Source of the DNA: Biomaibacter acetigenes | GTDB taxonomy: Bacteria > Bacillota > Thermosediminibacteria > Thermosediminibacterales > Tepidanaerobacteraceae | NCBI RefSeq assembly: GCF_003691585.1 | Contig: NZ_CP033169.1 | Span: 2,542,001 to 2,606,000, forward strand | DNA length: 64,000 nt | Direction: 5' to 3' | In this document: in pieces, positions 1-64,000 of the stretch | Position numbering within the stretch: position 1 is the first letter of the stretch | Layout: each line of letters starts with the position of its first letter | Notes under the pieces: model-generated | What the model was told of the DNA's origin: nothing | Seen by the model: the letters and a program-made list of their open reading frames with translations, nothing else | Databases searched by the model: none | Made by a program: the position numbers and the translations under genes

Positions 1-145
1 CCGGAAGGGTTTCCTGGTTGCCAAGAATCGACGTGGTTTCTCCCCTCACACCGGAAAGGTTCATAGCCAGATGTTCATGTACCATGGCTCCCTTGATTTT
101 ATCCTTCTTTATTTCGCCGGTGACGGTTTGGATTTTTTTATCCAT
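1..145 (-). CDS. php: Phosphotriesterase-family hydrolase Php, N-terminal part (runs off window)
   Basis: Only the first 48 codons are inside the window; the gene continues leftwards. The translation begins MDKKIQTVTG and soon reaches GAMVHEHLAMN, the HxH-containing metal-binding start of phosphotriesterase-like amidohydrolases (TIM-barrel, binuclear zinc). The ATG at 145 has an AGGAGG-type ribosome site just upstream. It is the last visible gene of the yhf-like operon; in Enterobacteria php also lies in the yhf cluster, which supports the symbol. The substrate of this family member is not known. Family is fairly sure, exact orthology is inferred from context. Confidence 0.8.
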   Translation of the reverse strand, partial: MDKKIQTVTGEIKKDKIKGAMVHEHLAMNLSGVRGETTSILGNQETLP

Positions 146-164
146 TCTAAAAAACCTCCTCAGG

Positions 165-207
165 AAAAAAGGGGAGGAGAAAATTGGCAAACCCAATACC
201 CCTCCCC
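165..207 (-). terminator. Terminator/attenuator hairpin between yhfT and php
   Basis: Read on the minus strand, GGGGAGG (207-201) pairs with CCTCCCC (177-171) and is followed directly by a run of six T (170-165). This has the shape of an intrinsic terminator but sits inside an apparent operon, only about 20 bases before the php start, so partial termination would lower php expression relative to yhfT. Confidence 0.6.
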
Positions 208-217
208 AAAAACTTTA

Positions 218-1543
218 CTACATTAGATGAATCAAATAGAAGATATTTACCAGAATCCCTGTAATTATAGCCGCCAGCGGTGATGATGCGAGCCTTATGA
301 TAGGACGGCCAAGAGTTTCGTTTATCATATAAAGTGATGCAAATATAGCAAAGGCAAGCCAGTTCTGCCCCTGCACTCCCGGCGGGTTCATGTTGAGCAC
401 CGCCATGGCAGAACCTACGAGAAGGGCAATTTCCAGCACATTATTCATGGAAGTCCTTATATTGTCAGATGCTTCACGGATTGAAGGGAATTTTTCCAGG
501 CCCACGCCCACCAATCGGAGAGCGGACACCTCGGCCAGTATTGTCAAAGCTCCCAGTACAAAGGCCATAATATGACCAAAGAAACCTTCGCCAAATAGCG
601 TTGGCGCGAGCCAGTAACCTACAGGATATACGAAAGTCAAACCCACAACTCCGTAAACACCGGATGCCAGTGATGTCGTGACAATTAGCGGTAGAAACGC
701 CAATCCACGGACGAAGTCAGCAGCCGCCACACTTATGAGCTGGCCTTTATTTCCCGTTGCATATATCTGACTTAAGAGCTGAAAGTCAACTTCGGAACCC
801 GCAAACCATTTCATGTTGCTGATGAGTGCCACAAGACCGCCAATGACCATCAATAAAGGCAGTGAATTAAATATACGTCTGGTGTTAGCCTCAAAAATAT
901 TTTCACCTGATGCTTTGTCTTTTGCCCCCATATCTTTAGATATCGCAAAAATTATCAACATTAGTACACCAATGAACATTTCCAGAGCTTCCGCATATAT
1001 GGGGGTTCCGCCTACGGTAATGATTTTTAATGCCGCCAGCTGCCTTGCGATAAGTTCAAGGACAAGAGTGATGGCACCTTTCTTCCAACCAAACTGGGAA
1101 AAAATAGCCAGCACAGGAAATAGCGCAAATCCTGCTATAACCGGGGATGACAGTGCTCCTAAGGCATCCAGCATATTGACAGGCATTAATTTGAACAGGG
1201 TGTTCAATGCACCAAAAAATGCCGTCACACCTATACCCCAACCTGCGCCCAGGACTGCCGCCAGCCATGAATACGGGGCCACAACCCCCAGAATATCCGT
1301 GGGCAAAAATAGCAGCCAGGGGTTGAGAAGGTTTGAAGAAAGCGTAAAAGCAAATCCAACCGACACGATAAATCCCGCACTCAAGCCAAAAGCTACCGAG
1401 CTCATTTCAGCCCTTTTCATGCGCCCTTGATAATACTCCGGCATGATGGGACGTATACCATCATGAAATACCGCGCGACCGTAGTGAGAAGCTAAAGAAG
1501 TAAGAGCACACAGAACTGCTACCACACCTAACTTGATAAACAT
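218..1543 (-). CDS. yhfT: YhfT-family integral membrane protein
   Basis: 441 residues, strongly hydrophobic, with roughly ten to twelve predicted membrane segments from the N-terminus (MFIKLGVVAVLCAL) to the C-terminus. It matches the YhfT family in length and by context (yhfU just upstream, php just downstream). YhfT proteins are thought to be transporters, but the substrate is not established. The start at 1543 has a GGGGGAAC-type ribosome site. The gap to yhfU is 20 bases, so the two are cotranscribed. Likely role: permease of the yhf pathway (inference). Confidence 0.8.
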   Translation of the reverse strand: MFIKLGVVAVLCALTSLASHYGRAVFHDGIRPIMPEYYQGRMKRAEMSSVAFGLSAGFIVSVGFAFTLSSNLLNPWLLFLPTDILGVVAPYSWLAAVLGAGWGIGVTAFFGALNTLFKLMPVNMLDALGALSSPVIAGFALFPVLAIFSQFGWKKGAITLVLELIARQLAALKIITVGGTPIYAEALEMFIGVLMLIIFAISKDMGAKDKASGENIFEANTRRIFNSLPLLMVIGGLVALISNMKWFAGSEVDFQLLSQIYATGNKGQLISVAAADFVRGLAFLPLIVTTSLASGVYGVVGLTFVYPVGYWLAPTLFGEGFFGHIMAFVLGALTILAEVSALRLVGVGLEKFPSIREASDNIRTSMNNVLEIALLVGSAMAVLNMNPPGVQGQNWLAFAIFASLYMINETLGRPIIRLASSPLAAIITGILVNIFYLIHLM

Positions 1544-1563
1544 TTGTTTGTTCCCCCTTTACA

Positions 1564-1941
1564 CTAATTTAAAATTCCATGTTTTTTAAGGATGCTTTTT
1601 ACCAACATGGGCACCGCCTCGTCAATAGCTTCAACTGACATACCGAAGGCAATCTTGCCGGCCTGAACAAGCTTGTCTATTTCTTCAGCTTTAGGGCGGC
1701 CACCAGCCTTTGCCACAGTGGCACAGTTGCCATAACCTAATATTCCTATTGGAATCGACAGAGCAGCACCGCCCCCGCTGTTGCAGGCACCGAAATAGTA
1801 ATCGGCCTGGCCCTGTTTTATCTTTTTTGCGGCTTCAAAGTCTGACATTACAGCCACGGTAACATTATCCCCTCCCGCAGATCTTGCGGCTCTTTCAATA
1901 GCATCCTTATTCAGGCCTCCCACAACAATGCGTATAGGCAT
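1564..1941 (-). CDS. yhfU: YhfU / DUF2620 family protein
   Basis: About 125 residues starting MPIRIVVGGLNKD. The glycine- and alanine-rich segment DYYFGACNSGGGAALSIPIG and the later AFGMSVEAIDEAVPML are typical of the DUF2620/YhfU family. An upstream TTG at 1950 is in frame, but the ATG at 1941 has the better-spaced AAAGGAG site. The biochemical role is unknown. It lies between the PRD protein and yhfT in a tightly packed operon, as in the enterobacterial cluster. Confidence 0.82.
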   Translation of the reverse strand: MPIRIVVGGLNKDAIERAARSAGGDNVTVAVMSDFEAAKKIKQGQADYYFGACNSGGGAALSIPIGILGYGNCATVAKAGGRPKAEEIDKLVQAGKIAFGMSVEAIDEAVPMLVKSILKKHGILN

Positions 1942-2022
1942 TATTCCCAACTCCTTTCTTTAAAAAGTTTCTTCTGATAGTTTTTGAACTTTTTATGAAC
2001 CGCCCACCACCTCCTTATAAAA

Positions 2023-2379
2023 TTATGAGTTCAACAGTAAATTCATATACATAGCTATAAAGTTTATTTCACCTTTTGGAACATCTTTTATACCAAGAGT
2101 ATCCTCAAAAAGTATTTCGGCCTCTCGTAAAATCTCCGGATGTTCTCTTACAGCCACTTCAGCTTCTTCACTACTCTCCTCTATGGCTTCATTGCAGGCA
2201 ATACGGGAAAGGGCTTTAGCCAGGTGAGTGGCAAACATCCCCCCCATCTCTTTTTCCACCTTTATCTTTAGTTTATTTTCTAAATAATTTATAGCCTTAA
2301 TGGTCCTGTCCTTATCCTGTTCGCTTATTTGACCCGATGTATGCAATATCTCAAGTCTTTCAAGAATCTCGCTGTCCAT
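2023..2379 (-). CDS. PRD-domain protein (YhfY-like)
   Basis: 118 residues resembling one PTS-regulation domain (PRD): an all-helical protein with HPEILREAEILFEDTLG and a C-terminal INFIAMYMNLLL helix. PRDs in antiterminators are phosphorylated on histidines by PTS proteins; here the PRD stands alone without an RNA- or DNA-binding domain. It sits between yhfW and yhfU, the place of yhfY. Its role may be to sense carbon status for the operon (inference). Confidence 0.72.
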   Translation of the reverse strand: MDSEILERLEILHTSGQISEQDKDRTIKAINYLENKLKIKVEKEMGGMFATHLAKALSRIACNEAIEESSEEAEVAVREHPEILREAEILFEDTLGIKDVPKGEINFIAMYMNLLLNS

Positions 2380-2391
2380 CTTGACTCCCCT

Positions 2392-3596
2392 TTAACAAAT
2401 CAAGTTTAGAAAACTTCTCCCGTGTTCGGGCTTTTGGATGCCGAAATAATCGGCTATGGTGGCACCTATGTCGGAAAGGGTATCCCTTTCTCCCAGATTC
2501 ACGGCCTTCAGTTCCTTTCCATACACCAGCAAAAGGGCTTTTTCCCTGGTGTGATGGCTGTGGCCTATGGTGGGATCATTGCCGTGATCTCCTGTGATAA
2601 TAAGCAAGTCCTGCTCTTTCATCTGCTCTAAAATACTTTTAAGATAAAGGTCCGCCGTCATCAACCTTTCAGCATATCTTGAGGCATCCATGGCATGGCC
2701 TGCCAGGTCCGTCTCCTGGACATTGGCGGCAATAAGGCCGGTTTTCTGGGAAACCATTTTTTCTAGAATTAATTCCATGACTCCTTCCGTCTCCACCATG
2801 GGAAAGTATTCAGCACCATCACACTCTATCACATCGGCCATCTTGCCGATGAGGGATACAGGATAGCCTTGCCGGTGAAGCAGTGTTGGGACCTGAACTT
2901 CAGGGTTTACACCGTATCCCAGATGTCTTACCATGTAGCCACTCCTGTAAACCCCGGATTTGGGGCAATCGATGCCGGTAATGGAACCATCCTTGAATTC
3001 AATAGCTTTTAAAATATCATCCATGGCAATATCCCTTCCACCCAGGACAATAACCCTGCCAACTTCCACATTTTCTCTGACAATCCTGCCTATGGTCAAT
3101 TCTTCCTCAAAAGATATATAATCCAGGGGTGCGGTGACATTGTAGTTTTGTCCGGGGTCCGCCTCTATGTTGTCCGCCACTGTCACAAGGCCGTTCACGA
3201 GGAGGAAAGGGTGTTCCGGATCCGGTATTTTTACATCATATCCTGCTTTTTTAAGGGCTTTTTCGACCCGGTCCATAAATTTGATAAAAGGTTTTACTAC
3301 CGGCATTCTGGGCTTGCTCCCTATTATCTCCTGATGCCCCTGATATGTGTCGGCTCCAAAATGGGCAAGCTTGCTTTTACCATAACTTCCGAGAGGGTTT
3401 GACGGCCTTTTTATTTCTCCGAATCCACCAGATACCCGACGCCCAGGGCCTCAAGGCTCGGAATGTTAAAATCTTTTACAGCTTCGGCCACATGCTTTAA
3501 GGTATTGGCTCCCCTATCTTGCGGCCGCACTTTCATCACATCCTCCATTTCACCGACACCCAGACTATCTATTACCAGCAATATAACCCTCTTCAT
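2392..3596 (-). CDS. yhfW: YhfW, phosphopentomutase-like metalloenzyme (frameshifted)
   Basis: Alkaline-phosphatase-superfamily protein related to phosphopentomutase. The N-terminal part MKRVILLVIDSLGVGEM carries the metal-binding Asp; the C-terminal part has DLAGHAMDASRYAERL and ITGDHGNDPTIGHSHHTRE with the metal-binding Asp/His residues. The reading frame breaks once near 3414-3416: adding one A to the short A run (minus strand) joins ..VDSEK to IKRPSNPLGSYGK..GHQEIIGSKP without loss. Restored length is about 400 residues, as expected for the family. The start overlaps the yhfX stop by four bases. Either a sequencing error or a recent inactivating indel. Confidence 0.82.
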
Positions 3597-4750
3597 CTTA
3601 TTCTATCTCCCATGGAGTTGAATATGCCCAAAATTTTGGGGTTACCCTTGTGAATTCCCTCTATGATTGCCACCTTTGACCTGGTAACGAAGATCTGGGT
3701 CCTGAAGGAATATATCACCGTTTCACCGGGGTAGAGTTTGGTACCTTCGGTTTCCAGTGAAGTATAATAATCGATGGATTCAGGAGAAATATCTCTTGCC
3801 TCTAATATAAGTTTTTTACCGGGAATATACGCCTTTTCCAACCTGGAACGTGGGTAGAAACCGCCGCCGAACACATAAGCTCTTTTTTCATCACTATGGG
3901 AAACTTCCGTAACATAAACCATGGACTGAACTTCCGGCTCATGTCCCCTTGAATGAAGCGGCGTGGTGCCCGTAAGGGAATGGCCGGGTTCTCCGTGTGT
4001 GGCTCCCGTCTCCTTTAAAAGAGGCATAGTTGATACACAGGTGACACTGGGAGCATTGATCTGGGCAATATCAAAGCCCATATCCTTTAACTGCCGTGCC
4101 GCCGTTGTTATAGTGTATAAATTTGCCGTAGGCTCTATTTTTGCAGAATCATAGTCATACAGCAGACATGGGAAAGATGTTACTCCTATGATCCTAACGT
4201 TTGCAAACTTTTTTATGGCCGATGCAGTCCTTTCCAGATCTTTTAAAGGGATTCCTCCCTCCTGCCCCGGATATATGCAGTCGCCATCATCTACAACCCT
4301 TAAAAGAATATCTTGCACTATTCCCAGCTCGCCTGCCGCATCGTCTATCTCCCGAGCTTTTTCCAGGCTGAAACAGGTGATAACTTCAGGTTTCATCTGC
4401 AAAGCTTCCTTTAACAATGCTCGGGGCACCTGGACTATGTGGCCCATATGTCCTATAGTAATACCGTTTTTGTAAAGAACCCTGGCTTCATCCATATCCA
4501 CTGCTACAGCACTTTCAATGCCCGCCTGCACTATAGTCTTTGCCACTACAAGATTTCTGCCAAATTGTTTTGTCATAAAGTATAAATTTATTCCAAGCTT
4601 TTTGGCCGTTTCTGCTATTAAATTCGCGTTCTTCCCGACCGAATCCAGATCTATACAATAGGTATTGGGCTCTATTAAACCTTTTTTATGAAAAGCCGCA
4701 GCAGCTTCTATCAGTTCTGGATTGTTCTTCAAAGTTGCCTCTAGAAACAT
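3593..4750 (-). CDS. yhfX: YhfX, PLP-dependent alanine-racemase-like protein
   Basis: 385 residues with an alanine-racemase-like N-terminal barrel: after TYCIDLDSVGKNANLI the segment LYFMTKQFGRN holds the lysine expected to bind PLP. The C-terminal region contains HGEPGHSLTGTTPLH and ends in a beta-rich domain. Family members are annotated as predicted amino-acid racemases or PLP enzymes; the substrate is unknown. It lies between yhfS (6 bases upstream) and yhfW (4-base overlap), so translation is probably coupled. Confidence 0.82.
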   Translation of the reverse strand: MFLEATLKNNPELIEAAAAFHKKGLIEPNTYCIDLDSVGKNANLIAETAKKLGINLYFMTKQFGRNLVVAKTIVQAGIESAVAVDMDEARVLYKNGITIGHMGHIVQVPRALLKEALQMKPEVITCFSLEKAREIDDAAGELGIVQDILLRVVDDGDCIYPGQEGGIPLKDLERTASAIKKFANVRIIGVTSFPCLLYDYDSAKIEPTANLYTITTAARQLKDMGFDIAQINAPSVTCVSTMPLLKETGATHGEPGHSLTGTTPLHSRGHEPEVQSMVYVTEVSHSDEKRAYVFGGGFYPRSRLEKAYIPGKKLILEARDISPESIDYYTSLETEGTKLYPGETVIYSFRTQIFVTRSKVAIIEGIHKGNPKILGIFNSMGDRIR

Positions 4751-4756
4751 GTGAAA

Positions 4757-5844
4757 TCACCTGGCTTTCTCAATGGCTTGTTTTAAAATCCGCAGCACGG
4801 TACCACTCCCGGCACGCATGGGGTTCACCCTTATGAGGTAGTCCTTCATTTTAGGTTTGTCCTTGATAAATGTGCCCGACGCCCTGTAAAACATTGGAGT
4901 TATTTCATACCTTGATTCTGCACCGACGGGATAGGGAGCAGCTCCCAATTTATTGGCTTCTTCAATAACTTTTTGAGAAATAGGTTCTTTTAGTTCCACC
5001 AGCACCGTTCGCGACTGGGCATTGGCTATATATGCGGCAATAGCTCCCGGTATCTTACCTTCGTTTACGGCTTTTGCCACTTTTTCTATCTCCTCGCTCT
5101 GAATGGCCAGCATGACGGGGACATATACCACCGCCCTGAGGGCTTCCATGGCCTCCGGCCCCTGAACCTGCCCGCCGCCGGAATAATTCATCTTTCTGAC
5201 TCTATCGATGACCTTCTTATCCCCCACCACACAGCCTATACCTTCAGGGCCCAATAGCTTGAATAGTGAAAAACATGAAGCATTAGCTCCCAACTGTGTC
5301 CCAATATAGCGGGTCTTGAAAACGGTATAATTTTCATCGGTGACAATCGGAACACCGGAGACCTTTCTTATTGCTCTTATGATTTCATACATGTCATACC
5401 TGTCAGAAATCTTCTGGCGAGAATGTTGGATGTAAACCATATCGATGTCGGGAGTAAGGGCTTCCAAAACTTTTTGTGTCTCATTCATATCGACTTTCAC
5501 AATGTCAAGGCCCATGGTCCTGAAAGTGGTATCGGTAGTGGAATAAACAGGAGCATCATGGACCAGTATTTTATCCCCGGGTTTTAACAAAGCTTGCAAA
5601 GCAAAACGTATGGAACCCGTACCGGCACCTCGAACCAAGGCTACATCCTCCGCCCCGAAAAACTCGGCTATTACCCTTTCAACCCTGGCGGTGGTCCTGG
5701 GCCTGCCCAATCCTGGAACCACTCCGACATCTCCCATCGAAAGAAACTCGGTACCGGAAAAATGACGTGTGATTATATCAACCAGTTTGAATGAAGCTCT
5801 TTTGCCTCTTCTAAATTTATAGATTCCAAAGGAAATATCTCCAT
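4757..5844 (-). CDS. yhfS: YhfS, PLP-dependent aminotransferase-fold protein (frameshifted near N-terminus)
   Basis: Fold-type I PLP enzyme resembling YhfS: GAGTGSIRFALQALL (PLP phosphate region), TDENYTVF (Asp for the pyridine nitrogen), and SLFKLLGPEGIG with the Schiff-base lysine. The true start is the ATG at 5844 after a GGGGGT ribosome site; the product starts MEIFPLES. The frame is broken after about 16 codons at 5800-5803, where one extra A (minus strand) would give ..EEAKRASFKLVDIITRHF, aligning well with the family. An internal ATG at 5737 would give a 326-residue truncated form. It is the first structural gene after yhfZ. Confidence 0.8.
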
Positions 5845-5982
5845 TTTTTTACCCCCAAGTATTATTCAATCTACAGAATTTTGTATTGTATCCTAAATAT
5901 AAATATCAATACTCGGGCAAAATATGACCGTCCAGGACTTGCCTCTGCACGTCCAATATAAATTGCCTATCGATGGCATGCC

Positions 5983-6837
5983 TTAAGACTCCGTCAACAC
6001 CCCAATTGGTCTTTTGACCACAAAAACCGCCTCGGTATCATCTTCGTTCAATTTCAACACCTTAGGATTTGTTAGATCATAATAGGGAAGATTCAGATTG
6101 CGATCTTCTGTTTCATCGATATTCCATACAGCGGCATCAATCCTTTTTTCCAGCAGGCTCTTTAAAATCTGGTTGTAAGAAAGCTGAACATATTCTACAG
6201 ATTTTCCCTCACATTCATATCTGGTGAGAACATAATGGTCTATGGAAGTATTGTCTATGGCAACTTTCATGCCGTCCCTTATCTCTCTATATTCAGGATC
6301 GGCAAATAAAATCTTGTGACCTTTGACATAAGAATACTTGCCAAGACTCAATATTATCACTATGTCCCTGCCTTCAGCAATATTTATATCTGCTGCCAAT
6401 TTTGACATGACTGCAAAATCATATTTGCCCTGCTCTAATGCTTCAATCCTGTTGTAACCGCCCCTCATATATGCCATGTTAAAGGGAATGCTGGCTTTTT
6501 CAAAAACTTTATAAAGCCCCGTGGCCAGCCCTTCATATCTTCTGGAATACGGCAGCGGCATAACACCTGTTATACTACTCAACCCGGAAACTCCCCAGAG
6601 TTTTTTATAGTCTATTTCTTCAATGTAAGTTCCGAGATGGCCTCTTGCCTCTAACCTTATAGCCCCGGTTTCCTCCAGATATCTCATGGCTGACTGTATG
6701 GTACCGCGGCCAAGATCCATTTTCTCGGCATAGTCGCCCACAGTTTCTATCCTATCCCCAGATTTCAGGGACAAGAACTCCCTGGCAAGCCGAAGAACGG
6801 CTATTCCATTTTTAGTCAAAAGCTGTCTGTCTATCAT
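5983..6837 (-). CDS. yhfZ: YhfZ, transcriptional regulator with winged helix and substrate-binding-like domain
   Basis: 284 residues from the ATG at 6837 (MIDRQLLTKNG). A GntR-like winged helix occupies about residues 10-75 (MDLGRGTIQSAMRYLEETG is the recognition region), followed by a domain resembling periplasmic solute-binding proteins (ALEQGKYDFAVMSK, ILKSLLEKRIDAAVWN) that probably senses a small molecule. The start is preferred over in-frame upstream ATGs because the promoter and a palindrome lie just ahead of it and GGGTG is a suitable ribosome site. Probably autoregulates the yhf operon (inference). Confidence 0.8.
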   Translation of the reverse strand: MIDRQLLTKNGIAVLRLAREFLSLKSGDRIETVGDYAEKMDLGRGTIQSAMRYLEETGAIRLEARGHLGTYIEEIDYKKLWGVSGLSSITGVMPLPYSRRYEGLATGLYKVFEKASIPFNMAYMRGGYNRIEALEQGKYDFAVMSKLAADINIAEGRDIVIILSLGKYSYVKGHKILFADPEYREIRDGMKVAIDNTSIDHYVLTRYECEGKSVEYVQLSYNQILKSLLEKRIDAAVWNIDETEDRNLNLPYYDLTNPKVLKLNEDDTEAVFVVKRPIGVLTES

Positions 6838-6850
6838 TGAATTTTCACCC

Positions 6851-6873
6851 ATACAATATACTATACGTTGTAT
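6851..6873. promoter_or_regulatory. Palindromic operator candidate for YhfZ
   Basis: A 23-bp inverted repeat with arms ATACAA and TTGTAT (AT-rich centre with TATAC/GTATA character) lies at the predicted transcription start and ahead of the yhfZ start codon. Its position suits repression by the adjacent YhfZ. A related half-site cluster (ATACAATACAAAAT on the minus strand) occurs upstream of yhfS. Confidence 0.5.
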
Positions 6874-6877
6874 TTTA

Positions 6878-6906
6878 ATTATAGCACATGTTTTTAAATA
6901 ATTCAA
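6878..6906 (-). promoter_or_regulatory. Sigma-A promoter of the yhf operon
   Basis: Minus strand: -35 TTGAAT (6906-6901), 17-base spacer, perfect -10 TATAAT (6883-6878). The predicted start of transcription near 6871 is about 34 bases before the yhfZ ATG and inside the palindrome. The 3' end of the group II intron lies only about 46 bases upstream of the -35 box. Confidence 0.7.
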
Positions 6907-6951
6907 CAAAAAAAATTCCGTCATTACCCCGCCTTGAATAGAAATCAAACA

Positions 6952-6989
6952 ATCGAGTAGGAGGGGGCGATTAGCCCCCGTCCTCTCAC
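6952..6989 (-). ncRNA. Group II intron domain VI and 3' end
   Basis: On the minus strand GTGAGAGGACGGGGGC is followed by TAATCGCCCCCTCC and then TACTCGAT. The GGGGGC/GCCCCC stem with unpaired A residues fits a class C domain VI, and the terminal sequence fits the 3' splice site. It is cut off from domain V by the IS110-type insertion. Confidence 0.65.
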
Positions 6990-8570
6990 CTATGAAAAAA
7001 TGCAAGTCCTGCTCCGAAAATTCTCAAGCAATTACAGTTGTCAAATGTAAAAAAGGCAATATAATACTAGGCCAGGTCATTTCGATTTTTTAACCAGGCT
7101 TGCTTTGGCTAGCTTGCTTAATTGTTCACCATAGCTCAGTAGATCAGTCAATGCTCTTTCCCTTGACGGAGACGGACTGAAGCTCATATGCTTCATATCC
7201 TGCAAGCTAAATAATTATCCTGTTCCAAATAGCCAGGACTGAGTTTCTTTCTCCGATACATCTTCGATGCCATCAATTACTCGCAACAGTTCATTCATGT
7301 CTACTACGTACGCTTGAGCTTGTTTGGTTAAACTCTTTAGTTTTCTTTCCAGCAAATTTTTTGTGAGTTCCATGTATTCTTCTTGGCGTGTTAGAACCGC
7401 CCATATTATATGCAGCAACTTACGTGCTGTAGCTACAATCGCAATTTTGTGCCCTTTCTTCTCCTTTAAACGCAAATAAAAAGATCGTAATTTCCCTTTG
7501 CTTTGAATTGCTCGCTGTGCACACTGAACCAGTATCCAACGTAGGGTGCTGCGGCCTTCTTTTGTTATGTTACCGGTATAGCGTGTTTTGCCGGATTGAT
7601 GAACAGATGGAACCAGTCCCGCGTAACATGCCAGTTTTTTAGGTGACGAAAAGCGCGAAATTGGCCCAATCTCTGCAAGAATAGTCAATGCGCTCAAAAC
7701 CGAAATGCCAGGTATACCCATCAGTAATTTTACATTTGGGTTCTCTTTCGCCCTAGCACACAAATCTGCTTCGAGGGCCGCCATTTCTTTTTGTACAGTA
7801 TCCAGCAGTTTTAATGATGAACAAACTATGATTTGCTCTGTTTCCGGCAACGAAATATTCTCTAAAAATTTTCTTCCGTTTTTCCCAAATAGATCGCTCC
7901 ATGGAGACTGGATTCCATTGCGAATTAACGCAGCGTGAATCTTGTTTTTCAGCATAGTACGGATTTTTGCGAGACGGATTCGGTGATGAAGCAGAACTCT
8001 TAATTGGTACTCATCCTTGTTCGGAATCCAAGACTCAGGAATAAAGTCTGCCGCTAACAGTTGAGCAAGAATTTGAGCATCAAGGGCATCGGTTTTTACA
8101 CGAGCTTCAGCTATGGCACGAGTTTTCAAGGGATTGGCGATCACAATTTGCCCTGGATAACCAGATAGGATATCATGAATCCAAAAGGCGTTACTGGTAG
8201 CTTCCATGACGACACGAGTATTGGAATCTAGGGTTTTGGCGAACTCCTCCCATGCTTGTCGTGTATTGGCTATCCGAAAACGTCTTTTTTCTTTGTTTGG
8301 CCCGATCTCACACCCTTCTGCATATTTTTGATGCACATCTAAACCAATGAATCGCATTTTCGACCCCCTCTCCAATTAAGTTGGCAGGCGGAGTTGCTTT
8401 TACATTCACCTATTCGTGGGCTTGGCCACAACTGGGTGAGGCGAGGAGGCGATTAAACACACCAACGGGCTTATTTCATCCCAGCGAGAGGACAATCGCC
8501 CCGCCTACAGCCTTCTCCGAAACCCTATTCTAATTATACCAGAGAAGAGCCTGCATTTTTATCATACCAA
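6990..8570 (-). mobile_element. IS110-family element (IS1111-like) nested in the group II intron
   Basis: About 1581 bp. The ends carry imperfect subterminal inverted repeats: TATGAAAAAATGCAAG at 6991 and, reading inwards from 8565 on the minus strand, TATGATAAAAATGCAGG. Such repeats are typical of the IS1111 subgroup. One transposase gene is flanked by about 225 and 210 bp of non-coding sequence, which in this family can encode the bridge RNA. Boundaries were set by where the intron sequence resumes on each side and are good to a few bases. Confidence 0.75.
7215..8357 (-). CDS. IS110-family transposase (DEDD plus Transposase_20)
   Basis: 380 residues from the ATG at 8357, placed 6-7 bases after GGAGAGGGGG. 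The N-terminal RuvC-like DEDD domain starts MRFIGLDVHQKYAEG with the first Asp; VMEATSNAF and VKTDALDAQILAQLL supply further acidic residues. The C-terminal Transposase_20 domain begins LMGIPGISVLSALTIL and contains GLVPSVHQSGKT, the region of the catalytic serine. The frame is open and the length normal, so the element may be active. Confidence 0.92.
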   Translation of the reverse strand: MRFIGLDVHQKYAEGCEIGPNKEKRRFRIANTRQAWEEFAKTLDSNTRVVMEATSNAFWIHDILSGYPGQIVIANPLKTRAIAEARVKTDALDAQILAQLLAADFIPESWIPNKDEYQLRVLLHHRIRLAKIRTMLKNKIHAALIRNGIQSPWSDLFGKNGRKFLENISLPETEQIIVCSSLKLLDTVQKEMAALEADLCARAKENPNVKLLMGIPGISVLSALTILAEIGPISRFSSPKKLACYAGLVPSVHQSGKTRYTGNITKEGRSTLRWILVQCAQRAIQSKGKLRSFYLRLKEKKGHKIAIVATARKLLHIIWAVLTRQEEYMELTKNLLERKLKSLTKQAQAYVVDMNELLRVIDGIEDVSEKETQSWLFGTG

Positions 8571-8607
8571 CACACCACCGTACGTACCGTCCGGTATACG
8601 GCGGTTC
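8571..8607 (-). ncRNA. Group II intron domain V
   Basis: Minus strand hairpin starting GAACCGCCGTATACCG and closing with GTACGTACGGTGG, the conserved catalytic stem-loop of group II introns. It overlaps the maturase stop codon by a few bases. Assignment is from position and stem form, not from a covariance model. Confidence 0.65.
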
Positions 8608-10039
8608 ACCAAGCTTTGCGAATTTCTTGATATCTCTTCACTAAACTCATGAGCCCTTGACCTTGCCAATAGGCGTTGTTGAGGGCTCTATTTAATACCC
8701 CTGACATACGCCAGTATCCCTTTCGGGCATTGGCAAGCTCATGGACTACCCATTCCGGAAGTTTCAAATTCCTTAGTTCTCGATATCTTGTTTTAACTTT
8801 CTTCCATTGTTTCCACAAGCACATGCGGAGTCTTCTTCTTATCCATCCGTCGAGTTCCTCAAGTTTGCTGGGTGTTTCCGATAGTGCGAAGTATCCCAGC
8901 CATCCGCCGAGGTATGTGTTTAGTCTGTCTATTCTCTGTGTTATTCCATGTCCGTTGCTTCTTGAGGTTATCTCACGGATTTTGTTCTTGACTTTGTCTA
9001 TGCTCTGTGGTGCTATTCTTATCTTGGTTGTTCCATCTTTAGTGATGTACATGCTGAAGCCGAGGAATTTCCTCTTCCAGGGTCTGTCCACTGCGCTCTT
9101 TTGCTCGTTTACTTTGAGTTTTAGTTTATTCTTCAGGAAAGCTGTTATGCTTTCCATTACCCGCGGGTACCCATCGAAGATGGGTGCCGCTCTTTTGCTT
9201 TTGACGTAGATGTTACAGTCGTCTGCATATCTTACGAATCTGTGGCCTCTTTTCTCTAGTTCTTTGTCAAGGTCGTCAAGGATTATATTGGCAAGAAGTG
9301 GACTTAGGGGCCCGCCTTGAGGTGTTCCTTCGTCGGTAATCATGACTACTCCGTTTATCATTACTCCTGCCTGTAGATAGCTGCGTATGAGCTTTAATAC
9401 ACGCTTGTCTTTTATCTTGCGAGTTACTCTGGCCATTAGTATGTCATGATTTACTCTGTCGAAGAATTTCTCAAGGTCCATGTCCACTACCCACTGGTAT
9501 CCCTCTTGAACATATTGACGTGCTTTCCTTACTGCGTCGTGGGCTCTTCGGTTGGGCCTGAATCCGTAGCTTGCTTCTGAGAATTCCGGGTCAAATATGG
9601 GTGTTAGTACTTGCAGCAGAGCCTGCTGGATTAGGCGGTCTGTGACGGTGGGGATTCCTAACAGTCTCACTCCTCCGCTGGGTTTCGGGATTTCGACGCT
9701 GCGCACTGGTTGAGGTTGATAGGTCCCTGTGAGAAGTTGTTCCTTTATCTGAGGCCAGTTTTCTCGTAGGTGTGACCGGAGGGATTCTACCGGCATGCCG
9801 TCTACGCCTGGCGCTCCTTTGTTTTCTTCTACCCGTCGCAGTGCTTTTGTCATGTTTTCTCTTGATACTGCTTTCTCCATCAGGTGGATATCATGGTCCT
9901 TCGGGGATATCTTCTCGGGTTGTGCCGGATACATACTCGGCCCTCCCTGGGGCCCTTGCGGCTTCACCGCTTCTTTCCCAGGGTAGGCCCCTTTCGGGGT
10001 TTTCTGCTGTCTTTGTATGTTTCTCGAACTTGCCACCAC
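8606..10039 (-). CDS. ltrA: Group II intron reverse transcriptase/maturase
   Basis: 477 residues. Reverse-transcriptase blocks are clear: IPKPSGGVRLLGIPTVTDR, YGFRPNRRAHDAVR, VVDMDLEKFFDRVNHD, TPQGGPLSPLLANI and the catalytic FVRYADDCNIYVKS. A C-terminal maturase (domain X) region follows (LGGWLGYFAL..). No HNH endonuclease follows, as usual for class C introns. The start is a GTG at 10039; ATG codons further in are possible alternatives. The frame is intact even though the host intron is split by an IS. Confidence 0.95.
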   Translation of the reverse strand: MVASSRNIQRQQKTPKGAYPGKEAVKPQGPQGGPSMYPAQPEKISPKDHDIHLMEKAVSRENMTKALRRVEENKGAPGVDGMPVESLRSHLRENWPQIKEQLLTGTYQPQPVRSVEIPKPSGGVRLLGIPTVTDRLIQQALLQVLTPIFDPEFSEASYGFRPNRRAHDAVRKARQYVQEGYQWVVDMDLEKFFDRVNHDILMARVTRKIKDKRVLKLIRSYLQAGVMINGVVMITDEGTPQGGPLSPLLANIILDDLDKELEKRGHRFVRYADDCNIYVKSKRAAPIFDGYPRVMESITAFLKNKLKLKVNEQKSAVDRPWKRKFLGFSMYITKDGTTKIRIAPQSIDKVKNKIREITSRSNGHGITQRIDRLNTYLGGWLGYFALSETPSKLEELDGWIRRRLRMCLWKQWKKVKTRYRELRNLKLPEWVVHELANARKGYWRMSGVLNRALNNAYWQGQGLMSLVKRYQEIRKAW

Positions 10040-10461
10040 CCACCTTCGGTGGGTCCCCGGCCCTCGCTTCGTGTTCGGCCCTTCGTCGGCATGACGTCTG
10101 TGCCGGCTACTATGGCCTCTGCTGACTTCTGACAGTTCAGCCGAGCCTCTTCAGCCCGGGTTGTTAGTTTCCCTAACGTTTCCGCCAGACCTCCCCGGGT
10201 AAGAGCGATAGCCTTCGCCCCGTAACCTTGTGCATTTACTACGCAGTTCCTTGGCAGCACCGGATTTCGTTTTGTCAAGCAAACTCATCCGAACTGTATA
10301 GCCTTATATGCGGTTCGTGTTCCTCAGGCCGTGGCTTTGCCTACAGCTTCCTTCAGATTCTATCTCACGGTAGACACCCTTGCTGTTTGGCTAATGGTCG
10401 CCGCTGCCAGCCCCATAGCAGACTTTCACTGCCGAGCTATCGCCCATGCCGGGCGCACTTG

Positions 10462-10492
10462 AAAAACCGCCCCGGCTTTTGAGCTGGGGCGG
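10462..10492 (-). terminator. Terminator of the flavoenzyme gene; group IIC intron target
   Basis: Minus strand: CCGCCCCAGC, loop, GCCGGGGCGG, then TTTTT. It lies 15 bases after the 10507 stop codon. The intron begins a few bases after the T run, which is the classic insertion site of class C introns. Confidence 0.85.
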
Positions 10493-10506
10493 CAAAATCG
10501 GACAAA

Positions 10507-12516
10507 TCACATATTTCGCGCCACCTCGTAGGCATCCCAGATGGCGTTCATAATGTTTTGCGGGTCCCTCGCGTCACCTATGATATACAGATTTGCATTT
10601 TTCCCATACAGCGAACGGTAGAGAGTGTTATCCGGCCTGTACCCGGTAGCCAGGACAACGGTGTCCGTCGGGATGGTGGTCCTGGTGCCGGAGTCTTTCC
10701 TCATGACAACGGCGCCGCCATCCGCCACTTCCAGGAGATAGGCGGATGTCATGATATCCACCCCGTGGAATTTCAGGAGGTCTATGAGCATTATCCTGTT
10801 CATGTGCGGGACATATTTGCCTGCCCGAATTATGTCCGACAGCGCTTCCACTATAGTCACTTTCTTTCCCTGCTTTGCTAGCCACAGGGCCGTTTCCGAC
10901 CCCACCAGACCTCCGCCCAGCACCACCACTGTATTCCCGGCTTTCTTTTTGCCCAGAAGCAGGTCCGACGCCGTGACCACATTGTCCCTATTTATTCCCG
11001 GTATGTCCAGTATGATGGGTACCGAGCCCGTGGCCACAACAACCTCATCGGGTTTTTCGTTTGCCACCATGTCCGGGGTAACTTCCGTATTTAGTCTGAC
11101 ATTTACTTTGAGCTCATTAATCTCGTTTATATACCATTCCAGGAGCCTTCTGTCATCCACTTTGAAATCAGGCACCGAGCCCTCGATAACGTGCCCCCCC
11201 AGCCTGTCGGTCTTTTCGTAAAGGATAACCCTGTGGCCTCTTATGGCAGCGACCCGGGCTGCCTCCAGGCCGGCTACCCCGCCTCCGATAATCATAACAT
11301 TTTTTACTTTCTGAGCCGGTTCTATGGCATATTCCTTCTCGCGGCCCGTAGCAGGGTTTACCGTACATGACAGGGGTTTGGACTGAAACACCCGTCCAAG
11401 GCAGCCATCGTGGCAGCCTATGCACGGGCGTATTCTCGCCGTCTTGCCCTCCATTACTTTCTTTGGCCAGTGAGGATCGGTAAGCAGGCCCCTGCCGATG
11501 CCAATCATGTCGGCCTTGCCTTCTTCAAGGGCCCTGGCGGCAAGTTCCGGAATTTCCAATCTGCCTGCAACTATCACCGGTATATTAACCACTTTTTTTA
11601 GTTTTTCGGAAAACGGCAGGTAACAGCCGTGTTCTTGATAAACCGGGGGATGAGCCCAGTACCACGCATCATAGGAGCCGCAGTCGGCATTGAGTTCATC
11701 GTAGCCGGCTTCTTCCAGTATTCTGGCCGCCTCAAGACCTTCTTCAACGTCACGGCCCCGCTCGACGAAGTCCTCTCCGGGAAGGCCACCCTGACCCCAG
11801 TCCTTAATGAAACTTTTTATGCTGTACCTGAGGCCCACAGGAAAGTTCCTGCCCGCATTTTTCTTGATCACGTTCAATATCTCTATGGGCAGTGTTAGTC
11901 TTCCCCTTAAATCACCGCCGTACTTGTCGGTCCGCCTGTTAAAAAACGCGATAGTGAATTGGTCGAGCAGATAGCCTTCATGCACCGCGTGGATTTCTAT
12001 GCCGTCAAATCCAGATTCCACGGCTATCTGTGCCGCTTCGCCAAACCTCTCCACTATTCTCTCCACTTCATGGGTGGTAAGCTCCCTGCAGGTTTGCGTC
12101 GGTTCCCAGTAGTTTGGAATGGCAGACGGAGCCACGGGCTGCCCTTCGATAAATCCCGGCGCTCCGCTTCTTCCCAGTCCCATGGTCAGCTGGAGAAAAA
12201 TCTTCGCCCCGTGGGCGTGGACGCGTTCAGTCAGTTCTGTGGCCGTCTGAATAAAATGCGGCGGATTCAATGTGGCACAGGGAAAACTCGGCATTTTCAG
12301 GCGCTCTATCTCATTTTCGGCCTTGACGATGCTGGTGATTATGAGCCCCACTCCCCCTTTTGCCCTCTCCACATAGTAGTCGATGGCCCTTCCGGTAAAT
12401 CCGCCTTCCGGTGTCGTTAAGCCCAGGATTCCCATGGGAGCCATGGCAATTTTGTTCTTAATCTCCACTTTACCGATTTTGATGGGTTGAAAAAGGCTCT
12501 CATACAACTTTTCCAC
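10507..12516 (-). CDS. Old yellow enzyme / 2,4-dienoyl-CoA reductase-like flavoprotein
   Basis: 669 residues with the three-part layout of the NADH:flavin oxidoreductase/dienoyl-CoA reductase family: an FMN TIM barrel (about 1-340, MAPMGILGLTTPEGGF.., AVHEGYLLDQF..), a 4Fe-4S site (CIGCHDGC plus a later Cys), and an FAD/NAD(P) module (MIIGGGVAGLEAARVAA near 395, VVVLGGGLVGSETALWLA near 530). Such enzymes reduce activated C=C bonds with electrons passed from NAD(P)H via FAD, FeS and FMN. The GTG start follows GGAGGATTGTC. It stands alone, so its substrate cannot be inferred. Confidence 0.9.
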   Translation of the reverse strand: MEKLYESLFQPIKIGKVEIKNKIAMAPMGILGLTTPEGGFTGRAIDYYVERAKGGVGLIITSIVKAENEIERLKMPSFPCATLNPPHFIQTATELTERVHAHGAKIFLQLTMGLGRSGAPGFIEGQPVAPSAIPNYWEPTQTCRELTTHEVERIVERFGEAAQIAVESGFDGIEIHAVHEGYLLDQFTIAFFNRRTDKYGGDLRGRLTLPIEILNVIKKNAGRNFPVGLRYSIKSFIKDWGQGGLPGEDFVERGRDVEEGLEAARILEEAGYDELNADCGSYDAWYWAHPPVYQEHGCYLPFSEKLKKVVNIPVIVAGRLEIPELAARALEEGKADMIGIGRGLLTDPHWPKKVMEGKTARIRPCIGCHDGCLGRVFQSKPLSCTVNPATGREKEYAIEPAQKVKNVMIIGGGVAGLEAARVAAIRGHRVILYEKTDRLGGHVIEGSVPDFKVDDRRLLEWYINEINELKVNVRLNTEVTPDMVANEKPDEVVVATGSVPIILDIPGINRDNVVTASDLLLGKKKAGNTVVVLGGGLVGSETALWLAKQGKKVTIVEALSDIIRAGKYVPHMNRIMLIDLLKFHGVDIMTSAYLLEVADGGAVVMRKDSGTRTTIPTDTVVLATGYRPDNTLYRSLYGKNANLYIIGDARDPQNIMNAIWDAYEVARNM

Positions 12517-12602
12517 GACAATCCTCCCGTTCCGTTTTGTTTTAATTTGCAGTCTTTCTGCTATATATTCTGCCGTAAAAATTTTATTATATGCCTAAGT
12601 GA

Positions 12603-12613
12603 GTGCCTGGCAC
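12603..12613. repeat. Short palindrome GTGCCTGGCAC (REP-like)
   Basis: An 11-bp palindrome in the spacer upstream of the flavoenzyme gene. The same 11-mer occurs at 49274-49284 in another spacer. Such short palindromes are common as dispersed intergenic repeats in Clostridia; no function is visible. Confidence 0.4.
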
Positions 12614-12668
12614 CATCACCGGCTCTACTTCTGTTATAAAGGGCAATGCTAAACGTTTATCCTGCCAA

Positions 12669-13000
12669 TCAAAAATACATAAAGTATTTCACACCGGACA
12701 TAAAAAAGCCGCACTTTGTGTGCGGCTGAATTCTTTTGACTTTTTCAATTCCTTTTTCAATTCCTTTCTCAATTCCCTTCTCGATTCCTTCTTCTAATCC
12801 TCTCCTATACATTTCGGGGTCGATTATCATTTTTGCCATTTCATCCACCTCCTGCTCTATATTCTTTACCTCTTCACTAAAAAGTTCACCGGCCAGGGTG
12901 CTCAACTCCAGAAGTATTTTGGAATATGACGGTTTGCGAGGGGAAATCTATGGTTATTTCTTCACCTGCTTTAATTTTATTGTAGTCAAGGTAGAAAGAA
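12669..13000 (-). pseudogene. Truncated Rpn-like (PD-(D/E)XK) transposase/nuclease remnant
   Basis: The minus strand encodes a fragment (12669-12905) with EEVKNIEQEVDEMAKMI and a C-terminal GIEKGIEKGIEKGIEK repeat; the sequence up to about 13000 still matches the copy at 46224-46640 but with an internal deletion and frame changes. The C-terminal codons run through a GCCGCAC/GTGCGGC hairpin plus T run (12706-12727), so terminator and coding end overlap. Family assignment is by analogy to recombination-promoting nuclease (Rpn) proteins and is tentative. Confidence 0.6.
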
Positions 13001-13369
13001 AAATGAACCTTGGCGACACGAGCTACTGCAAAATCTTGTTTTAAGGAAATGCCGTTAATAAGCACAGAGAGCTATTTTCCCCATTGCCCTGGAGACAAAA
13101 ACTGATTTTAAAGCGAACAACGTTGTGATATAATTTTAAAGGGCGTATATTTTTCCGCCATTGAAAAAGGTTCAACAATGAAAAGGGACACTCCTTATCC
13201 GTACTTTTGAAAAGGCCCTTACCGCTAGCCTTTTCTTTTATAGGCATACTCTAAGTAATAGGGAGCAGAGGCTCATCGGTGGGTTAACGGATGGCGCCTT
13301 GACATAAAAAGGTATTTACTGGAATTGAAATCCGGCGGTGATTAAACCGTATTGCGGAGAGATGGGAAA
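13001..13369. other. Spacer upstream of the sensor kinase
   Basis: No convincing gene. It contains a TATAAT on the plus strand near 13127 that could be the -10 of the kinase promoter, but no good -35 at the right distance. A minus-strand frame of 68 codons (13041-13247) has no ribosome site or family features and was rejected. Confidence 0.4.
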
Positions 13370-14965
13370 ATGGAAAGGGAAAGTCATGTAATTAAGTTAA
13401 ATTTTTTATCCCAGGCTATGGAACGCCTCAGTAAATCCAAGACCATGGAAGAGGTTTCTTCCGAGATTTTTGATTTCATACAATCTATGATAGACTACAC
13501 CATGGCGATTATATACCTCATTGATTACGACAAAAATCAGCTGGTGGTGCTGGCAGCCCGTGGTTCCAACATTAATAATTTAAAAAAAAGAATAAAATTT
13601 AAAATCGGCCAGGGAGTTGTGGGATGGGTTGCCAGGGAAAAGAAGGCAGTGGTACTGGAAGACGCCCTGCAGGAAAAAGACATCAGGGTGAGGCAGCATT
13701 TTGATGTGGACCCGCTGATTCGTTCATACATAGCCGTGCCGCTGATAACTTCCGACCATGTCATAGGAATTTTGAGCATCTCCCACTCAAAACCCAATCT
13801 ATATGGCCCGAAAGATGTGGAGATAATTAGCATCATTGCATCTCAGGCGGCAGCTCTTTTTGAAATAAACAAGAGATTTTTGAGGACCAAGAGCTTTAGC
13901 GACCATATTCTGCAGAGTGTCAACAGCGGAGTCATGGTGATAAACGATAAACTGGAAGTCATCGCCTTCAACCAGGAAGCCGAAAGAATCACAGGTTTTA
14001 GCGCTGACGAGATATTGGGAAAAAATATAAAGCAGCTGCCCTTGAAGGTATCCGGCGATCTGTGGCACATTGTGGAAACTTTTAAAACCGACAAAATCTA
14101 TACCGATGTGGATACATATATTTTGAGCAAAAAAGGTCTTCAGATTCCTATAAGCATCAGCACATCCATTTTAAAAGATGAGAACCACATTAAAATTGGC
14201 GCTATCAGCGTTTTCAGGGATATGTCCAGGGTGAAAGTTCTACAGGAACATATTAAGAGGGCTGACAGGCTGGCAGCCTTTGGAAGATATGTGGCCGGGC
14301 TGGTTCACGAAATACGAAACCCGCTGCTTCCCATCCGTACAGCGGCTTCCGTCCTCATGAGCCGACCAACTCTGGGGGAAGAGGACAGGAAACTGATAAA
14401 AATCATCCATTCAGAATCGGAGAGGCTAAACGCCTTTATGGACAATATCAACCAGCTGGCAAAGCCATCGGAGTTGGATAATAAAGGCGCAGGCATAGGC
14501 ACAGAGCTCACTGCTGCAATAAATGAAATTTTCCCGCTGGTAGAACTAAAGTGTAAAAATCACAATATTTCCATAGAGATGAATTTTAACTTTGCCCGGG
14601 GAAAATTTTTTGTAAGGCTTTCTCCCGGCCAGATAAAACAGATATTTCTGAACCTGTTTCTCAATTCCATTGATGCCATCGGTGAAAATGGAAGGATTTC
14701 AATAAAAATAGACAGAGCAGAAAATATGGCCAAAATTATTTTTTCGGATACAGGGTGCGGTATCGCCGAACAAGATCTGGAAAAGATATTTGAACCCTTT
14801 TATTCCACAAAGCAGGATGGAACCGGTCTGGGATTATCTATAGTTCACAATATAGTCCACAATGCCGGAGGCAAAATCCACGTAGAGAGCGAAATAAAAA
14901 AGGGTACCCGCTTTATCATTATTTTACCGTGTGTTAGAGAGGTGAAGGGTGATGGGCCAGATTAA
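13370..14965 (+). CDS. Cytosolic GAF-PAS sensor histidine kinase
   Basis: 531 residues from the ATG at 13370 (GGAGAGAT ribosome site 8 bases upstream; a TTG 18 bases earlier is inside that site). Order: GAF (about 15-165, with GQGVVGWVAREKKAVVLED), PAS (about 180-290, GVMVINDKLEVIAFNQEAE, EILGKNI), HisKA with LVHEIRNPLLPIRTAAS (phospho-His), and HATPase with NLFLNSIDAIGENG, DTGCGIA and GTGLGLSIVHNI. No membrane segments, so it senses an internal signal. It overlaps the downstream NtrC-type regulator and is probably its partner. Confidence 0.93.
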   Translation: MERESHVIKLNFLSQAMERLSKSKTMEEVSSEIFDFIQSMIDYTMAIIYLIDYDKNQLVVLAARGSNINNLKKRIKFKIGQGVVGWVAREKKAVVLEDALQEKDIRVRQHFDVDPLIRSYIAVPLITSDHVIGILSISHSKPNLYGPKDVEIISIIASQAAALFEINKRFLRTKSFSDHILQSVNSGVMVINDKLEVIAFNQEAERITGFSADEILGKNIKQLPLKVSGDLWHIVETFKTDKIYTDVDTYILSKKGLQIPISISTSILKDENHIKIGAISVFRDMSRVKVLQEHIKRADRLAAFGRYVAGLVHEIRNPLLPIRTAASVLMSRPTLGEEDRKLIKIIHSESERLNAFMDNINQLAKPSELDNKGAGIGTELTAAINEIFPLVELKCKNHNISIEMNFNFARGKFFVRLSPGQIKQIFLNLFLNSIDAIGENGRISIKIDRAENMAKIIFSDTGCGIAEQDLEKIFEPFYSTKQDGTGLGLSIVHNIVHNAGGKIHVESEIKKGTRFIIILPCVREVKGDGPD

Positions 14966-16325
14966 GGAAAATATACTGATAGTGGATGACGAGCCCTCCA
15001 TCAGGGATATCCTGGAGGTAGTGCTCGGGGAAGCGGGATACCATGTGGAAACTGTGGGGAACGGGAAGGCCGCCCTGGATGCAATAAAAAGCCACGGCCC
15101 CTTCGATTTGCTCATTACAGACTTAAGGATGCCCGGCATGGACGGTATCGAACTTATGGAAAAGGTAAAGCAGTTTGATGGGGAAATTGAAACCATAATA
15201 ATCTCTGCTTATGCGGATATAAAACAGGCGGTGAGGGCAATAAAGCTGGGGGCTTTCGACTATCTCCAGAAAAATTTTTCCACTGATGAACTGCTGTTGA
15301 CGGTGGAAAAAGCCCTGGAGAGAAGGCACCTCCGCCAGGAAAACCGCTGTTTAAAACAAAAACTGGAAAATCGTTACAAGTTTGAGGACATTGTTTATGA
15401 AAGTCAAAAGATAAAAAATATATGTGAAGTCATAGAAAGAATAGCCCCTACCAGAGCCTCGGTACTCGTCACCGGGGAAAGCGGCGTAGGAAAGGAGGTC
15501 TTTGCCCGGGCTATTCACAAAAAAAGCGATCGGAGGGACCGCCCCTTTGTGGCCATAAATTGCTCGACCCTCCCGGACAACCTCCTGGAAAGCGAGCTGT
15601 TCGGCCATGAAAAAGGCTCTTTTACCGGGGCTGTGGCAAGAAAAATCGGAAAGTTGGAACTGGCCCAGGGAGGTACCGTCTTTCTGGACGAAATCGCTGA
15701 GATAAGCCCTTTTTTGCAGACCAAGCTGTTGAGATTTCTCCAGGAACTGGAGTTTGAACGCCTGGGCGGATTGGAAAAAATAAAGGTAGACGTGAGGATT
15801 ATTGCCGCCACCAACAAGGACCTGGTCAAGGCCATTGATTCCGGGGAGTTCAGGGAAGATCTCTACTACAGGTTAAATGTGATTAACCTGCACATTCCGC
15901 CTCTCAGGGATAGAAAGCAGGATATTCCCTTGCTGGCTCAGCTTTTTTTAAACCAGTACAACCGGGAATACGGCAGAAACATCAATTTGATTTCGATAAA
16001 GAGCCTGGAATACCTCATGGCCTACTCCTGGCCCGGTAATGTGAGGGAGCTTAAAAATACCATGGAACGGGCGGCAGCCATAGCTGACCCGAAAGACGAT
16101 ATACTTCTGCCCAGGCACCTTCCGCCGGAAATCCTGGGAAAAGAAATACCCGGCGAGGAAGAAAAAAACATGCTCAGCCTGGCGGAATTTGAAAAGCAGC
16201 ATATTTTGAATACTTTAAAACGGGTTAACTGGAACAAAAGCCTCGCCGCCCAGCTGCTAGAAATAAACCGCCAAACCCTTTACAACAAAATGAAGCAATA
16301 CGGAATTACAAAAAAAATAATGTAG
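14952..16325 (+). CDS. NtrC-type sigma-54-dependent response regulator
   Basis: 457 residues. Receiver domain (ILIVDDEPSIRD, phospho-Asp in LLITDLRMPGMDG), AAA+ domain with Walker A GESGVGKE, sigma-54 contact loop GSFTGA (Ser replaces the usual Ala), Walker B GGTVFLDEIAEI, and a Fis-type helix-turn-helix at the C-terminus (NKSLAAQLLEINRQTLYNK). The ATG at 14952 overlaps the kinase stop; a GTG three bases earlier is in frame but too close to the GAGGTG site. Two good -24/-12 promoters in the next 4 kb (16367, 20109) are its probable targets. Confidence 0.94.
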   Translation: MGQIKENILIVDDEPSIRDILEVVLGEAGYHVETVGNGKAALDAIKSHGPFDLLITDLRMPGMDGIELMEKVKQFDGEIETIIISAYADIKQAVRAIKLGAFDYLQKNFSTDELLLTVEKALERRHLRQENRCLKQKLENRYKFEDIVYESQKIKNICEVIERIAPTRASVLVTGESGVGKEVFARAIHKKSDRRDRPFVAINCSTLPDNLLESELFGHEKGSFTGAVARKIGKLELAQGGTVFLDEIAEISPFLQTKLLRFLQELEFERLGGLEKIKVDVRIIAATNKDLVKAIDSGEFREDLYYRLNVINLHIPPLRDRKQDIPLLAQLFLNQYNREYGRNINLISIKSLEYLMAYSWPGNVRELKNTMERAAAIADPKDDILLPRHLPPEILGKEIPGEEEKNMLSLAEFEKQHILNTLKRVNWNKSLAAQLLEINRQTLYNKMKQYGITKKIM

Positions 16326-16342
16326 AAATATTAGACATTGAT

Positions 16343-16367
16343 ACCCTTTTTAAAAGGGATTTTTTTT
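16343..16367 (+). terminator. Terminator after the response regulator
   Basis: CCCTTTT/AAAAGGG hairpin followed by AT7. It lies 18 bases after the regulator stop codon and directly ahead of the sigma-54 promoter, separating the regulator from the downstream operon. Confidence 0.65.
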
Positions 16368-16383
16368 GGCATTTGTTTTGCAT
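16367..16383 (+). promoter_or_regulatory. Sigma-54 (-24/-12) promoter of the AtuA-like/DUF4387 operon
   Basis: TGGCATTTGTTTTGCAT: GG at 16368-16369 and GC at 16380-16381, exactly 12 bases apart, matching the TGGCA-N-TTGCA consensus. Transcription would start near 16393, about 46 bases before the GTG start. The encoded activator just upstream is the obvious regulator. Confidence 0.75.
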
Positions 16384-16438
16384 TGTTAAAAGGTGCCGGC
16401 ACAAATTTTTTCATAATAACTTTACGGAGGGAGAACAA

Positions 16439-17812
16439 GTGGGTAACAAACAGGAATTGCGAATCCTGTGTCCCAACGGACACCTGGGATTTGCGCCTAC
16501 CCGGGAGGAAAGTTTTTGGATCGGGGCAAAAACTCGACCGGATTATTATTGCTGCGACTCAGGGAGTGATGATATCGGGCCTGCCCCTCTGGGGGCGGAT
16601 ATTTCCACCAGCCCTTATGTCTGGCAAAAACACGACCTGGAGCTTATGTTTGTGGCCTCCAGAGATCAGGGGGTACCGATGATCATAGGTTCCGCGGGGG
16701 ATACCGGCACCAGGAGCAGAGTAAACATGTACGTAGACATCATAAAAGAGCTGGCAAAAAAACACAGGACTCCCCGATTTAAGCTGGCCTATTTTTATTC
16801 GGACGTCTCTAAAGAGTACCTGAAGGAAAAAATGAAACAGGGGGTGATAATAGAGGGCCTGGATGGCCGGGGCAATCTGAGCGAAGAAGACCTGGAGAAA
16901 ACCGATAGAATTGTGGCTGTGGCCGGGGTTCATCCGTTTATAAAAGCGCTGGATATGGGAGCCGATGTAATTATAGGGGGAAGGTCCAGTGATTGCGCCA
17001 TTTTTGCGGCACCGGCTTTAAGAGAGGGATTCCCCGCAGGATTATCCTATTATTTGGGCAAAGTCCTGGAATGTGCATCCTTTTGCGCCGAACCCTATGG
17101 CGCCAAAGAAAGTGTCATAGGTACCATTACCCATCAGCATGTCAGGGTTACCGCCATGAGCCCATATCAGCGGTGCACGGTAGCCTCGGTAGCGGGCCAT
17201 GCCATGTATGAAAGGTCAAACCCCTTTTATGAATATGTGGCTGGCGGGAAGCTGGACATGACCGGGTGCCAGTATGAGCAATACGATGAAAAAACCTGCA
17301 AGATTACAGGCCCAAAGTTTATTCCGGTAGACGGCAAGATAAAGATAAAGCTGGAAGGCTCCGGTAAAATCGGCGAAAGGTGTATAGGCATAGCAGGCAT
17401 TAGAGATCCCTATACCATTGCCAACATCGACAGAGTGGTGGAATGGTCCCGGAGTCAAATCAGCGAAAAATTTTCCGACAAGAATTGCCAGATAAACTTC
17501 ATTATATACGGCAAAAACGGCGTTTTAGGGGACATGGAACCGATCAAAAAAATAAAATCCCATGAATTGTGCGTGGTAGTAGAGGGCATTGCCCCGTCAA
17601 AGGAAATGGCTAAAGAGATAACCACTCTGGGCACGAGACAACTTTTTTACGCCCGTCTTCCCGAAGTAAAGGGAACTGCCGGTACAGCGGCCTTTGTGGT
17701 AGATGAGGTTCTGGACGCTACACCGGCATACATGTGGACCTTGAACCACGTCATCCCCGTAGATGACCCCATGGAATTATTTGATCTTCACATCACCCAG
17801 GTGGGTGAGTAA
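16439..17812 (+). CDS. AtuA-like acyclic terpene utilization family protein (DUF1446)
   Basis: 457 residues from the GTG at 16439, which follows GGAGGG by about 8 bases. Glycine-rich motifs typical of DUF1446 are visible: SGSDDIGPAPLGAD near the N-terminus, GSAGDTGTRSRV, AVAGVHPFIKALDMGADVII, GGRSSDCAIFAAPAL. The family is named for AtuA of terpene breakdown, but many members sit in amino-acid or organic-acid clusters and their reaction is not established. It forms a pair with the DUF4387 gene 13 bases downstream. Transcription is probably sigma-54-dependent. Confidence 0.85.
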   Translation: MGNKQELRILCPNGHLGFAPTREESFWIGAKTRPDYYCCDSGSDDIGPAPLGADISTSPYVWQKHDLELMFVASRDQGVPMIIGSAGDTGTRSRVNMYVDIIKELAKKHRTPRFKLAYFYSDVSKEYLKEKMKQGVIIEGLDGRGNLSEEDLEKTDRIVAVAGVHPFIKALDMGADVIIGGRSSDCAIFAAPALREGFPAGLSYYLGKVLECASFCAEPYGAKESVIGTITHQHVRVTAMSPYQRCTVASVAGHAMYERSNPFYEYVAGGKLDMTGCQYEQYDEKTCKITGPKFIPVDGKIKIKLEGSGKIGERCIGIAGIRDPYTIANIDRVVEWSRSQISEKFSDKNCQINFIIYGKNGVLGDMEPIKKIKSHELCVVVEGIAPSKEMAKEITTLGTRQLFYARLPEVKGTAGTAAFVVDEVLDATPAYMWTLNHVIPVDDPMELFDLHITQVGE

Positions 17813-17825
17813 AAGGAGGATTACC

Positions 17826-18152
17826 ATGCGCTACAAAAAACTGGTTGACCTGGCAAAGACCATCAGAAGCAAAAACGCAGGTACCGACAAAATAACCTTT
17901 GATATTATTTTTACGGACAAGAATATCTATGAAATGGTGAAAAGAAGTCACAAACTTACCCGGCAGGCAGTAGCCAAACTCTACAACATTCCCGAAGAGC
18001 GGATAGCGGATTTTGTGGAGTTTGACCCCGCCAATGCCATCAAGTTTACCATATACAGGTCAAAACCCAGCGGAAGCCCCGGTGAAAGAGACCTTTTTGG
18101 ATGCCAGCAGTACCCGCCGCTTCTGGACCTGAAGATTCCCATAGCAAATTAA
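17826..18152 (+). CDS. DUF4387 family protein
   Basis: 108 residues, MRYKKLVDLAKTIRSKNAG.., with a conserved TFDIIFTD segment and PANAIKFTIYR near the C-terminus. The ATG at 17826 has an AGGAGG site. DUF4387 proteins regularly follow DUF1446 (AtuA-like) genes and are thought to be a partner subunit; the function is unknown. A terminator follows directly. Confidence 0.85.
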   Translation: MRYKKLVDLAKTIRSKNAGTDKITFDIIFTDKNIYEMVKRSHKLTRQAVAKLYNIPEERIADFVEFDPANAIKFTIYRSKPSGSPGERDLFGCQQYPPLLDLKIPIAN

Positions 18153-18161
18153 ACCGACCTT

Positions 18162-18187
18162 GCCTCCTTATTAAGGGGGCTTTTTTT
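18162..18187 (+). terminator. Terminator after the DUF4387 gene
   Basis: GCCTCCTT, ATT loop, AAGGGGGC and a run of seven T. It separates the plus-strand operon from the convergent asparagine synthase gene and overlaps the end of that gene by two bases. Confidence 0.75.
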
Positions 18188-19640
18188 AACCTATTGTGGC
18201 AGTCCGACCTATGGTATCCAGAATGGAATCCTGTGGGAAGAAGTCTTTAAATATTCTATAGTATAACAGCTCTTCTTTTGACCCGAGTTCGAAGTCTTCC
18301 CGAATGCGGCGTTCCCGGAGAAATTCTTCGTCGGATATATTTTCTTCGGCGTACTGGCTGAGCATTTCGGCAGACCCGGCACCCTGAAAAAATTTTTGTT
18401 TTTCTCTCCAAACTATTTCTTCAGGAAGATCACGCTCAAAAGCTTTCCGCAAAATCCATTTTTCTATTTGCCGGGATCCGTCGTTGTATATTTTCCATTT
18501 CACCGGAAGCCTTGATGCGAACTGGGTTACGTTGCTGTTCATAAAGGGCATCCTGCCGTCAATGGAAAAAGCCGATGTCATTCGGTCCACCCTTTGAAAG
18601 CCATTGGCGTGGCCGTTGCAGGTGAGCTTTTCCAGCTCGGCTTCCACCCGGGCGGGTTCCATATTTTTAAGATAATGGTAACCACCGAAGAGCTCGTCAC
18701 CACCCTCGCCGCACAACACAAAGTCCGAACCCGCTTCATGAGCCATGCGGGACAGCATGTAATTGGCGATGGAGCTTCTCACGAGATACATATCAAAAGA
18801 TTCCAGGTGATAGATGACCTGGGGAAGGACTTTTAGCATTTCATCCAGGGTGTACACGTATTCATGGTGGTTGGAACCCAGATGCCGGGCTACCACCCGT
18901 GCTTTGGGCAGGTCGGTGCTTTTGGATACTCCCACGGAAAAGGTGCTGATATCTTCCGTCACCTCTTTGGCCGCTGCCGCAATAACACTGGAGTCAATTC
19001 CGCCGCTCAGATAAATGCCCGGATTTTTACGATTCCTGCAATTCATGGCAACGGAATTTATCAGCCTTTGACGCACATTGCCGGCGGCTTCTTGTTCGGA
19101 TATTGAACCGCTGTAATTGAAATGAGATGGTCTGGCGTACTTTACAAATCCCATGTCGCTGGAGTAGTAATAACCCGGCGGGAAGGTTTTTATGTCCTCG
19201 CCCAAACCCACCAGCGCTTTTATCTCCGAAGCCAGGATAAGTGCATCATCAGTCTTTATGTAGTAAAGGGGCTTTAGGCCTATGGGGTCCCGGGCGGCAA
19301 ATACCTTTTTGTCTTGTGCTACCACAAAAGCAAAGGAACCATCCAGGTGATTTACCACATCGTGGCCCTTTTCTTGATAAAGCTTCTGAATAATTCTTTG
19401 AGGTGAATCGCCTTTTGAATCCTCATTGAATATATTGGCATTTGCTACCACGGCCGGTTTATCATCTTGAAAATCCACCGATTTTTCCGAAGAAAAATAG
19501 TTCTGGCCCAGCACCGCTCCTCTTGATGTGTAAATTCTGCTTTTACTGCTTCCATGATGCTTGATTTTATCTAATAATTTTTGAGCCAGCCTTTTGGGGT
19601 TGGCAATTTGTTCGGAAATAACAGCCACAATTCTGCTCAT
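18186..19640 (-). CDS. asnB: Asparagine synthase-family protein lacking the glutaminase Cys2
   Basis: 484 residues. An N-terminal Ntn-hydrolase-like domain (about 1-190) is followed by the ATP-pyrophosphatase domain with LSGGIDSSVIAA (P-loop) and VLCGEGGDELFGGYHY. Residue 2 is Ser in MSRIVAV, so the cysteine nucleophile needed to hydrolyse glutamine is missing; the protein would need free ammonia or use another amine. The length is short for AsnB (usually 550-630). Expression is under a c-di-AMP riboswitch and terminator upstream. It may make asparagine or an amidated solute; the substrate is not certain. Confidence 0.85.
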   Translation of the reverse strand: MSRIVAVISEQIANPKRLAQKLLDKIKHHGSSKSRIYTSRGAVLGQNYFSSEKSVDFQDDKPAVVANANIFNEDSKGDSPQRIIQKLYQEKGHDVVNHLDGSFAFVVAQDKKVFAARDPIGLKPLYYIKTDDALILASEIKALVGLGEDIKTFPPGYYYSSDMGFVKYARPSHFNYSGSISEQEAAGNVRQRLINSVAMNCRNRKNPGIYLSGGIDSSVIAAAAKEVTEDISTFSVGVSKSTDLPKARVVARHLGSNHHEYVYTLDEMLKVLPQVIYHLESFDMYLVRSSIANYMLSRMAHEAGSDFVLCGEGGDELFGGYHYLKNMEPARVEAELEKLTCNGHANGFQRVDRMTSAFSIDGRMPFMNSNVTQFASRLPVKWKIYNDGSRQIEKWILRKAFERDLPEEIVWREKQKFFQGAGSAEMLSQYAEENISDEEFLRERRIREDFELGSKEELLYYRIFKDFFPQDSILDTIGRTATIG

Positions 19641-19670
19641 AGTAATTCCTCCCCTAAAAATCGTAATCTT

Positions 19671-19705
19671 AAAAAATAATAAAAGCTATGGGAGACCATA
19701 GCTTT
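19671..19705 (-). terminator. Riboswitch expression-platform terminator
   Basis: Minus strand AAAGCTATGG, loop, CCATAGCTTT, then TATTATTTTTT. The ten-base-pair stem is between the riboswitch and the asnB start codon, as expected for a transcriptional OFF switch. Confidence 0.8.
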
Positions 19706-19714
19706 GAGGAATAG

Positions 19715-19882
19715 CAAAAAACACTCTCAATGCTATCAACCTCCTCTTACCACGCTTACGAGGTTAGCTGACGGGTTCGGGTTGAAGAGTGTAACCCTAC
19801 CCCTCCGGCTGCATTGAGCCGAAGGCGATTCACCCCAGAAATTGGGTCCCCCGCTTCTTTAGAAATAAAGAATTAAGCGTTC
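19715..19882 (-). ncRNA. Cyclic di-AMP (ydaO-yuaA) riboswitch
   Basis: On the minus strand the element shows the hallmark blocks of the ydaO class in order: CGCTTAAT, AGCGGGGGACCCAAT, GGGGTGAATCGC, GCAGCCGGAGGGG, and CCGAACCCGTCAGCTAACCTC followed by GTAAGCGTGG. Both pseudo-symmetric c-di-AMP site segments can be recognised. It lies between a sigma-A promoter and an intrinsic terminator, so high c-di-AMP should stop asnB transcription. Recognition is from memory of the consensus, not a covariance search. Confidence 0.9.
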
Positions 19883-19914
19883 AAGATTGAAAGCAAATAT
19901 CATTTTGTATTAGT

Positions 19915-19944
19915 ATTATACTATAGAAACATTACTGTCGTCAA
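19915..19944 (-). promoter_or_regulatory. Sigma-A promoter of the riboswitch/asnB unit
   Basis: Minus strand -35 TTGACG (19944-19939), 18-base spacer, -10 TATAAT (19920-19915). The start of transcription is about 25 bases before the riboswitch. Confidence 0.72.
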
Positions 19945-20108
19945 CTATTTATTGTATAAATTTTAAACAATTTGAAAATATTTTTCTAAAATCATTGCAC
20001 AAAATTTAGACATTAATTTGACATATAACAGTTCTTTAAAAAACGACTTTAAAAATTCTTTATTGATTATAGAGATGTAGAACAAAAGAAACAAAATTAA
20101 TTAGTAAT

Positions 20109-20125
20109 TGGTATTTGTTTTGCAT
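20109..20125 (+). promoter_or_regulatory. Sigma-54 (-24/-12) promoter of the D-aminoacylase/ABC transporter operon
   Basis: TGGTATTTGTTTTGCATG: GG at 20110-20111 and GC at 20122-20123, the required 12-base phasing. The 13-base core TATTTGTTTTGCA differs from that of the 16367 promoter by almost nothing, pointing to a shared regulator. The downstream start codon is at 20161 with AGGAGG. Confidence 0.72.
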
Positions 20126-20160
20126 GTATTTTGTCACATATCAATTTTTAGGAGGCTACA

Positions 20161-21513
20161 ATGGATCTTATAATTGCAAATGCAAGGGTAGTGGATTTTG
20201 ATAAAGGAAAACTTGTAGAAAAAGATATTGGAATAAAAGGGGGAAAAATATATTCAATTTCGAATGTGGCAATATCCGGGAAAAATGTGATAGATGCCGG
20301 GGGCCGTATACTTTCACCGGGTTTTATAGATATTCACAATCACACCGATTACAATTTCAACGTTCGGGGACCGGATGCTTTCGAAACCGCAAAGCATCTC
20401 CTGCTGATGGGAGTGACTACTGCCGTGGGGGGTAACTGCGGCAGCGGTAGGGTGGATATAAAAACATATTTCGATTTTATCACTAAAAACGGAGCTCCAA
20501 ATCATTACATGGGTTTTGTAGGTCTTAGGGCCCTGAGGGAAAGTGCGGGAAATGAGGATGTATACAGCCCCTCTTCCGATAAACAGATAGAAAAAATGAG
20601 GCAACTGGCCTATTCCGCTTTGAAAAGTGGGGCTGTGGGCATATCCCTTGGCCTCGAGTACACACCGGGGGCAGATCTCGAGGAAGTAATCAAGGTTTGT
20701 AAGGTTCTAAAACAGTTTCCCGGTAAGCTGGTGAGTTCCCACGTGAGATATGACGCCGATAGAGCCCTGGAAGGTATTAGAGAGATGCTGGATTTGGGGC
20801 GCAGTACCGGTATTCCTGTACAGATTTCCCATATAAACAGTTGCGCGTGTTTCGGATTTGCCCGAGAGGCTCTGGAAATGATGGATAAAGCCGCCCGAGA
20901 GGGAACGGATATAACGGCGGATGCCTATCCTTACAACGCCTTCAGCACTTCTGCAGGGTCTGCGGTGTTTGACGAGGGTTGCGTAAACAGGTGGAATGTG
21001 GATTATGACAGCATCCTGATTGCCGGAGGTCAGCACAGGGGAAAAAGATGCGATAAAAAGCTTTTAGAATATGTTAGGAAGACAGAACCCGAAGTGCCGC
21101 TGATTGCCTTTGTGATGAACGAACAGGAAGTGGATATGGTTCTGAACCACCCAGGAATTATGGTAGGCAGTGATGGCAACATAAACCGAGGCTGCGGCCA
21201 TCCCAGAGCTTCCGGGACCTTCCCGAGGGTCATCCATCGATATACCGTCAGCAAAACCGAAGAAGATTTAATCTTTATGCTGAAAAAGATGACAAAATAC
21301 CCCGCTCAAAGGTTGGGTCTGAACCAAAAGGGCGAGATTGCCGAGGGAAAGGATGCGGACCTGGTCGTCTTTGACTGGAACAGCATAAAAGACCGGGCGG
21401 ATTTTGAGAATCCCACCCTGGCTCCTTCCGGGATAGAATACGTCCTGATAGACGGCCGGATTGCCGTAGAAGGAGGAAAGATAAAAGCTGCCAATCTTGG
21501 TAAAGTTTTATAA
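20161..21513 (+). CDS. N-acyl-D-amino-acid deacylase-like amidohydrolase
   Basis: 450 residues, amidohydrolase superfamily. It starts with the usual small beta-sandwich (MDLIIANARVVDFD) and metal-binding GFIDIHNHTDYNF (HxH). Other features are VTTAVGGNCGSG, with the Cys typical of D-aminoacylases, VSSHVRYDA, IPVQISHINS, MVGSDGNINRG (Asp) and the C-terminal GKDADLVVFDW. The family removes acyl groups from N-acyl-D-amino acids, or acts as a related N-acyl hydrolase. It is the first gene of a sigma-54-driven operon with a peptide-type ABC transporter. Confidence 0.88.
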   Translation: MDLIIANARVVDFDKGKLVEKDIGIKGGKIYSISNVAISGKNVIDAGGRILSPGFIDIHNHTDYNFNVRGPDAFETAKHLLLMGVTTAVGGNCGSGRVDIKTYFDFITKNGAPNHYMGFVGLRALRESAGNEDVYSPSSDKQIEKMRQLAYSALKSGAVGISLGLEYTPGADLEEVIKVCKVLKQFPGKLVSSHVRYDADRALEGIREMLDLGRSTGIPVQISHINSCACFGFAREALEMMDKAAREGTDITADAYPYNAFSTSAGSAVFDEGCVNRWNVDYDSILIAGGQHRGKRCDKKLLEYVRKTEPEVPLIAFVMNEQEVDMVLNHPGIMVGSDGNINRGCGHPRASGTFPRVIHRYTVSKTEEDLIFMLKKMTKYPAQRLGLNQKGEIAEGKDADLVVFDWNSIKDRADFENPTLAPSGIEYVLIDGRIAVEGGKIKAANLGKVL

Positions 21514-21673
21514 TTTTTTCTTTTCTAAAAGAGGAATTTTTACGGATAATGTCTAAGTATTTAAATAATCGGCAGCTATAAAAGACTTCAGGTTGATTAA
21601 TGTAAAAAATCAAATTTGAATTATGATTTCAGAATAATTTGATGCTGTAATCGATATTTGGAGGTAAACCGAT

Positions 21674-22642
21674 TTGAGTGAAAATATTTTGGAGGTAAAG
21701 AATCTAAAAACCTATTTTTACACCGAAGAAGCTGTGGTGCCGGCTGTGGACGGTGTGAGCTTCTCCATTGCCAAAGGTGAAACTCTCGGCATCGTTGGTG
21801 AATCGGGTTCCGGAAAGAGCGTAACGGCGCTTTCTATAATGCGCCTTTTGCCGGAACCACCGGCCAAAATAATCGGCGGCCAGGTTCTTTTTAAGGGTGA
21901 AGATCTGGTATCAAAAACCAATGATCAGATGCGGAGGGTACGCGGAAATTCCATCTCCATGATTTTTCAAGAACCCATGACTTCTCTCAATCCGGTATAT
22001 ACCATAGGACGCCAGATTTCCGAGGCCATTATGCTCCACCAAAAGGTAGGAAAAAAAGATGCCATGAAAAAGGCCGTGGAAATGCTGAAACTGGTAAAAA
22101 TCCCTTTGCCCGAAAAAAGGATAAGCGATTATCCCCACCAGATGAGCGGAGGCATGAGGCAGAGAGTAATGATAGCCATGGCCCTCTCCTGCGTTCCTGA
22201 ACTTCTGATAGCCGATGAGCCCACCACGGCCCTGGACGTCACCATTCAGGCTCAAATTCTGGCCTTGATAAAGGAGTTAAAGGAACGCCTGGGCACCTCG
22301 GTCATACTTATAACCCATGATCTGGGAGTGGTGGCGGAAGTGGCGGAAAAGGTAATGGTCATGTACTGCGGCCGGGCGGTGGAGTATGCCGATGTAGCCA
22401 CATTGTATGAAAGCCCCAGACACCCCTATACGGTGGGTTTGTTGAATTCCATCCCTAAAATCAAAGGCCCGAAGCAGAAACTAAAGGCCATTCCCGGGGT
22501 TGTGCCTCAGCCTCAGGATATAACCGCCGGATGCAGATTCCAAACCCGCTGTACCTACGTAAAAGACAGGTGTTTAACCGATGAACCCCCTCTTTTCAAC
22601 GTGGGCCAGAGCCTGGTGAGATGCTGGAACTATCAACAATGA
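21674..22642 (+). CDS. Oligopeptide/dipeptide ABC transporter ATPase (OppD/DppD type)
   Basis: 322 residues. Walker [13 protein letters not shown]-loop [12 protein letters not shown], signature [12 protein letters not shown], Walker [15 protein letters not shown] and H-loop [12 protein letters not shown] are all present. The C-terminal oligopeptide/nickel-type extension contains CRFQTRC. The start is a TTG at 21674 after GGAGGTAAACC. It is cotranscribed with the second ATPase 13 bases downstream. Confidence 0.94.
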
Positions 22643-22655
22643 GGGAGGATATCTT

Positions 22656-23617
22656 ATGCCGGAAAAGCTGCTGGAAGTAATGGAGTTAAAAAAATATTTT
22701 CCCGTAAAAAGTTTCTTGTCGAGGTCCAGGGAATATGTCAAGGCTGTAGACGGAATAGACTTTTATATAAGGAAAGGTGAAACACTGGGGCTTGTAGGGG
22801 AAAGCGGGTGCGGCAAATCCACCACCGGCAGGACGATAGTTCGATTGCTGGAGCCTACCGGAGGAAAAGTCATCTTTGAGGGTGAAGATATAATAACCTA
22901 TGACAGAAAAAAACTAAAGAATGTATGGAATAAAATACAACTCATATTTCAGGACCCCTTTGCTTCTCTCAATCCCCGTTTGACCGTGGGGGATGCCCTG
23001 GAAGAAGTGCTTTACGTACACAACGTAAAAGATCATGGAGAAAGATATAAAAAAGCGGTGGAACTCCTGGAAATGGTGGGATTAAGCAGCAATTACTTGA
23101 CCCGATTTCCCCATGAGTTCAGCGGTGGCCAGAGACAGAGAATCGTAATAGCCCGGGCCCTGGCGGTAAACCCCAAATTGGTCATCTGTGACGAACCCGT
23201 ATCAGCCCTGGATGTTTCTATACAGGCCCAGGTAATCAATTTGCTGGAAGAACTTCAGAAGGAATTGAACCTGACTTACCTTTTTATTTCCCACGACCTT
23301 AGAGTAGTCAAGCATATAAGTAATCGCATAGCCGTGATGTACCTCGGTAAAATAGTAGAAACGGCTCCCTCTGATGAAATTTTTAACAATCCTGCCCATC
23401 CTTACTCGCATGCACTTATATCGGCTATCCCAACAGCAGATCTTGATACAAGCGGAGAAAAAATCTTACTGGAAGGCGATGTTCCCAGTCCTGTTAACCC
23501 TCCAACCGGATGTAGATTCCATACACGATGCAATTATAAAAAGATATTTGTTCTCAAATAGAACCAGAACAAAAAGATTTGGGAGGTGAACATTATGTAG
23601 CATGCCATCTTTATTAA
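22656..23617 (+). CDS. Oligopeptide/dipeptide ABC transporter ATPase (OppF/DppF type), frameshifted C-terminus
   Basis: Walker A GESGCGKSTTGRT, Q-loop FQDPFASLNPR, signature FSGGQRQRIVIA, Walker B LVICDEPVSALDVS and H-loop FISHDLRVVKH are intact. The frame breaks after CRFHTRCNYKK at a run of five A (near 23538-23542); with one more A it continues as DICSQIEPEQKD..HYVACHLY to a stop at 23617, the normal family end. As sequenced, translation stops at 23561, which would remove only the last ~20 residues, so the ATPase may still work. Confidence 0.9.
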
Positions 23618-23656
23618 ATTTATCGGGAATAAAATGAAAAAAGGAGGATGTAAATT

Positions 23657-25276
23657 ATGAAATGGTGGTGTATAAAGAAAGCTTATTTGATTTTGGTGCT
23701 GCTTTTGATACTCACCGTCAGCCTGGCAGGTTGTGCCAAACCCCCACAAAATTCTGAATCTTCTGCCCAGCAGGCCCAGAAAGAGGACCTGCAGAAACAG
23801 CAACCTGAAAAGGAAAAAGTTCTAGTATTGGGGTACGATAGAGACGCGGAGATCCTCGATACCATCAAGACTGCATGGTATTCCGATGCGCTGATATACA
23901 TCTATGACCGTCTAGTAAGCAGAGACTACGATTTCAAATATAAACCGGGTCTTGCGGAAAGTTGGGAAACTTCGGAAGACGGTCTTACCTGGACATTCCA
24001 TTTGAGAAAAGATGTGAAATTCCATGACGGTAAGCCCTTTAAAGCCGAAGACGTAAAGTGGACCATTGATACCATCAAAAATCCCGATACCGGTTCACCG
24101 TTCAGAGGGGATCTTGAGGCTATAAAGGAAGTGATAGTCAAGGATGACTATACCGTGGATATAGTATTAAATTATCCCTTCCCCAATCTTCTGTTTAACC
24201 TGTCAAATACTGCTGCAGGCATACAGGAAAAGGATGTATATACAAAATACGATGACGACTACGGCACCAAGGTTGTTATAGGCACCGGACCATACAAATT
24301 CAAAGAGTGGATTAAGGGAGATAGAATTGTGTTGGAAAAAAATCCAGATTACAATTGGGGACCTGAATGGATGTCAAACAGAGGTCCGGCTTTGATAGAT
24401 AAAATTGTGCTCAGGGTAATTCCCGATGAAAACGCGCGCATGATGGAATTGGAGACAGGCGGGATTCACATATTAAGAGATGTGCCTGAAACCTATCTAG
24501 AAAGGCTGGAAAAAGTTCCTGAAATTACCATTTACAAAGGTCCCGCCACAAAACTGGGTTATCTGGCTTATCCCACCGATAAAAAGCCCTTTACCGACGT
24601 AAGGGTGCGGAGGGCCATCAACTATGCGATAAATAGAGATGACATAATCCAGTATGTCTTCAGGGGTATAGGACAGACGGCCTACGGTTATCTGCCTCCG
24701 GCCTTGAAAGATGAATACCTGGAAGAAAGCAAAGATCTGGCCTATAAATACGATCCGGAAAAGGCAAAACAGCTCTTAGCAGAAGCAGGTTATCCCAACG
24801 GGCTCAAACTTACGCTATCTGCCGACAACTCCTCCAAAAGCACTAAGCTGGCTCAGGTGTTGCAGAATCAGTTAAAGCAGGTCGGGATTGAAACCGATAT
24901 AAGGCTTTATGACAGCAGCAGTTATACGGCCATGTTGAAGGAAGGCAAGCAGGAACTCTTTTTAAGGGAGTACAGCTGGCCCAATGCAGATATCCTGGAT
25001 TGGTTCTTGCTATCCAGCCAGTTCCCCTATCCCAACCACTCCCGCTGGAAGGATAAAACTACCGATGAGTTGATAAAAAAGGCCTCCCGGATGCCCACCT
25101 GGGAAGAAAGAGCTCAGGGCTATAAAGACGTCCAGAAATATTTGATAGAACAGGCGGTATGGTGCCCGATTTATGTTCCCGAAAAAATCTTTGCAGTGAG
25201 AAAAGAAGTGCTCAACTTCAAATTCCATCCGTGGATGCTCATGTTTAACGACGGGTTCGATCTGAAAGTAGAATAG
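23657..25276 (+). CDS. Peptide-type ABC transporter substrate-binding lipoprotein
   Basis: 539 residues, SBP family 5. Signal peptide with lipobox LAGC near residue 25-28, then an acidic/Gln-rich linker, then the mature domain: PGLAESWETSEDGLTWTFHL, DVKFHDGKPFKAEDVKW, VIGTGPYKFKEW and VRRAINYAINRDDI. The family binds peptides and related amides outside the membrane. The AGGAGG ribosome site is strong. A long stem-loop follows the stop codon and may stabilise this mRNA segment, giving excess binding protein over permeases. Confidence 0.93.
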   Translation: MKWWCIKKAYLILVLLLILTVSLAGCAKPPQNSESSAQQAQKEDLQKQQPEKEKVLVLGYDRDAEILDTIKTAWYSDALIYIYDRLVSRDYDFKYKPGLAESWETSEDGLTWTFHLRKDVKFHDGKPFKAEDVKWTIDTIKNPDTGSPFRGDLEAIKEVIVKDDYTVDIVLNYPFPNLLFNLSNTAAGIQEKDVYTKYDDDYGTKVVIGTGPYKFKEWIKGDRIVLEKNPDYNWGPEWMSNRGPALIDKIVLRVIPDENARMMELETGGIHILRDVPETYLERLEKVPEITIYKGPATKLGYLAYPTDKKPFTDVRVRRAINYAINRDDIIQYVFRGIGQTAYGYLPPALKDEYLEESKDLAYKYDPEKAKQLLAEAGYPNGLKLTLSADNSSKSTKLAQVLQNQLKQVGIETDIRLYDSSSYTAMLKEGKQELFLREYSWPNADILDWFLLSSQFPYPNHSRWKDKTTDELIKKASRMPTWEERAQGYKDVQKYLIEQAVWCPIYVPEKIFAVRKEVLNFKFHPWMLMFNDGFDLKVE

Positions 25277-25298
25277 AAGAAACTTGCTAACCTGAAAC

Positions 25299-25334
25299 AT
25301 GCAACTTTCTCCGGGTTACCGGGGAAAGTTGCAT
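25299..25334 (+). promoter_or_regulatory. Intercistronic stem-loop after the binding-protein gene
   Basis: ATGCAACTTTCTCCGG pairs with CCGGGGAAAGTTGCAT with a four-base loop (GTTA). No T run follows, so it is more likely an mRNA stabiliser or partial terminator than a full terminator. Confidence 0.6.
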
Positions 25335-25357
25335 ATCACCTGAGGAGAGTGGAAGAT

Positions 25358-26278
25358 TTGCTAAGGTATTTTATAAAAAGATTGCTTCTAATGATTCCTG
25401 TAATTTTGGGCATGACCATCATAGTATTTTTAATCCTTCATCTGTCTCCCGGCGACCCCGTAGATCTCATCGTAGGACCAAATGTCACGCCGGAGGTTTA
25501 TGCCAGCATTCGGCAAAAATACGGCCTCGACCAACCTCTGATTGTGCAATATATAAAATTCCTTTCCAATGTGGCAAGAGGCGATCTTGGGACATCCATA
25601 TTGCAACAAAGGCCCGTTTCGGAACTAATACTGCAAAGATTCCCCATAACCCTGGAACTGGGGTTGACGGGTTTGGTTCTGTCCTTCCTTATAGCCATAC
25701 CTGTCGGGGTGTCTGCGGCAGTAAAGAGAAACACCATCATGGATTACTCCTGCATGACGGGAGCCATGCTGGGTATGTCGCTCCCCACATTCTGGTTTGG
25801 ATTATTATTGTTATATTTTTTCGCATATAAATTGAGGTGGTTTCCTATTTCGGGGTACGGCACGTGGCGGCATCTTGTACTACCCGGTTTTGCCATAGGC
25901 CTGACGGATGCGGCCATTACTGCCAGAATGGTAAGATCCAGCATGCTAGAGGTATTGAGGCAAGATTATATCAGGACTGCCAGAAGCAAGGGGTTGGCCG
26001 AGATGGTGGTTACTTACCAGCATGCATTGAAAAACGCCATGATTCCTATTATTACCTTGCTGGGCCTCAGGGTTGGGTGGATAATAGGAGGATCTGTAAT
26101 GCTGGAAATAGTTTTCAGCAGGCCGGGCCTCGGGCGCCTTATGGTGGATTCCATACTGGCCCGGGATTATCCGGTGGTCCAGGGCGCCATGATAGTGCTG
26201 ACCACATCCATTATCCTTGGAAATATCCTGGCAGACCTCCTCTATGCCGTATTCGATCCCAGAATAAGATATAACTAG
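25358..26278 (+). CDS. ABC transporter permease (OppB/DppB type)
   Basis: About 306 residues from a TTG at 25358: LRYFIKRLLLMIPVILGMT is the usual N-terminal membrane segment. The GTG nine bases earlier lies right against the AGGAG site and is unlikely. Six membrane segments and the EAA loop RTARSKGLAEMVVTYQHAL are visible; the C-terminus VFDPRIRYN is typical. It forms the membrane channel with the next gene. Confidence 0.92.
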   Translation: MLRYFIKRLLLMIPVILGMTIIVFLILHLSPGDPVDLIVGPNVTPEVYASIRQKYGLDQPLIVQYIKFLSNVARGDLGTSILQQRPVSELILQRFPITLELGLTGLVLSFLIAIPVGVSAAVKRNTIMDYSCMTGAMLGMSLPTFWFGLLLLYFFAYKLRWFPISGYGTWRHLVLPGFAIGLTDAAITARMVRSSMLEVLRQDYIRTARSKGLAEMVVTYQHALKNAMIPIITLLGLRVGWIIGGSVMLEIVFSRPGLGRLMVDSILARDYPVVQGAMIVLTTSIILGNILADLLYAVFDPRIRYN

Positions 26279-26304
26279 AATAAAGTGCAAAAAAGGTGAT
26301 ATTG

Positions 26305-27186
26305 ATGATAGAAATTTCAAGACAGACCCAGACCCAACAAAAGTCAAAGAGCAATTTTTCGGATTTTACAAGAAGGCTGTTTAAAAACAGGGCCGCCATA
26401 TTCGGGGCATCGATTATTCTTTTGTTGATACTTTGTGCCATTCTGGCTCCGGTGATAGCACCCTATAGCTATGATTATCAGGACCTGCCAAATATGTTAA
26501 AACCCCCGAGTAAGCAATTTATATTTGGGACCGACGAATTCGGAAGGGATATTTTCAGTCGTATCGTATATGGTTCCAGGATTTCTCTGGAAGTAGGTTT
26601 TGTGGCGGTGGGATTGTCCCTTATTATCGGCACCACTCTGGGAGCCCTGGCGGGCTATTACGGAGGTTGTGTGGATTACGTAATATCCGCTATAACCGAT
26701 ATAGCCTGGGCCTTCCCTACCACACTGCTGGCCATCGCCTTCGTAGCAGCCCTGGGACCGAGCCTGGTAAATGTAATGATTGCAGTAGCGCTGGTGAGCT
26801 GGTCGGGATACTGCCGTCTGGTGCGGGGTCAATTTTTGTCTCTCCGGGAAAGGGAATTCGTAGAAGCAGCCCATTTGCTGGGAATGAGCGACATAAGAAT
26901 CATATTTAAACACATTCTGCCCAATTCCCTGGCACCGATTATCGTCATGGCAACCCTGGAATTTCCCAAGGCTATCATAGTGGAATCCTCCCTCAGCTTT
27001 TTGGGCCTTGGCGCCCAGCCGCCTACACCAAGCTGGGGTTCCATTTTAAGCAACGGCAAAGCCCTTATCGCCGAAGCCCCATGGATCTCCATTTTTCCCG
27101 GTATTATGATAATGATAGTAGTGCTGGGGTTTAATCTCTTCGGCGATGCCCTGAGGGATGTGCTGGATCCTAGATTAAAGGAATGA
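26305..27186 (+). CDS. ABC transporter permease (OppC/DppC type)
   Basis: About 293 residues from the ATG at 26305 (AGGTG six bases upstream). A charged N-terminus (IEISRQTQTQQKSKSN) is followed by a first membrane segment, FGTDEFGRDIFSRIVYGSR (family motif), an EAA loop VEAAHLLGMSDIRIIFKHI and the C-terminal FGDALRDVLDPRLKE. Partner of the preceding permease. Confidence 0.92.
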   Translation: MIEISRQTQTQQKSKSNFSDFTRRLFKNRAAIFGASIILLLILCAILAPVIAPYSYDYQDLPNMLKPPSKQFIFGTDEFGRDIFSRIVYGSRISLEVGFVAVGLSLIIGTTLGALAGYYGGCVDYVISAITDIAWAFPTTLLAIAFVAALGPSLVNVMIAVALVSWSGYCRLVRGQFLSLREREFVEAAHLLGMSDIRIIFKHILPNSLAPIIVMATLEFPKAIIVESSLSFLGLGAQPPTPSWGSILSNGKALIAEAPWISIFPGIMIMIVVLGFNLFGDALRDVLDPRLKE

Positions 27187-27195
27187 GGGGTAAAA

Positions 27196-28813
27196 ATGCT
27201 GGATTTGCTCATAAAAAACGGTCAAATCATCGACGGTTCCGGAAGAAAGGCCTTTGTATCGGATATAGGAATAAAGGGGGACCGCATATACATCATATCC
27301 CCCCGAATCAACCTTGAAACCCGGGAATGTATTGACGCCCGGGGTTATGTGGTATGTCCAGGATTTATTGATATACATTCCCATTCAGATTTTACCCTTC
27401 TGCAGAACCCAAATGGTGAAAGTAAAGTCCGACAGGGGATAACCACCGAAGTGGTTGGAAACTGCGGATTTACCGCGGCACCGGTAAATCCGGCTCACTT
27501 TGACGATCTCATGTACTACCTGGTGAATACAGTGATCCTCAGCGATGACCGGAAAAAAAGCTGGAAGTGGAGTACCCAGGCGGATTTTGTAGAACAAATA
27601 GGGGAAAAAGGTTCGTCCATGAATATAGCCTCCCTGGTGGGTCACGGTACCATTAGAATCGCCGTCATGGGCTTTGAAAAACGAGACCCCAGTGCCGGTG
27701 AACTTCAAAAGATGCTTCACATGTTACAGGCCGAGATGGACAGGGGGCTATTCGGCATGTCAACGGGGCTTGCCTACGAGCCCGGCAGTTTTGCCACAAC
27801 CCGGGAACTGGTGGAAATGTCCCGGCTAATCAAGGACTTCGGCGGCATTTATGCCACCCATATGAAAAGCGAAGGCAAATACCTTCTGGAATGCATTTCC
27901 CAGGCCATTGAAATTGCCCGGATGTCGGGGGTGTCGGTGGAGATATCCCATTTTAAAGCCGAGGGTCCCGGAAACTGGGGTAAGGTGGTGGAAGGATTAA
28001 AACTCATAGATGAAGCACGAAAAGATGGACTGGAGGTAGGATTTGACCAGTACCCTTATACGGCCTTTGGCAGCGGGCTTCTTGACCTGGTCCCCCCATG
28101 GGTGAGGCAGCAAGGCCCAGGCAAAATGATTGAGTTACTGCAAAATCAGGATCACCGGGCAAGGGCAATCCATGATATGATGGAACCCAGTGACATATGG
28201 GAAAACCCCATGGAAGGCAACACCTGGGATAAGGTTGTCATAGCTTCGGTGGGCACCGACAAAAACAAGAACTGCGAGGGCAAAGATATAGGACAAATAT
28301 CTCAAGAAATGGGCTGTTTCTCCTTATGAAACGGTAATGCGCCTTCTGGTAGAAGAGAGGGCGTCAGTTAAAATGATATTGTTCGGCATGTGCGAACAGG
28401 ACCTGGAAACGGTCATGAAACACCCCAATACTATTTTTTGTACCGATGGCAGGGCGGTGGCACCTTACGGAGAGCTGGCCCGTGGAAAGATACATCCAAG
28501 GTATTATGGGACATATCCCAGGATTTTAGGCAGATATGTAAGGCAAAAAAACATCATTCCCCTGGAAGAGGCCATAAAAAAGATGACTTACCTGCCGGCC
28601 TCAAAAATTAAAATTAAAAGACCGGGGACTAATTCAAAAGGGGTATTTCGCTGACATTACCATTTTTGATAGAACGAAATAATTGATCTGGCCACATTCC
28701 GGGAACCCCACAGGTATCCCCTGGGTATAAAACATGTCATAGTAAATGGAAAACTGGTGGTTTCGGGAGGTGAACACACTGGTAAGTTGCCCGGCAGGAT
28801 ATTGAGGCGATGA
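27196..28813 (+). pseudogene. Second N-acyl-D-amino-acid deacylase, three frameshifts
   Basis: The start MLDLLIKNGQIIDGSG follows the permease by 9 bases. Amidohydrolase features: CPGFIDIHSHSDFTL, VVGNCGFTAAP, HMKSEGKY, VEISHFKAEGP, FGMCEQDLETV, IFCTDGRAVAPYG. The product is whole only if one base is removed near 28311, one A removed near 28614-28620 and one A added near 28676-28679; it then ends PLGIKHVIVNGKLVVSGG..GRILRR at 28813. All other family landmarks are preserved, so decay is very recent or the breaks are sequencing errors. It would pair with the first deacylase in the same operon. Confidence 0.85.
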
Positions 28814-28878
28814 TTTGACATGACATCCAGGCATCTCCCAAAACAGGAGTAGCCGTTGATGAAAGTGAGTTCATATTT

Positions 28879-29006
28879 TTAAATTCCTTCAAACACCGGC
28901 CCTAAATTAATCACAAGGTCCGGGAAAATCGATACTTTAATTTTATCCTTTTCACTATATAGTTCCGGCCTGCCTTCCACTATATCCCTCAATCCATAAG
29001 TTGAGC
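28879..29006 (-). pseudogene. Short coding remnant of unknown family
   Basis: A minus-strand frame without a start codon reads GLRDIVEGRPELYSEKDK followed by VSIFPDLVINLGPVFEGI and a stop at 28879. Its composition is protein-like, but it has no start or ribosome site. It could be the end of a deleted gene between the two convergent units. Confidence 0.3.
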
Positions 29007-29027
29007 ATTATAACATTTCAGTTTTAT

Positions 29028-30230
29028 TTAAAGATGATTCATATCTAATAAGTCTTCTGACTTTGCAACAATAGTCGTACAGACCATATCTCCCCACACA
29101 TTTATTGCCGTACCGGTTACATCAAGGTAAGCAAAAATTGCTGCAATCCATGCTACGATTTGTGTGGGAAGATTAAATGCCTGAATTAATATAGTTGCAA
29201 TTGCTAATCCCCCACCGGGCACTCCGGCACAACCGATGGAAAAAAGAACGCCAAGAAACACAAATTGCAGCAAGTCTATAATAGTAGGGTTTGTTCCAAC
29301 AGCATACATCCCTAACATTATATATAACGGTATTTCTATTGCCATTGAATCCATATTAAAGGTAACGCCAAGTGGTATACCAAAGTTAGACAGTTCATCC
29401 GAAACTCCAACTTCTTTCATACAGCGCAGAGTTACCGGCAACGTAGCAGCACTACTGCATGTAGTAAAAGCTGTAATCAATGCAGGAAAAATTTTTTTAG
29501 TAAAAGTAAATACATTAAGTCTTGTAATTAACCAAAAAACAATAAAGTACATCAACGTAATATGAATAACAAATCCTATTGTATATGCAGTAATAAAACG
29601 AAACATTTCAGATACAAGCGTACTCTTGAATGTAGAAATGGAAACAGCCATTAAAGCAAAAACACCTATTGGAGCATAATACATAATATATTTAGCAATA
29701 GTAACAAATAAAGTCATTCCTGCATTTAAAATATCTTTGAGAACAGTTTTATCTTTTCCATTTTCAAGCAGTACAATAATTAAACCAGATATTACAGCAA
29801 ATATTACAATTTGGATTACATTACCTTCAGTTATTGCACCCAATGCATTGCTAGGTATCCAATCGAGAAAAGTATTAACCGTCAATTTATTTATTTGCTC
29901 TATTTTTTGTCCTTCAATGACAAGACCGGTCCCCGGTTTCCAAATAAAGCCAGCTAGAATTCCAATGAAGGTTCCTATTAATGTTGTTAAAACAAACCAA
30001 CCTACAACTTTACCTGCCCATTTTTTTAATTTTCTTACATCTGAAATATTAGCAAAAGAAGAAGCTATTGAAAAAAAAACCAGGCCAGGAACTATCATAA
30101 ATAAAAGTCTAACAAACAAATCCCCTAAGGGTTTTATTATCATTACCCGATTACCGCCTATGAATCCTGCTGCTATACCTAATATCGAAGCTATCAATAA
30201 TATTTGGGCAAAACTAAGTTTTTTAGTCAT
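29028..30230 (-). CDS. Dicarboxylate/amino acid:cation symporter (DAACS family)
   Basis: 400 residues, highly hydrophobic, sodium:dicarboxylate symporter family. Motifs: a serine/threonine-rich re-entrant region TTCSSAATLPVTLRCMKE, the hydrophobic GIPLGVTFNMDSMAIEIPLY, and AGVPGGGLAIATILIQAFNLP with conserved Gly-Pro elements. It takes up glutamate, aspartate or C4-dicarboxylates, or, given the aminotransferase immediately upstream (28 bases), perhaps another amino acid. Cotranscribed with that gene. Confidence 0.9.
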   Translation of the reverse strand: MTKKLSFAQILLIASILGIAAGFIGGNRVMIIKPLGDLFVRLLFMIVPGLVFFSIASSFANISDVRKLKKWAGKVVGWFVLTTLIGTFIGILAGFIWKPGTGLVIEGQKIEQINKLTVNTFLDWIPSNALGAITEGNVIQIVIFAVISGLIIVLLENGKDKTVLKDILNAGMTLFVTIAKYIMYYAPIGVFALMAVSISTFKSTLVSEMFRFITAYTIGFVIHITLMYFIVFWLITRLNVFTFTKKIFPALITAFTTCSSAATLPVTLRCMKEVGVSDELSNFGIPLGVTFNMDSMAIEIPLYIMLGMYAVGTNPTIIDLLQFVFLGVLFSIGCAGVPGGGLAIATILIQAFNLPTQIVAWIAAIFAYLDVTGTAINVWGDMVCTTIVAKSEDLLDMNHL

Positions 30231-30258
30231 GCATTAACCTCCTCGAAAAATAATTGAT

Positions 30259-31356
30259 TTATTGCACAAGAAATTCTTCAATTCCTCGCAATAATGCCAT
30301 AATGTTAACCAAACGCGCATTTTTGCCCATGTGACCGATCCTAACAACCCTTCCTTTCAGCTTTCCAAGGCCATTAGCAATCAGTATATCGTATTTATTT
30401 TTCAGGTGGTTTATAAGATTAATGGTTCCTATCTCCTCCGGAATTTCCACAACAGTTATTGCCGGTGTCGCCTCGGCTTCTTTGCAGAATATATTTAACC
30501 CTAGCTCTTTTAAGCCCATTCTCAGCATTGATGCAATATCGTTGTGTCTTTTGTATCTTTGTGCAATTCCTTCTTCTTTTATCGCTTTGAGACATTTATT
30601 TAATGAAAAAACCAGATTAACCGCCATGGTTATGCTGTATGGTTGAAAGCTTGCCTGTTCACGCCGGAATTTATCCCAGATGGAAAGACTGGCGTACCAA
30701 CCCGGTATGGGCTTTTTTCTCTTTCTTATAAAATCTAGACCTTTTTCGCTTGCAGCTACTATAGCAAGGCCTGGTGGTGCACCGATACCTTTTTGAGAGG
30801 CTGTTGCACATAAATCTATGCCATCGCTTTCCATGTCTATTGGGACGATTCCGGCGGAAGACACAGCATCCACTGCAAATATAATGCCGCGTTTTTTAGT
30901 TATACGTCCTATCTCCTCTATGGGATTTAAAACTCCTGTACTTGTTTCACTATGTACCAGGGCCAGTGACTTTACAGTGGGATTTTTTGTAAGAAATTCG
31001 TCCACTTGTTCGGGTGTAACAATTTTTCCCCATTCTATCTCTAATACTTTAGGCTTTATGCCATACGTATCTAATATCTCAATCATTCTATGGGAAAAGT
31101 TGCCATTATCTACAATACCAATTTCATCATTTCTTTCGCCAAGAGCCAGGACCATACTTTCTAATGCAAGATGACCGGAACCGTTTACAATAAAAACATC
31201 CCCTGCCACATTTAATAATTCTTTTACCAAATCACAAGTTTGATTGTAGAAGTTTGTCCATTCGGTTCCATAATGGCATACCACCTGCCTGCTCATTTCT
31301 AACAAAACATCTTGTTCCACATCACATGGACCAGGTATCATCAGTATCTTTTCCAA
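30259..31356 (-). CDS. Class V aminotransferase (alanine-glyoxylate / serine-pyruvate type)
   Basis: About 365 residues from a TTG at 31356 that follows GGGAGGAG; an ATG at 31431 would add 25 residues without family features. Motifs: LMIPGPCDVEQDVL, FIVNGSGHLALESMV, LVHSETSTGVLNPI, FAVDAVSSAG (Asp for PLP) and ATASQKGIGAPPG (Schiff-base Lys). Enzymes of this type move amino groups between small amino acids (Ala, Ser, Gly, or 2-aminoethylphosphonate relatives) and glyoxylate or pyruvate. With the adjacent symporter it suggests an amino-acid uptake and deamination unit. Confidence 0.88.
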   Translation of the reverse strand: MEKILMIPGPCDVEQDVLLEMSRQVVCHYGTEWTNFYNQTCDLVKELLNVAGDVFIVNGSGHLALESMVLALGERNDEIGIVDNGNFSHRMIEILDTYGIKPKVLEIEWGKIVTPEQVDEFLTKNPTVKSLALVHSETSTGVLNPIEEIGRITKKRGIIFAVDAVSSAGIVPIDMESDGIDLCATASQKGIGAPPGLAIVAASEKGLDFIRKRKKPIPGWYASLSIWDKFRREQASFQPYSITMAVNLVFSLNKCLKAIKEEGIAQRYKRHNDIASMLRMGLKELGLNIFCKEAEATPAITVVEIPEEIGTINLINHLKNKYDILIANGLGKLKGRVVRIGHMGKNARLVNIMALLRGIEEFLVQ

Positions 31357-31880
31357 CGATGGCTCCTCCCTTTTATAACGCCAAGCATTATGCCAGAACC
31401 CTGTTTGAGCTTTTATTTTTCTTCCCCGCATCCGGTAAGCAGGGGAACCGGATATTTGCTTGCAAAATCAATAAATACATACACTCAAGCGTTCTACTTA
31501 AATTTCCTTGATTTTTCAACAAGCCTATAGTATGATTAATTCGGGCAGTGAAACGATTGAATTTTGGTTTTAAATGATCTGTCCTTGTCCAATAAGAAAG
31601 AGTTATTTTGTATGTCCAATAATTAGTAATTTGATTATTTAATTTTGGTCCCCCTTCCTTTTTATGGTCAATAAAATAATATTAAATTAAATAAACCACT
31701 TAAAACCCCCTTTCAAATACTTATTGTATGCTAATAGCTAACCTTTATCAATGTTTCTTATTGCCGTTTATTTGAATTTAGATTCTCTTTTTTCATTATA
31801 TCTGTTTATTTCTTGGATTTTGTTACATTTTTGTATTAAACTTATTCGTTAACTAATAGCTTGCATAGGTGATTATTATT
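31357..31880. promoter_or_regulatory. Divergent intergenic region with a repeated TGTCCAATAA motif
   Basis: About 520 bases between the aminotransferase and the XRE gene, A/T-rich. The 10-mer TGTCCAATAA occurs at 31586-31595 and 31613-31622, 27 bases apart, which could be a paired regulator site, perhaps for the XRE protein encoded next door. No clear -35/-10 pair could be assigned. Confidence 0.4.
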
Positions 31881-32198
31881 ATGAATATTGGAGAACGTAT
31901 AAAGAATTTGAGGTTGAATAAAAACTTTAAGGCAACACAATTTGCTGAAAATGTCGGCATCTCGAGGGTTTACTTAAATGAGATAGAACGCGGTATTAAA
32001 ATCCCTACAATAGAGACCCTTCAAAAAATATGTGATGCACTTGGTATTACTTTTTCTGAATTTTTTTCGACCGGTGAAGACACCATCAACCCCGAATACC
32101 TGGAACTTGTAGATAACGCCAAAGTTCTTACACATAAACAATTAAAAATTCTCAATGAATTTCTAAAAGCTCTCAAAGAGAAAAACGACAATGAATAA
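31881..32198 (+). CDS. XRE-family transcriptional regulator
   Basis: 105 residues from the ATG at 31881. An HTH_3 domain covers residues 3-60: IGERIKNLRLNKNFKATQFA, ENVGISRVYLNEIERG, ALGITFSEFF. The C-terminal tail is charged and helical. It reads away from the symporter/aminotransferase operon and may control it. An upstream in-frame ATG at 31869 is possible. Confidence 0.88.
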   Translation: MNIGERIKNLRLNKNFKATQFAENVGISRVYLNEIERGIKIPTIETLQKICDALGITFSEFFSTGEDTINPEYLELVDNAKVLTHKQLKILNEFLKALKEKNDNE

Positions 32199-32321
32199 AA
32201 GACTACAGTTATACTTTTCTTTAAAGAACCACGCTTTTCATTAATTATCTCCTTTTTTCTTGATTTTTTAATCTCGCTATAGTATTATATATATCCTATA
32301 GCATATTTTTGAGATATAACC

Positions 32322-32369
32322 ATGAAAATTGGTCATCGAATAAATGAATTTTTGAAAACAATCAGATGA
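32322..32369 (+). pseudogene. Remnant start of a second XRE-type gene
   Basis: The plus strand reads MKIGHRINEFLKTIR then stop, resembling the N-terminus MNIGERIKNLR of the gene 450 bases upstream. Only a short stretch survives before the IS1182-type element. Weak evidence based on one short similarity. Confidence 0.3.
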
Positions 32370-32438
32370 AATTTAGCATTTTCTTGGAATATATAAGACC
32401 TACATATTAAAATGAGGCCGAAAAAAACAATAAGAAAA

Positions 32439-32463
32439 GCTGCAGTCTTATAACTGCAGCGCA
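32439..32463. repeat. 25-bp palindromic direct repeat, left of IS1182-type element
   Basis: GCTGCAGT CTTAT AACTGCAGC GCA, a near-perfect palindrome; an identical copy is at 34073-34097. The pair flanks the transposase unit and may be a duplicated hairpin target or the element's own outer ends. Confidence 0.65.
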
Positions 32464-34072
32464 GACTGTCGACAAAGTAGCTGTCGACAGTCTTTTTTGT
32501 AAAAAGGGTATAAAAATGATCATTTTTATAGTAAAATTAAAGAAATAAAAACATACGGTGGGGCGATGAAATGTTAACGAAGAAAAGACGAGAAATAATA
32601 GAGCAGATAGAATTAGTAAGCATTGATAGCTTAGTACCTAAAGACCATCTCCTCAGGACAATAGAAGAAAGCATCAACTTTAACTTCATATATAACGAAG
32701 TAAAAGACCTATACAGCGAAAATACAGGCAGACCCAGCATTGATCCAGTGGTATTAATAAAACTGCTCATGCTCCAAGCACTGTATGGAATCCGCTCTAT
32801 GCGCCAAACCATCAAAGAAGCAGAAGTCAATATGGCTTACCGCTGGTTTCTAGGATATGGGCTCCAAGAAAAAATACCTCACTTCTCGACTTTTGGAAAA
32901 AACTATGAACGGCGGTTTAAAGAAAGCGATCTATTTGAAAAGATATTCGAACGAATATTAAAAGAAGCCATAGAGTGCGGGTTTATCAAAGAAGACGCGG
33001 TATTTATCGATGCCACCCACATAAAAGCCAGTGCCAATAAGAATAAATACATAGAGAAAGTTGCAAAAAAGCAGGTACAAAAATACAAGAAAGAACTTTT
33101 AAAAGAAATCAACGCCGAAAGAGAAGCCAACGGCAAAGAACCGTTTGAAGAAGATGACGATGAAGCTAGCGGCGATGCCGAAGGAGGAAACAGCTCCACC
33201 AACGGAAAACGAGTAAAGATAAGCACCACCGATCCTGAAAGCGGCATATTCCAAAAAGGAGAAAAAGAGCGCTGCTTTGCCTACACGGCTTCTGTAGCCT
33301 GCGACCGCAACAACTTCATCCTTGGCTTCAAAATAGCACCTGGAAATGTACACGACAGCCAGGTATTCTCCGATCTTTTTCAAGAAGTAAACGATAAATT
33401 TCCCGAAATAAAAGCAGTAGTGGTTGATGCAGGCTACAAGACCCCCGGCATATGCAGAGAAATCATTGAAGCGGAAATACTTCCTGTCATGCCATATAAA
33501 GGCCAATGACCAAAGATGGCTACTTTAAAAAGAGAGAATACGTATATGACGAATATTATGACTGCTACATATGCCCTAACAACCAAGTATTAAAATACAG
33601 CACCACCAACCGGTCAGGATACCGGGAATACAAGAGCGATCCACAAATATGCCGGGAATGCCCCATGCGTTTGAGATGCACACAGAGCAAAAACTACACG
33701 AAAGTGGTAACCCGGCACATATGGGAGCACTATGTGGAAATAGCAGAAGATATAAGGCACACCGAATTAGGCAAAGAATTATACAAGATGCGCTGCCAGA
33801 CCATCGAGCGGGTATTTGCCGATGCCAAAGAAAAGCATGGTATGCGTTATACGAATCTAAGAGGCTTGAGCAAAGTAGGACATTATCTCACGCTTCTTTT
33901 CGCATGCATGAATTTAAAAAAGCTGGCCATGTGGAAGAGAAAACGTGGGATGTTTCCACCGGCAGCCCCTGCTTTGCATTCATTTTTCTTTATGATTTTA
34001 AAATTTTTTGCTTCAAATAAAAAACCGCTTTTAGGTTGTGCGTTCTAAAAGCGGTTTTTGTCTACAAGCTGA
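32464..34072 (+). mobile_element. IS1182-family insertion sequence
   Basis: About 1.6 kb with one transposase gene. The inner ends show imperfect inverted repeats: GACTGTCGACAAAG at the left and, on the other strand from the right, CTTGTAGACAAAAACC. The left end also holds ACTGTCGAC/GTCGACAGT; the right end holds an AAACCGCTTTT/AAAAGCGGTTT hairpin that overlaps the transposase stop. Flanked by 25-bp palindromic direct repeats. Confidence 0.7.
32571..34048 (+). pseudogene. IS1182-family transposase, one frameshift
   Basis: The first frame (32571-33509) has the IS1182/DUF772 N-terminus (RPSIDPVVLIKLLMLQALYG), the catalytic DATHIKASANK and DAGYKTPGICREI; the second (from about 33500) continues TKDGYFKKREYVYDEYYDCY, a Cys-rich CRECPMRLRC zinc-ribbon-like part and ERVFADAKEKHGMRYTNLRG with the last acidic residue. 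One A added to the AAA at 33498-33500 gives ..PYKRPMTKDG and restores a ~490-residue protein. Again a homopolymer indel. Confidence 0.85.
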
Positions 34073-34097
34073 GCTGCAGTCTTATAACTGCAGCGCA
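34073..34097. repeat. 25-bp palindromic direct repeat, right of IS1182-type element
   Basis: Identical to 32439-32463 (GCTGCAGT..AACTGCAGCGCA). Confidence 0.65.
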
Positions 34098-34194
34098 TTT
34101 TTACACAAAACTTTAGACATTCTCGTTGGATTTGGTGCTCAAGCACCTTAAAATTACTTTAAATCTTCTTCTCCTAACCTCTTGACTGATGATT

Positions 34195-34310
34195 GTTTTG
34201 CCTTTTTCAATTCCTCTTTTGTATATCTCGGGATCGATTATCATCTTCGCCATTTCATTCACCTCCTGCTCCATATCCCTGACTTCTTCTCTAAAAAGCT
34301 GTAGGGTTTC
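34195..34310 (-). pseudogene. Rpn-like nuclease C-terminal remnant
   Basis: The sequence resembles the conserved C-terminal coding segment of the copies at 12700-12860 and 46310-46440 (codons for EMAKMIIDPE.. and EKG.. repeats) but is more diverged and has no open frame of useful length. Confidence 0.45.
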
Positions 34311-34322
34311 CGTAGCTTAACT

Positions 34323-34583
34323 TCAAATCGGATCAATCCCGAGAGCATTTAAAAGGCTATTTATTTCTTCAATAATACCTTCCATTCTACTTTGAAACCC
34401 TCCAGAACCATATTTTTTAACATAATCAATAACATGCTTTATTTGATCGACAGTTAATACTAATTCATTACCATGGATACCATGTTGTAGGTTTCTTAAA
34501 AGACTTTGAAAACCACCGGAGCCAGCTACAGGAGTTAAAAGTTTCTCTTTATCTCTTTCTGAAAGTTCAATTATTAGACGCAA
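34323..34583 (-). CDS. Small hypothetical protein with duplicated GSGGFQS motif
   Basis: 86 residues starting MRLIIELSERDKEKL. The motif GSGGFQS occurs at residues 21-27 and again at 59-65, each followed by a helix-rich segment (LLRNLQHGI and RMEGIIEEI). A GGGGGG-type ribosome site precedes the ATG at 34583. No family was recognised. The flanks are decayed genes, but this frame is intact and looks like a real small protein. Confidence 0.55.
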   Translation of the reverse strand: MRLIIELSERDKEKLLTPVAGSGGFQSLLRNLQHGIHGNELVLTVDQIKHVIDYVKKYGSGGFQSRMEGIIEEINSLLNALGIDPI

Positions 34584-34627
34584 TAAAGTTCCCCCCTTTA
34601 TTCACTGTAATAATACTTTAATATAAT

Positions 34628-34945
34628 CTATGAAGTAAAATATTTTATTATAACGTTTTTTTGTTGCACATAAGTGGGATGTCCGGCGCGAATCCTTTTG
34701 ATAAGATAGTCCAGCCTTCGAAAAAAAGCATTGATCCTGGCGATTAAAGCCGTGGGCTTAACGGGCTTTTTCACATAATCGTCGGCACCTATTTCAAACC
34801 CGTGGACTTCGTCGAAATCTTCGCTTCTCGCGGTCAGCATAATAATCGGCACCTGCGACACCTTCCTTATCTCCCTGCATACTGTCCAGCCGTCAAACTC
34901 GGGAAGCATGACGTCAAGGAGAATACAACCGGCGGCGCCGTACTG
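34628..34945 (-). pseudogene. Response-regulator receiver fragment (copy A of a duplicated chimera)
   Basis: Encodes the middle of an OmpR-type receiver: ILLDVMLPEFDGWTV (phospho-Asp), VPIIMLTARSEDF, IGADDYVKKPVKPTAL (conserved Lys) and then a foreign tail. It lacks the N-terminal strand and the DNA-binding domain. At about 34945 it joins tail-to-tail with an unrelated plus-strand gene fragment. The same chimera is at 46915-47187. Confidence 0.75.
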
Positions 34946-35280
34946 GCGGATAGCAGCACTACCGCCACTTCCGGCATTCAGAGACCGGCGATGGATGTGG
35001 CGGGCAAAATGATGCCCGGCAGGATGGGCGGCCTGATGAAAATGGGCATGTTCGGGCCTGCACAGGTCGGTGATAAGATCGATTTCAAAAACAACATGGA
35101 AGATATCACAAAAGCTCTTGTGGAGCAGGGTATCATCACACAGGAAATTGCAGATAAAATGACGGCCTATATGGAAGAAAAAGCTGCCGAAAGAAAGCCG
35201 AAATGGAAAAAGTCCAAAATATGACGGAAGAAGAGTGCAAGGCGTACTTTGAAAACAAGAATACTATTCTAGCTATGTTA
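34946..35280 (+). pseudogene. Fragment of a helical secreted-type protein gene (copy A)
   Basis: The plus strand encodes SGIQRPAMDVAGKMMPG, MGGLMKMGMFGPAQVGD and DITKALVEQGIITQEIADK then a Lys/Glu-rich helix, broken by a one-base deletion near 35198 relative to copy B (47188-47634). No start codon of its own: the open frame upstream is antisense to the receiver fragment. Confidence 0.6.
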
Positions 35281-35327
35281 GGATCAGCATTTTTTTGTAT
35301 CTTACTTTCTTCTTCTATAAGGATTTT

Positions 35328-35659
35328 TTATGGGTCTTCTACCTTTACTCTTATTATATCGGTTTTATAGGTTTTAGATCCAGCATCAATTTTGCCTATA
35401 TCAGAAGTATCTATATCTCCCCAGCATTTAATAGCTGTATTTATAGTCCTTTTATATTGCTCGTACAACCTGGCATCATATATCATAAATCTGACTATAT
35501 CATCTAAAGCTATGTTGACTGATATTCAAGGTGCAGCAAGGTATCATTCTGAAGTCTGAATATGTAATCTTCATTAATCCTTCTTGCTTCAATGTATGGT
35601 AATTCTGTAGGCATCACTTCTGCTATAGGAGCTGTATGGAGTCCAAGAAAATCAAGCAT
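35328..35659 (-). pseudogene. Rpn/PD-(D/E)XK-type transposase, N-terminal part, frameshifted
   Basis: From the ATG at 35659: MLDFLGLHTAPIAEVMPTEL, then LLHLEYQST, the E-x-Q of the nuclease fold, a frameshift, then LDDIVRFMIYDARLYEQYKR, and VKVEDP before an in-frame stop at 35328. Similar coding sense continues a little past the stop. A C-terminal piece of a similar protein is at 58061-58294. Confidence 0.6.
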
Positions 35660-36263
35660 TTTACCCTGTAATGTTTGAGTGGTGTCACCGCCGATGTAAA
35701 TTTTTCAGGAGCAACGAAAAGGAATTGACCCACCCCCTGGCGAACGGGAAGGTGATAGCGACCCATGAAAAGCGTTTCCGTTCAAGAACTACAGTTTATG
35801 CCAAAAATCAGTATGCCGGCCCCCAAATACCAGTGCTTAATTTTAAAAAAGCCAGGGTGGGTCAATTTAAAACCGTTGATAATGGGTCATTTTAATCCGC
35901 TGTTGACTATCAAATGCTCAGAAATTAATAGGGTTCTAGACAAAATCTGCCAGCAACAGACCCAGGGGGGGCCATGTCGCTGGCATTTAATGATTCGGAT
36001 GTAAAAACTATTTTCTCTGCCGGGAGATGACCAAAAGCACCGTTTTAGTGAAGCCGTCGCCGCTCTTAAGTTTAGAACCAGCGTAGTGTAGGCAGCTGGC
36101 ACGGATTCCCGCTGGCCGGCATTGAGGCAGGACGCCGAATTACCGGCGAATCTCCACAAAGCGCAGGGCTAAACTATAGAGCGGCATGCTGAGCGGAGGT
36201 GCCGGGCCATCTCTCGGCAGGAGGGCGACTTTTTACATCGAAATCTTCAATTGCTTCAACTTA
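35660..36263. other. Decayed region downstream of the decarboxylase operon
   Basis: About 600 bases with only short frames. A plus-strand stretch (35671-35895) with GKVIATHEKRF could be a transposase C-terminal remnant, perhaps IS21-like, but this is not secure. No intact gene, RNA or clear terminator for the operon ending at 36264 was seen. Confidence 0.4.
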
Positions 36264-37379
36264 TCAACCGCTATACAGCGACAGCAAAACTCCTGCCACT
36301 ATGGCAGTCCCTATAACCCCCGCCACATTGGGACCCATGGCGTGCATCAGTATGAAGTTGCCGGGCTTATCTTTCTGGGCTACAACCTGGGAAACCCGGG
36401 CAGCCATAGGCACTGCCGAAACTCCGGCAGAACCGATCAAGGGGTTTACTTTCCCTCCGGATAATACATACATGAGTTTTCCCAGAAGCACTCCGCCTGC
36501 CGTCCCCATGGCAAAGGCTGCAAGACCTAAGAGCAGTATTTCAATGGTTTGTATTCTCAGGAAGTTTTCGGCACTGGCTGTAGCTCCGACGGTGGTGCCC
36601 AGGAATATGGTGATGATGTTGATAAGCTCATTCTGGGCAGTCTTTGAGAGTCTCTCAACGACTCCGCATTCTCTAAAGAGATTTCCCAGCATGAGGCAGC
36701 CTATTAGTGCGGTAGCCGGCGGGACCAGGAAGCTGGCAAGAATTGTAACTATTATGGGGAATATTATCTTTTCGGTTTTGGAAACGGGTCTTAATTGTTC
36801 CATGGTTACCATGCGCTCTTTTTTGGTGGTTAAAAGGCGCATGATGGGAGGCTGTATTATGGGTACCAGGGCCATGTATGAATATGCCGATACGGCTATG
36901 GCTCCCAGCAGGTGGGGGGCAAGTTTGCTTGAAAGGAATATGGCGGTAGGGCCATCGGCTCCGCCTATTATTCCTATGGATGCTGCCTCTTTGAAGTTAA
37001 ACCCCAATAGTGTTGCTCCCAGGAATGTGGTAAATACGCCAAACTGGGCGGCGGCTCCAAGAAGCAGGCTCTTGGGGTAGGCGATGAGGGGGCCGAAATC
37101 GGTCATGGCACCTACTCCCAAAAAGATGAGGGGTGGGTAAATATCAAGTTCTACGCCCTGGTATATCCAGTACAGAAATCCTCCTTTTTGCATGAGGTTG
37201 GCCAGAGGGATGTTGGCCAGGAGCATGCCGAAGCTTATGGGCACCAGAAGCAGCGGTTCATATTTTTTTACTATGGCAAGGTAAAGCAGGATACAGGATA
37301 TTAATAGCATTATTGATTGTTGGATGGTTATATTTACAAATCCGGTGGTTTTAATGAAATTTATTATTTGGTCTAGCAA
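36264..37379 (-). CDS. mmdB: Na+-translocating decarboxylase, beta (membrane) subunit
   Basis: 371 residues, highly hydrophobic, OadB/MmdB/GcdB family. The functional re-entrant motif [20 protein letters not shown] contains the conserved Asp for Na+ and proton movement; other family features are [17 protein letters not shown] and the C-terminal [15 protein letters not shown]. It decarboxylates carboxybiotin on the carrier protein and exports Na+. Last gene of a malonate-type operon. Confidence 0.92.
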
Positions 37380-37403
37380 GGCTCTCCACTCCCGTTTAAT
37401 TAT

Positions 37404-37814
37404 TTATTCCATGGTAGCCAGTATATCGCCGGTATTTACGGATGCTCCTTCGGATACGTCTATGGAAGATATAATTCCATCCTGGGGAGCAAGGATTTCG
37501 TTTTCCATTTTCATGGCTTCCAATATCATTATTACATCGCCTTTTGATACTTTTGAGCCTTCTTTTACTTTTACGGAAAGTATGGTTCCGGGCATTGGGG
37601 CAGTGATTGTTGCCTTACCGGCAGGTGCAGCTTTTTTGGGTGCCGGTGCGGTAGCAGGTGCTGGCTTTGGAGTTTCCTGTTTCGGCGCTTCTTTTGGCTT
37701 TTCTGTTGTGGCCACAGGCGCAGGTGTCTCCTCTTTAACCAGCCCGGTACCACCTATCTCTTCAACTTCTACTTCATAAGTCTGGCCATTTACGGTTATT
37801 TTATATTTCTTCAT
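37404..37814 (-). CDS. mmdC: Biotin carrier protein of the Na+ pump decarboxylase
   Basis: 136 residues. An N-terminal MKKYKITVNGQTYEVEVEE strand region, a Pro/Ala-rich flexible linker (APAPKKAAPAG), and a C-terminal biotinyl domain with ILEAMKMENEI, whose Lys carries biotin. It shuttles carboxyl groups from the carboxyltransferase to the beta subunit. 24 bases upstream of the beta-subunit gene. Confidence 0.93.
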   Translation of the reverse strand: MKKYKITVNGQTYEVEVEEIGGTGLVKEETPAPVATTEKPKEAPKQETPKPAPATAPAPKKAAPAGKATITAPMPGTILSVKVKEGSKVSKGDVIMILEAMKMENEILAPQDGIISSIDVSEGASVNTGDILATME

Positions 37815-37945
37815 AGTTTTTATCTCCTTTCATAAAAAAGCTTTCATTATTATATTTTAATTGACAGCGGTAGCTTTTTTGAAATGTGCTATGGAAAGCC
37901 CTATATTAAGGAATATCTTTGCTTTCATACACATTTTAAAATTGA

Positions 37946-38310
37946 TTAAAGATTGTTGTATACATTTTCGTATCTTGCTGCCCTTCCCCATTCGGGAGTA
38001 GTTTTGTGAATCTGGCGTATGGAACCTATTCTGATATGTGTTATGGGTTTTTGCAGGTATTCACTCAATGCTGCAGTAATTACTGCTACCAGTTCCCGGT
38101 TATCCTGTTCATGGGGTGGTTCCGGTTGTTTTATTTCTTCTACTGGTTCTCCAGTTTTTTCATTTTTTTTACCTGTCTTGCCTGGGGATAGAATATATAT
38201 CTCATAAGATCCAGAATTAAAGAGAGACTATACAGGGCTACCATTACTATGCCCATGCCCAGTAATCCTGTTTTTAGTGATTCCATGAGGTCCTGTGCAA
38301 TACTATTCAA
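37946..38310 (-). CDS. mmdD: Small membrane subunit (OadG/MmdD-like), frameshifted in an A8 run
   Basis: Starts at a TTG (38310) after GAGGTG: LNSIAQDLMESLKTGLLGMG then one membrane helix (IVMVALYSLSLILDLM). The frame breaks in a run of eight A (plus-strand T at 38163-38170). With one more A it goes on NEKTGEPVEEIKQPE..ELVAVITAALSEYLQ..RIGSIRQIH to a stop at 37946, matching the gamma/delta subunit layout (helix, charged linker, C-terminal domain that touches the carboxyltransferase). As sequenced it would stop after about 55 residues. Position between mmdA and the biotin carrier is as in known operons. Confidence 0.75.
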
Positions 38311-38325
38311 TCTGGTTCACCTCTT

Positions 38326-39879
38326 TTATACCGGAATGTTGCCATGCTTTTTGGCAGGTCTTGTTTCGCGTTTTGACATCAGCATTTCCAGGGCGGAAAT
38401 GAGTTTTACTCTGGTGGCGGATGGTTCTATTACATCGTCCACGTAGCCTCTTGCTGCGGCTTGATAGGGGTTGGCGAATTTATCCCTGTATTCTTCTATT
38501 TTTTCATTTCTCGTGGCTATCTGGTCGCTGGATTCTTCTATTTCTTTTCTGAATATGATATTGGCCGCTCCTTCGGGGCCCATGACTGCTATTTCTGCTG
38601 TGGGCCATGCAAAGACCTGGTCTGCTCCGAGGTGCCTTGAGCACATGGCTATATATGCTCCTCCGTATGCTTTGCGGGTGATGACGGTTATCTTCGGGAC
38701 GGTGGCTTCGGAATAGGCATAGAGCAGCTTTGCCCCGTGGCGGATTATTCCTCCATGTTCCTGGGCTACTCCGGGAAGGTAGCCGGGGGTGTCGGTGAAG
38801 GTTATCAGGGGTATGTTGAAGGCATCGCAGAATCGGATGAATCTTGCTGCTTTGTCGGAGGCATTTATGTCAAGGCAACCTGCCAGAGCTCTGGGTTGAT
38901 TTGCCAGGATTCCGACGCTGTGGCCGGATAGTCTCGCAAAGCCCGTTATCATGTTTTGGGCATAAAGGGGCTGTACTTCGAAGAAATCGCCTTCATCCAC
39001 CACCATTTTGATTATTTCTTTCATGTCATAGGGTTTGTTTGGGTCGACGGGCACTATATTGTCAAGTTCCGGTAGTATCTTTACAGGGCTGTCTCCCGTT
39101 TCTTTGAAGGGTGCATCTTCCAGGTTGTTGGATGGTATGTATGACAGCAGTTTTTTTATCTGGTCAAAGCACTCTTCTTCGTTTTGGCTCATGAAGTGGG
39201 CGACACCGCTTTTCTGGTTGTGGGCTTTTGCCCCGCCCAGGTCTTCGGGGCTGACTTCCTCTCCGGTTACGGCTTTGATTACCTGTGGGCCGGTGATGAA
39301 CATTTTGCTTGTGCCGGAGACCATGAATACAAAGTCGGTGAGCGCTGGGGAATATACGGCTCCTCCGGCGCAGGGGCCCAGGATGACCGAAATTTGAGGT
39401 ATTACTCCGGATGCGAGGGTGTTCCTGTAAAAGATTTCTCCATAGCCTTTCAGCGCATCCACGCCTTCCTGTATTCTGGCGCCGCCGGAATCATTTAATC
39501 CTATTAAAGGAGTTCCCATTTTCATAGCCATGTCCATGACTTTTACTATTTTGGCGGCGTGCATTTCTCCCAGGGACCCGCCGATGACGGTAAAGTCCTG
39601 GGCAAATATGAAGACCAGCCTGCCGTTTATGGTGCCGTAGCCGGTGACTACGCCTTCACCCGGGGCTTTAGTTTCTGCCATGTCAAACTGGATGCAGCGG
39701 TGTTCTACAAAGGCGTCGATTTCGACGAAGCTTCCTTCGTCAAGGAGTTTTTGGATTCTTTCCCGGGCGGTGAGCTTGCCGCTTTCGTGCTGTTTTGCTA
39801 TGCGTTTTTCACCGCCGCCCTGCTGGATAAAGTTTATCTTGTTATTTAATTCATTTAGCAATTTATCAATCTTTGACAT
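38326..39879 (-). CDS. mmdA: Carboxyltransferase (methylmalonyl-/malonyl-CoA decarboxylase alpha subunit)
   Basis: 517 residues, acyl-CoA carboxyltransferase family: [34 protein letters not shown] (first oxyanion loop), [33 protein letters not shown] and [18 protein letters not shown] (second loop). It transfers the free carboxyl of an acyl-CoA to biotin. Classical members use (S)-methylmalonyl-CoA; here the neighbouring madLM and CoA transferase genes suggest malonyl-CoA. 15 bases before the small subunit gene. Confidence 0.9.
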
Positions 39880-40013
39880 AATATTCCTCCACTAAAATAT
39901 TTACACTGGTATTATCAAAAAAATAAGCCAATTATTATTTGGCATACGTTAAATTTATTATCTAACCACACATTTTGAATTTTTTATCGCATTATTGATA
40001 CCTTCTGAATATT

Positions 40014-40778
40014 TTAACCGAATATTATTTTGACTAATAAAAATCCTATTGAAGGTACAATGAGAGTACCAAGACCGGTATAAAAAGTAGCTGTAAGCGC
40101 ACCATACGGAACAAGTTTTGGGTCAGTAGCAGCAAGTCCACCGGCAACTCCACTTGTGGTACCAAGAAGACCTCCATAAACCATAGCGGCAGTAGGATTG
40201 TTTAAGCCGATTTTCGGTGCAATTATCGGTGTAATTATCATCGTCAGTACCGACTTTACCACACCGGCCGCTATTGAAAGAGCAATTACCTCAGAACTTG
40301 CCCCCAGAGCGCTTCCAGTTACTGGCCCAACTATAAATGTTACAGCACCTGCACCGATTGTTGTTATATCAACAGCATTCTTAAAACCTAAGAGTACTGC
40401 AATTATCACACCTATTATAAAAGAAAACAGGACACCAACAATCAATGAGAAAATTCCTACTAAACCAGCCTTCTTCAGATTCTCAACTTTAACTCCATAA
40501 GCGGTTGAAATAATGGCATAGTCTCTCAGCATCCCGCCTCCCAATAAGCCTACACCGGCAAAAAGCTTTATATCAGCAAGGCCTTTTTTCCCTCCGGTAT
40601 ATTTTCCTGCTATATAGGCCAAAACGAGACCTATTATTATAGCAAAGGCGGAGCCCATCCTTTTCTGGCCTATTGAATTTGCAATGTAATATGCCACATA
40701 CATCACAAGAGCAATAATACCTATAGCACCCACCAGGCCGTTTGACTTAAAAAATTCGCTTATAATGTTTATTACCAT
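40014..40778 (-). CDS. madM: Malonate transporter subunit MadM
   Basis: 254 residues, multi-helix membrane protein that matches MadM in length and sequence features: GSAFAIIIGLVLAYIAGK, LFAGVGLLGGGMLRDYAI, ITTIGAGAVTFIVGPVTG and AAMVYGGLLGTTSGVAGGLA. With MadL it forms a malonate:Na+ symporter in malonate users. Its start is 16 bases after the madL stop. Confidence 0.88.
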   Translation of the reverse strand: MVINIISEFFKSNGLVGAIGIIALVMYVAYYIANSIGQKRMGSAFAIIIGLVLAYIAGKYTGGKKGLADIKLFAGVGLLGGGMLRDYAIISTAYGVKVENLKKAGLVGIFSLIVGVLFSFIIGVIIAVLLGFKNAVDITTIGAGAVTFIVGPVTGSALGASSEVIALSIAAGVVKSVLTMIITPIIAPKIGLNNPTAAMVYGGLLGTTSGVAGGLAATDPKLVPYGALTATFYTGLGTLIVPSIGFLLVKIIFG

Positions 40779-40794
40779 AATATGCCATCTCCTT

Positions 40795-41178
40795 TCATTT
40801 TGTTATGTTATAATTTTTTTCCGACGCACCTATTCTTGATATAAGTGGTATCAACAACATCGAACCTATTGTTGCAAGGCCTCCAGCTAAAAATGCTACG
40901 GCACCACCTTTAAAAGCTGCCACAACATTTTGGATGGAAGCCATAGCCACAACTATAGGTATGTATAGAAAACTTACAAACTCTATACCCTTGCTGGTCT
41001 TTTCAGGAAAAGGCTTACCTTTAGATTCCACATAATTACTTATCAATACAAGTAATAACATTGCTATTCCTACTCCGCCTACATCTCCCTTAACGCCCAA
41101 TAAATTTCCCAGAATATTTCCTAAAAAACTTCCGACAAACATACACACGGCAATTATTCCGAGGCCGTAAATTTCCAT
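40795..41178 (-). CDS. madL: Malonate transporter subunit MadL
   Basis: 127 residues with four membrane segments: MEIYGLGIIAVCMFVGSFLG, LLGVKGDVGGVGIAMLLLVL, IVVAMASIQNVVAAFKGGAV. The family is found almost always beside madM and is the small subunit of the malonate carrier. Located directly after the CoA transferase gene (16 bases). Confidence 0.87.
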   Translation of the reverse strand: MEIYGLGIIAVCMFVGSFLGNILGNLLGVKGDVGGVGIAMLLLVLISNYVESKGKPFPEKTSKGIEFVSFLYIPIVVAMASIQNVVAAFKGGAVAFLAGGLATIGSMLLIPLISRIGASEKNYNITK

Positions 41179-41194
41179 ACTATATCCTCTCCCT

Positions 41195-42379
41195 TTAAAT
41201 TATTTTATTTGCTCTCAAATTTTCTATTTCATTATCGCTAAAACCAAGCATACCCGCTAAAATTTCTTCTGTATGCTGTCCTAGAAGTGGTGCGGGATTT
41301 TCAATCTGCCCCGGCGTTTCTGAAAATTTAATAGGTATCCCAGGAACCTTCATTTTTCCGGCCACGGGGTGTTCAAGTTCTACAAGCATTTCCCTTGCTT
41401 TTATCTGCGGGTCTTTTACCACCCGTTCAACGTCATTTATGGGGCCACATGGTATGCCGGCTTTTTCTAAAACTTCCAGCCACTCGTCTGTGGTTTTTTC
41501 GCTAAATATCTCATTTAGAATTGGTTCCAGTTCTTTCCAATTCTTTGTCCTGTCAGGGTTTGTCTTAAATCTTGTGTCATCTATTAACTCTGTTCTTTCA
41601 ACTACGCTACAAAATTTGGCCCATAAGTTGTCATTGCCTATGGCTATAATTACAAATCCATCTTTAGTTTTAAATGAAGAAAATGGAGTGATAGAAGGAT
41701 GTCTGTTCCCGATGGGTTCCGGTGACTTACCACTAACAAAATATCTGGCGATGGCATTTTCCAGGATTGCTACCTGGCAGTCTAACATAGCAACATCTAC
41801 CTTTTGCCCCTTTCCTGTTTTTTCGCGGACATTCAGTGCTGCAAGAACACCTATGGCTGTAAACAATGCTGCAGTGATGTCGCCAATGGAGGCGCCTACT
41901 CTAGTAGGAGGCCCGCCCGGCTGACCGGTAATACTCATAATGCCTCCCATTCCCTGCACTATCACATCATAAGCCGGCCTCTGGCTGTATGGACCTGTAT
42001 GACCGAATCCGGAACAAGCAGCATAAATGATCTTTGGATTAATTTCTTTTAAAACATTATAGCCTATTCCTAACTTTTCCATGGTACCGGGCCTATAATT
42101 TTCCACAATAACGTCTGCTTTCCTCACCAATTTTTTTAATATATCTACGCCTTCTGGTTTCTTAAGGTTTAATGTCATGCTTTTTTTGTTTCTGTTAATG
42201 CTCATAAAATAAGCGCTTTCATCTTTTATAAAAGGGCCAAAACTTCTGGAATCATCGCCAACATCCGGAATTTCAATTTTTATAATCTCAGCCCCCAGGT
42301 CCCCTAAAACCATTGTGGCAAAAGGACCTGCCAATACCCTGGATAGATCCAGTACCTTAATCCCTTCTAACGGTTTCAA
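41195..42379 (-). CDS. CaiB/BaiF (class III) CoA transferase
   Basis: 394 residues. N-terminal MKPLEGIKVLDLSRVLAGPF, VENYRPGTMEKLGIGY, YAACSGFGHTGPYSQRPAYD with the catalytic Asp of class III transferases, and GGPPTRVGASIGDITAALF. The C-terminal part has AGIPCGPINDVERVV. It would move CoA from a donor such as acetyl-CoA to a free acid; next to madLM and the decarboxylase the acceptor is probably malonate. First gene of the operon, behind a sigma-54 promoter; ribosome site GGAGGAGAGG. Confidence 0.9.
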   Translation of the reverse strand: MKPLEGIKVLDLSRVLAGPFATMVLGDLGAEIIKIEIPDVGDDSRSFGPFIKDESAYFMSINRNKKSMTLNLKKPEGVDILKKLVRKADVIVENYRPGTMEKLGIGYNVLKEINPKIIYAACSGFGHTGPYSQRPAYDVIVQGMGGIMSITGQPGGPPTRVGASIGDITAALFTAIGVLAALNVREKTGKGQKVDVAMLDCQVAILENAIARYFVSGKSPEPIGNRHPSITPFSSFKTKDGFVIIAIGNDNLWAKFCSVVERTELIDDTRFKTNPDRTKNWKELEPILNEIFSEKTTDEWLEVLEKAGIPCGPINDVERVVKDPQIKAREMLVELEHPVAGKMKVPGIPIKFSETPGQIENPAPLLGQHTEEILAGMLGFSDNEIENLRANKII

Positions 42380-42483
42380 ATCCTCTCCTCCTTTACAAAA
42401 TTGTTTTACTTCAGCATATGTTGGGCTACGGTACCGTTAAGAAGAAATCATCACCCCCTTATTGATAAGTAATGATTTAACAG

Positions 42484-42500
42484 TGCAAAAAGCATGCCTG
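42484..42500 (-). promoter_or_regulatory. Sigma-54 (-24/-12) promoter of the malonate operon
   Basis: Minus strand CAGGCATGCTTTTTGCAC: GG at 42498-42497 and GC at 42486-42485, 12 bases apart. It lies about 105 bases before the CoA transferase start and downstream of the regulator gene's terminator. The adjacent NtrC-type regulator is the probable activator. Confidence 0.7.
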
Positions 42501-42554
42501 GTCTCCTACCGATTTAAAAATCTTATTTTTCTTGGGACTCCTCAAAAATACGTT

Positions 42555-42597
42555 AAAAAAAATGGTAACTTTTGAACTTTTAAGTTCAAAAGTTACC
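42555..42597 (-). terminator. Terminator of the kinase/regulator operon
   Basis: Minus strand GGTAACTTTTGAACTT paired with AAGTTCAAAAGTTACC (about 16 bp, perfect) followed by ATTTTTTTT. It lies about 65 bases after the regulator stop codon. Confidence 0.85.
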
Positions 42598-42663
42598 ACT
42601 CTACTCCTATATCAATCATTTATATATGTATGGGTAAGCACCATATAAATGGCTGTAATTCCG

Positions 42664-43992
42664 CTATTTTATGTTATACCTTTTTATTTTTCTTCTAAGG
42701 GTCAGACGTGAAATCCCCAATTCTTCGGCTGTTCTTGAAATGTTCCAGGAATTTTTTTCGAGCGAAGTCAGTATAGCTTCTCTTTCAACGTTTTCAAGAT
42801 TTAAATTTTTATCGTAATCTTCGTCCACATCTTGAGTCAATATTTCCAAAGGTAAATCATCTTCACATATATCAGTGCTATCTTCTTTAAATATCATGAC
42901 TCTTTCTATAAGATTTTTCATCTCCCGGACGTTACCTGGCCATTTATACCTTTTTAATATTTCTATAGCTCCTGAAGAAATTCCCGCGACATTTTTGTTC
43001 AGTTTATTGTTGTAAATTTTTATAAATTCCACCGCAAGAAGCTCGATATCCTCTATCCGTTCTCTTAAAGGCGGTATATTTATAGGAACTACATTTAATC
43101 GGTAAAAAAGGTCTTCCCGGAATCTGCCTTCTTTTATTTCCTTCAGCAAGTCTTTGTTTGTGGCACAAACTATGTGCGCATCAAAAGTTTTTTCTTTATT
43201 GCTGCCAAGACGCCGGAAAGTTTTTTCCTGTATTGTCCTCAATAACTTGGCCTGAAGACTAAGGTCCATATCGGCAATCTCATCCAAAAACAATGTGCCT
43301 CCATCGGCTTCTTCAATCATACCTTTTTTTGACACTTTTGCATCTGAAAAAGCTCCTTTTTCATAGCCAAAAAGCTCGCTTTCCTGAAGCGTTTTAGGTA
43401 TGGCCGCACAGTTTAAGGCTATAAATGGTCTCTTAGCCCTTACTCCGCTATAATGTATGGCTCTTGCTATTACTTCTTTTCCCGTACCGCTCTCTCCGAT
43501 GATTAAAACCGTAGTACTGAAATTCAAATTTGAAATTTTCTTAATGACCTCTTTTATTTCAGATATAGCCTTGCTCCTGCCGATTAAATCAGTGTTCAGA
43601 CTGTTGTCACTTTTTTCAATCTGCCGCTTTATCATAAGATAATTGGCTGCCTGATTAACGGTATCTTTTATTTCATCCAGATCAAAGGGCTTTGTGAAAT
43701 AATCATATGCTCCCATTTTCATAGCTTCTACCGCAAGCCTTACTTCACTAAGATACGTTATCATTATCACAAGGCACTCTTTCTTATACTTTTTTATCTC
43801 TTGTAAAACTTGGATACCGTCGATTCCCGGGAGTTTAATGTCTACAATGGCAATTTCAGGGTTATATTTTCTAAAATCTTCTAGACCTTCTTCGCCTGTT
43901 TCCGCTACAAATATTTCATGTCCCATTTTACCGAGGCTTATCTGTAAAGAAAACCTTATACTTTTTTCATCATCGATAATCAATATTTTCAT
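42664..43992 (-). CDS. NtrC-type response regulator with variant GAFSDA loop
   Basis: 442 residues. Receiver MKILIIDDEKSIRFSLQIS with phospho-Asp in AIVDIKLPGIDG; AAA+ domain with Walker A GESGTGKE, Walker B GGTLFLDEIAD and an R-finger region (FREDLFYRLNVVPI); C-terminal Fis-type HTH WNISRTAEELGISRLTLRR. The sigma-54 contact motif reads GAFSDA rather than GAFTGA. It overlaps the upstream kinase gene by four bases. Probably activates the malonate operon promoter at 42484-42500. Confidence 0.93.
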   Translation of the reverse strand: MKILIIDDEKSIRFSLQISLGKMGHEIFVAETGEEGLEDFRKYNPEIAIVDIKLPGIDGIQVLQEIKKYKKECLVIMITYLSEVRLAVEAMKMGAYDYFTKPFDLDEIKDTVNQAANYLMIKRQIEKSDNSLNTDLIGRSKAISEIKEVIKKISNLNFSTTVLIIGESGTGKEVIARAIHYSGVRAKRPFIALNCAAIPKTLQESELFGYEKGAFSDAKVSKKGMIEEADGGTLFLDEIADMDLSLQAKLLRTIQEKTFRRLGSNKEKTFDAHIVCATNKDLLKEIKEGRFREDLFYRLNVVPINIPPLRERIEDIELLAVEFIKIYNNKLNKNVAGISSGAIEILKRYKWPGNVREMKNLIERVMIFKEDSTDICEDDLPLEILTQDVDEDYDKNLNLENVEREAILTSLEKNSWNISRTAEELGISRLTLRRKIKRYNIK

Positions 43993-46199
43993 GTTTTTTC
44001 ACCAGCTTCCGAAACACCGCAGGGAACTGCAGGCAGCAGAACTTCGAATTCAGTCCCTTTGCCGACTTCACTTTTTACTGCAATTTTGCCCCCGTTTTCT
44101 TTTACTAATTTATAAGTTATAGCAAGACCCAAACCTGTTCCACCTTTTTTTGTAGTGAAGAAGGGCGAAAATATCTTTTCGATATTTTCCGGAGGTATAC
44201 CATTCCCATTATCTGAGATTTTAATTCGAGCAAGTTTCTTTGAATTGTTATTACATGAAGCCTCAAAGTTTTTGCATTCTATAACTATCCTGCCACTCCG
44301 GCCTACTGCCTGAATGGCATTTATCAATATATTTAAAAAGCATTGTTTTATAGTTCTCCGATCAACATAAACGATTGGAATAGAAGGGTCTATTTTTCTG
44401 TTTACAATTATTTTTTTTGCAATTACGTCGGATTTTACCAGATTCAAAATATCATCCAGCAATTCTATGATATTTGTAGGCTCCGGATTCAGTTTACTGG
44501 ACTTGCTGAAATTCAAAAAATTTATCACCATTTTATTAAGGTTTCCAACTTCTTCTTGCAGGATATTCATTATCTCAGTTTTTGTTTTATCATCTTGCCA
44601 GCTTTCTTTTAACACCTGAAGTAGATTGGCAATACCGGCTAGAGGATTTCCAATCTCATGGATAATGCTTGCCGACATTTCTCCCAAAGTCCTTATCCTG
44701 TCTTCTCTTTTTAACTCCTCTTCCAGCATCTTTATACGGGAAAGGTCTTTAAAAAGAATTATAGTTCCCAAAATTTCGCCTTGTTCATTTATTACAGGCG
44801 ATAGCGAAACATTTATAGGAATTTCATCATTATTTTTTGTTATCAATTTTGTTTCCACATCATCTATATTCTGATGGAGGTTATCTGTAAGGTTGATATC
44901 AAGTTTAGTAACCTCGCAAAATTTCAAAATGTGTGTATTAGTGAAATCGCTGCTTTTATACCCTGTAATTTTTTCTGCTTCCTTATTGAATACCGTTATA
45001 TTTTTTTCTTTGTCAATTACAATGATCCCACTGGCCGCACTTTCTATAATGTTATTTAAGTATTGTTGAATATTATTTACCTTTATATAGGAATTTTGTA
45101 ATTCGTTCACATAACTTTTTAGTCGAATGCTCATATCGTTAAAGGCTTTGCTCAATTCCCCGATTTCATCTTTACTGTTTACCGGTATGCTTTCTATATC
45201 GGATATGCCCTTCTCTATATTCCTGACATTAATTACCAGTCTTTCTATGGGATTTGTAATGCTCATTGCTAAAAAGACGCCCGAAATAATAGCTATAATT
45301 ATTATAACATATATGGAGCTTTTCAGCTGTCTTTTTAGATTCAGGGTTTGAGCAAAAACATCTTTTTCATACTGTTCCACCATGACCATCCAATTCACTT
45401 TAGGAACAAAACTGATAGCCGCATAAACTGTATCTTTGCCTTCTTTGTAATATCCAATCCCTTCACTTTTATCTTTTATGATATCTACCAGCTTTTTCGA
45501 GGAAGACCCAAGATTCATCATAACTTCCGGTGACGGCATTAATTTTAAAATAAGCTTTTTGTCGGGATGGACGGCAATCACTCCATCCCTGTCAGTTACC
45601 CATATCCTTCCGTTGAATCTTCTCTGTATTTCTTCTACTATACTTCCAATTTTCTCAAGTGGTATGCCTGCGCCTATTAGACCCTGTACATTCCCAAATT
45701 TATCAAAAACTGGAGCTGCAATGATGAAATGTGGTTTCCCCAAAACACTGCTAATCAAAAGCCGGCTCACAAAGGGTTTGCCGTTTTTCATAACTTCATT
45801 AAAATAATCCCTGTCAAAATATGTCCTGTCCTTCACATGCTCGTTCGATGGTTTTGCGAACAGCATTCTAGCCTCAGAATTCATGTAAAATATTAAATCA
45901 AAATATGCAAAATTATCATATATCCTAAATATTTCATTTTTTATTTGCTCAAAGTTATCATTACTCTGCGACGAAATATTAGCTGCCGTTACTACGGTTT
46001 CTGTAGCATCGGATAAAAATTGATAGATACGTTCGGATATCATTTGAGAAATTAGCAAATTTTTATCCAGTACTTCTTTTTGCGTGTTTTTTGTCGCAAT
46101 AATAAGAGAAAGAGCCCCGGTTACACAAACAGCAAGAATCGTTAAAATGACAATAAAAAATGGTATTTTTATTTTTAGGCTATAAGTAATTTTTTTCAT
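43989..46199 (-). CDS. Membrane sensor histidine kinase with dCache-HAMP-PAS layout
   Basis: 736 residues from the ATG at 46199 (AAGGAT site; an ATG at 46223 has none). A first membrane helix (FFIVILTILAVCVTGALSLI), a dCache-type extracellular domain (about 40-290, RTYFDRDYFNEVMKNGKPFV, WVTDRDGVIAVHPDK), a second helix (IYVIIIIAIISGVFLAMSI), HAMP, PAS (YLNNIIESAASGIIVID..), HisKA with SASIIHEIGNPLAGIANLL (phospho-His) and HATPase with NILINAIQAVGRSG and GTGLGLAITYKL. The dCache fold often binds small carboxylates or amino acids, consistent with malonate sensing (inference). Confidence 0.93.
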   Translation of the reverse strand: MKKITYSLKIKIPFFIVILTILAVCVTGALSLIIATKNTQKEVLDKNLLISQMISERIYQFLSDATETVVTAANISSQSNDNFEQIKNEIFRIYDNFAYFDLIFYMNSEARMLFAKPSNEHVKDRTYFDRDYFNEVMKNGKPFVSRLLISSVLGKPHFIIAAPVFDKFGNVQGLIGAGIPLEKIGSIVEEIQRRFNGRIWVTDRDGVIAVHPDKKLILKLMPSPEVMMNLGSSSKKLVDIIKDKSEGIGYYKEGKDTVYAAISFVPKVNWMVMVEQYEKDVFAQTLNLKRQLKSSIYVIIIIAIISGVFLAMSITNPIERLVINVRNIEKGISDIESIPVNSKDEIGELSKAFNDMSIRLKSYVNELQNSYIKVNNIQQYLNNIIESAASGIIVIDKEKNITVFNKEAEKITGYKSSDFTNTHILKFCEVTKLDINLTDNLHQNIDDVETKLITKNNDEIPINVSLSPVINEQGEILGTIILFKDLSRIKMLEEELKREDRIRTLGEMSASIIHEIGNPLAGIANLLQVLKESWQDDKTKTEIMNILQEEVGNLNKMVINFLNFSKSSKLNPEPTNIIELLDDILNLVKSDVIAKKIIVNRKIDPSIPIVYVDRRTIKQCFLNILINAIQAVGRSGRIVIECKNFEASCNNNSKKLARIKISDNGNGIPPENIEKIFSPFFTTKKGGTGLGLAITYKLVKENGGKIAVKSEVGKGTEFEVLLPAVPCGVSEAGEKT

Positions 46200-46223
46200 T
46201 TTACTATCCTTCTGGCTTCCCAT

Positions 46224-46921
46224 TTAATGTTTTTTATATTCTATATAAAACGAAAAACTCCTCTTAACTTTTCTAAACAAAAAGCCGCACTTTGTGTGCG
46301 GCTGAATTCTTTTGACTTTTTCAATTCCTTTTTCAATCCCTTTCTCAATTCCCTTCTCGATTCCTTCTTCTAATCCTCTCCTATACATTTCGGGGTCGAT
46401 TATCATTTTTGCCATTTCATCCACCTCCTGCTCTATATTCTTTACCTCTTCACTAAAAAGCGGATCATGTTCCCAGACTTTGAAGGTCGGTACTATGTAT
46501 TTTATAATTTGCTCTGTATATGGCATTTTTATCGAGAGTTTTAATTCGTCAGGAATCGATTCATTACGTTTTAGGAATATGACGGTTTGTGATGGGAATT
46601 CTACGGTTATTTCTTCACCTGCTTTAATTTTATTGTAGTCAAGGTTATCTATTGCGATTCTAAATCCGTAATCTATCATACGGATTACTATGGTCCTGTC
46701 GTTTAAGGTCTGAAATTCTATGTGGTATTTGGTTTGTTTTGCATTTATTTTTATGCTCAGTACCGTATCGGCAATGGCAGAGGTTTTATCTAACCTTATG
46801 TATTCTTGTTTCAGTTGTTCAATCCTAGTGTCTTCATAAAAAAGTTCTTTTTGAAAAGGGCGTTGAATCCTCTGATTGTAGTAATGGCGTCGGCCCTTTT
46901 CCCCAGTTTTATTCTCAACCG
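46224..46921 (-). pseudogene. Rpn-like PD-(D/E)XK transposase, 5'-truncated
   Basis: The minus-strand frame is open from about 46921 but lacks a proper start: PFQKELFYEDTRIEQLKQEY, KYHIEFQTLNDRTIVIRM (nuclease-fold E-x-Q), then DYGFRIAIDNLDYNKIKAG and the C-terminal GIEKGIEKGIEKGIEK repeat. The best in-frame ATG is at 46679 (151 codons). The terminal codons overlap a GCCGCAC/GTGCGGC terminator at 46281-46300. The partial copy at 12669-13000 is nearly identical at its 3' end. The family probably promotes recombination; this copy is likely dead. Confidence 0.65.
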
Positions 46922-47187
46922 GTTAATACATTATTTTCGGTCTTTCCCCTGTCCAGCCTTCGAAAAAAAGCATTGATCCTGGCAATTAAAGCCGTGGGCT
47001 TAACGGGCTTTTTCACATAATCGTCGGCACCTATTTCAAACCCGTGGACTTCGTCGAAATCTTCGCTTCTCGCGGTCAGCATAATAATCGGCACCTGCGA
47101 CACCTTCCTTATCTCCCTGCATACTGTCCAGCCGTCAAACTCGGGAAGCATGACGTCAAGGAGAATACAACCGGCGGCGCCGTACTG
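46915..47187 (-). pseudogene. Response-regulator receiver fragment (copy B of the chimera)
   Basis: Same receiver piece as 34628-34945 (ILLDVMLPEFDGW.., ADDYVKKPVKPTALIAR), then a different short tail ending at 46915. Joined at the same base to the plus-strand fragment. Confidence 0.75.
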
Positions 47188-47634
47188 GCGGATAGCAGCA
47201 CTACCGCCACTTCCGGCATTCAGAGGCCGGCGATGGGCGCGGCGGGCAAAATGATGCCCGGCAGGATGGGCGGCCTGATGAAAATGGGCATGTTCGGGCC
47301 TGCACAGGTCGGTGATAAGATCGATTTCAAAAACAACATGGAAGACATCACAAAAGCTCTTGTGGAGCAGGGTATCATCACACAGGAAATTGCAGATAAA
47401 ATGACGGCCTATATGGAAGAAAAAGCTGCCGAAAGAAAAGCCGAAATGGAAAAGGTCAAAAGCATGACCGAAGAAGAACGCAAGGCCTATCTGGAAAGCA
47501 AGAAAGAATCAAAACCGGAAAAAGGTGCGACGGCTGATCCTCTGCAAAAACTTGTCGATAATGGGACGCTGACACAGGAACAGGCTGATGCGGTTTCAAA
47601 AGCATTGTTCCAGATCACATACAAGCCGGACTAA
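47188..47634 (+). pseudogene. Fragment of a helical secreted-type protein gene (copy B, longer)
   Basis: Encodes SGIQRPAMGAAGKMMPGRMG, ALVEQGIITQEIADKMTAYM, ERKAEMEKVKSMTEEERKAY, and DPLQKLVDNGTLTQEQADAV before a stop at 47634. Two similar modules (a DxL/xxQGxITQEqAD pattern) resemble repeats in Clostridial exported proteins. The 5' end is missing; it is fused head-on to a receiver fragment, so it has no promoter of its own. Confidence 0.6.
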
Positions 47635-47669
47635 CTACCCCCATCAGCTATTAAATGAGGGACCGGCAC

Positions 47670-48305
47670 CTAATACCCTATTTCCTCCCCGACCACTATT
47701 ACCGTAAAAGGAGTCATGCTGGGCCTGTGTTCGATGATGGTTATTACATTGCATATCTTGTCCTCGGAGAGACATCCGCTGCACTGGCCGGTGATCGTGC
47801 AGGGCGTCTTTCGGTTCAATCTGATGGCGTTCATAGGTGCTGCTACCTGTTTTGCCCTGAGCAGGGCCTGATCCAGATCATCAGTTATCTTGTTGGCGCC
47901 CACCACCAGGACCACGTGACCCGGCCCGAAAATCATCGATGCCACCCGATTGCCGGTACCATCTATATTGACCAGCTTCCCGTCCAGTGAAAGTGCGTTG
48001 GTGCTGGCAAAGAAAACATCACAGGTGAGCTGCTTCTTTCGGGTCGCATTTCTTTCTACCGGATCAGTCAACGGAGAATGATCGAAAATCACATGACCCC
48101 TCTCCTTCAATGCATCCACGATGCCCAATTCGTGGATGGTAACGGAACCGCCCACCCCTACGCTGGCATTTTCAGGCACCAAATCGATGGCTTTTTTTAC
48201 AGCTTCTTCCCTGGTAGGCACATATATCGCATCAAAGCCGTTTTTTATCAGAGCTTTAACCGCTTTCTGGCACCGTTGCTCGTAAAATTTGGATTTTACG
48301 TCCAT
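47670..48305 (-). CDS. LUD-domain protein (LutC-like)
   Basis: 211 residues with the LUD (DUF162) layout: FDAIYVPTREEAVKKAIDLV, ASVGVGGSVTIHELGIVDAL, STNALSLDGKLVNIDGTGNR, VVLVVGANKITDDLDQALL. A C-terminal TGQCSGC plus another Cys could bind a metal. LUD proteins include LutB/LutC of lactate use; single-domain copies are common in anaerobes with unknown role. ATG at 48305 follows GGGAGGAT. A truncated near-duplicate is at 61599-61802. Confidence 0.88.
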   Translation of the reverse strand: MDVKSKFYEQRCQKAVKALIKNGFDAIYVPTREEAVKKAIDLVPENASVGVGGSVTIHELGIVDALKERGHVIFDHSPLTDPVERNATRKKQLTCDVFFASTNALSLDGKLVNIDGTGNRVASMIFGPGHVVLVVGANKITDDLDQALLRAKQVAAPMNAIRLNRKTPCTITGQCSGCLSEDKICNVITIIEHRPSMTPFTVIVVGEEIGY

Positions 48306-48560
48306 AAATATCCTCCCCGTATAAAGACATTAAAATATTTTACAAAGCTTAAGGACCGGTTCACATCCAATTTCTTGTTAACCTATTCGACACCGAATTA
48401 CTTTTTCCTGCTTACATTATATACATCTTGCCGATTCCTTATTGGGAAACTATGATGGGAATCCGCATATTATAAAAAATTAAGGAAGATTTACAAACTT
48501 TACCCACCTTGGTCCCTTTAACTCCTGGAAATTGTTCACCTCTGCAGGCTTTCTCCGTAA

Positions 48561-48588
48561 AAGAAAAAGCCCCCGGTTGTGACCGGGG
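48561..48588 (-). terminator. Intrinsic terminator
   Basis: Minus strand CCCCGGTCACAACCGGGG, then GCTTTTTCTT. It may end transcription of the 118-residue gene upstream or of the lost pRiA4b-type gene. Confidence 0.6.
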
Positions 48589-48654
48589 AACGGGAATTGT
48601 CAAACAAGGCTGTTATCAGACTCCAGAGGAAAAATCAGACAAAGAATGGTTGCT

Positions 48655-48699
48655 ACAACAAAGATTGTTGACCTGATACCAGTCAACAACCTTTGTTGT
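48655..48699. terminator. Long near-perfect stem-loop
   Basis: ACAACAAAGATTGTTGAC pairs with GTCAACAACCTTTGTTGT (one mismatch) around a short loop, just after the stop codon of the 48728-49084 gene. No T run follows on either strand. Confidence 0.5.
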
Positions 48700-48727
48700 C
48701 GTGTAATGCCTGGCTTGGTTTTTAAAG

Positions 48728-49084
48728 TTAGCTATCTTCTTGCTCAGGATCAATTTCAATAGAACAAATACGGTTTGCGGGAATTATGATTTTCTTCATG
48801 GTCTCTCTATCAGCGATCTTACCACCACTGATAACTTTCAAGAAGAGGCAGTCGCCCGGCTCAGGAAGAAGAACTGCAAAATTAAAGATGAAAAATAATT
48901 TGGCCCCGTTTATGACTTTTTTGCAACAATCTCCACATTCGAACTCAATACCGATTTTTTTGTCTCCGTTGAGTTGCATTTTGTTAAGGGCAGACTCCAG
49001 TCCTTCCAATGATGGGTCTTTTTGTTCGGGTAGCCCCTCTTTAAGTTTATCAAAAAATGTGTTCAGGTCAGTATGTTCAGTCAT
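48728..49084 (-). CDS. Hypothetical protein (118 residues)
   Basis: Starts MTEHTDLNTFFDKLKEGLPE after GGAGCGATTTCA. It contains IGIEFECGDCCKKVINGAKL, with three cysteines in a CxxCC pattern, and a C-terminal beta-rich part ending IEIDPEQEDS. No signal peptide. The family was not recognised. Codon use and ribosome site support a real gene. Confidence 0.65.
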   Translation of the reverse strand: MTEHTDLNTFFDKLKEGLPEQKDPSLEGLESALNKMQLNGDKKIGIEFECGDCCKKVINGAKLFFIFNFAVLLPEPGDCLFLKVISGGKIADRETMKKIIIPANRICSIEIDPEQEDS

Positions 49085-49273
49085 TGAAATCGCTCCTTTC
49101 TTTATCTTTTGATAAAATAATATGATTTATAACAGAAATTGTTGCATGATAGACCAGCTATTTTAGTAGAGTTTGTTAATGAAAGGATAAGAAAAAGTTT
49201 CATAATGACGACAAAAAGATATAGCTTCAGTCCATACAGCGTACATTAAAAAAGTGCCATACACCTTTCACCA

Positions 49274-49284
49274 GTGCCTGGCAC
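49274..49284. repeat. Short palindrome GTGCCTGGCAC (second copy)
   Basis: Same 11-mer as 12603-12613, here flanked by CACCTTTCACC direct repeats (49262 and 49283 regions). Confidence 0.4.
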
Positions 49285-49318
49285 CTTTCACCGGGGGATT
49301 TTTTTGCTAACAACAATA

Positions 49319-49483
49319 TTAGTGCCGAACGGTTGGCCTGAACATATCCAGGACGCCGAGAACTACATGCGCCAGGCCAAAGCCAGTTATACCGGCGCCG
49401 ATTGTTCCACCTGTCATATACCCTACGGCAGTAACAACTGCACCGACACCAGTCACTACCCAACTTGTAGTTTTTCCGTTCAT
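49319..49483 (-). CDS. 54-residue Gly-rich membrane peptide
   Basis: Starts MNGKTTSWVVTGVGAVVTAV from the ATG at 49483, placed 7 bases after GGAGGCG, and ends VLGVLDMFRPTVRH. Nearly the whole chain is hydrophobic and glycine-rich, forming one long or two short membrane helices. It could be a small membrane protein, a bacteriocin-like peptide or a coat peptide. It lies ahead of a stretch of unknown small genes and behind the YmaF/multicopper-oxidase group. The excellent ribosome site makes it a convincing gene; function unknown. Confidence 0.65.
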   Translation of the reverse strand: MNGKTTSWVVTGVGAVVTAVGYMTGGTIGAGITGFGLAHVVLGVLDMFRPTVRH

Positions 49484-49569
49484 GAAAATCGCCTCCTGGA
49501 TAATATTATTCCCATGATAAGAAAGTTTTATGAATAAAGAGGCCCCCGGTTTAAGGTCGGGGGTTGTAA

Positions 49570-49914
49570 TTAGCTTCTTGTCGCTTCAACAAACCCTGTA
49601 ATTTTGTGATCATGCCCTTCATTAAAGCTCGTTCTAAAAGAAAAATAATGGGTATGATATCCATTCTGCAATGGTATTGATAGGCCTGTATCAGCTTTTA
49701 AAAAGTGAAAGTGACCATCATTAAAAGTTGTTTTTCCGGCTATTTCGTGATAATGTTGTTTTTCAAAATATATCTTTGCAGGAATAGGGGTGCCGGTAAC
49801 ACCTAAATGCATATGACTGTGGCCAGCATCAAAGGTCGTAACCCCTATATGTGAATGAACATGTTCTCTTGTTTTATCATTTAACTGGTCAACGCAATCA
49901 GACAATTCTCTCAC
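49570..49914 (-). CDS. YmaF-family histidine-rich protein
   Basis: About 114 residues with repeating His motifs: HVHSHIGVTTFDAGHSHMHL, HYHEIAGKTTFNDGHFHFL, YHTHYFSFRTSFNEGHDHKI. Each repeat has T(T/S)FxxGHxH, giving three to four likely metal-binding modules. Named after B. subtilis YmaF (unknown role). A TTG at 49905 suits the GGGGTG ribosome site better than the GTG at 49914. It follows the multicopper-oxidase-like genes and may bind or deliver copper (inference). Confidence 0.82.
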   Translation of the reverse strand: MRELSDCVDQLNDKTREHVHSHIGVTTFDAGHSHMHLGVTGTPIPAKIYFEKQHYHEIAGKTTFNDGHFHFLKADTGLSIPLQNGYHTHYFSFRTSFNEGHDHKITGFVEATRS

Positions 49915-49940
49915 CCCTTTTATTTTTCAATGACTAATAC

Positions 49941-50951
49941 TTAACCAGCTACCATACTGGTCATCATCCCTCCAGGAAAAGACTCCTCATTAACTATATG
50001 ATTGTAATCCCTATCATACAAAATGTATTCCCCTCTAGCAGTTGGAATTATTATTACATCGGCGGTTTGACCGGGGGCTAAAGTTATCCCGTTCTTTTCA
50101 TAGGATAAATCCGAATCCGCTGACACCAGCGGATAACTGTCTTCTGCTATTATCCTTCCTGTTAACCCACCGAAATAGAAAGTATGTGCCTCATATCCTG
50201 CATTTGCTATTCTTAAAAGGACCCTGTCATTTACTCTGCAGTTTATTCTGGAACCATATGGTTGACTGGAATTGTTGTCGCTATCTATTGTATGAGGATA
50301 AACTCTACCATTTAATATCCAATTATTTGGTTTAAAATCCAGCATATTATAATTTTTTTCAGGCACAACATTCTCATGCATTGTGGTGTCTATTTCACCC
50401 ATAACCAATACCTTTTCCACATCATAATTCGAGTTGGTTCCCGCACCATAAGCGGTTTTATAGTTACTATGACCTGGCATGTTATATCCTACCGGTTTTA
50501 TAACGATAATGCCGTAAACACCCATTTGTATCTGTTTTTCACTCTTTACTCCACTTTCATAAAGATATATACCGGGCTTTTTAGCCTGGAATTTATATAT
50601 CAATCCCTTTGGCAAAAAAATACTTCCCCTGTCTACATAGTCTGTAAAAGCTACTAATTCGCCATTTATATATTGGGGTTGAACAGGTCTTGAATTTCCA
50701 GCAGGCCATTCCTCAACCATGACTCCTTCTATACCAGGAAACATTAGCCCCACCGGTTCGCCTATCTGTTTTATATTAAGAAAACTATTACTCAATCTAA
50801 TCCTTATATTGTCATTTACTTTCGCCTTTATTGTTGGGCCGGGGAGCCTGGGACCAGTAGCAAGCGTAGCCAGTCCCCAGAAAGGAATATTTTGATTATT
50901 TAATGTTACAGTGCCTCTCTTCACCCATAAACTGAAAAAAAGTGTAGCCAT
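49941..50951 (-). CDS. Multicopper-oxidase-like cupredoxin protein, all copper ligands lost (paralogue 3)
   Basis: 336 residues, two cupredoxin domains: LPGPTIKAKVNDNIRIRLSN (domain 1 start) and PHTIDSDNNSSQPYG..VNDRVLLRIANAGYEAHTFYF (domain 2). Positions that carry copper ligands in active enzymes are replaced: YLYESGVKSEKQIQMG in place of Y-H-C-H, and GEYILYDRDYNH at the end. It ends FPGGMMTSMVAG like its neighbours. No signal peptide or membrane helix. A structural subunit seems likely. 4 bases after paralogue 2. Confidence 0.82.
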   Translation of the reverse strand: MATLFFSLWVKRGTVTLNNQNIPFWGLATLATGPRLPGPTIKAKVNDNIRIRLSNSFLNIKQIGEPVGLMFPGIEGVMVEEWPAGNSRPVQPQYINGELVAFTDYVDRGSIFLPKGLIYKFQAKKPGIYLYESGVKSEKQIQMGVYGIIVIKPVGYNMPGHSNYKTAYGAGTNSNYDVEKVLVMGEIDTTMHENVVPEKNYNMLDFKPNNWILNGRVYPHTIDSDNNSSQPYGSRINCRVNDRVLLRIANAGYEAHTFYFGGLTGRIIAEDSYPLVSADSDLSYEKNGITLAPGQTADVIIIPTARGEYILYDRDYNHIVNEESFPGGMMTSMVAG

Positions 50952-50955
50952 ACTT

Positions 50956-52131
50956 TCACTCCTTCCCTACAGGCTGACTTAATACCCCGACATCTGGACT
51001 CAGAAAACCGGTCGGGTATATGGAAATCATAGTCATCATTCCTCCCGGAAAGGCGCCCCAATTTGTAATCTTAGGCTCTGAGTGAGAGTGGAGCATGAAA
51101 TGATACTCTCCTACTTCGTTAAAAGATACTACACCTTCCGGTATCTCACCCTTTTCTCCCAAATACGGACTTCCACTCCACATAGTCCAGCCCGCCTCTC
51201 CTATGCCTAGATTTCTTCGATTTGGGATTATAGTTGGTATTGGATTATCCAGAGTATACCCTAACCCAGTCCACTGAAATATCTGATCATAAGTTTGCCC
51301 CGGACCTACTAAAACGGTAAAACGTTTAAAGGACCTATCCCTGGCTCCATTTTTCAACAGCCTTCCATCCATAGCTATTATTCTGGTATGATTGCCATGA
51401 GGGTGTAATGGATGACTGTCAATCCCCGCACCAATATACCTTATCAAAACCTTTTCTGTTGGCTCTGCCATCACCATAGCCCCATAAGGTTGACTGGGCA
51501 AATAGGGTGCATTATCAGGCAGCATTGTATCGGGAGCACATCGTCCGTTCATAGTCCAGTAACGAGGATGGTGTTTACTAATCATATACGGTTTTCCTTC
51601 AATAACTGCTTGATGAAGACTGGGGTCAATTTCTGAAAATATTATCAGATATTCCCTGTCAAATTCCGTATCAGTACCGCTGCCATAGGCGGTCCTGCTG
51701 GTATTTTCATCGTAATCTTCCGGCCTTACCACAATCCCTCCATACAATCCTAATAATACTTGCTTGTGAGGATTGGTTCCACTTTCGTAAATATAGGTTC
51801 CGGGACGGGTTGGTGTAAAAGTATAAGAAACGGTCCCCCCATTGGAGGAAGCATAATTCACAAAGGAAATTAAATTTCCACCACTGTATTGAGGTTTAAC
51901 AAATTGAGAACCCACTTTAACTCCTGTCTGGCCCGGCAGGAAAACAGATACAGGTTCAGGCAGGTTGTTTGTTAAATTTATAGTAACGGCTTCACCTTGT
52001 TTAACTATTATAGGAGGACCCGGCAACTGAGCCGGTTCAGCTGCTCCTTTGGAGTAACCCCAAAAGTATATGCTTTGGCCATCCGGAGTGCTCATATAGC
52101 CTTGCTTTGCCCATAAATTTATTACCGCCAT
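50956..52131 (-). CDS. Multicopper-oxidase-like protein with domain-2 copper ligands only (paralogue 2)
   Basis: 391 residues, two cupredoxin domains. Domain 1 has YIYESGTNPHKQVLLGLYGG (ligand His/Cys lost). Domain 2 keeps DSHPLHPHGNHTRI (HxxHxH) and GEYHFMLHSHSEPKITNWG (HxH without the Cys). So it offers the two HxH motifs that in multicopper oxidases come from the C-terminal domain, but no type 1 site. N-terminal MAVINLWAKQGYMSTPDG has no signal peptide. Ends near FPGGMMTMISIYPTGF. Confidence 0.85.
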   Translation of the reverse strand: MAVINLWAKQGYMSTPDGQSIYFWGYSKGAAEPAQLPGPPIIVKQGEAVTINLTNNLPEPVSVFLPGQTGVKVGSQFVKPQYSGGNLISFVNYASSNGGTVSYTFTPTRPGTYIYESGTNPHKQVLLGLYGGIVVRPEDYDENTSRTAYGSGTDTEFDREYLIIFSEIDPSLHQAVIEGKPYMISKHHPRYWTMNGRCAPDTMLPDNAPYLPSQPYGAMVMAEPTEKVLIRYIGAGIDSHPLHPHGNHTRIIAMDGRLLKNGARDRSFKRFTVLVGPGQTYDQIFQWTGLGYTLDNPIPTIIPNRRNLGIGEAGWTMWSGSPYLGEKGEIPEGVVSFNEVGEYHFMLHSHSEPKITNWGAFPGGMMTMISIYPTGFLSPDVGVLSQPVGKE

Positions 52132-52144
52132 TCTTCTCCCCCCT

Positions 52145-53149
52145 TTATACTTCTAAAACATTTATTTCTGTCATCATTCCGCCTGATGGAATCCCATTGT
52201 TAGTGTTCCTTTGCAGACTTCTATTATATAAAATGTATTTGCCTGCATCCGGCAGTGTTATTATTGCATCTACAGTTTGGCCTGGAGCCACATATACTGC
52301 ATTCCTCCATTGACTTAAGTCTTCTCCATTTAATCCTTTTAGCTGCTTTGCATCCAATCCTATTACTTTAAAAGGAATGCCTGTTATCTGAATGGAATGA
52401 TTTTCAAAACCTAAATTCACAAACCTCAGCAATACTTTTTCATCGGTGAATCCTTCTATATAGGCAGAGTAAGGTTGCGAAGGAAATGAAGGATCATTTG
52501 GCGGTTTTACTGTGTCCGGATAGGCTCTGCCATTTATCATCCAGTACTGAGGACAATAATCAGTCCAATCAAAAACTTGAACATTGGCTACTAAGTGGTG
52601 AGGTCGTGCATCCATTTCTGTTACAAATATAATAGCTTCCCTGTCGTATTCAGTAGAAATATCATTATATGCAAACTTTCTTCCCGTATAGTCTGGATCC
52701 TTTTCTATCAAAGGTCTAACTATCAAGGGGCCTACCATTCCCATTTGTATATGCTCTACCGGTTCAAAATGGCAGTGGTACATATAAGTGCCCGGGTCTA
52801 ATGGTTCGTAATAGTACTCAAAATTTCTTCCTACCGGCACCGAGATAGAAGCTTCAGGTACTCCATCCCATAATGATATTTGGTTGGGAAACCCGTGCCA
52901 GTGGATTGTGTGAGTATCATCCAAATCCGGTCTTTGAGGAAAACCCAAATTTGTTAAAGTTAGATAAATTTCATCACCTTCGTATACTTCTAACAATGGT
53001 GCAAGTAAAGTTGCTTTTCCTCTATAGCTAAACACTTCATTTTCAGGCACATCGGTTATGTCACAGAAACCAAATATATAATGAACAGTGCCATCGGGCA
53101 TGTTTATCCACCCGTCAGTGGCACCATATCTTTTCTTTATAACAGCCAC
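52145..53149 (-). CDS. Multicopper-oxidase-like protein with domain-1 copper ligands (paralogue 1)
   Basis: About 334 residues from a GTG at 53149, six bases after AAAGGGGTG; ATG codons further upstream lie inside the preceding gene. Domain 1 keeps THTIHWHGFPNQ (HxHG) and YMYHCHFEPVEHIQMGM, giving HCH plus His and Met of a type 1 site. Domain 2 has lost its ligands (ENHSIQITGIPFKV and GKYILYNRS). This is the mirror image of paralogue 2. Ends IPSGGMMTEINVLEV. No signal peptide. Confidence 0.85.
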   Translation of the reverse strand: MAVIKKRYGATDGWINMPDGTVHYIFGFCDITDVPENEVFSYRGKATLLAPLLEVYEGDEIYLTLTNLGFPQRPDLDDTHTIHWHGFPNQISLWDGVPEASISVPVGRNFEYYYEPLDPGTYMYHCHFEPVEHIQMGMVGPLIVRPLIEKDPDYTGRKFAYNDISTEYDREAIIFVTEMDARPHHLVANVQVFDWTDYCPQYWMINGRAYPDTVKPPNDPSFPSQPYSAYIEGFTDEKVLLRFVNLGFENHSIQITGIPFKVIGLDAKQLKGLNGEDLSQWRNAVYVAPGQTVDAIITLPDAGKYILYNRSLQRNTNNGIPSGGMMTEINVLEV

Positions 53150-53165
53150 TTGATACACCCCTTTC

Positions 53166-56100
53166 CTAGGCCATATACTCATCGGCACCAATGTCATAGC
53201 CTGCGCCCTGCGGTCTTGGATTGTCATCAAAATCAGTGTTTGGTGCAAAATAAGTAGTCGTGCCATCAGTTATAGAACTTACCCCCTGGTCAATGGCAGG
53301 AGAACCACCAGTTATGTGATAATTTCCCAAAATCTCCGGAACTACAGTTACAATTTTTACCGATATAAAATCCGGTTCCATGTTGAAGGCTACAGCTGAA
53401 AGTTTAATATTGTATTCTTCTACAAACAGCGGATCCGATACAATATTGTTGCTTCCACCGCCATAAAGATTTGTCAGAATGCAATATACTGGATTAAAGG
53501 TCTGGTTGGTTCCATATACTTCCAAATCTATAACCGTTACCGGCTCACCATAATTTCCAATTCCCCAAATTCCCCCGGTTCCACCGTTCAAAGTCTGATC
53601 ATAGATTCCGGCTCTGTTATCCCAAAAAATATTGTTGAATAATATAGGATTGCTAAAATTATCAGACCCTGGTGGGAGTACGGCCTGGAATGCTGCACTA
53701 TTGAGTTCACTGACAAGGCCTGCTCCGTGGGCCAGCCTATCACTATCTTCGGCTGTAGCTGTAGTAATGTTTTTAGCTATAGTATTGTTTACAATGACAA
53801 CATTTGAAGCATCATCCAGGGCTATTCCTCCGCCTAAATCTGTAGAAACATTATTTACTATCATGTTGTTATATATGTTAATTCTATAGTCAAGAGGCTG
53901 TAATAATCTTAATCCTCCCCCGTCATCATTGGCCACATTACCTCTTATCAGGTTGTTATATATATCAACTTCTCCGGAACCTCTGGTCAATACAGCCGGT
54001 GGTACAGGCTGCTCTCCGCCTATGAATATTCCTGCCCCTTCATCAAAGGAATTGTTAAATTGAACTATATTATGATGGATCTTTCCCCTCCTGCTCAGGC
54101 CAAAATGTGAAATACCTCCACCGTATTCAGCAGAATAGTTTCCACATATAAAGTTGTATTCAATGGAATAATCATCGGCCCCATTAAATATTCCTATACC
54201 GCCTGCCAAACTAATGCCGCCGTTATTTAGAATTTGATTATGGCTTATGGTTATATTGGAATTGTAATTATTACCTGCATAGGCCTTTCCAATAGTAATT
54301 CCTCCGCCAAATCCTCCACCATTGCTCTGTATTACATTGTTGCTTATAACAAGATAGTTACAGTGGGCATTGATATAGATTCCTCCTCCGTCTTCTCCCC
54401 TTGCTCCCGTTATCTTAAACCCGTCAATTTGAGGTCTAAAGCCGGATGAAAACCGGTTTTCCTTAGCTACAACCGTAATTACTTGCCCTCTGCTTATCTC
54501 CTTGACCTGACCCGGATCCACCAGCTCCGGTCCGTCAAAATCAATACTATCAAGCTTTGCCAGCCATTGATCTAGATAAGATAAGAAGAACCTGCCATCT
54601 ATAACGGAACCGATTACCGGATTATTGTTCGGGTCTAATCCTCCCGGCCCCAGGCCCTGAAGCTTCACATTCTTGTACAGGATCGGACTTTCATAAAATG
54701 TCCCTTCATGTACAACTATGATGGTTCCGTCTGGTGCATTATCTATAGCATCTTGAATCGTGGTATAATCCCCGGTTCCATCTTTTTTTACATGAAGGAT
54801 ATCTGGCCAATAAATATTGTTCTTGCGAACATGGAAGGTGATGCCATTTATACTCCTGTTACCCAGGGCATTGGTTACTATCAATTGGGCAGGTCCTGTG
54901 GTTGTGAAGCCTGGAGGAATTTTTGCCTCAATACTTGTAGGGGTCCAGTCAATAATATCAATTTCCACACCATCTAAAGTCACCTTCCCGGAGCTGCCAA
55001 ATCCTCTCCCGTAAATAGTAAAGGTTCTATCCATGTCATTTAAACTATCTGCATCTGCTTCAACTCTGCTTAGCTTAAATACCTGCGGAACATCATCTTT
55101 CAGGTTGCATTGAGGTGGTTGTGCAAATTGGGCTCCACCTACTTCTCCAGTAAACGCTGTGATTGGGAATAATGCTACATCTGCATAAGTGGTTTTTCCC
55201 GGCCATACATCAAACACCAATATCAGTGATTGGTAATTTGGATTATATAATGGGTTGGGACGGTCCGGGTCTCCAGGATCATTTCCAACCACTAAATACA
55301 TCCCCGGAACAACTCCCGACGGTATGGGAACATTCCGTGTATAAGTTGACGGCAGCAAAACTTCGAAAACCCCATTTAAATCCGAATGGACCGTGGTAAT
55401 CAGCTTTCCTTTAAAATCCCTTATTCCAACCGGAGTATTTGGTATCCCCCTCTTTTCCCCAAAATATATCCTGCCAGGGTCCGTTTCTATATTCACATCA
55501 TCCAATAAGAAACCTACTATTCTTCCCGGCACCGGTACATCTGTATACAGGAAGAAATCTGCCGTAGTATTTCTGCCCTCTATAACTTTGACTATCTTTT
55601 TATAGATATCTATTAACCCGGGAGTTTCCGGCGGCTCATAGTAAGGCGGCGGTGTCATAAGGTCTTTTTTGTCCCGGGCCCATTCATCTATACAGCCGGT
55701 AGCGGAAATCTCTTCCTTCAAGCCTCGTGCCCTAGAAGTTATGGTTGTATCTATAAAATATTCATCTCCCTCGCCGGTATTTACGGAACCCGTTTGGTCT
55801 ATTACCTTATATCCGGCTGGCGGTACTACCTCCACTATATAAGTGCCACTCGGTAATGGTTCAAAAGCATATCTTCCGTCGAACACTCCAGGCCTGATTT
55901 GATTTGATATATTGGGGACTTCCAAACAAGGTACAGGATTATTATCCGCATCCGTACAGCCTGTAGGATGCTGCCATGCATCGGTGGTCACCGTGCTAAT
56001 CAGCTGTCCCTGAACTATTTGCCCGTCTATTTCTTCAGTGGCATAAAGATTTACCGTCACATTGGGTATCCCGGGTTCATAATCTTCGGCTGCTGCCATC

Positions 56101-57659
56101 CTTGGATCCGTTTCATTTCTCATGGTGGCATAATAAACCATACCTGAAATTCCGCCGTTTTCCGCCGAGCCGTAAGCCTTTTTACCCCAGTCAATCTTAT
56201 TGGTCTTGGCAGCCCAGGTTAACTCCGCCATAGTCAGTGCTCCCTGCTCTGTTATAGGTGGCTTCTGTGCAGGGTTGCCATAATCCGGTATGGCTGTTCC
56301 CCCGGTTTTTTTAAACCTGGTGAAACCGACTTCAGCCACTGCAAAACGCTCTAATTCAAATACCTCGTTAAACAGATATTTTCCTTTCATATCAGATATG
56401 GTCATATATTGAATACTGCCATCTTTAAATCTTGTAAACATTTCGACATTTGGTATCCCTGTATCTCCAGGTTCCGGTTCAGCGTCTTCGTTCTCGTCAT
56501 AAAATACATCGCCTTCAATATATCCGTACCATCTCGGTATGCCTATATCCCCCATATTTACCGTTTGCCCTGCTGCCACCTGGACTGTACGGAAAGAAAT
56601 AATATAGTCCAAAGGTTCATCCCATATGGCCATTTGATATATGCCCGGCGGTACGTTTTCTATTGTAAAGGTACCATCAACATTTCCTCTTCCCGTATAT
56701 ACCTGCTGGTCATTTGCCCCAATGTCCGTAAGGGCAATCCAGGGTCTTTCCACGGGTCTTCCTAAAGTTAAAGGTCTAAAAGGTGGTACAAATTCTATAA
56801 CTGTCATTATCCTGCCGGTTATGGTTCCCACTTCTGAAGGAGGCTTTACTTCAAACTTCATGGGTTTCACAAAACCTATCCAAACTAATGGAACCTTAAA
56901 CCCTTCCCTCGGGCTATATCCATCGTTGCCTTCTTCAATCCATACATCGATTTCATGAGTTCCTTCAATAGTGGTAGTTTGTATCCAATCCGTTCCATCC
57001 GGCGGTATTGCCTGAACTGCATATTTCCCGGGCGGAATATTGTCTATCAAGGCCAATCCATTTTCATCTGTAAGAACAACTCCTCCTGTATCAGGTATGG
57101 GAATTGGGTTTCCTGAAGAATCGAACACTATATCCCCATTTATATCCTTCTCGTATTGGGTTCCTAGTGGATTCCCAAAATAGTCTACGGTTACTTCACC
57201 GACAGCATCGCTAATTACTACCCGAAACCCTTTTAATCCACGTTCCAGGGGTATATCATCTTCCCCATTTACAGGGTGATTGTCTTCAAAAACACGGACC
57301 CTTATTTTTGACAGCGGCAGTGGATTTGGATATAGTTTTACTTCTACAATAGTATCATCACCCGGCAGCACCGTCACCCAATTGCCACCCATCTTATACC
57401 CGGGTGCCAGAACAGAAATTATATATTTTCCCTCGGGTATTGTCACGCTTGCTTGAGAAGTTGCACTCTCTCCCGTCAAGATTACAGGACTGTAACTTTC
57501 TACCGGTTTTAATGATGGAAACAAAGATGGATCTCTGCTATTCTCAGGGAGTTCCACTTGAGGGTCTCCTACATTGTTTAAATTGATAATATACTTAAAC
57601 CCATCTATTAAAATGTCATTAACGTCTTTAACAATAATGGTCACGCTTCCGTCAGCCAT
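53166..57659 (-). CDS. Very large beta-rich protein: Cna-B/carboxypeptidase-regulatory repeats, IPT/TIG, parallel beta-helix
   Basis: 1497 residues without a signal peptide, starting MADGSVTIIVKDVNDI. About residues 20-860 hold some seven Cna-B/SdrD-like sandwich domains (repeated IPPGKYAVQAIPP, VPPGIYQMAIWDE, PSGTYIVEVVPPAGYK). Residues ~880-960 form an IPT/TIG domain (FTIYGRGFGSSGKVTLDG). Residues ~965-1490 are a right-handed beta-helix (HVKKDGTGDYTTIQDAID, many GGGIxI turns), ending YDIGADEYMA. It starts a cluster with three multicopper-oxidase-like proteins, only 16 bases from the first. It may be a scaffold of a spore-coat or surface layer (inference). Ribosome site GGGGAGGTG. Confidence 0.88.
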   Translation of the reverse strand: MADGSVTIIVKDVNDILIDGFKYIINLNNVGDPQVELPENSRDPSLFPSLKPVESYSPVILTGESATSQASVTIPEGKYIISVLAPGYKMGGNWVTVLPGDDTIVEVKLYPNPLPLSKIRVRVFEDNHPVNGEDDIPLERGLKGFRVVISDAVGEVTVDYFGNPLGTQYEKDINGDIVFDSSGNPIPIPDTGGVVLTDENGLALIDNIPPGKYAVQAIPPDGTDWIQTTTIEGTHEIDVWIEEGNDGYSPREGFKVPLVWIGFVKPMKFEVKPPSEVGTITGRIMTVIEFVPPFRPLTLGRPVERPWIALTDIGANDQQVYTGRGNVDGTFTIENVPPGIYQMAIWDEPLDYIISFRTVQVAAGQTVNMGDIGIPRWYGYIEGDVFYDENEDAEPEPGDTGIPNVEMFTRFKDGSIQYMTISDMKGKYLFNEVFELERFAVAEVGFTRFKKTGGTAIPDYGNPAQKPPITEQGALTMAELTWAAKTNKIDWGKKAYGSAENGGISGMVYYATMRNETDPRMAAAEDYEPGIPNVTVNLYATEEIDGQIVQGQLISTVTTDAWQHPTGCTDADNNPVPCLEVPNISNQIRPGVFDGRYAFEPLPSGTYIVEVVPPAGYKVIDQTGSVNTGEGDEYFIDTTITSRARGLKEEISATGCIDEWARDKKDLMTPPPYYEPPETPGLIDIYKKIVKVIEGRNTTADFFLYTDVPVPGRIVGFLLDDVNIETDPGRIYFGEKRGIPNTPVGIRDFKGKLITTVHSDLNGVFEVLLPSTYTRNVPIPSGVVPGMYLVVGNDPGDPDRPNPLYNPNYQSLILVFDVWPGKTTYADVALFPITAFTGEVGGAQFAQPPQCNLKDDVPQVFKLSRVEADADSLNDMDRTFTIYGRGFGSSGKVTLDGVEIDIIDWTPTSIEAKIPPGFTTTGPAQLIVTNALGNRSINGITFHVRKNNIYWPDILHVKKDGTGDYTTIQDAIDNAPDGTIIVVHEGTFYESPILYKNVKLQGLGPGGLDPNNNPVIGSVIDGRFFLSYLDQWLAKLDSIDFDGPELVDPGQVKEISRGQVITVVAKENRFSSGFRPQIDGFKITGARGEDGGGIYINAHCNYLVISNNVIQSNGGGFGGGITIGKAYAGNNYNSNITISHNQILNNGGISLAGGIGIFNGADDYSIEYNFICGNYSAEYGGGISHFGLSRRGKIHHNIVQFNNSFDEGAGIFIGGEQPVPPAVLTRGSGEVDIYNNLIRGNVANDDGGGLRLLQPLDYRINIYNNMIVNNVSTDLGGGIALDDASNVVIVNNTIAKNITTATAEDSDRLAHGAGLVSELNSAAFQAVLPPGSDNFSNPILFNNIFWDNRAGIYDQTLNGGTGGIWGIGNYGEPVTVIDLEVYGTNQTFNPVYCILTNLYGGGSNNIVSDPLFVEEYNIKLSAVAFNMEPDFISVKIVTVVPEILGNYHITGGSPAIDQGVSSITDGTTTYFAPNTDFDDNPRPQGAGYDIGADEYMA

Positions 57660-58060
57660 TATAGGTCTACACCTCCCCTTAAAATAATCAAGTCCACTTT
57701 ATTGCTCTTTTATTGAAGGCCATTGGCTTATCTTCTTTGTCGGTTACTACATAATATGATAATAAAATTATAATGAGTTACATCGATTAGAGTGAATTTA
57801 AACGGAAATAATTTAGGCGAAATCATTTTTGGGTCGCAAAAACCTTCGCGGTGTGTTCCGCGTTGACAAAACTTTAATGAATCCCAAGTGTGGATAAGGC
57901 ATCACTTTATTGGCTGGCAGCAGACTTTTCCAGAGCCCAACCGAAAAGCACTATCATGCAGGGTGGGCTAACCGCCAACACTGCCGATGACAATACCTCC
58001 TCAGGAAGGTTTTACGCCAAAGAAGTAGCCCACCACTAAGGGTGGGCTACTCGCTATCTT
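57660..58060. other. Intergenic region with mutually exclusive stem candidates
   Basis: 400 bases with no gene. Its right half (57900-58055) looks structured. GGTGGGCTA occurs at 57962-57970 and 58041-58049, and its complement TAGCCCACC sits between them at 58026-58034, so the middle arm can pair with either side. A GGCGGTTAGCCCACC-type context and several small inverted repeats add to this. No known RNA class was recognised, and the strand is not clear. Confidence 0.4.
58024..58051. terminator. 11-bp stem-loop (possible bidirectional terminator)
   Basis: AGTAGCCCACC, loop ACTAAG, GGTGGGCTACT. Only a weak T stretch follows on the minus strand (TTCTTT), so terminator function is uncertain. 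Confidence 0.45.
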
Positions 58061-58294
58061 TCACTGCTTCAAGAATCTGTCAAGATCGCTTAGCGAATCA
58101 ATCTCAAAAATGTTTTCCACAATCAATTCAAGAGTCTGCCTATCCTGACCCAGAATTCTTTCTTTGTACCCGCAGGGCAGTTCTCCAAGTTTTTTGCAAA
58201 ATTTTTCTATAGTTTCTTCATCCAGCAGCTTATCTACAAGGATTATCACCGTGGCTATCAGTTGTTCAAACTCATGCTTTCTGTCTGCCAGCAA
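58061..58294 (-). pseudogene. C-terminal fragment of an Rpn-like transposase
   Basis: 77 codons, MLADRKHEFEQLIATVIILV, CGYKERILGQDRQTLELIVE, SLSDLDRFLKQ stop. Helical and charged, in the style of Rpn/DUF4351-type C-termini; it has no good ribosome site and probably continues a lost upstream part. Could also be a small stand-alone protein. Confidence 0.45.
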
Positions 58295-58375
58295 CAGACC
58301 CGATGGTTAGCGCCGGCAGAAGATTTCAGAAAACAGAAGTAAATTCTTGTCTAAAAGTTACTGTGCATAAAGCGT

Positions 58376-61300
58376 TTAAAGTTTGCCCGATTTTTCCAGC
58401 ATTCTCTTTATTATGACTGCAGCCTGAGCTCTGGTGGCACTGTCACCGGGAGCAAAAGTGCCGTCAGGATTTCCGTTCATGAGGCCCAGCGCGTCGGCCA
58501 GCCTTACATAGCTTCGGGCCCAACTGTTTACAGCACCCTCATCCCTGAACTTAACTTCGGATGTGGTGTATATGTCACTCAATTTTTTGCCGGTCACATA
58601 TGAATAAGCCTTGACAATTATCACCGCCATCTCCTGTCTTGTGATTTTCTTTTCCGGCGCAAAATGGCTGGCATCAACACCAGAAATTATGCCTGCCCTG
58701 GCGGCGCCCATAACGGCGTCTTTATACCAAGCCTCATCGGACACATCGATAAAATTGCTTTGGGCACCCTGCTCTTTGATATTGAGCGCCCGGGCTATCA
58801 AAGCGGTAAATTCCGCTCTCGTGATGCTTCTTTCGGGAGCAAATTCGTTTTGCGATACTCCTTTAATGATATGCTTTGCAGCCATCAGCTCTATATCGTA
58901 TTTAGCCCAGTGAGAAGTAATATCTTTAAACGTCTTGTTGTATTCCATAACCGCATATTTTGAAAAATGTTCGGTCTCAAAAGTAATTCCTTTATCGACG
59001 GCCTTCCCTCCGACATAATCCCATCTGTGGGTGGCTTCATTTAACCAGTATACTCCTACCTTGTTGATATCGAGAACTTTCTTTGCATCGTATTTCATTG
59101 TAACCGTCACCGGTTTGGCAAATTGCCCTATCTTTTTATGACCGGAATAGATCTCAAACTCAAATATTTTCGATACAGGAGCAGCTCCACTCGTAGCCTC
59201 TATATCCTTCGCCTCAAAATCCGATTCATTGACAGTCAATCTCAGGCCGCCATCTTTTTCCACCCCGCCGCCTGAGGCTAAAAAATCAGCATCCATTTTA
59301 AATTCAACGTTATTTGATTTTATAACTATTCCCCTGTGGGCTGACAGAACTTTATCCAGCGTTTTTGCATCCATTTCAACTTCTACACTGTCTACGGCAT
59401 CTTGAGTGGTTACATCAAGGGTAACATCGCTTTTATCCAGCGACTTTAATTCCTTTTCCACCAGATCGGGGGATATTTTTACCAGCATCTTTATTCTGCC
59501 GGAATCATCTTTTGTCTTGATTATTTCATTTTGCTTCGGCTCGGCAGTGCTTCCAGCCCCTCCTGATCCGCCGGAGCCCCCCGAAGTCAAACCACCATCG
59601 TCCGTACGGTTGATGGTGTAGCTGTAGACGCCTACATCGCTTGTCACACCATTTTTAAAGGATATAGCCTTTATGGTGACGGAACTGCTGATGGTAATGG
59701 GCGTCTGGTACAGGAGGGATGAGGTAGTCGGTTCCTCACCGTTCAGAGTATAATATATTTTTGCATCCCGGGTGCCGCAGGTCAAAGCCACAGTTTGGGA
59801 GCTATTATACGTTCCCGGCGCCAGGCTGGCCACCGGCTTTTGCGGCTTAAAAGTCATGTAGATTGGCCTTGAGCTGATGAATTCGGTATTCTGGCTGCCA
59901 TAAACATATTCATCAGCATATAATGAAAAATAACCCGCATCGGGCAAAACTATATCAAGATTCCCGGAACCGTAGACCATATCCACCACAGTATTATCGA
60001 TATCCGTCACCAAAAGCCATCTATTATTATCAAAATCATATCTGTCGACAAATACCTGAACCGCCCCGTAAACCTCCTGACTTACTGTGTTATTATAGGC
60101 TTTGGCCATGATCTCGCCCGTTATCCTGCCTTTGGTGTCCGGGTATGGAGTGTCGGGCACTATTTCCAGCCTGGGAAGGTTGAAGGCCCGGTATCCATTT
60201 ACCAGCCCAAAACCAAATTCCGTATCGACGCCGGGTTCACCCAGGTCGATGGCGCTTTCCATTATGGTTTTCTCTATATCTTCGTTCGATAAGGACTCAT
60301 CGCCGGCTTTTAACAGCGCCGCCAGCCCGGACACAATGGGCGCGGCCTGTGAGGTGCCCGACTCGTACTCATAATTACTGTTAAGATATGTACTGATAAT
60401 TCCCACTCCCGGGGCTGCCACATCCACCTCATCGCCGGTATTGGAAAAATCTGCGATTATAAAGCCCGTATTGCTATACCAATCCACGGCCCCCACGCCC
60501 AATACGCCGCTGTACGCCGCAGGATAACCGACGGGCGAATCATATTTCTTGTCATTCTGTACGATGTCCAGGTCCCCGGGCTCATCGGTTGTCCAGTGGT
60601 TGCTTTCGTTTCCTACGGCTGCCACCATAATGACACCTTTTTCCAGCGCATACTGGATGGCCTCATATTCGATCTGGCTGAAAGCATCCACCGTTTTCCC
60701 ACTTTCATCAACTATGTATCTTGACCGTTCAAGGCTCATATTTATTATATCGGCTCCGTGATTTACCGCCCACTTAATTCCTTCTATAATTTTCCCGGAA
60801 TCTCCTTCGCCGTTCGCATCGAGAACCTTTACCGGCATTATTTTTACTCCGCTGGCTGCGCCGGCGATCCCTATAGTATTATTGGCTATAGCCCCGATAA
60901 TCCCGGCCACATGGGTGCCGTGGCCGTTATCATCCTCCGGAACACTATCGCCATTCACAAAATCATATCCGGGGACGATGCTCCCGGCAAGATCAGGATG
61001 GTCGCTGTCAATACCGGTGTCCAGCACAGCCACCGTCACATCTTTTCTCCTATCCTCGCTCACCTTTTCCCATGCCTTCTCCATCTCAGTAGCTAAAATC
61101 CACCATTGATTATTAAATTCTGCATCATTGACCGCGTTTTGCGTTTTATAATCTTTTATTCCATATTTATCGTCGGATCTGTATGTATCGGCTATCTTAT
61201 AAATATACACCGGTTCGACATATTCAATATTTGGGTCCTTTTTCATCCTTTCGATGGCCTCAAAAACATTTTCCCCGGGGCTCAAATCAATGGTTTTTAC

Positions 61301-61519
61301 CGTATAACTCGATTCCGACCCGGAGGCTTTAAGGGAAAATCCCTTTTCATAAACTGTGTCAGGCTGCCCTTTATACTTCACCATCAATTTATTGGGCACA
61401 ATTCCTGCAATACCGCTGTTATGGGTATTTGCTAAAACAGGCGCCGAAAAAACTTCAAACAAAATCAGTGTGAAAATTACTACCGGTACTAGCACGAATT
61501 TTTTAAAAAAATAGTTCAT
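58376..61519 (-). CDS. SLH-anchored subtilisin-like serine protease (S8)
   Basis: 1047 residues from the ATG at 61519 (AAGGGGG six bases upstream). Signal peptide FFKKFVLVPVVIFTLILFEV.., prodomain with SPGENVFEAIERMKKDPNIE, then the S8 catalytic domain: VAVLDTGIDSDHPDL (Asp), DDNGHGTHVAGIIGAIANN (His), SGTSQAAPIVSGLAALL (Ser). After a beta-domain and a CHB_HEX_C-type repeat (ALTCGTRDAKIYYTLNGEEP) comes a Gly/Ser linker and three SLH modules (FKDITSHWAKYDIELMA, FIDVSDEAWYKDAVMGAARA, FRDEGAVNSWARSYVRLADA). It is exported and bound to the cell wall, acting in surface proteolysis or S-layer turnover. Confidence 0.94.
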   Translation of the reverse strand: MNYFFKKFVLVPVVIFTLILFEVFSAPVLANTHNSGIAGIVPNKLMVKYKGQPDTVYEKGFSLKASGSESSYTVKTIDLSPGENVFEAIERMKKDPNIEYVEPVYIYKIADTYRSDDKYGIKDYKTQNAVNDAEFNNQWWILATEMEKAWEKVSEDRRKDVTVAVLDTGIDSDHPDLAGSIVPGYDFVNGDSVPEDDNGHGTHVAGIIGAIANNTIGIAGAASGVKIMPVKVLDANGEGDSGKIIEGIKWAVNHGADIINMSLERSRYIVDESGKTVDAFSQIEYEAIQYALEKGVIMVAAVGNESNHWTTDEPGDLDIVQNDKKYDSPVGYPAAYSGVLGVGAVDWYSNTGFIIADFSNTGDEVDVAAPGVGIISTYLNSNYEYESGTSQAAPIVSGLAALLKAGDESLSNEDIEKTIMESAIDLGEPGVDTEFGFGLVNGYRAFNLPRLEIVPDTPYPDTKGRITGEIMAKAYNNTVSQEVYGAVQVFVDRYDFDNNRWLLVTDIDNTVVDMVYGSGNLDIVLPDAGYFSLYADEYVYGSQNTEFISSRPIYMTFKPQKPVASLAPGTYNSSQTVALTCGTRDAKIYYTLNGEEPTTSSLLYQTPITISSSVTIKAISFKNGVTSDVGVYSYTINRTDDGGLTSGGSGGSGGAGSTAEPKQNEIIKTKDDSGRIKMLVKISPDLVEKELKSLDKSDVTLDVTTQDAVDSVEVEMDAKTLDKVLSAHRGIVIKSNNVEFKMDADFLASGGGVEKDGGLRLTVNESDFEAKDIEATSGAAPVSKIFEFEIYSGHKKIGQFAKPVTVTMKYDAKKVLDINKVGVYWLNEATHRWDYVGGKAVDKGITFETEHFSKYAVMEYNKTFKDITSHWAKYDIELMAAKHIIKGVSQNEFAPERSITRAEFTALIARALNIKEQGAQSNFIDVSDEAWYKDAVMGAARAGIISGVDASHFAPEKKITRQEMAVIIVKAYSYVTGKKLSDIYTTSEVKFRDEGAVNSWARSYVRLADALGLMNGNPDGTFAPGDSATRAQAAVIIKRMLEKSGKL

Positions 61520-61598
61520 GTGCATCCCCCTTGTACATGTTTTATAAATTAATACCACAAAAAAAATAAAAATCCTCCTCGGACTTTGTTATATTTTG

Positions 61599-61802
61599 TC
61601 AAAATAATGCATCCACAATGCCCAGTTCATGTATGGTAACTGAACCGCCCACCCCTACGCTGGATTTTTCGGGCACTAATTCGACGGCTCTTTTTGCCGC
61701 TTCCTCTCTGGTGGGCACATATATGGCATCAAAACCGTTTTTAATAAGAGCTTTTACCGCCCTTTGGCACCTTTGCTCATAAAATTTAGATTTTACGCTC
61801 AT
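61599..61802 (-). pseudogene. Truncated N-terminal copy of the LUD-domain gene
   Basis: 67 codons: MSVKSKFYEQRCQRAVKALI, AIYVPTREEAAKRAVELVPE, GVGGSVTIHELGIVDAL then F and stop. About nine of ten residues match the start of the LUD protein at 47670-48305, including the ribosome site context, and similarity ends abruptly. A partial duplication or a deleted second gene. Confidence 0.75.
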
Positions 61803-61861
61803 AAAAATCCTCCCCTAATCAGCGGTTTATCTACGACAGATGCTTTACAAACATGCGGACT

Positions 61862-61885
61862 AAAAAAGCCGCGCCAAGACGTGGC
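61862..61885 (-). terminator. Terminator of the vapBC unit
   Basis: Minus strand GCCACG, loop TCTTGG, CGCGGC with one mismatch, followed by TTTTTT. About 55 bases after the toxin stop codon. Confidence 0.6.
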
Positions 61886-61939
61886 TAATCTATTTTGAAA
61901 ATATTTATAGGTGAATGATTTTGAAAATAAAATGGCGCT

Positions 61940-62384
61940 TCAAACAAAACTTTTTAAATCATAGATGGGGATATCTATTTTTCTAAATCCTGTATCCACT
62001 GTAATGATACCGCATTTTAATGATATTGCGGACGATACTATCAAAGCATCGGGCATTTTTAGCCCGTACTCTGCCCTTATCTGTGCAGCTACAGTAGCCA
62101 CATGTTTATCTACAGAAACCAGGTTCAAATTAGGAAAATTATTAATAAACTTATTTATTTCAGTAACCAATTTTGCATCTTTCATCTTCAAGGGTTTCAC
62201 GAGCAGTTCAGCAAGAGAGATGACAGAAACATAGCCTTTCACTTCGGCATTTTTTATTAATGTTAGAACTTTTTTTGAAGCCAAGCCAAATTCATCATTT
62301 CCTTCTAAAAATAAATAAGGACATTTGTATCTATCAGCACTTTTTTATCCTGTTTAATGCGGTCAATCAAGACGTCTATTCCCA
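61940..62384 (-). CDS. vapC: PIN-domain toxin (VapC type), frameshifted
   Basis: With one extra T in the run at 62307-62311 the product reads KKVLIDTNVLIYFLEGNDEF (first catalytic Asp), YVSVISLAELLVKPLKM (Glu), EYGLKMPDALIVSSAISL (Asp) and IITVDTGFRKI (Asp), a complete PIN ribonuclease of about 147 residues. The probable start (TTG at 62384) overlaps the antitoxin stop, as is usual for coupled toxin genes. As sequenced the frame is broken, leaving 61940-62284 open. Confidence 0.82.
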
Positions 62385-62615
62385 ATCTTCTCTCTCCTTT
62401 TTAACATACTCATCCATCTCTTCAGCGCATTTGCCATAGGTTCCCTTTGCGATTCCATAATAGTATTCTACATAATCTTGCGGCTCCGGTGTTAATATAA
62501 TTCTATTATCTTTTTGTTCTATCAAAAGTTTATTGCCTTTTTTTATTTTTAGTGCCCTGCATATTTGCGCCGGAATAGTAATTTGGTTTTTGCTTGATAG
62601 TTTTACGCTATGCAT
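62376..62615 (-). CDS. vapB: AbrB/SpoVT-type antitoxin (VapB)
   Basis: 79 residues: MHSVKLSSKNQITIPAQICR, ALKIKKGNKLLIEQKDNRII are the swapped-hairpin DNA-binding domain; the C-terminal acidic tail (YGKCAEEMDEYVKKEREDWE) would bind the toxin. The ATG follows GGAGGTAAAG. Overlaps the toxin gene. Likely represses its own promoter. Confidence 0.88.
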   Translation of the reverse strand: MHSVKLSSKNQITIPAQICRALKIKKGNKLLIEQKDNRIILTPEPQDYVEYYYGIAKGTYGKCAEEMDEYVKKEREDWE

Positions 62616-62714
62616 GATTTCTTTACCTCCTTCAATGTTTCTTTACTTTTAATTATAATATTTACTTTCAAGAACTTCAACTTTAATATCAGTTCTTCGC
62701 ATCGACTAGGATAT

Positions 62715-62741
62715 AAAAAAGCTGTGGAAATTCCACAGCTT
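62715..62741 (-). terminator. Terminator of the pRiA4b-type gene
   Basis: Minus strand AAGCTGTGGAA, ATTTCCACAGCTT, then TTTTTAT. About 25 bases after the expected end of the broken pRiA4b-type gene. Confidence 0.75.
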
Positions 62742-62763
62742 AACTTTTTCAAATACTCAATAA

Positions 62764-63262
62764 CTAATCTTCGCATTCTTCATCATCAGCCTCATATTCT
62801 TCATCATAATAACCTTACTGTTCAACCTCGCCGTAACTTTCCAGAACAGAGGGGTATTCTTCGTTTTCTTTTGGTTCTTCCACTCTCATTAATTGCGTAA
62901 TAAAATGCCATTCATCCCCGTAGTCAAATAAAAACAACATTTTTTCTTTACATAGTTAAAGACTTTGCCAACCTTGGCTCTTTTAAAACTCCGGGAAATT
63001 GTTCTCCTTCGCCGATATCTGCAAATAATTCATAGCCTTCATCGGATCTGGGCCATCTTTTTATATTGCTGTAAAACCCAAAAGCATGGTCAAAATCAAA
63101 GCCAAAGCTTTCGATAATGATTTCCGCCAGGTCGTATAAACTCATCTTCTCGGGTATTGCTATGACCCTGTAGGGCATTCCCCTGACTCTACCTTCCCAA
63201 TCCGATGCAGTTGCTTTCAAAATCAGTATCTTTTCGTCATCTTTGGCTGGTTTTCTGGTCAT
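62764..63262 (-). pseudogene. Plasmid pRiA4b ORF-3-like protein gene, broken
   Basis: The first part (63262-62948) reads LILKATASDWEGRVRGMPYR, SLYDLAEIIIESFGFDFDHA, GEGEQFPGVLKEPRLAKSLT. A one-base shift near 62955 joins this to EKMLFLFDYGDEWHFITQLM and then PSVLESYGEVEQ, an in-frame TAA, and an acidic tail DEEYEADDEECED to 62764. The family (PRiA4_ORF3) has an unknown role. Here both a frameshift and an internal stop are present, and the shift is not in a homopolymer, so true decay is more likely. Confidence 0.7.
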
Positions 63263-63615
63263 CCGTATTCCTCCATTCTTTATGCTGTAAAAATTGCTTT
63301 TTATGGCCAGTTCCCTTGTTTTCTCTTCTATTCCTTTTTCTATGATGTTGAATGAGACAGGGGACGGTTCCTTGACTCAAAAGTGAGTCAGAGAACCGTC
63401 CCCTGTCTCATTCCTGTCAAACATCAAGAAAGCCGGGAGAATAGCATTGGCATTTGATGTTTTGGAAAGAGCAGTAAAATCAGCATCTGAAAATCAAGGT
63501 TCGTGAAAAGAAGTAAAAAAGTAGGGTTTCTACACTAGAATCAATGACTTAATTGATGAAAGTTCATCTTGCACATATTGCACATTTATGCTAGACTTAT
63601 TGAAGAGGTGGTTAT
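63263..63615. other. Intergenic region with palindromic repeat
   Basis: No intact gene. Minus-strand codons around 63300-63350 (IIEKGIEEKTRELAIK) look like a further Rpn C-terminal remnant. It contains the long palindrome at 63352-63411. Upstream of the last gene, TTGCAC-17-TAGACT (63570-63600) could be a weak sigma-A promoter. Confidence 0.4.
63352..63411. repeat. 60-bp double palindrome (dispersed repeat type)
   Basis: Outer arms ATGAGACAGGGGACGGTTC (63352-63370) and its exact complement (63393-63411); an inner palindrome TGACTC AAAAG TGAGTCA. Such GGGACGGTTC-type palindromes are known as intergenic dispersed repeats in Clostridia and relatives (general knowledge, no search done). It could form a long hairpin in RNA on either strand. 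Confidence 0.7.
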
Positions 63616-64000
63616 ATGCTGAATGAATATGGTTTTACCGAGGCAAGAAACGATTTTTCTCGGGTATTTAATATGGTATTTAATGAGCGGGAACCGGCGG
63701 TCATCAGAAGAAACCGGGATCAAGAGGTATTAATGTTGCGCAAGGATTTGCTGAAAGATATGCTCTCGGCTTATGTTCTTGATGTAGATCTATTGCCCGA
63801 AAATGATTGTTCTTTTACCGTATCTATAGATATACTGGAACTTGCGGCTAACGGTCCTACACAAGAAGAAGCCTTAAATGAGCTTATACAAGATTTGAAA
63901 ATATATGCTCAAGACTATATGGAAAGGTCTCAACTTTTTCTTAATGCTCCCAACCGTAAACACCACTTGCCTTACCTTCTTAGAATTTTACTTTGTGATT
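63616..64000 (+). CDS. Phd/YefM-like antitoxin, C-terminus beyond window
   Basis: At least 128 codons from the ATG at 63616 (GAGGTGG site). The N-terminus LNEYGFTEARNDFSRVFNMV followed by EPAVIRRNRDQEVLMLRKDL resembles the fold of Phd/YefM antitoxins (short helix, strands, 'xxxVLMxxxxL'). The next part, FTVSIDILELAANGPTQEEA, looks like a HicB-type strand-helix. A toxin gene would be expected just outside the window. Confidence 0.6.
   Translation, partial: MLNEYGFTEARNDFSRVFNMVFNEREPAVIRRNRDQEVLMLRKDLLKDMLSAYVLDVDLLPENDCSFTVSIDILELAANGPTQEEALNELIQDLKIYAQDYMERSQLFLNAPNRKHHLPYLLRILLCD

Follow-up and report, generated by a model that had tools for sequence, protein, structure and literature searches.

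The three tandem multicopper oxidase (MCO) genes of this locus divide one set of copper ligands between two of their products: MCO1 carries ligands in its first domain only, MCO2 in its second domain only and MCO3 in neither, and the division is fixed in all 19 genomes found to have the full trio. The sequences make it quite probable that the trio forms a heteromeric oxidase with a single active centre. With somewhat less confidence we favour a more specific reading, namely an obligate heterotrimer with one trinuclear centre built from two gene products and with a third subunit devoid of catalytic function, an arrangement that would be fixed in many families of spore-forming anaerobes. Such an enzyme would be a living, unfused intermediate on the way from homotrimeric two-domain oxidases with three centres to the six-domain ceruloplasmin and MnxG with one.

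A four-gene block encodes the three paralogues

The window (the whole stretch of 64,000 nucleotides that was analysed) carries the trio in a block on the minus strand. The first gene of the block (53166..57659) encodes a protein of 1497 aa, here called the ~1500-aa protein, with SdrD_B, carboxypeptidase-regulatory-like, TIG and right-handed beta-helix domains. It is followed by MCO1 (52145..53149, 334 aa), MCO2 (50956..52131, 391 aa) and MCO3 (49941..50951, 336 aa), all two-domain cupredoxin proteins that match Pfam Cu-oxidase_3 above its cut-off. MCO1 starts with GTG at 53149, which has a good ribosome-binding site, AGGAAAGGGG, ahead of it. This start was chosen because homologues start at the same residue; a longer frame from an ATG at 53266 overlaps the upstream gene, is unsupported by homologues and was rejected.

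Immediately downstream of MCO3, on the same strand, lies a gene for a YmaF-family protein (PF12788; 49570..49914, 114 aa with 14 His). Its association with the block is uncertain because it is not conserved beside the block in other loci. Across the loci compared, no conserved neighbours were seen outside the four-gene block, YmaF occurring in the window only and a Mn catalase neighbour being confined to Moorella and its relatives. Elsewhere in the window, a subtilase with S-layer homology domains and a signal peptide is encoded upstream of the block on the same strand (58376-61558). A near-identical pair of plus-strand ORFs (34802-35224 and 47044-47634), about 12 kb apart and sharing their first ~130 codons, marks a duplicated segment. 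Mobile elements, named by sequence appearance only, lie at 7215-8375, 8606-10039 and 32571-34048, and comprise an IS110-like transposase, a group II intron-type reverse transcriptase and an IS1182-like transposase in two ORFs.

The copper ligands are split between MCO1 and MCO2

Domain 1 of MCO1 contains the motifs HTIHWHG and YHCHFEPVEHIQMGM, which supply both a type 1 copper site (H80, C126, H133 and M138) and trinuclear ligands (H83, H85, H125 and H127); its domain 2 is ligand-free. MCO2 has trinuclear ligands in domain 2 (H243, H245, H348 and H350, in the motifs HPLHPHG and LHSH), and all ligands of its domain 1 are gone in the window, where the type 1 Cys is replaced by Ser (YESG). MCO3 of the window has no copper-ligand motif, and hence no complete copper site, in either domain. 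An earlier note on this DNA had assigned the ligands in just this way, to domain 1 of the first paralogue, to domain 2 of the second and to neither domain of the third, and the assignment is correct.

Twelve ligand positions were then scored in homologues by alignment on a complete single-chain relative. All eight domain 1 positions, and none of the four in domain 2, were occupied in 18 of 18 MCO1 sequences. The four domain 2 positions were occupied in 19 of 19 MCO2 sequences, which lack the type 1 set, and 20 of 20 MCO3 sequences had zero complete pairs. Isolated, unpaired His residues occur at single ligand positions in domain 1 of some MCO2 and in some MCO3 sequences. Intact loci thus have two HxH motifs in domain 1 of MCO1 and two in domain 2 of MCO2, with MCO3 lacking them; the type 1 set of MCO1 domain 1 is invariant, and domain 2 has none in any paralogue. 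Since the twelve positions behave alike across 18 MCO1, 19 MCO2 and 20 MCO3 sequences, the split is not due to chance. The same split, sought in homologous clusters, was identical in all 19 genomes with the full set, and the non-complementary ligand sets by which the earlier note proposed to judge its reading were found in none of them.

The trio is kept together in at least 11 families

A survey of 398 genomes of the phylum with MCO2 (E <= 1e-20) gave matches in 20, and 17 of these, the window included, had three matches. Two further complete trios came from a class-level search (G413) and from a genome collection (L018, Candidatus Fermentithermobacillaceae), bringing the total to 19 genomes in at least 11 Bacillota families; Moorella stamsii, M. 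sulfitireducens and M. mulderi are among the named carriers. The order ~1500-aa protein, MCO1, MCO2, MCO3 is identical in all 19 genomes; in one (G089) the block is divided between two contigs. No fusion of the trio's MCOs was seen in any carrier. In the window's own class the block is present in the window genome only and absent from a sampled genome of the same genus, a patchy presence that points to horizontal transfer or to repeated losses.

Cu-oxidase_3 matches were confined to the cluster in 15 of 18 genomes with the trio, the window genome among them. As the trio supplies the sole matches in these 15, the family offers no other protein there to complete the site. Most carriers are likely to be anaerobes, a point against an enzyme that reduces O2.

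The nearest structures are type C two-domain oxidases

The predicted model of MCO1 had a mean pLDDT of 70.7, and that of MCO2 was poor (pLDDT 44), so the fold search was made from MCO1. In Foldseek, the type C oxidases 3g5w and 2zwn ranked first. VIA-align gave Z 17.3 and rmsd 5.0 for 3g5w and Z 17.4 and rmsd 4.8 for 2zwn over residues 2-334, with other MCOs within 1-2 Z units. The same two structures were also the top matches of the MCO1 and MCO2 sequence profiles. Two-domain oxidases are trimers whose trinuclear centre is formed from residues of two protomers, and in type C it is the N-terminal domain that holds the type 1 copper (PMC13151041).

The profiles of MCO2 match the nitrite reductases 5zl1 and 3wia as well, and the fold is shared, which would fit a copper nitrite reductase-like protein with type 1 copper in domain 1 and a single type 2 copper between subunits. 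In known nitrite reductases, domain 1 contributes two His and domain 2 one. The trio, however, keeps eight His, four per half-site, arranged in HxH pairs and including an HCH motif, as in trinuclear oxidases; its closest chains are type C oxidases; and the NCBIfam model Cu_nitrite_red scored 33.6 bits against a cut-off of 296, far below it. We regard a nitrite reductase as the least probable reading considered, with hardly any weight.

Single-chain relatives retain the complete ligand set

The MCO1 profile also found single-chain relatives of 507-558 aa in the same phylum (L104, L105, L107-L113, L006 and L070), which came to light in a second draw of the phylum whose sample was largely the same as the first. 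These proteins are homologous along the length of MCO1, have the type C layout with long insertions in domain 2 and hold 12 of 12 ligands in nine of nine cases; in L104 the motifs are HTIHIHG, YHCHHEASEHVQMGM, PFHTHG and AHNHDDYKVTNNG. At L104, the one locus examined for it, no ~1500-aa protein was seen beside the gene. Among complete proteins, the single-chain family is the one most closely related to the trio.

A tree of 57 sequences recovered four clades, one each for MCO1, MCO2, MCO3 and the single-chain group (SH-aLRT 99-100). MCO2 and MCO3 were sisters under a midpoint root, but the root and the sister relations are insecure because of the long branches between groups. Most simply, a complete ancestor would have been duplicated, with complementary loss in the two copies, and a second duplication would then have yielded the inactive MCO3.

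Domain conservation mirrors the ligand split

Pairwise identities were computed over 14 genomes (13 for MCO3). Mean identity in MCO1 was 77% for domain 1 compared to 59% for domain 2, and in MCO2 it was 73% for domain 2 compared to 59% for domain 1; the two domains of MCO3 had 48% and 52%. Domain 1 was the more conserved one of MCO1 in 78 of 78 genome pairs and domain 2 that of MCO2 in 77 of 78, the pairs sharing ancestry and hence not being independent trials. Conservation therefore mirrors the ligand split, the ligand-bearing domain being the better conserved one.

MCO3 evolves faster than its neighbours (mean column identity 46% compared to 65-67% for MCO1 and MCO2) and is broken in L018. 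Both observations would fit an active oxidase made of MCO1 and MCO2 alone, for example as a 2:1 or 1:2 trimer, with MCO3 in a structural or copper-handling role outside the ring. Yet MCO3 is present in every carrier in the same neighbour order, and a ring built from just MCO1 and MCO2 would still have a third position to fill. MCO3 distances also track those of MCO1 and MCO2 (r = 0.88 and 0.86), although linked genes would do so anyway. We consider a place for MCO3 outside the ring unlikely, and prefer MCO3 as a ring-closing subunit.

Broken loci include a natural knock-out

One genome, G067, has lost MCO2 and the large protein, with the MCO1 reading frame still open (L062, 7658-8689) and MCO3 adjacent. 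Its MCO1 motifs read HTIYWEG and YHCYFETVEHLQMGM: three of the four trinuclear His are lost (H83Y, H85E and H127Y) and all four type 1 ligands are retained. This is the pattern that a shared site predicts. The chance of hitting three of the four His was P = 0.045, given that 26 of 106 otherwise invariant positions are altered, and the case is a single event on a long branch. The MCO1 of G067 is possibly a pure blue-copper protein.

That such a protein persists, with its type 1 site kept and its trinuclear His lost, could be taken to mean that the trio is no oxidase at all, MCO1 being a blue-copper electron carrier and MCO2 and MCO3 structural relics. Against this, every other carrier has all eight trinuclear His unchanged, four in MCO1 and four in MCO2. 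Because neither a pure type 1 protein nor a relic would retain invariant trinuclear His, we give this explanation very little credence.

Other loci are broken in different ways. In a fragmented assembly (G189), MCO1 and MCO3 are broken and MCO2 is missing, with the domain 1 ligands of MCO1 still present, a case that weighs against a shared site; MCO3 and a truncated large protein remain in G383; and only a decayed MCO3 fragment remains in G111 (L106). No further intact natural knock-out was found in the order of G067 (1 genome) or in the classes of G036 and G083 (10 and 22 genomes).

A proposed heterotrimer with one shared centre

A homotrimer of this class has three centres, each with its cluster where domain 1 of a subunit meets domain 2 of its neighbour. 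We propose a heterotrimer of the type C fold in which MCO1, MCO2 and MCO3 would each occur once in the ring. Domain 1 of MCO1, with the type 1 copper and half of the trinuclear ligands, would meet domain 2 of MCO2, with the other half, to form one complete centre; given a type C ring, this is the only interface able to hold a full set. The remaining two interfaces would be ligand-free, with MCO3 closing the ring. Electrons would enter at the type 1 copper of MCO1 and travel along its His-Cys-His segment to the shared cluster, where O2 would be reduced. Given the ligand split, none of the paralogues could form an active homotrimer if a centre requires HxH pairs of both domains. We infer the physical complex, its 1:1:1 stoichiometry and its oxidase activity from these features.

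The fixed split, the mirrored conservation, the existence of complete single-chain sisters and the combined losses in G067 together support the suggestion of the earlier note that the paralogues form a hetero-oligomeric oxidase. The note knew of no description of such an arrangement, and we likewise found none in the open-access literature, outside which most subscription journals lie; searches there for heteromeric or split multicopper oxidases, and for spore or Moorella multicopper oxidases, returned nothing relevant.

The large protein and a possible spore setting

The ~1500-aa protein is 54-72% identical across carriers and always lies upstream of MCO1 in intact loci, which makes it a fixed partner of the trio. 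In L045 its gene has an in-frame TAA (6186-6194, ACT TAA AAA ATG) between halves that are intact and in the same frame, pointing to a broken gene or a sequencing error. No signal peptide was found in the four block proteins, and N-terminal hydrophobicity was low across loci compared to 3.14 for a secreted protease of the window.

The region upstream of the block (57660..57790, minus strand) has a strong ribosome-binding site, GGGGAGGTG, and, ~99 bases ahead of the start codon, a CATATTATG element of the CATANNNT type, which we take to be like the -10 element of the sporulation sigma factors E and K. The window has the CATANNNT half only, at -99, and the element is weak. CATANNNT was present in 10 of 17 upstream regions compared to 2.7 expected from shuffles. 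The pattern AC-N15-17-CATANNNT, the form expected of sigma K-type promoters, was found upstream in 6 of 17 loci compared to 1 of 88 other long ORFs of the same loci, the pattern having been picked post hoc. The sole control ORF with the pattern was the Mn catalase (PF05067) gene that adjoins the block in Moorella (L056).

This gene, of the CotJC type, lies directly upstream of the block in the Moorella group (L056, 2103-2789; L057, 15305-15991), and further loci of the group have it too (L059, 15943-16695; L063, 11687-12373). CotJC itself belongs to the coat and may act as a catalase (PMC3533761). The spore protein SpoIVA (PF09547) was dropped as support for a spore role: it was present in 19 of 20 first-survey carriers, and it says little because 336 of the 398 sampled genomes (84%) have it, so it does not discriminate carriers from others. 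Upstream of the block, L055 has proteins resembling NTTRR-F1 domains, below the cut-off of that model, and L051 has a protein with a copper amine oxidase N-terminal domain and a weak cytochrome c7-like match (15612-16436).

The complex may be a spore-surface enzyme held by the ~1500-aa protein. Because the promoter pattern was chosen after inspection, we rate the spore location itself as only somewhat more likely than not.

Comparison with known multicopper oxidases

The type C oxidases, such as the blue copper oxidase of Nitrosomonas europaea (3g5w) and a metagenome laccase (2zwn), share with the trio a common fold, the type 1 copper in domain 1 and the four HxH motifs, with trinuclear half-sites in domains 1 and 2. 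They form homotrimers with the whole set in each chain, whereas in the trio the set is divided over two paralogues and the third has none; this lack of a complete set in any one chain sets the trio apart from them. The single-chain relatives likewise hold all twelve ligands in one polypeptide. Subunits could be exchanged with these complete proteins of the same phylum, and the sufficiency of a single centre can be put to the test.

The spore-coat laccase CotA is a single-chain, three-domain monomer. It lacks a signal peptide, as does the trio, for which a spore surface is possible, but it has its complete site in one polypeptide in place of a split one. In the manganese oxidase MnxEFG of Bacillus spores, several gene products make up one spore-associated multicopper oxidase; MnxG is its sole multicopper oxidase, and MnxE and MnxF are proteins of ~12 kDa without known homologues (PMC5622069). 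MnxEFG thus combines one complete MCO with two small non-MCO subunits, whereas all members of the trio are MCO paralogues of 334-391 aa. The trio points to an enzyme that uses O2, and may be bound to spores, in bacteria that are mostly anaerobic.

The accepted scheme derives six-domain oxidases of the ceruloplasmin type from a triplicated two-domain unit in which a single trinuclear centre survived (PMC3600357). Ceruloplasmin, hephaestin and MnxG have six cupredoxin domains in a ring with a single remaining centre, as is predicted for the trio. Their triplicate is fused in one chain, in contrast to the three two-domain genes here, and the type 1 copper of the trio lies in domain 1 of its two-domain unit. 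Loss of centres has so far been seen only inside fused proteins; here it seems to have occurred between separate genes, which opens the order of events to study. The trio would provide a clear case of a homomer becoming an obligate heteromer by complementary loss, and its enzyme would stand midway between the simple laccases of bacteria and large proteins like ceruloplasmin.
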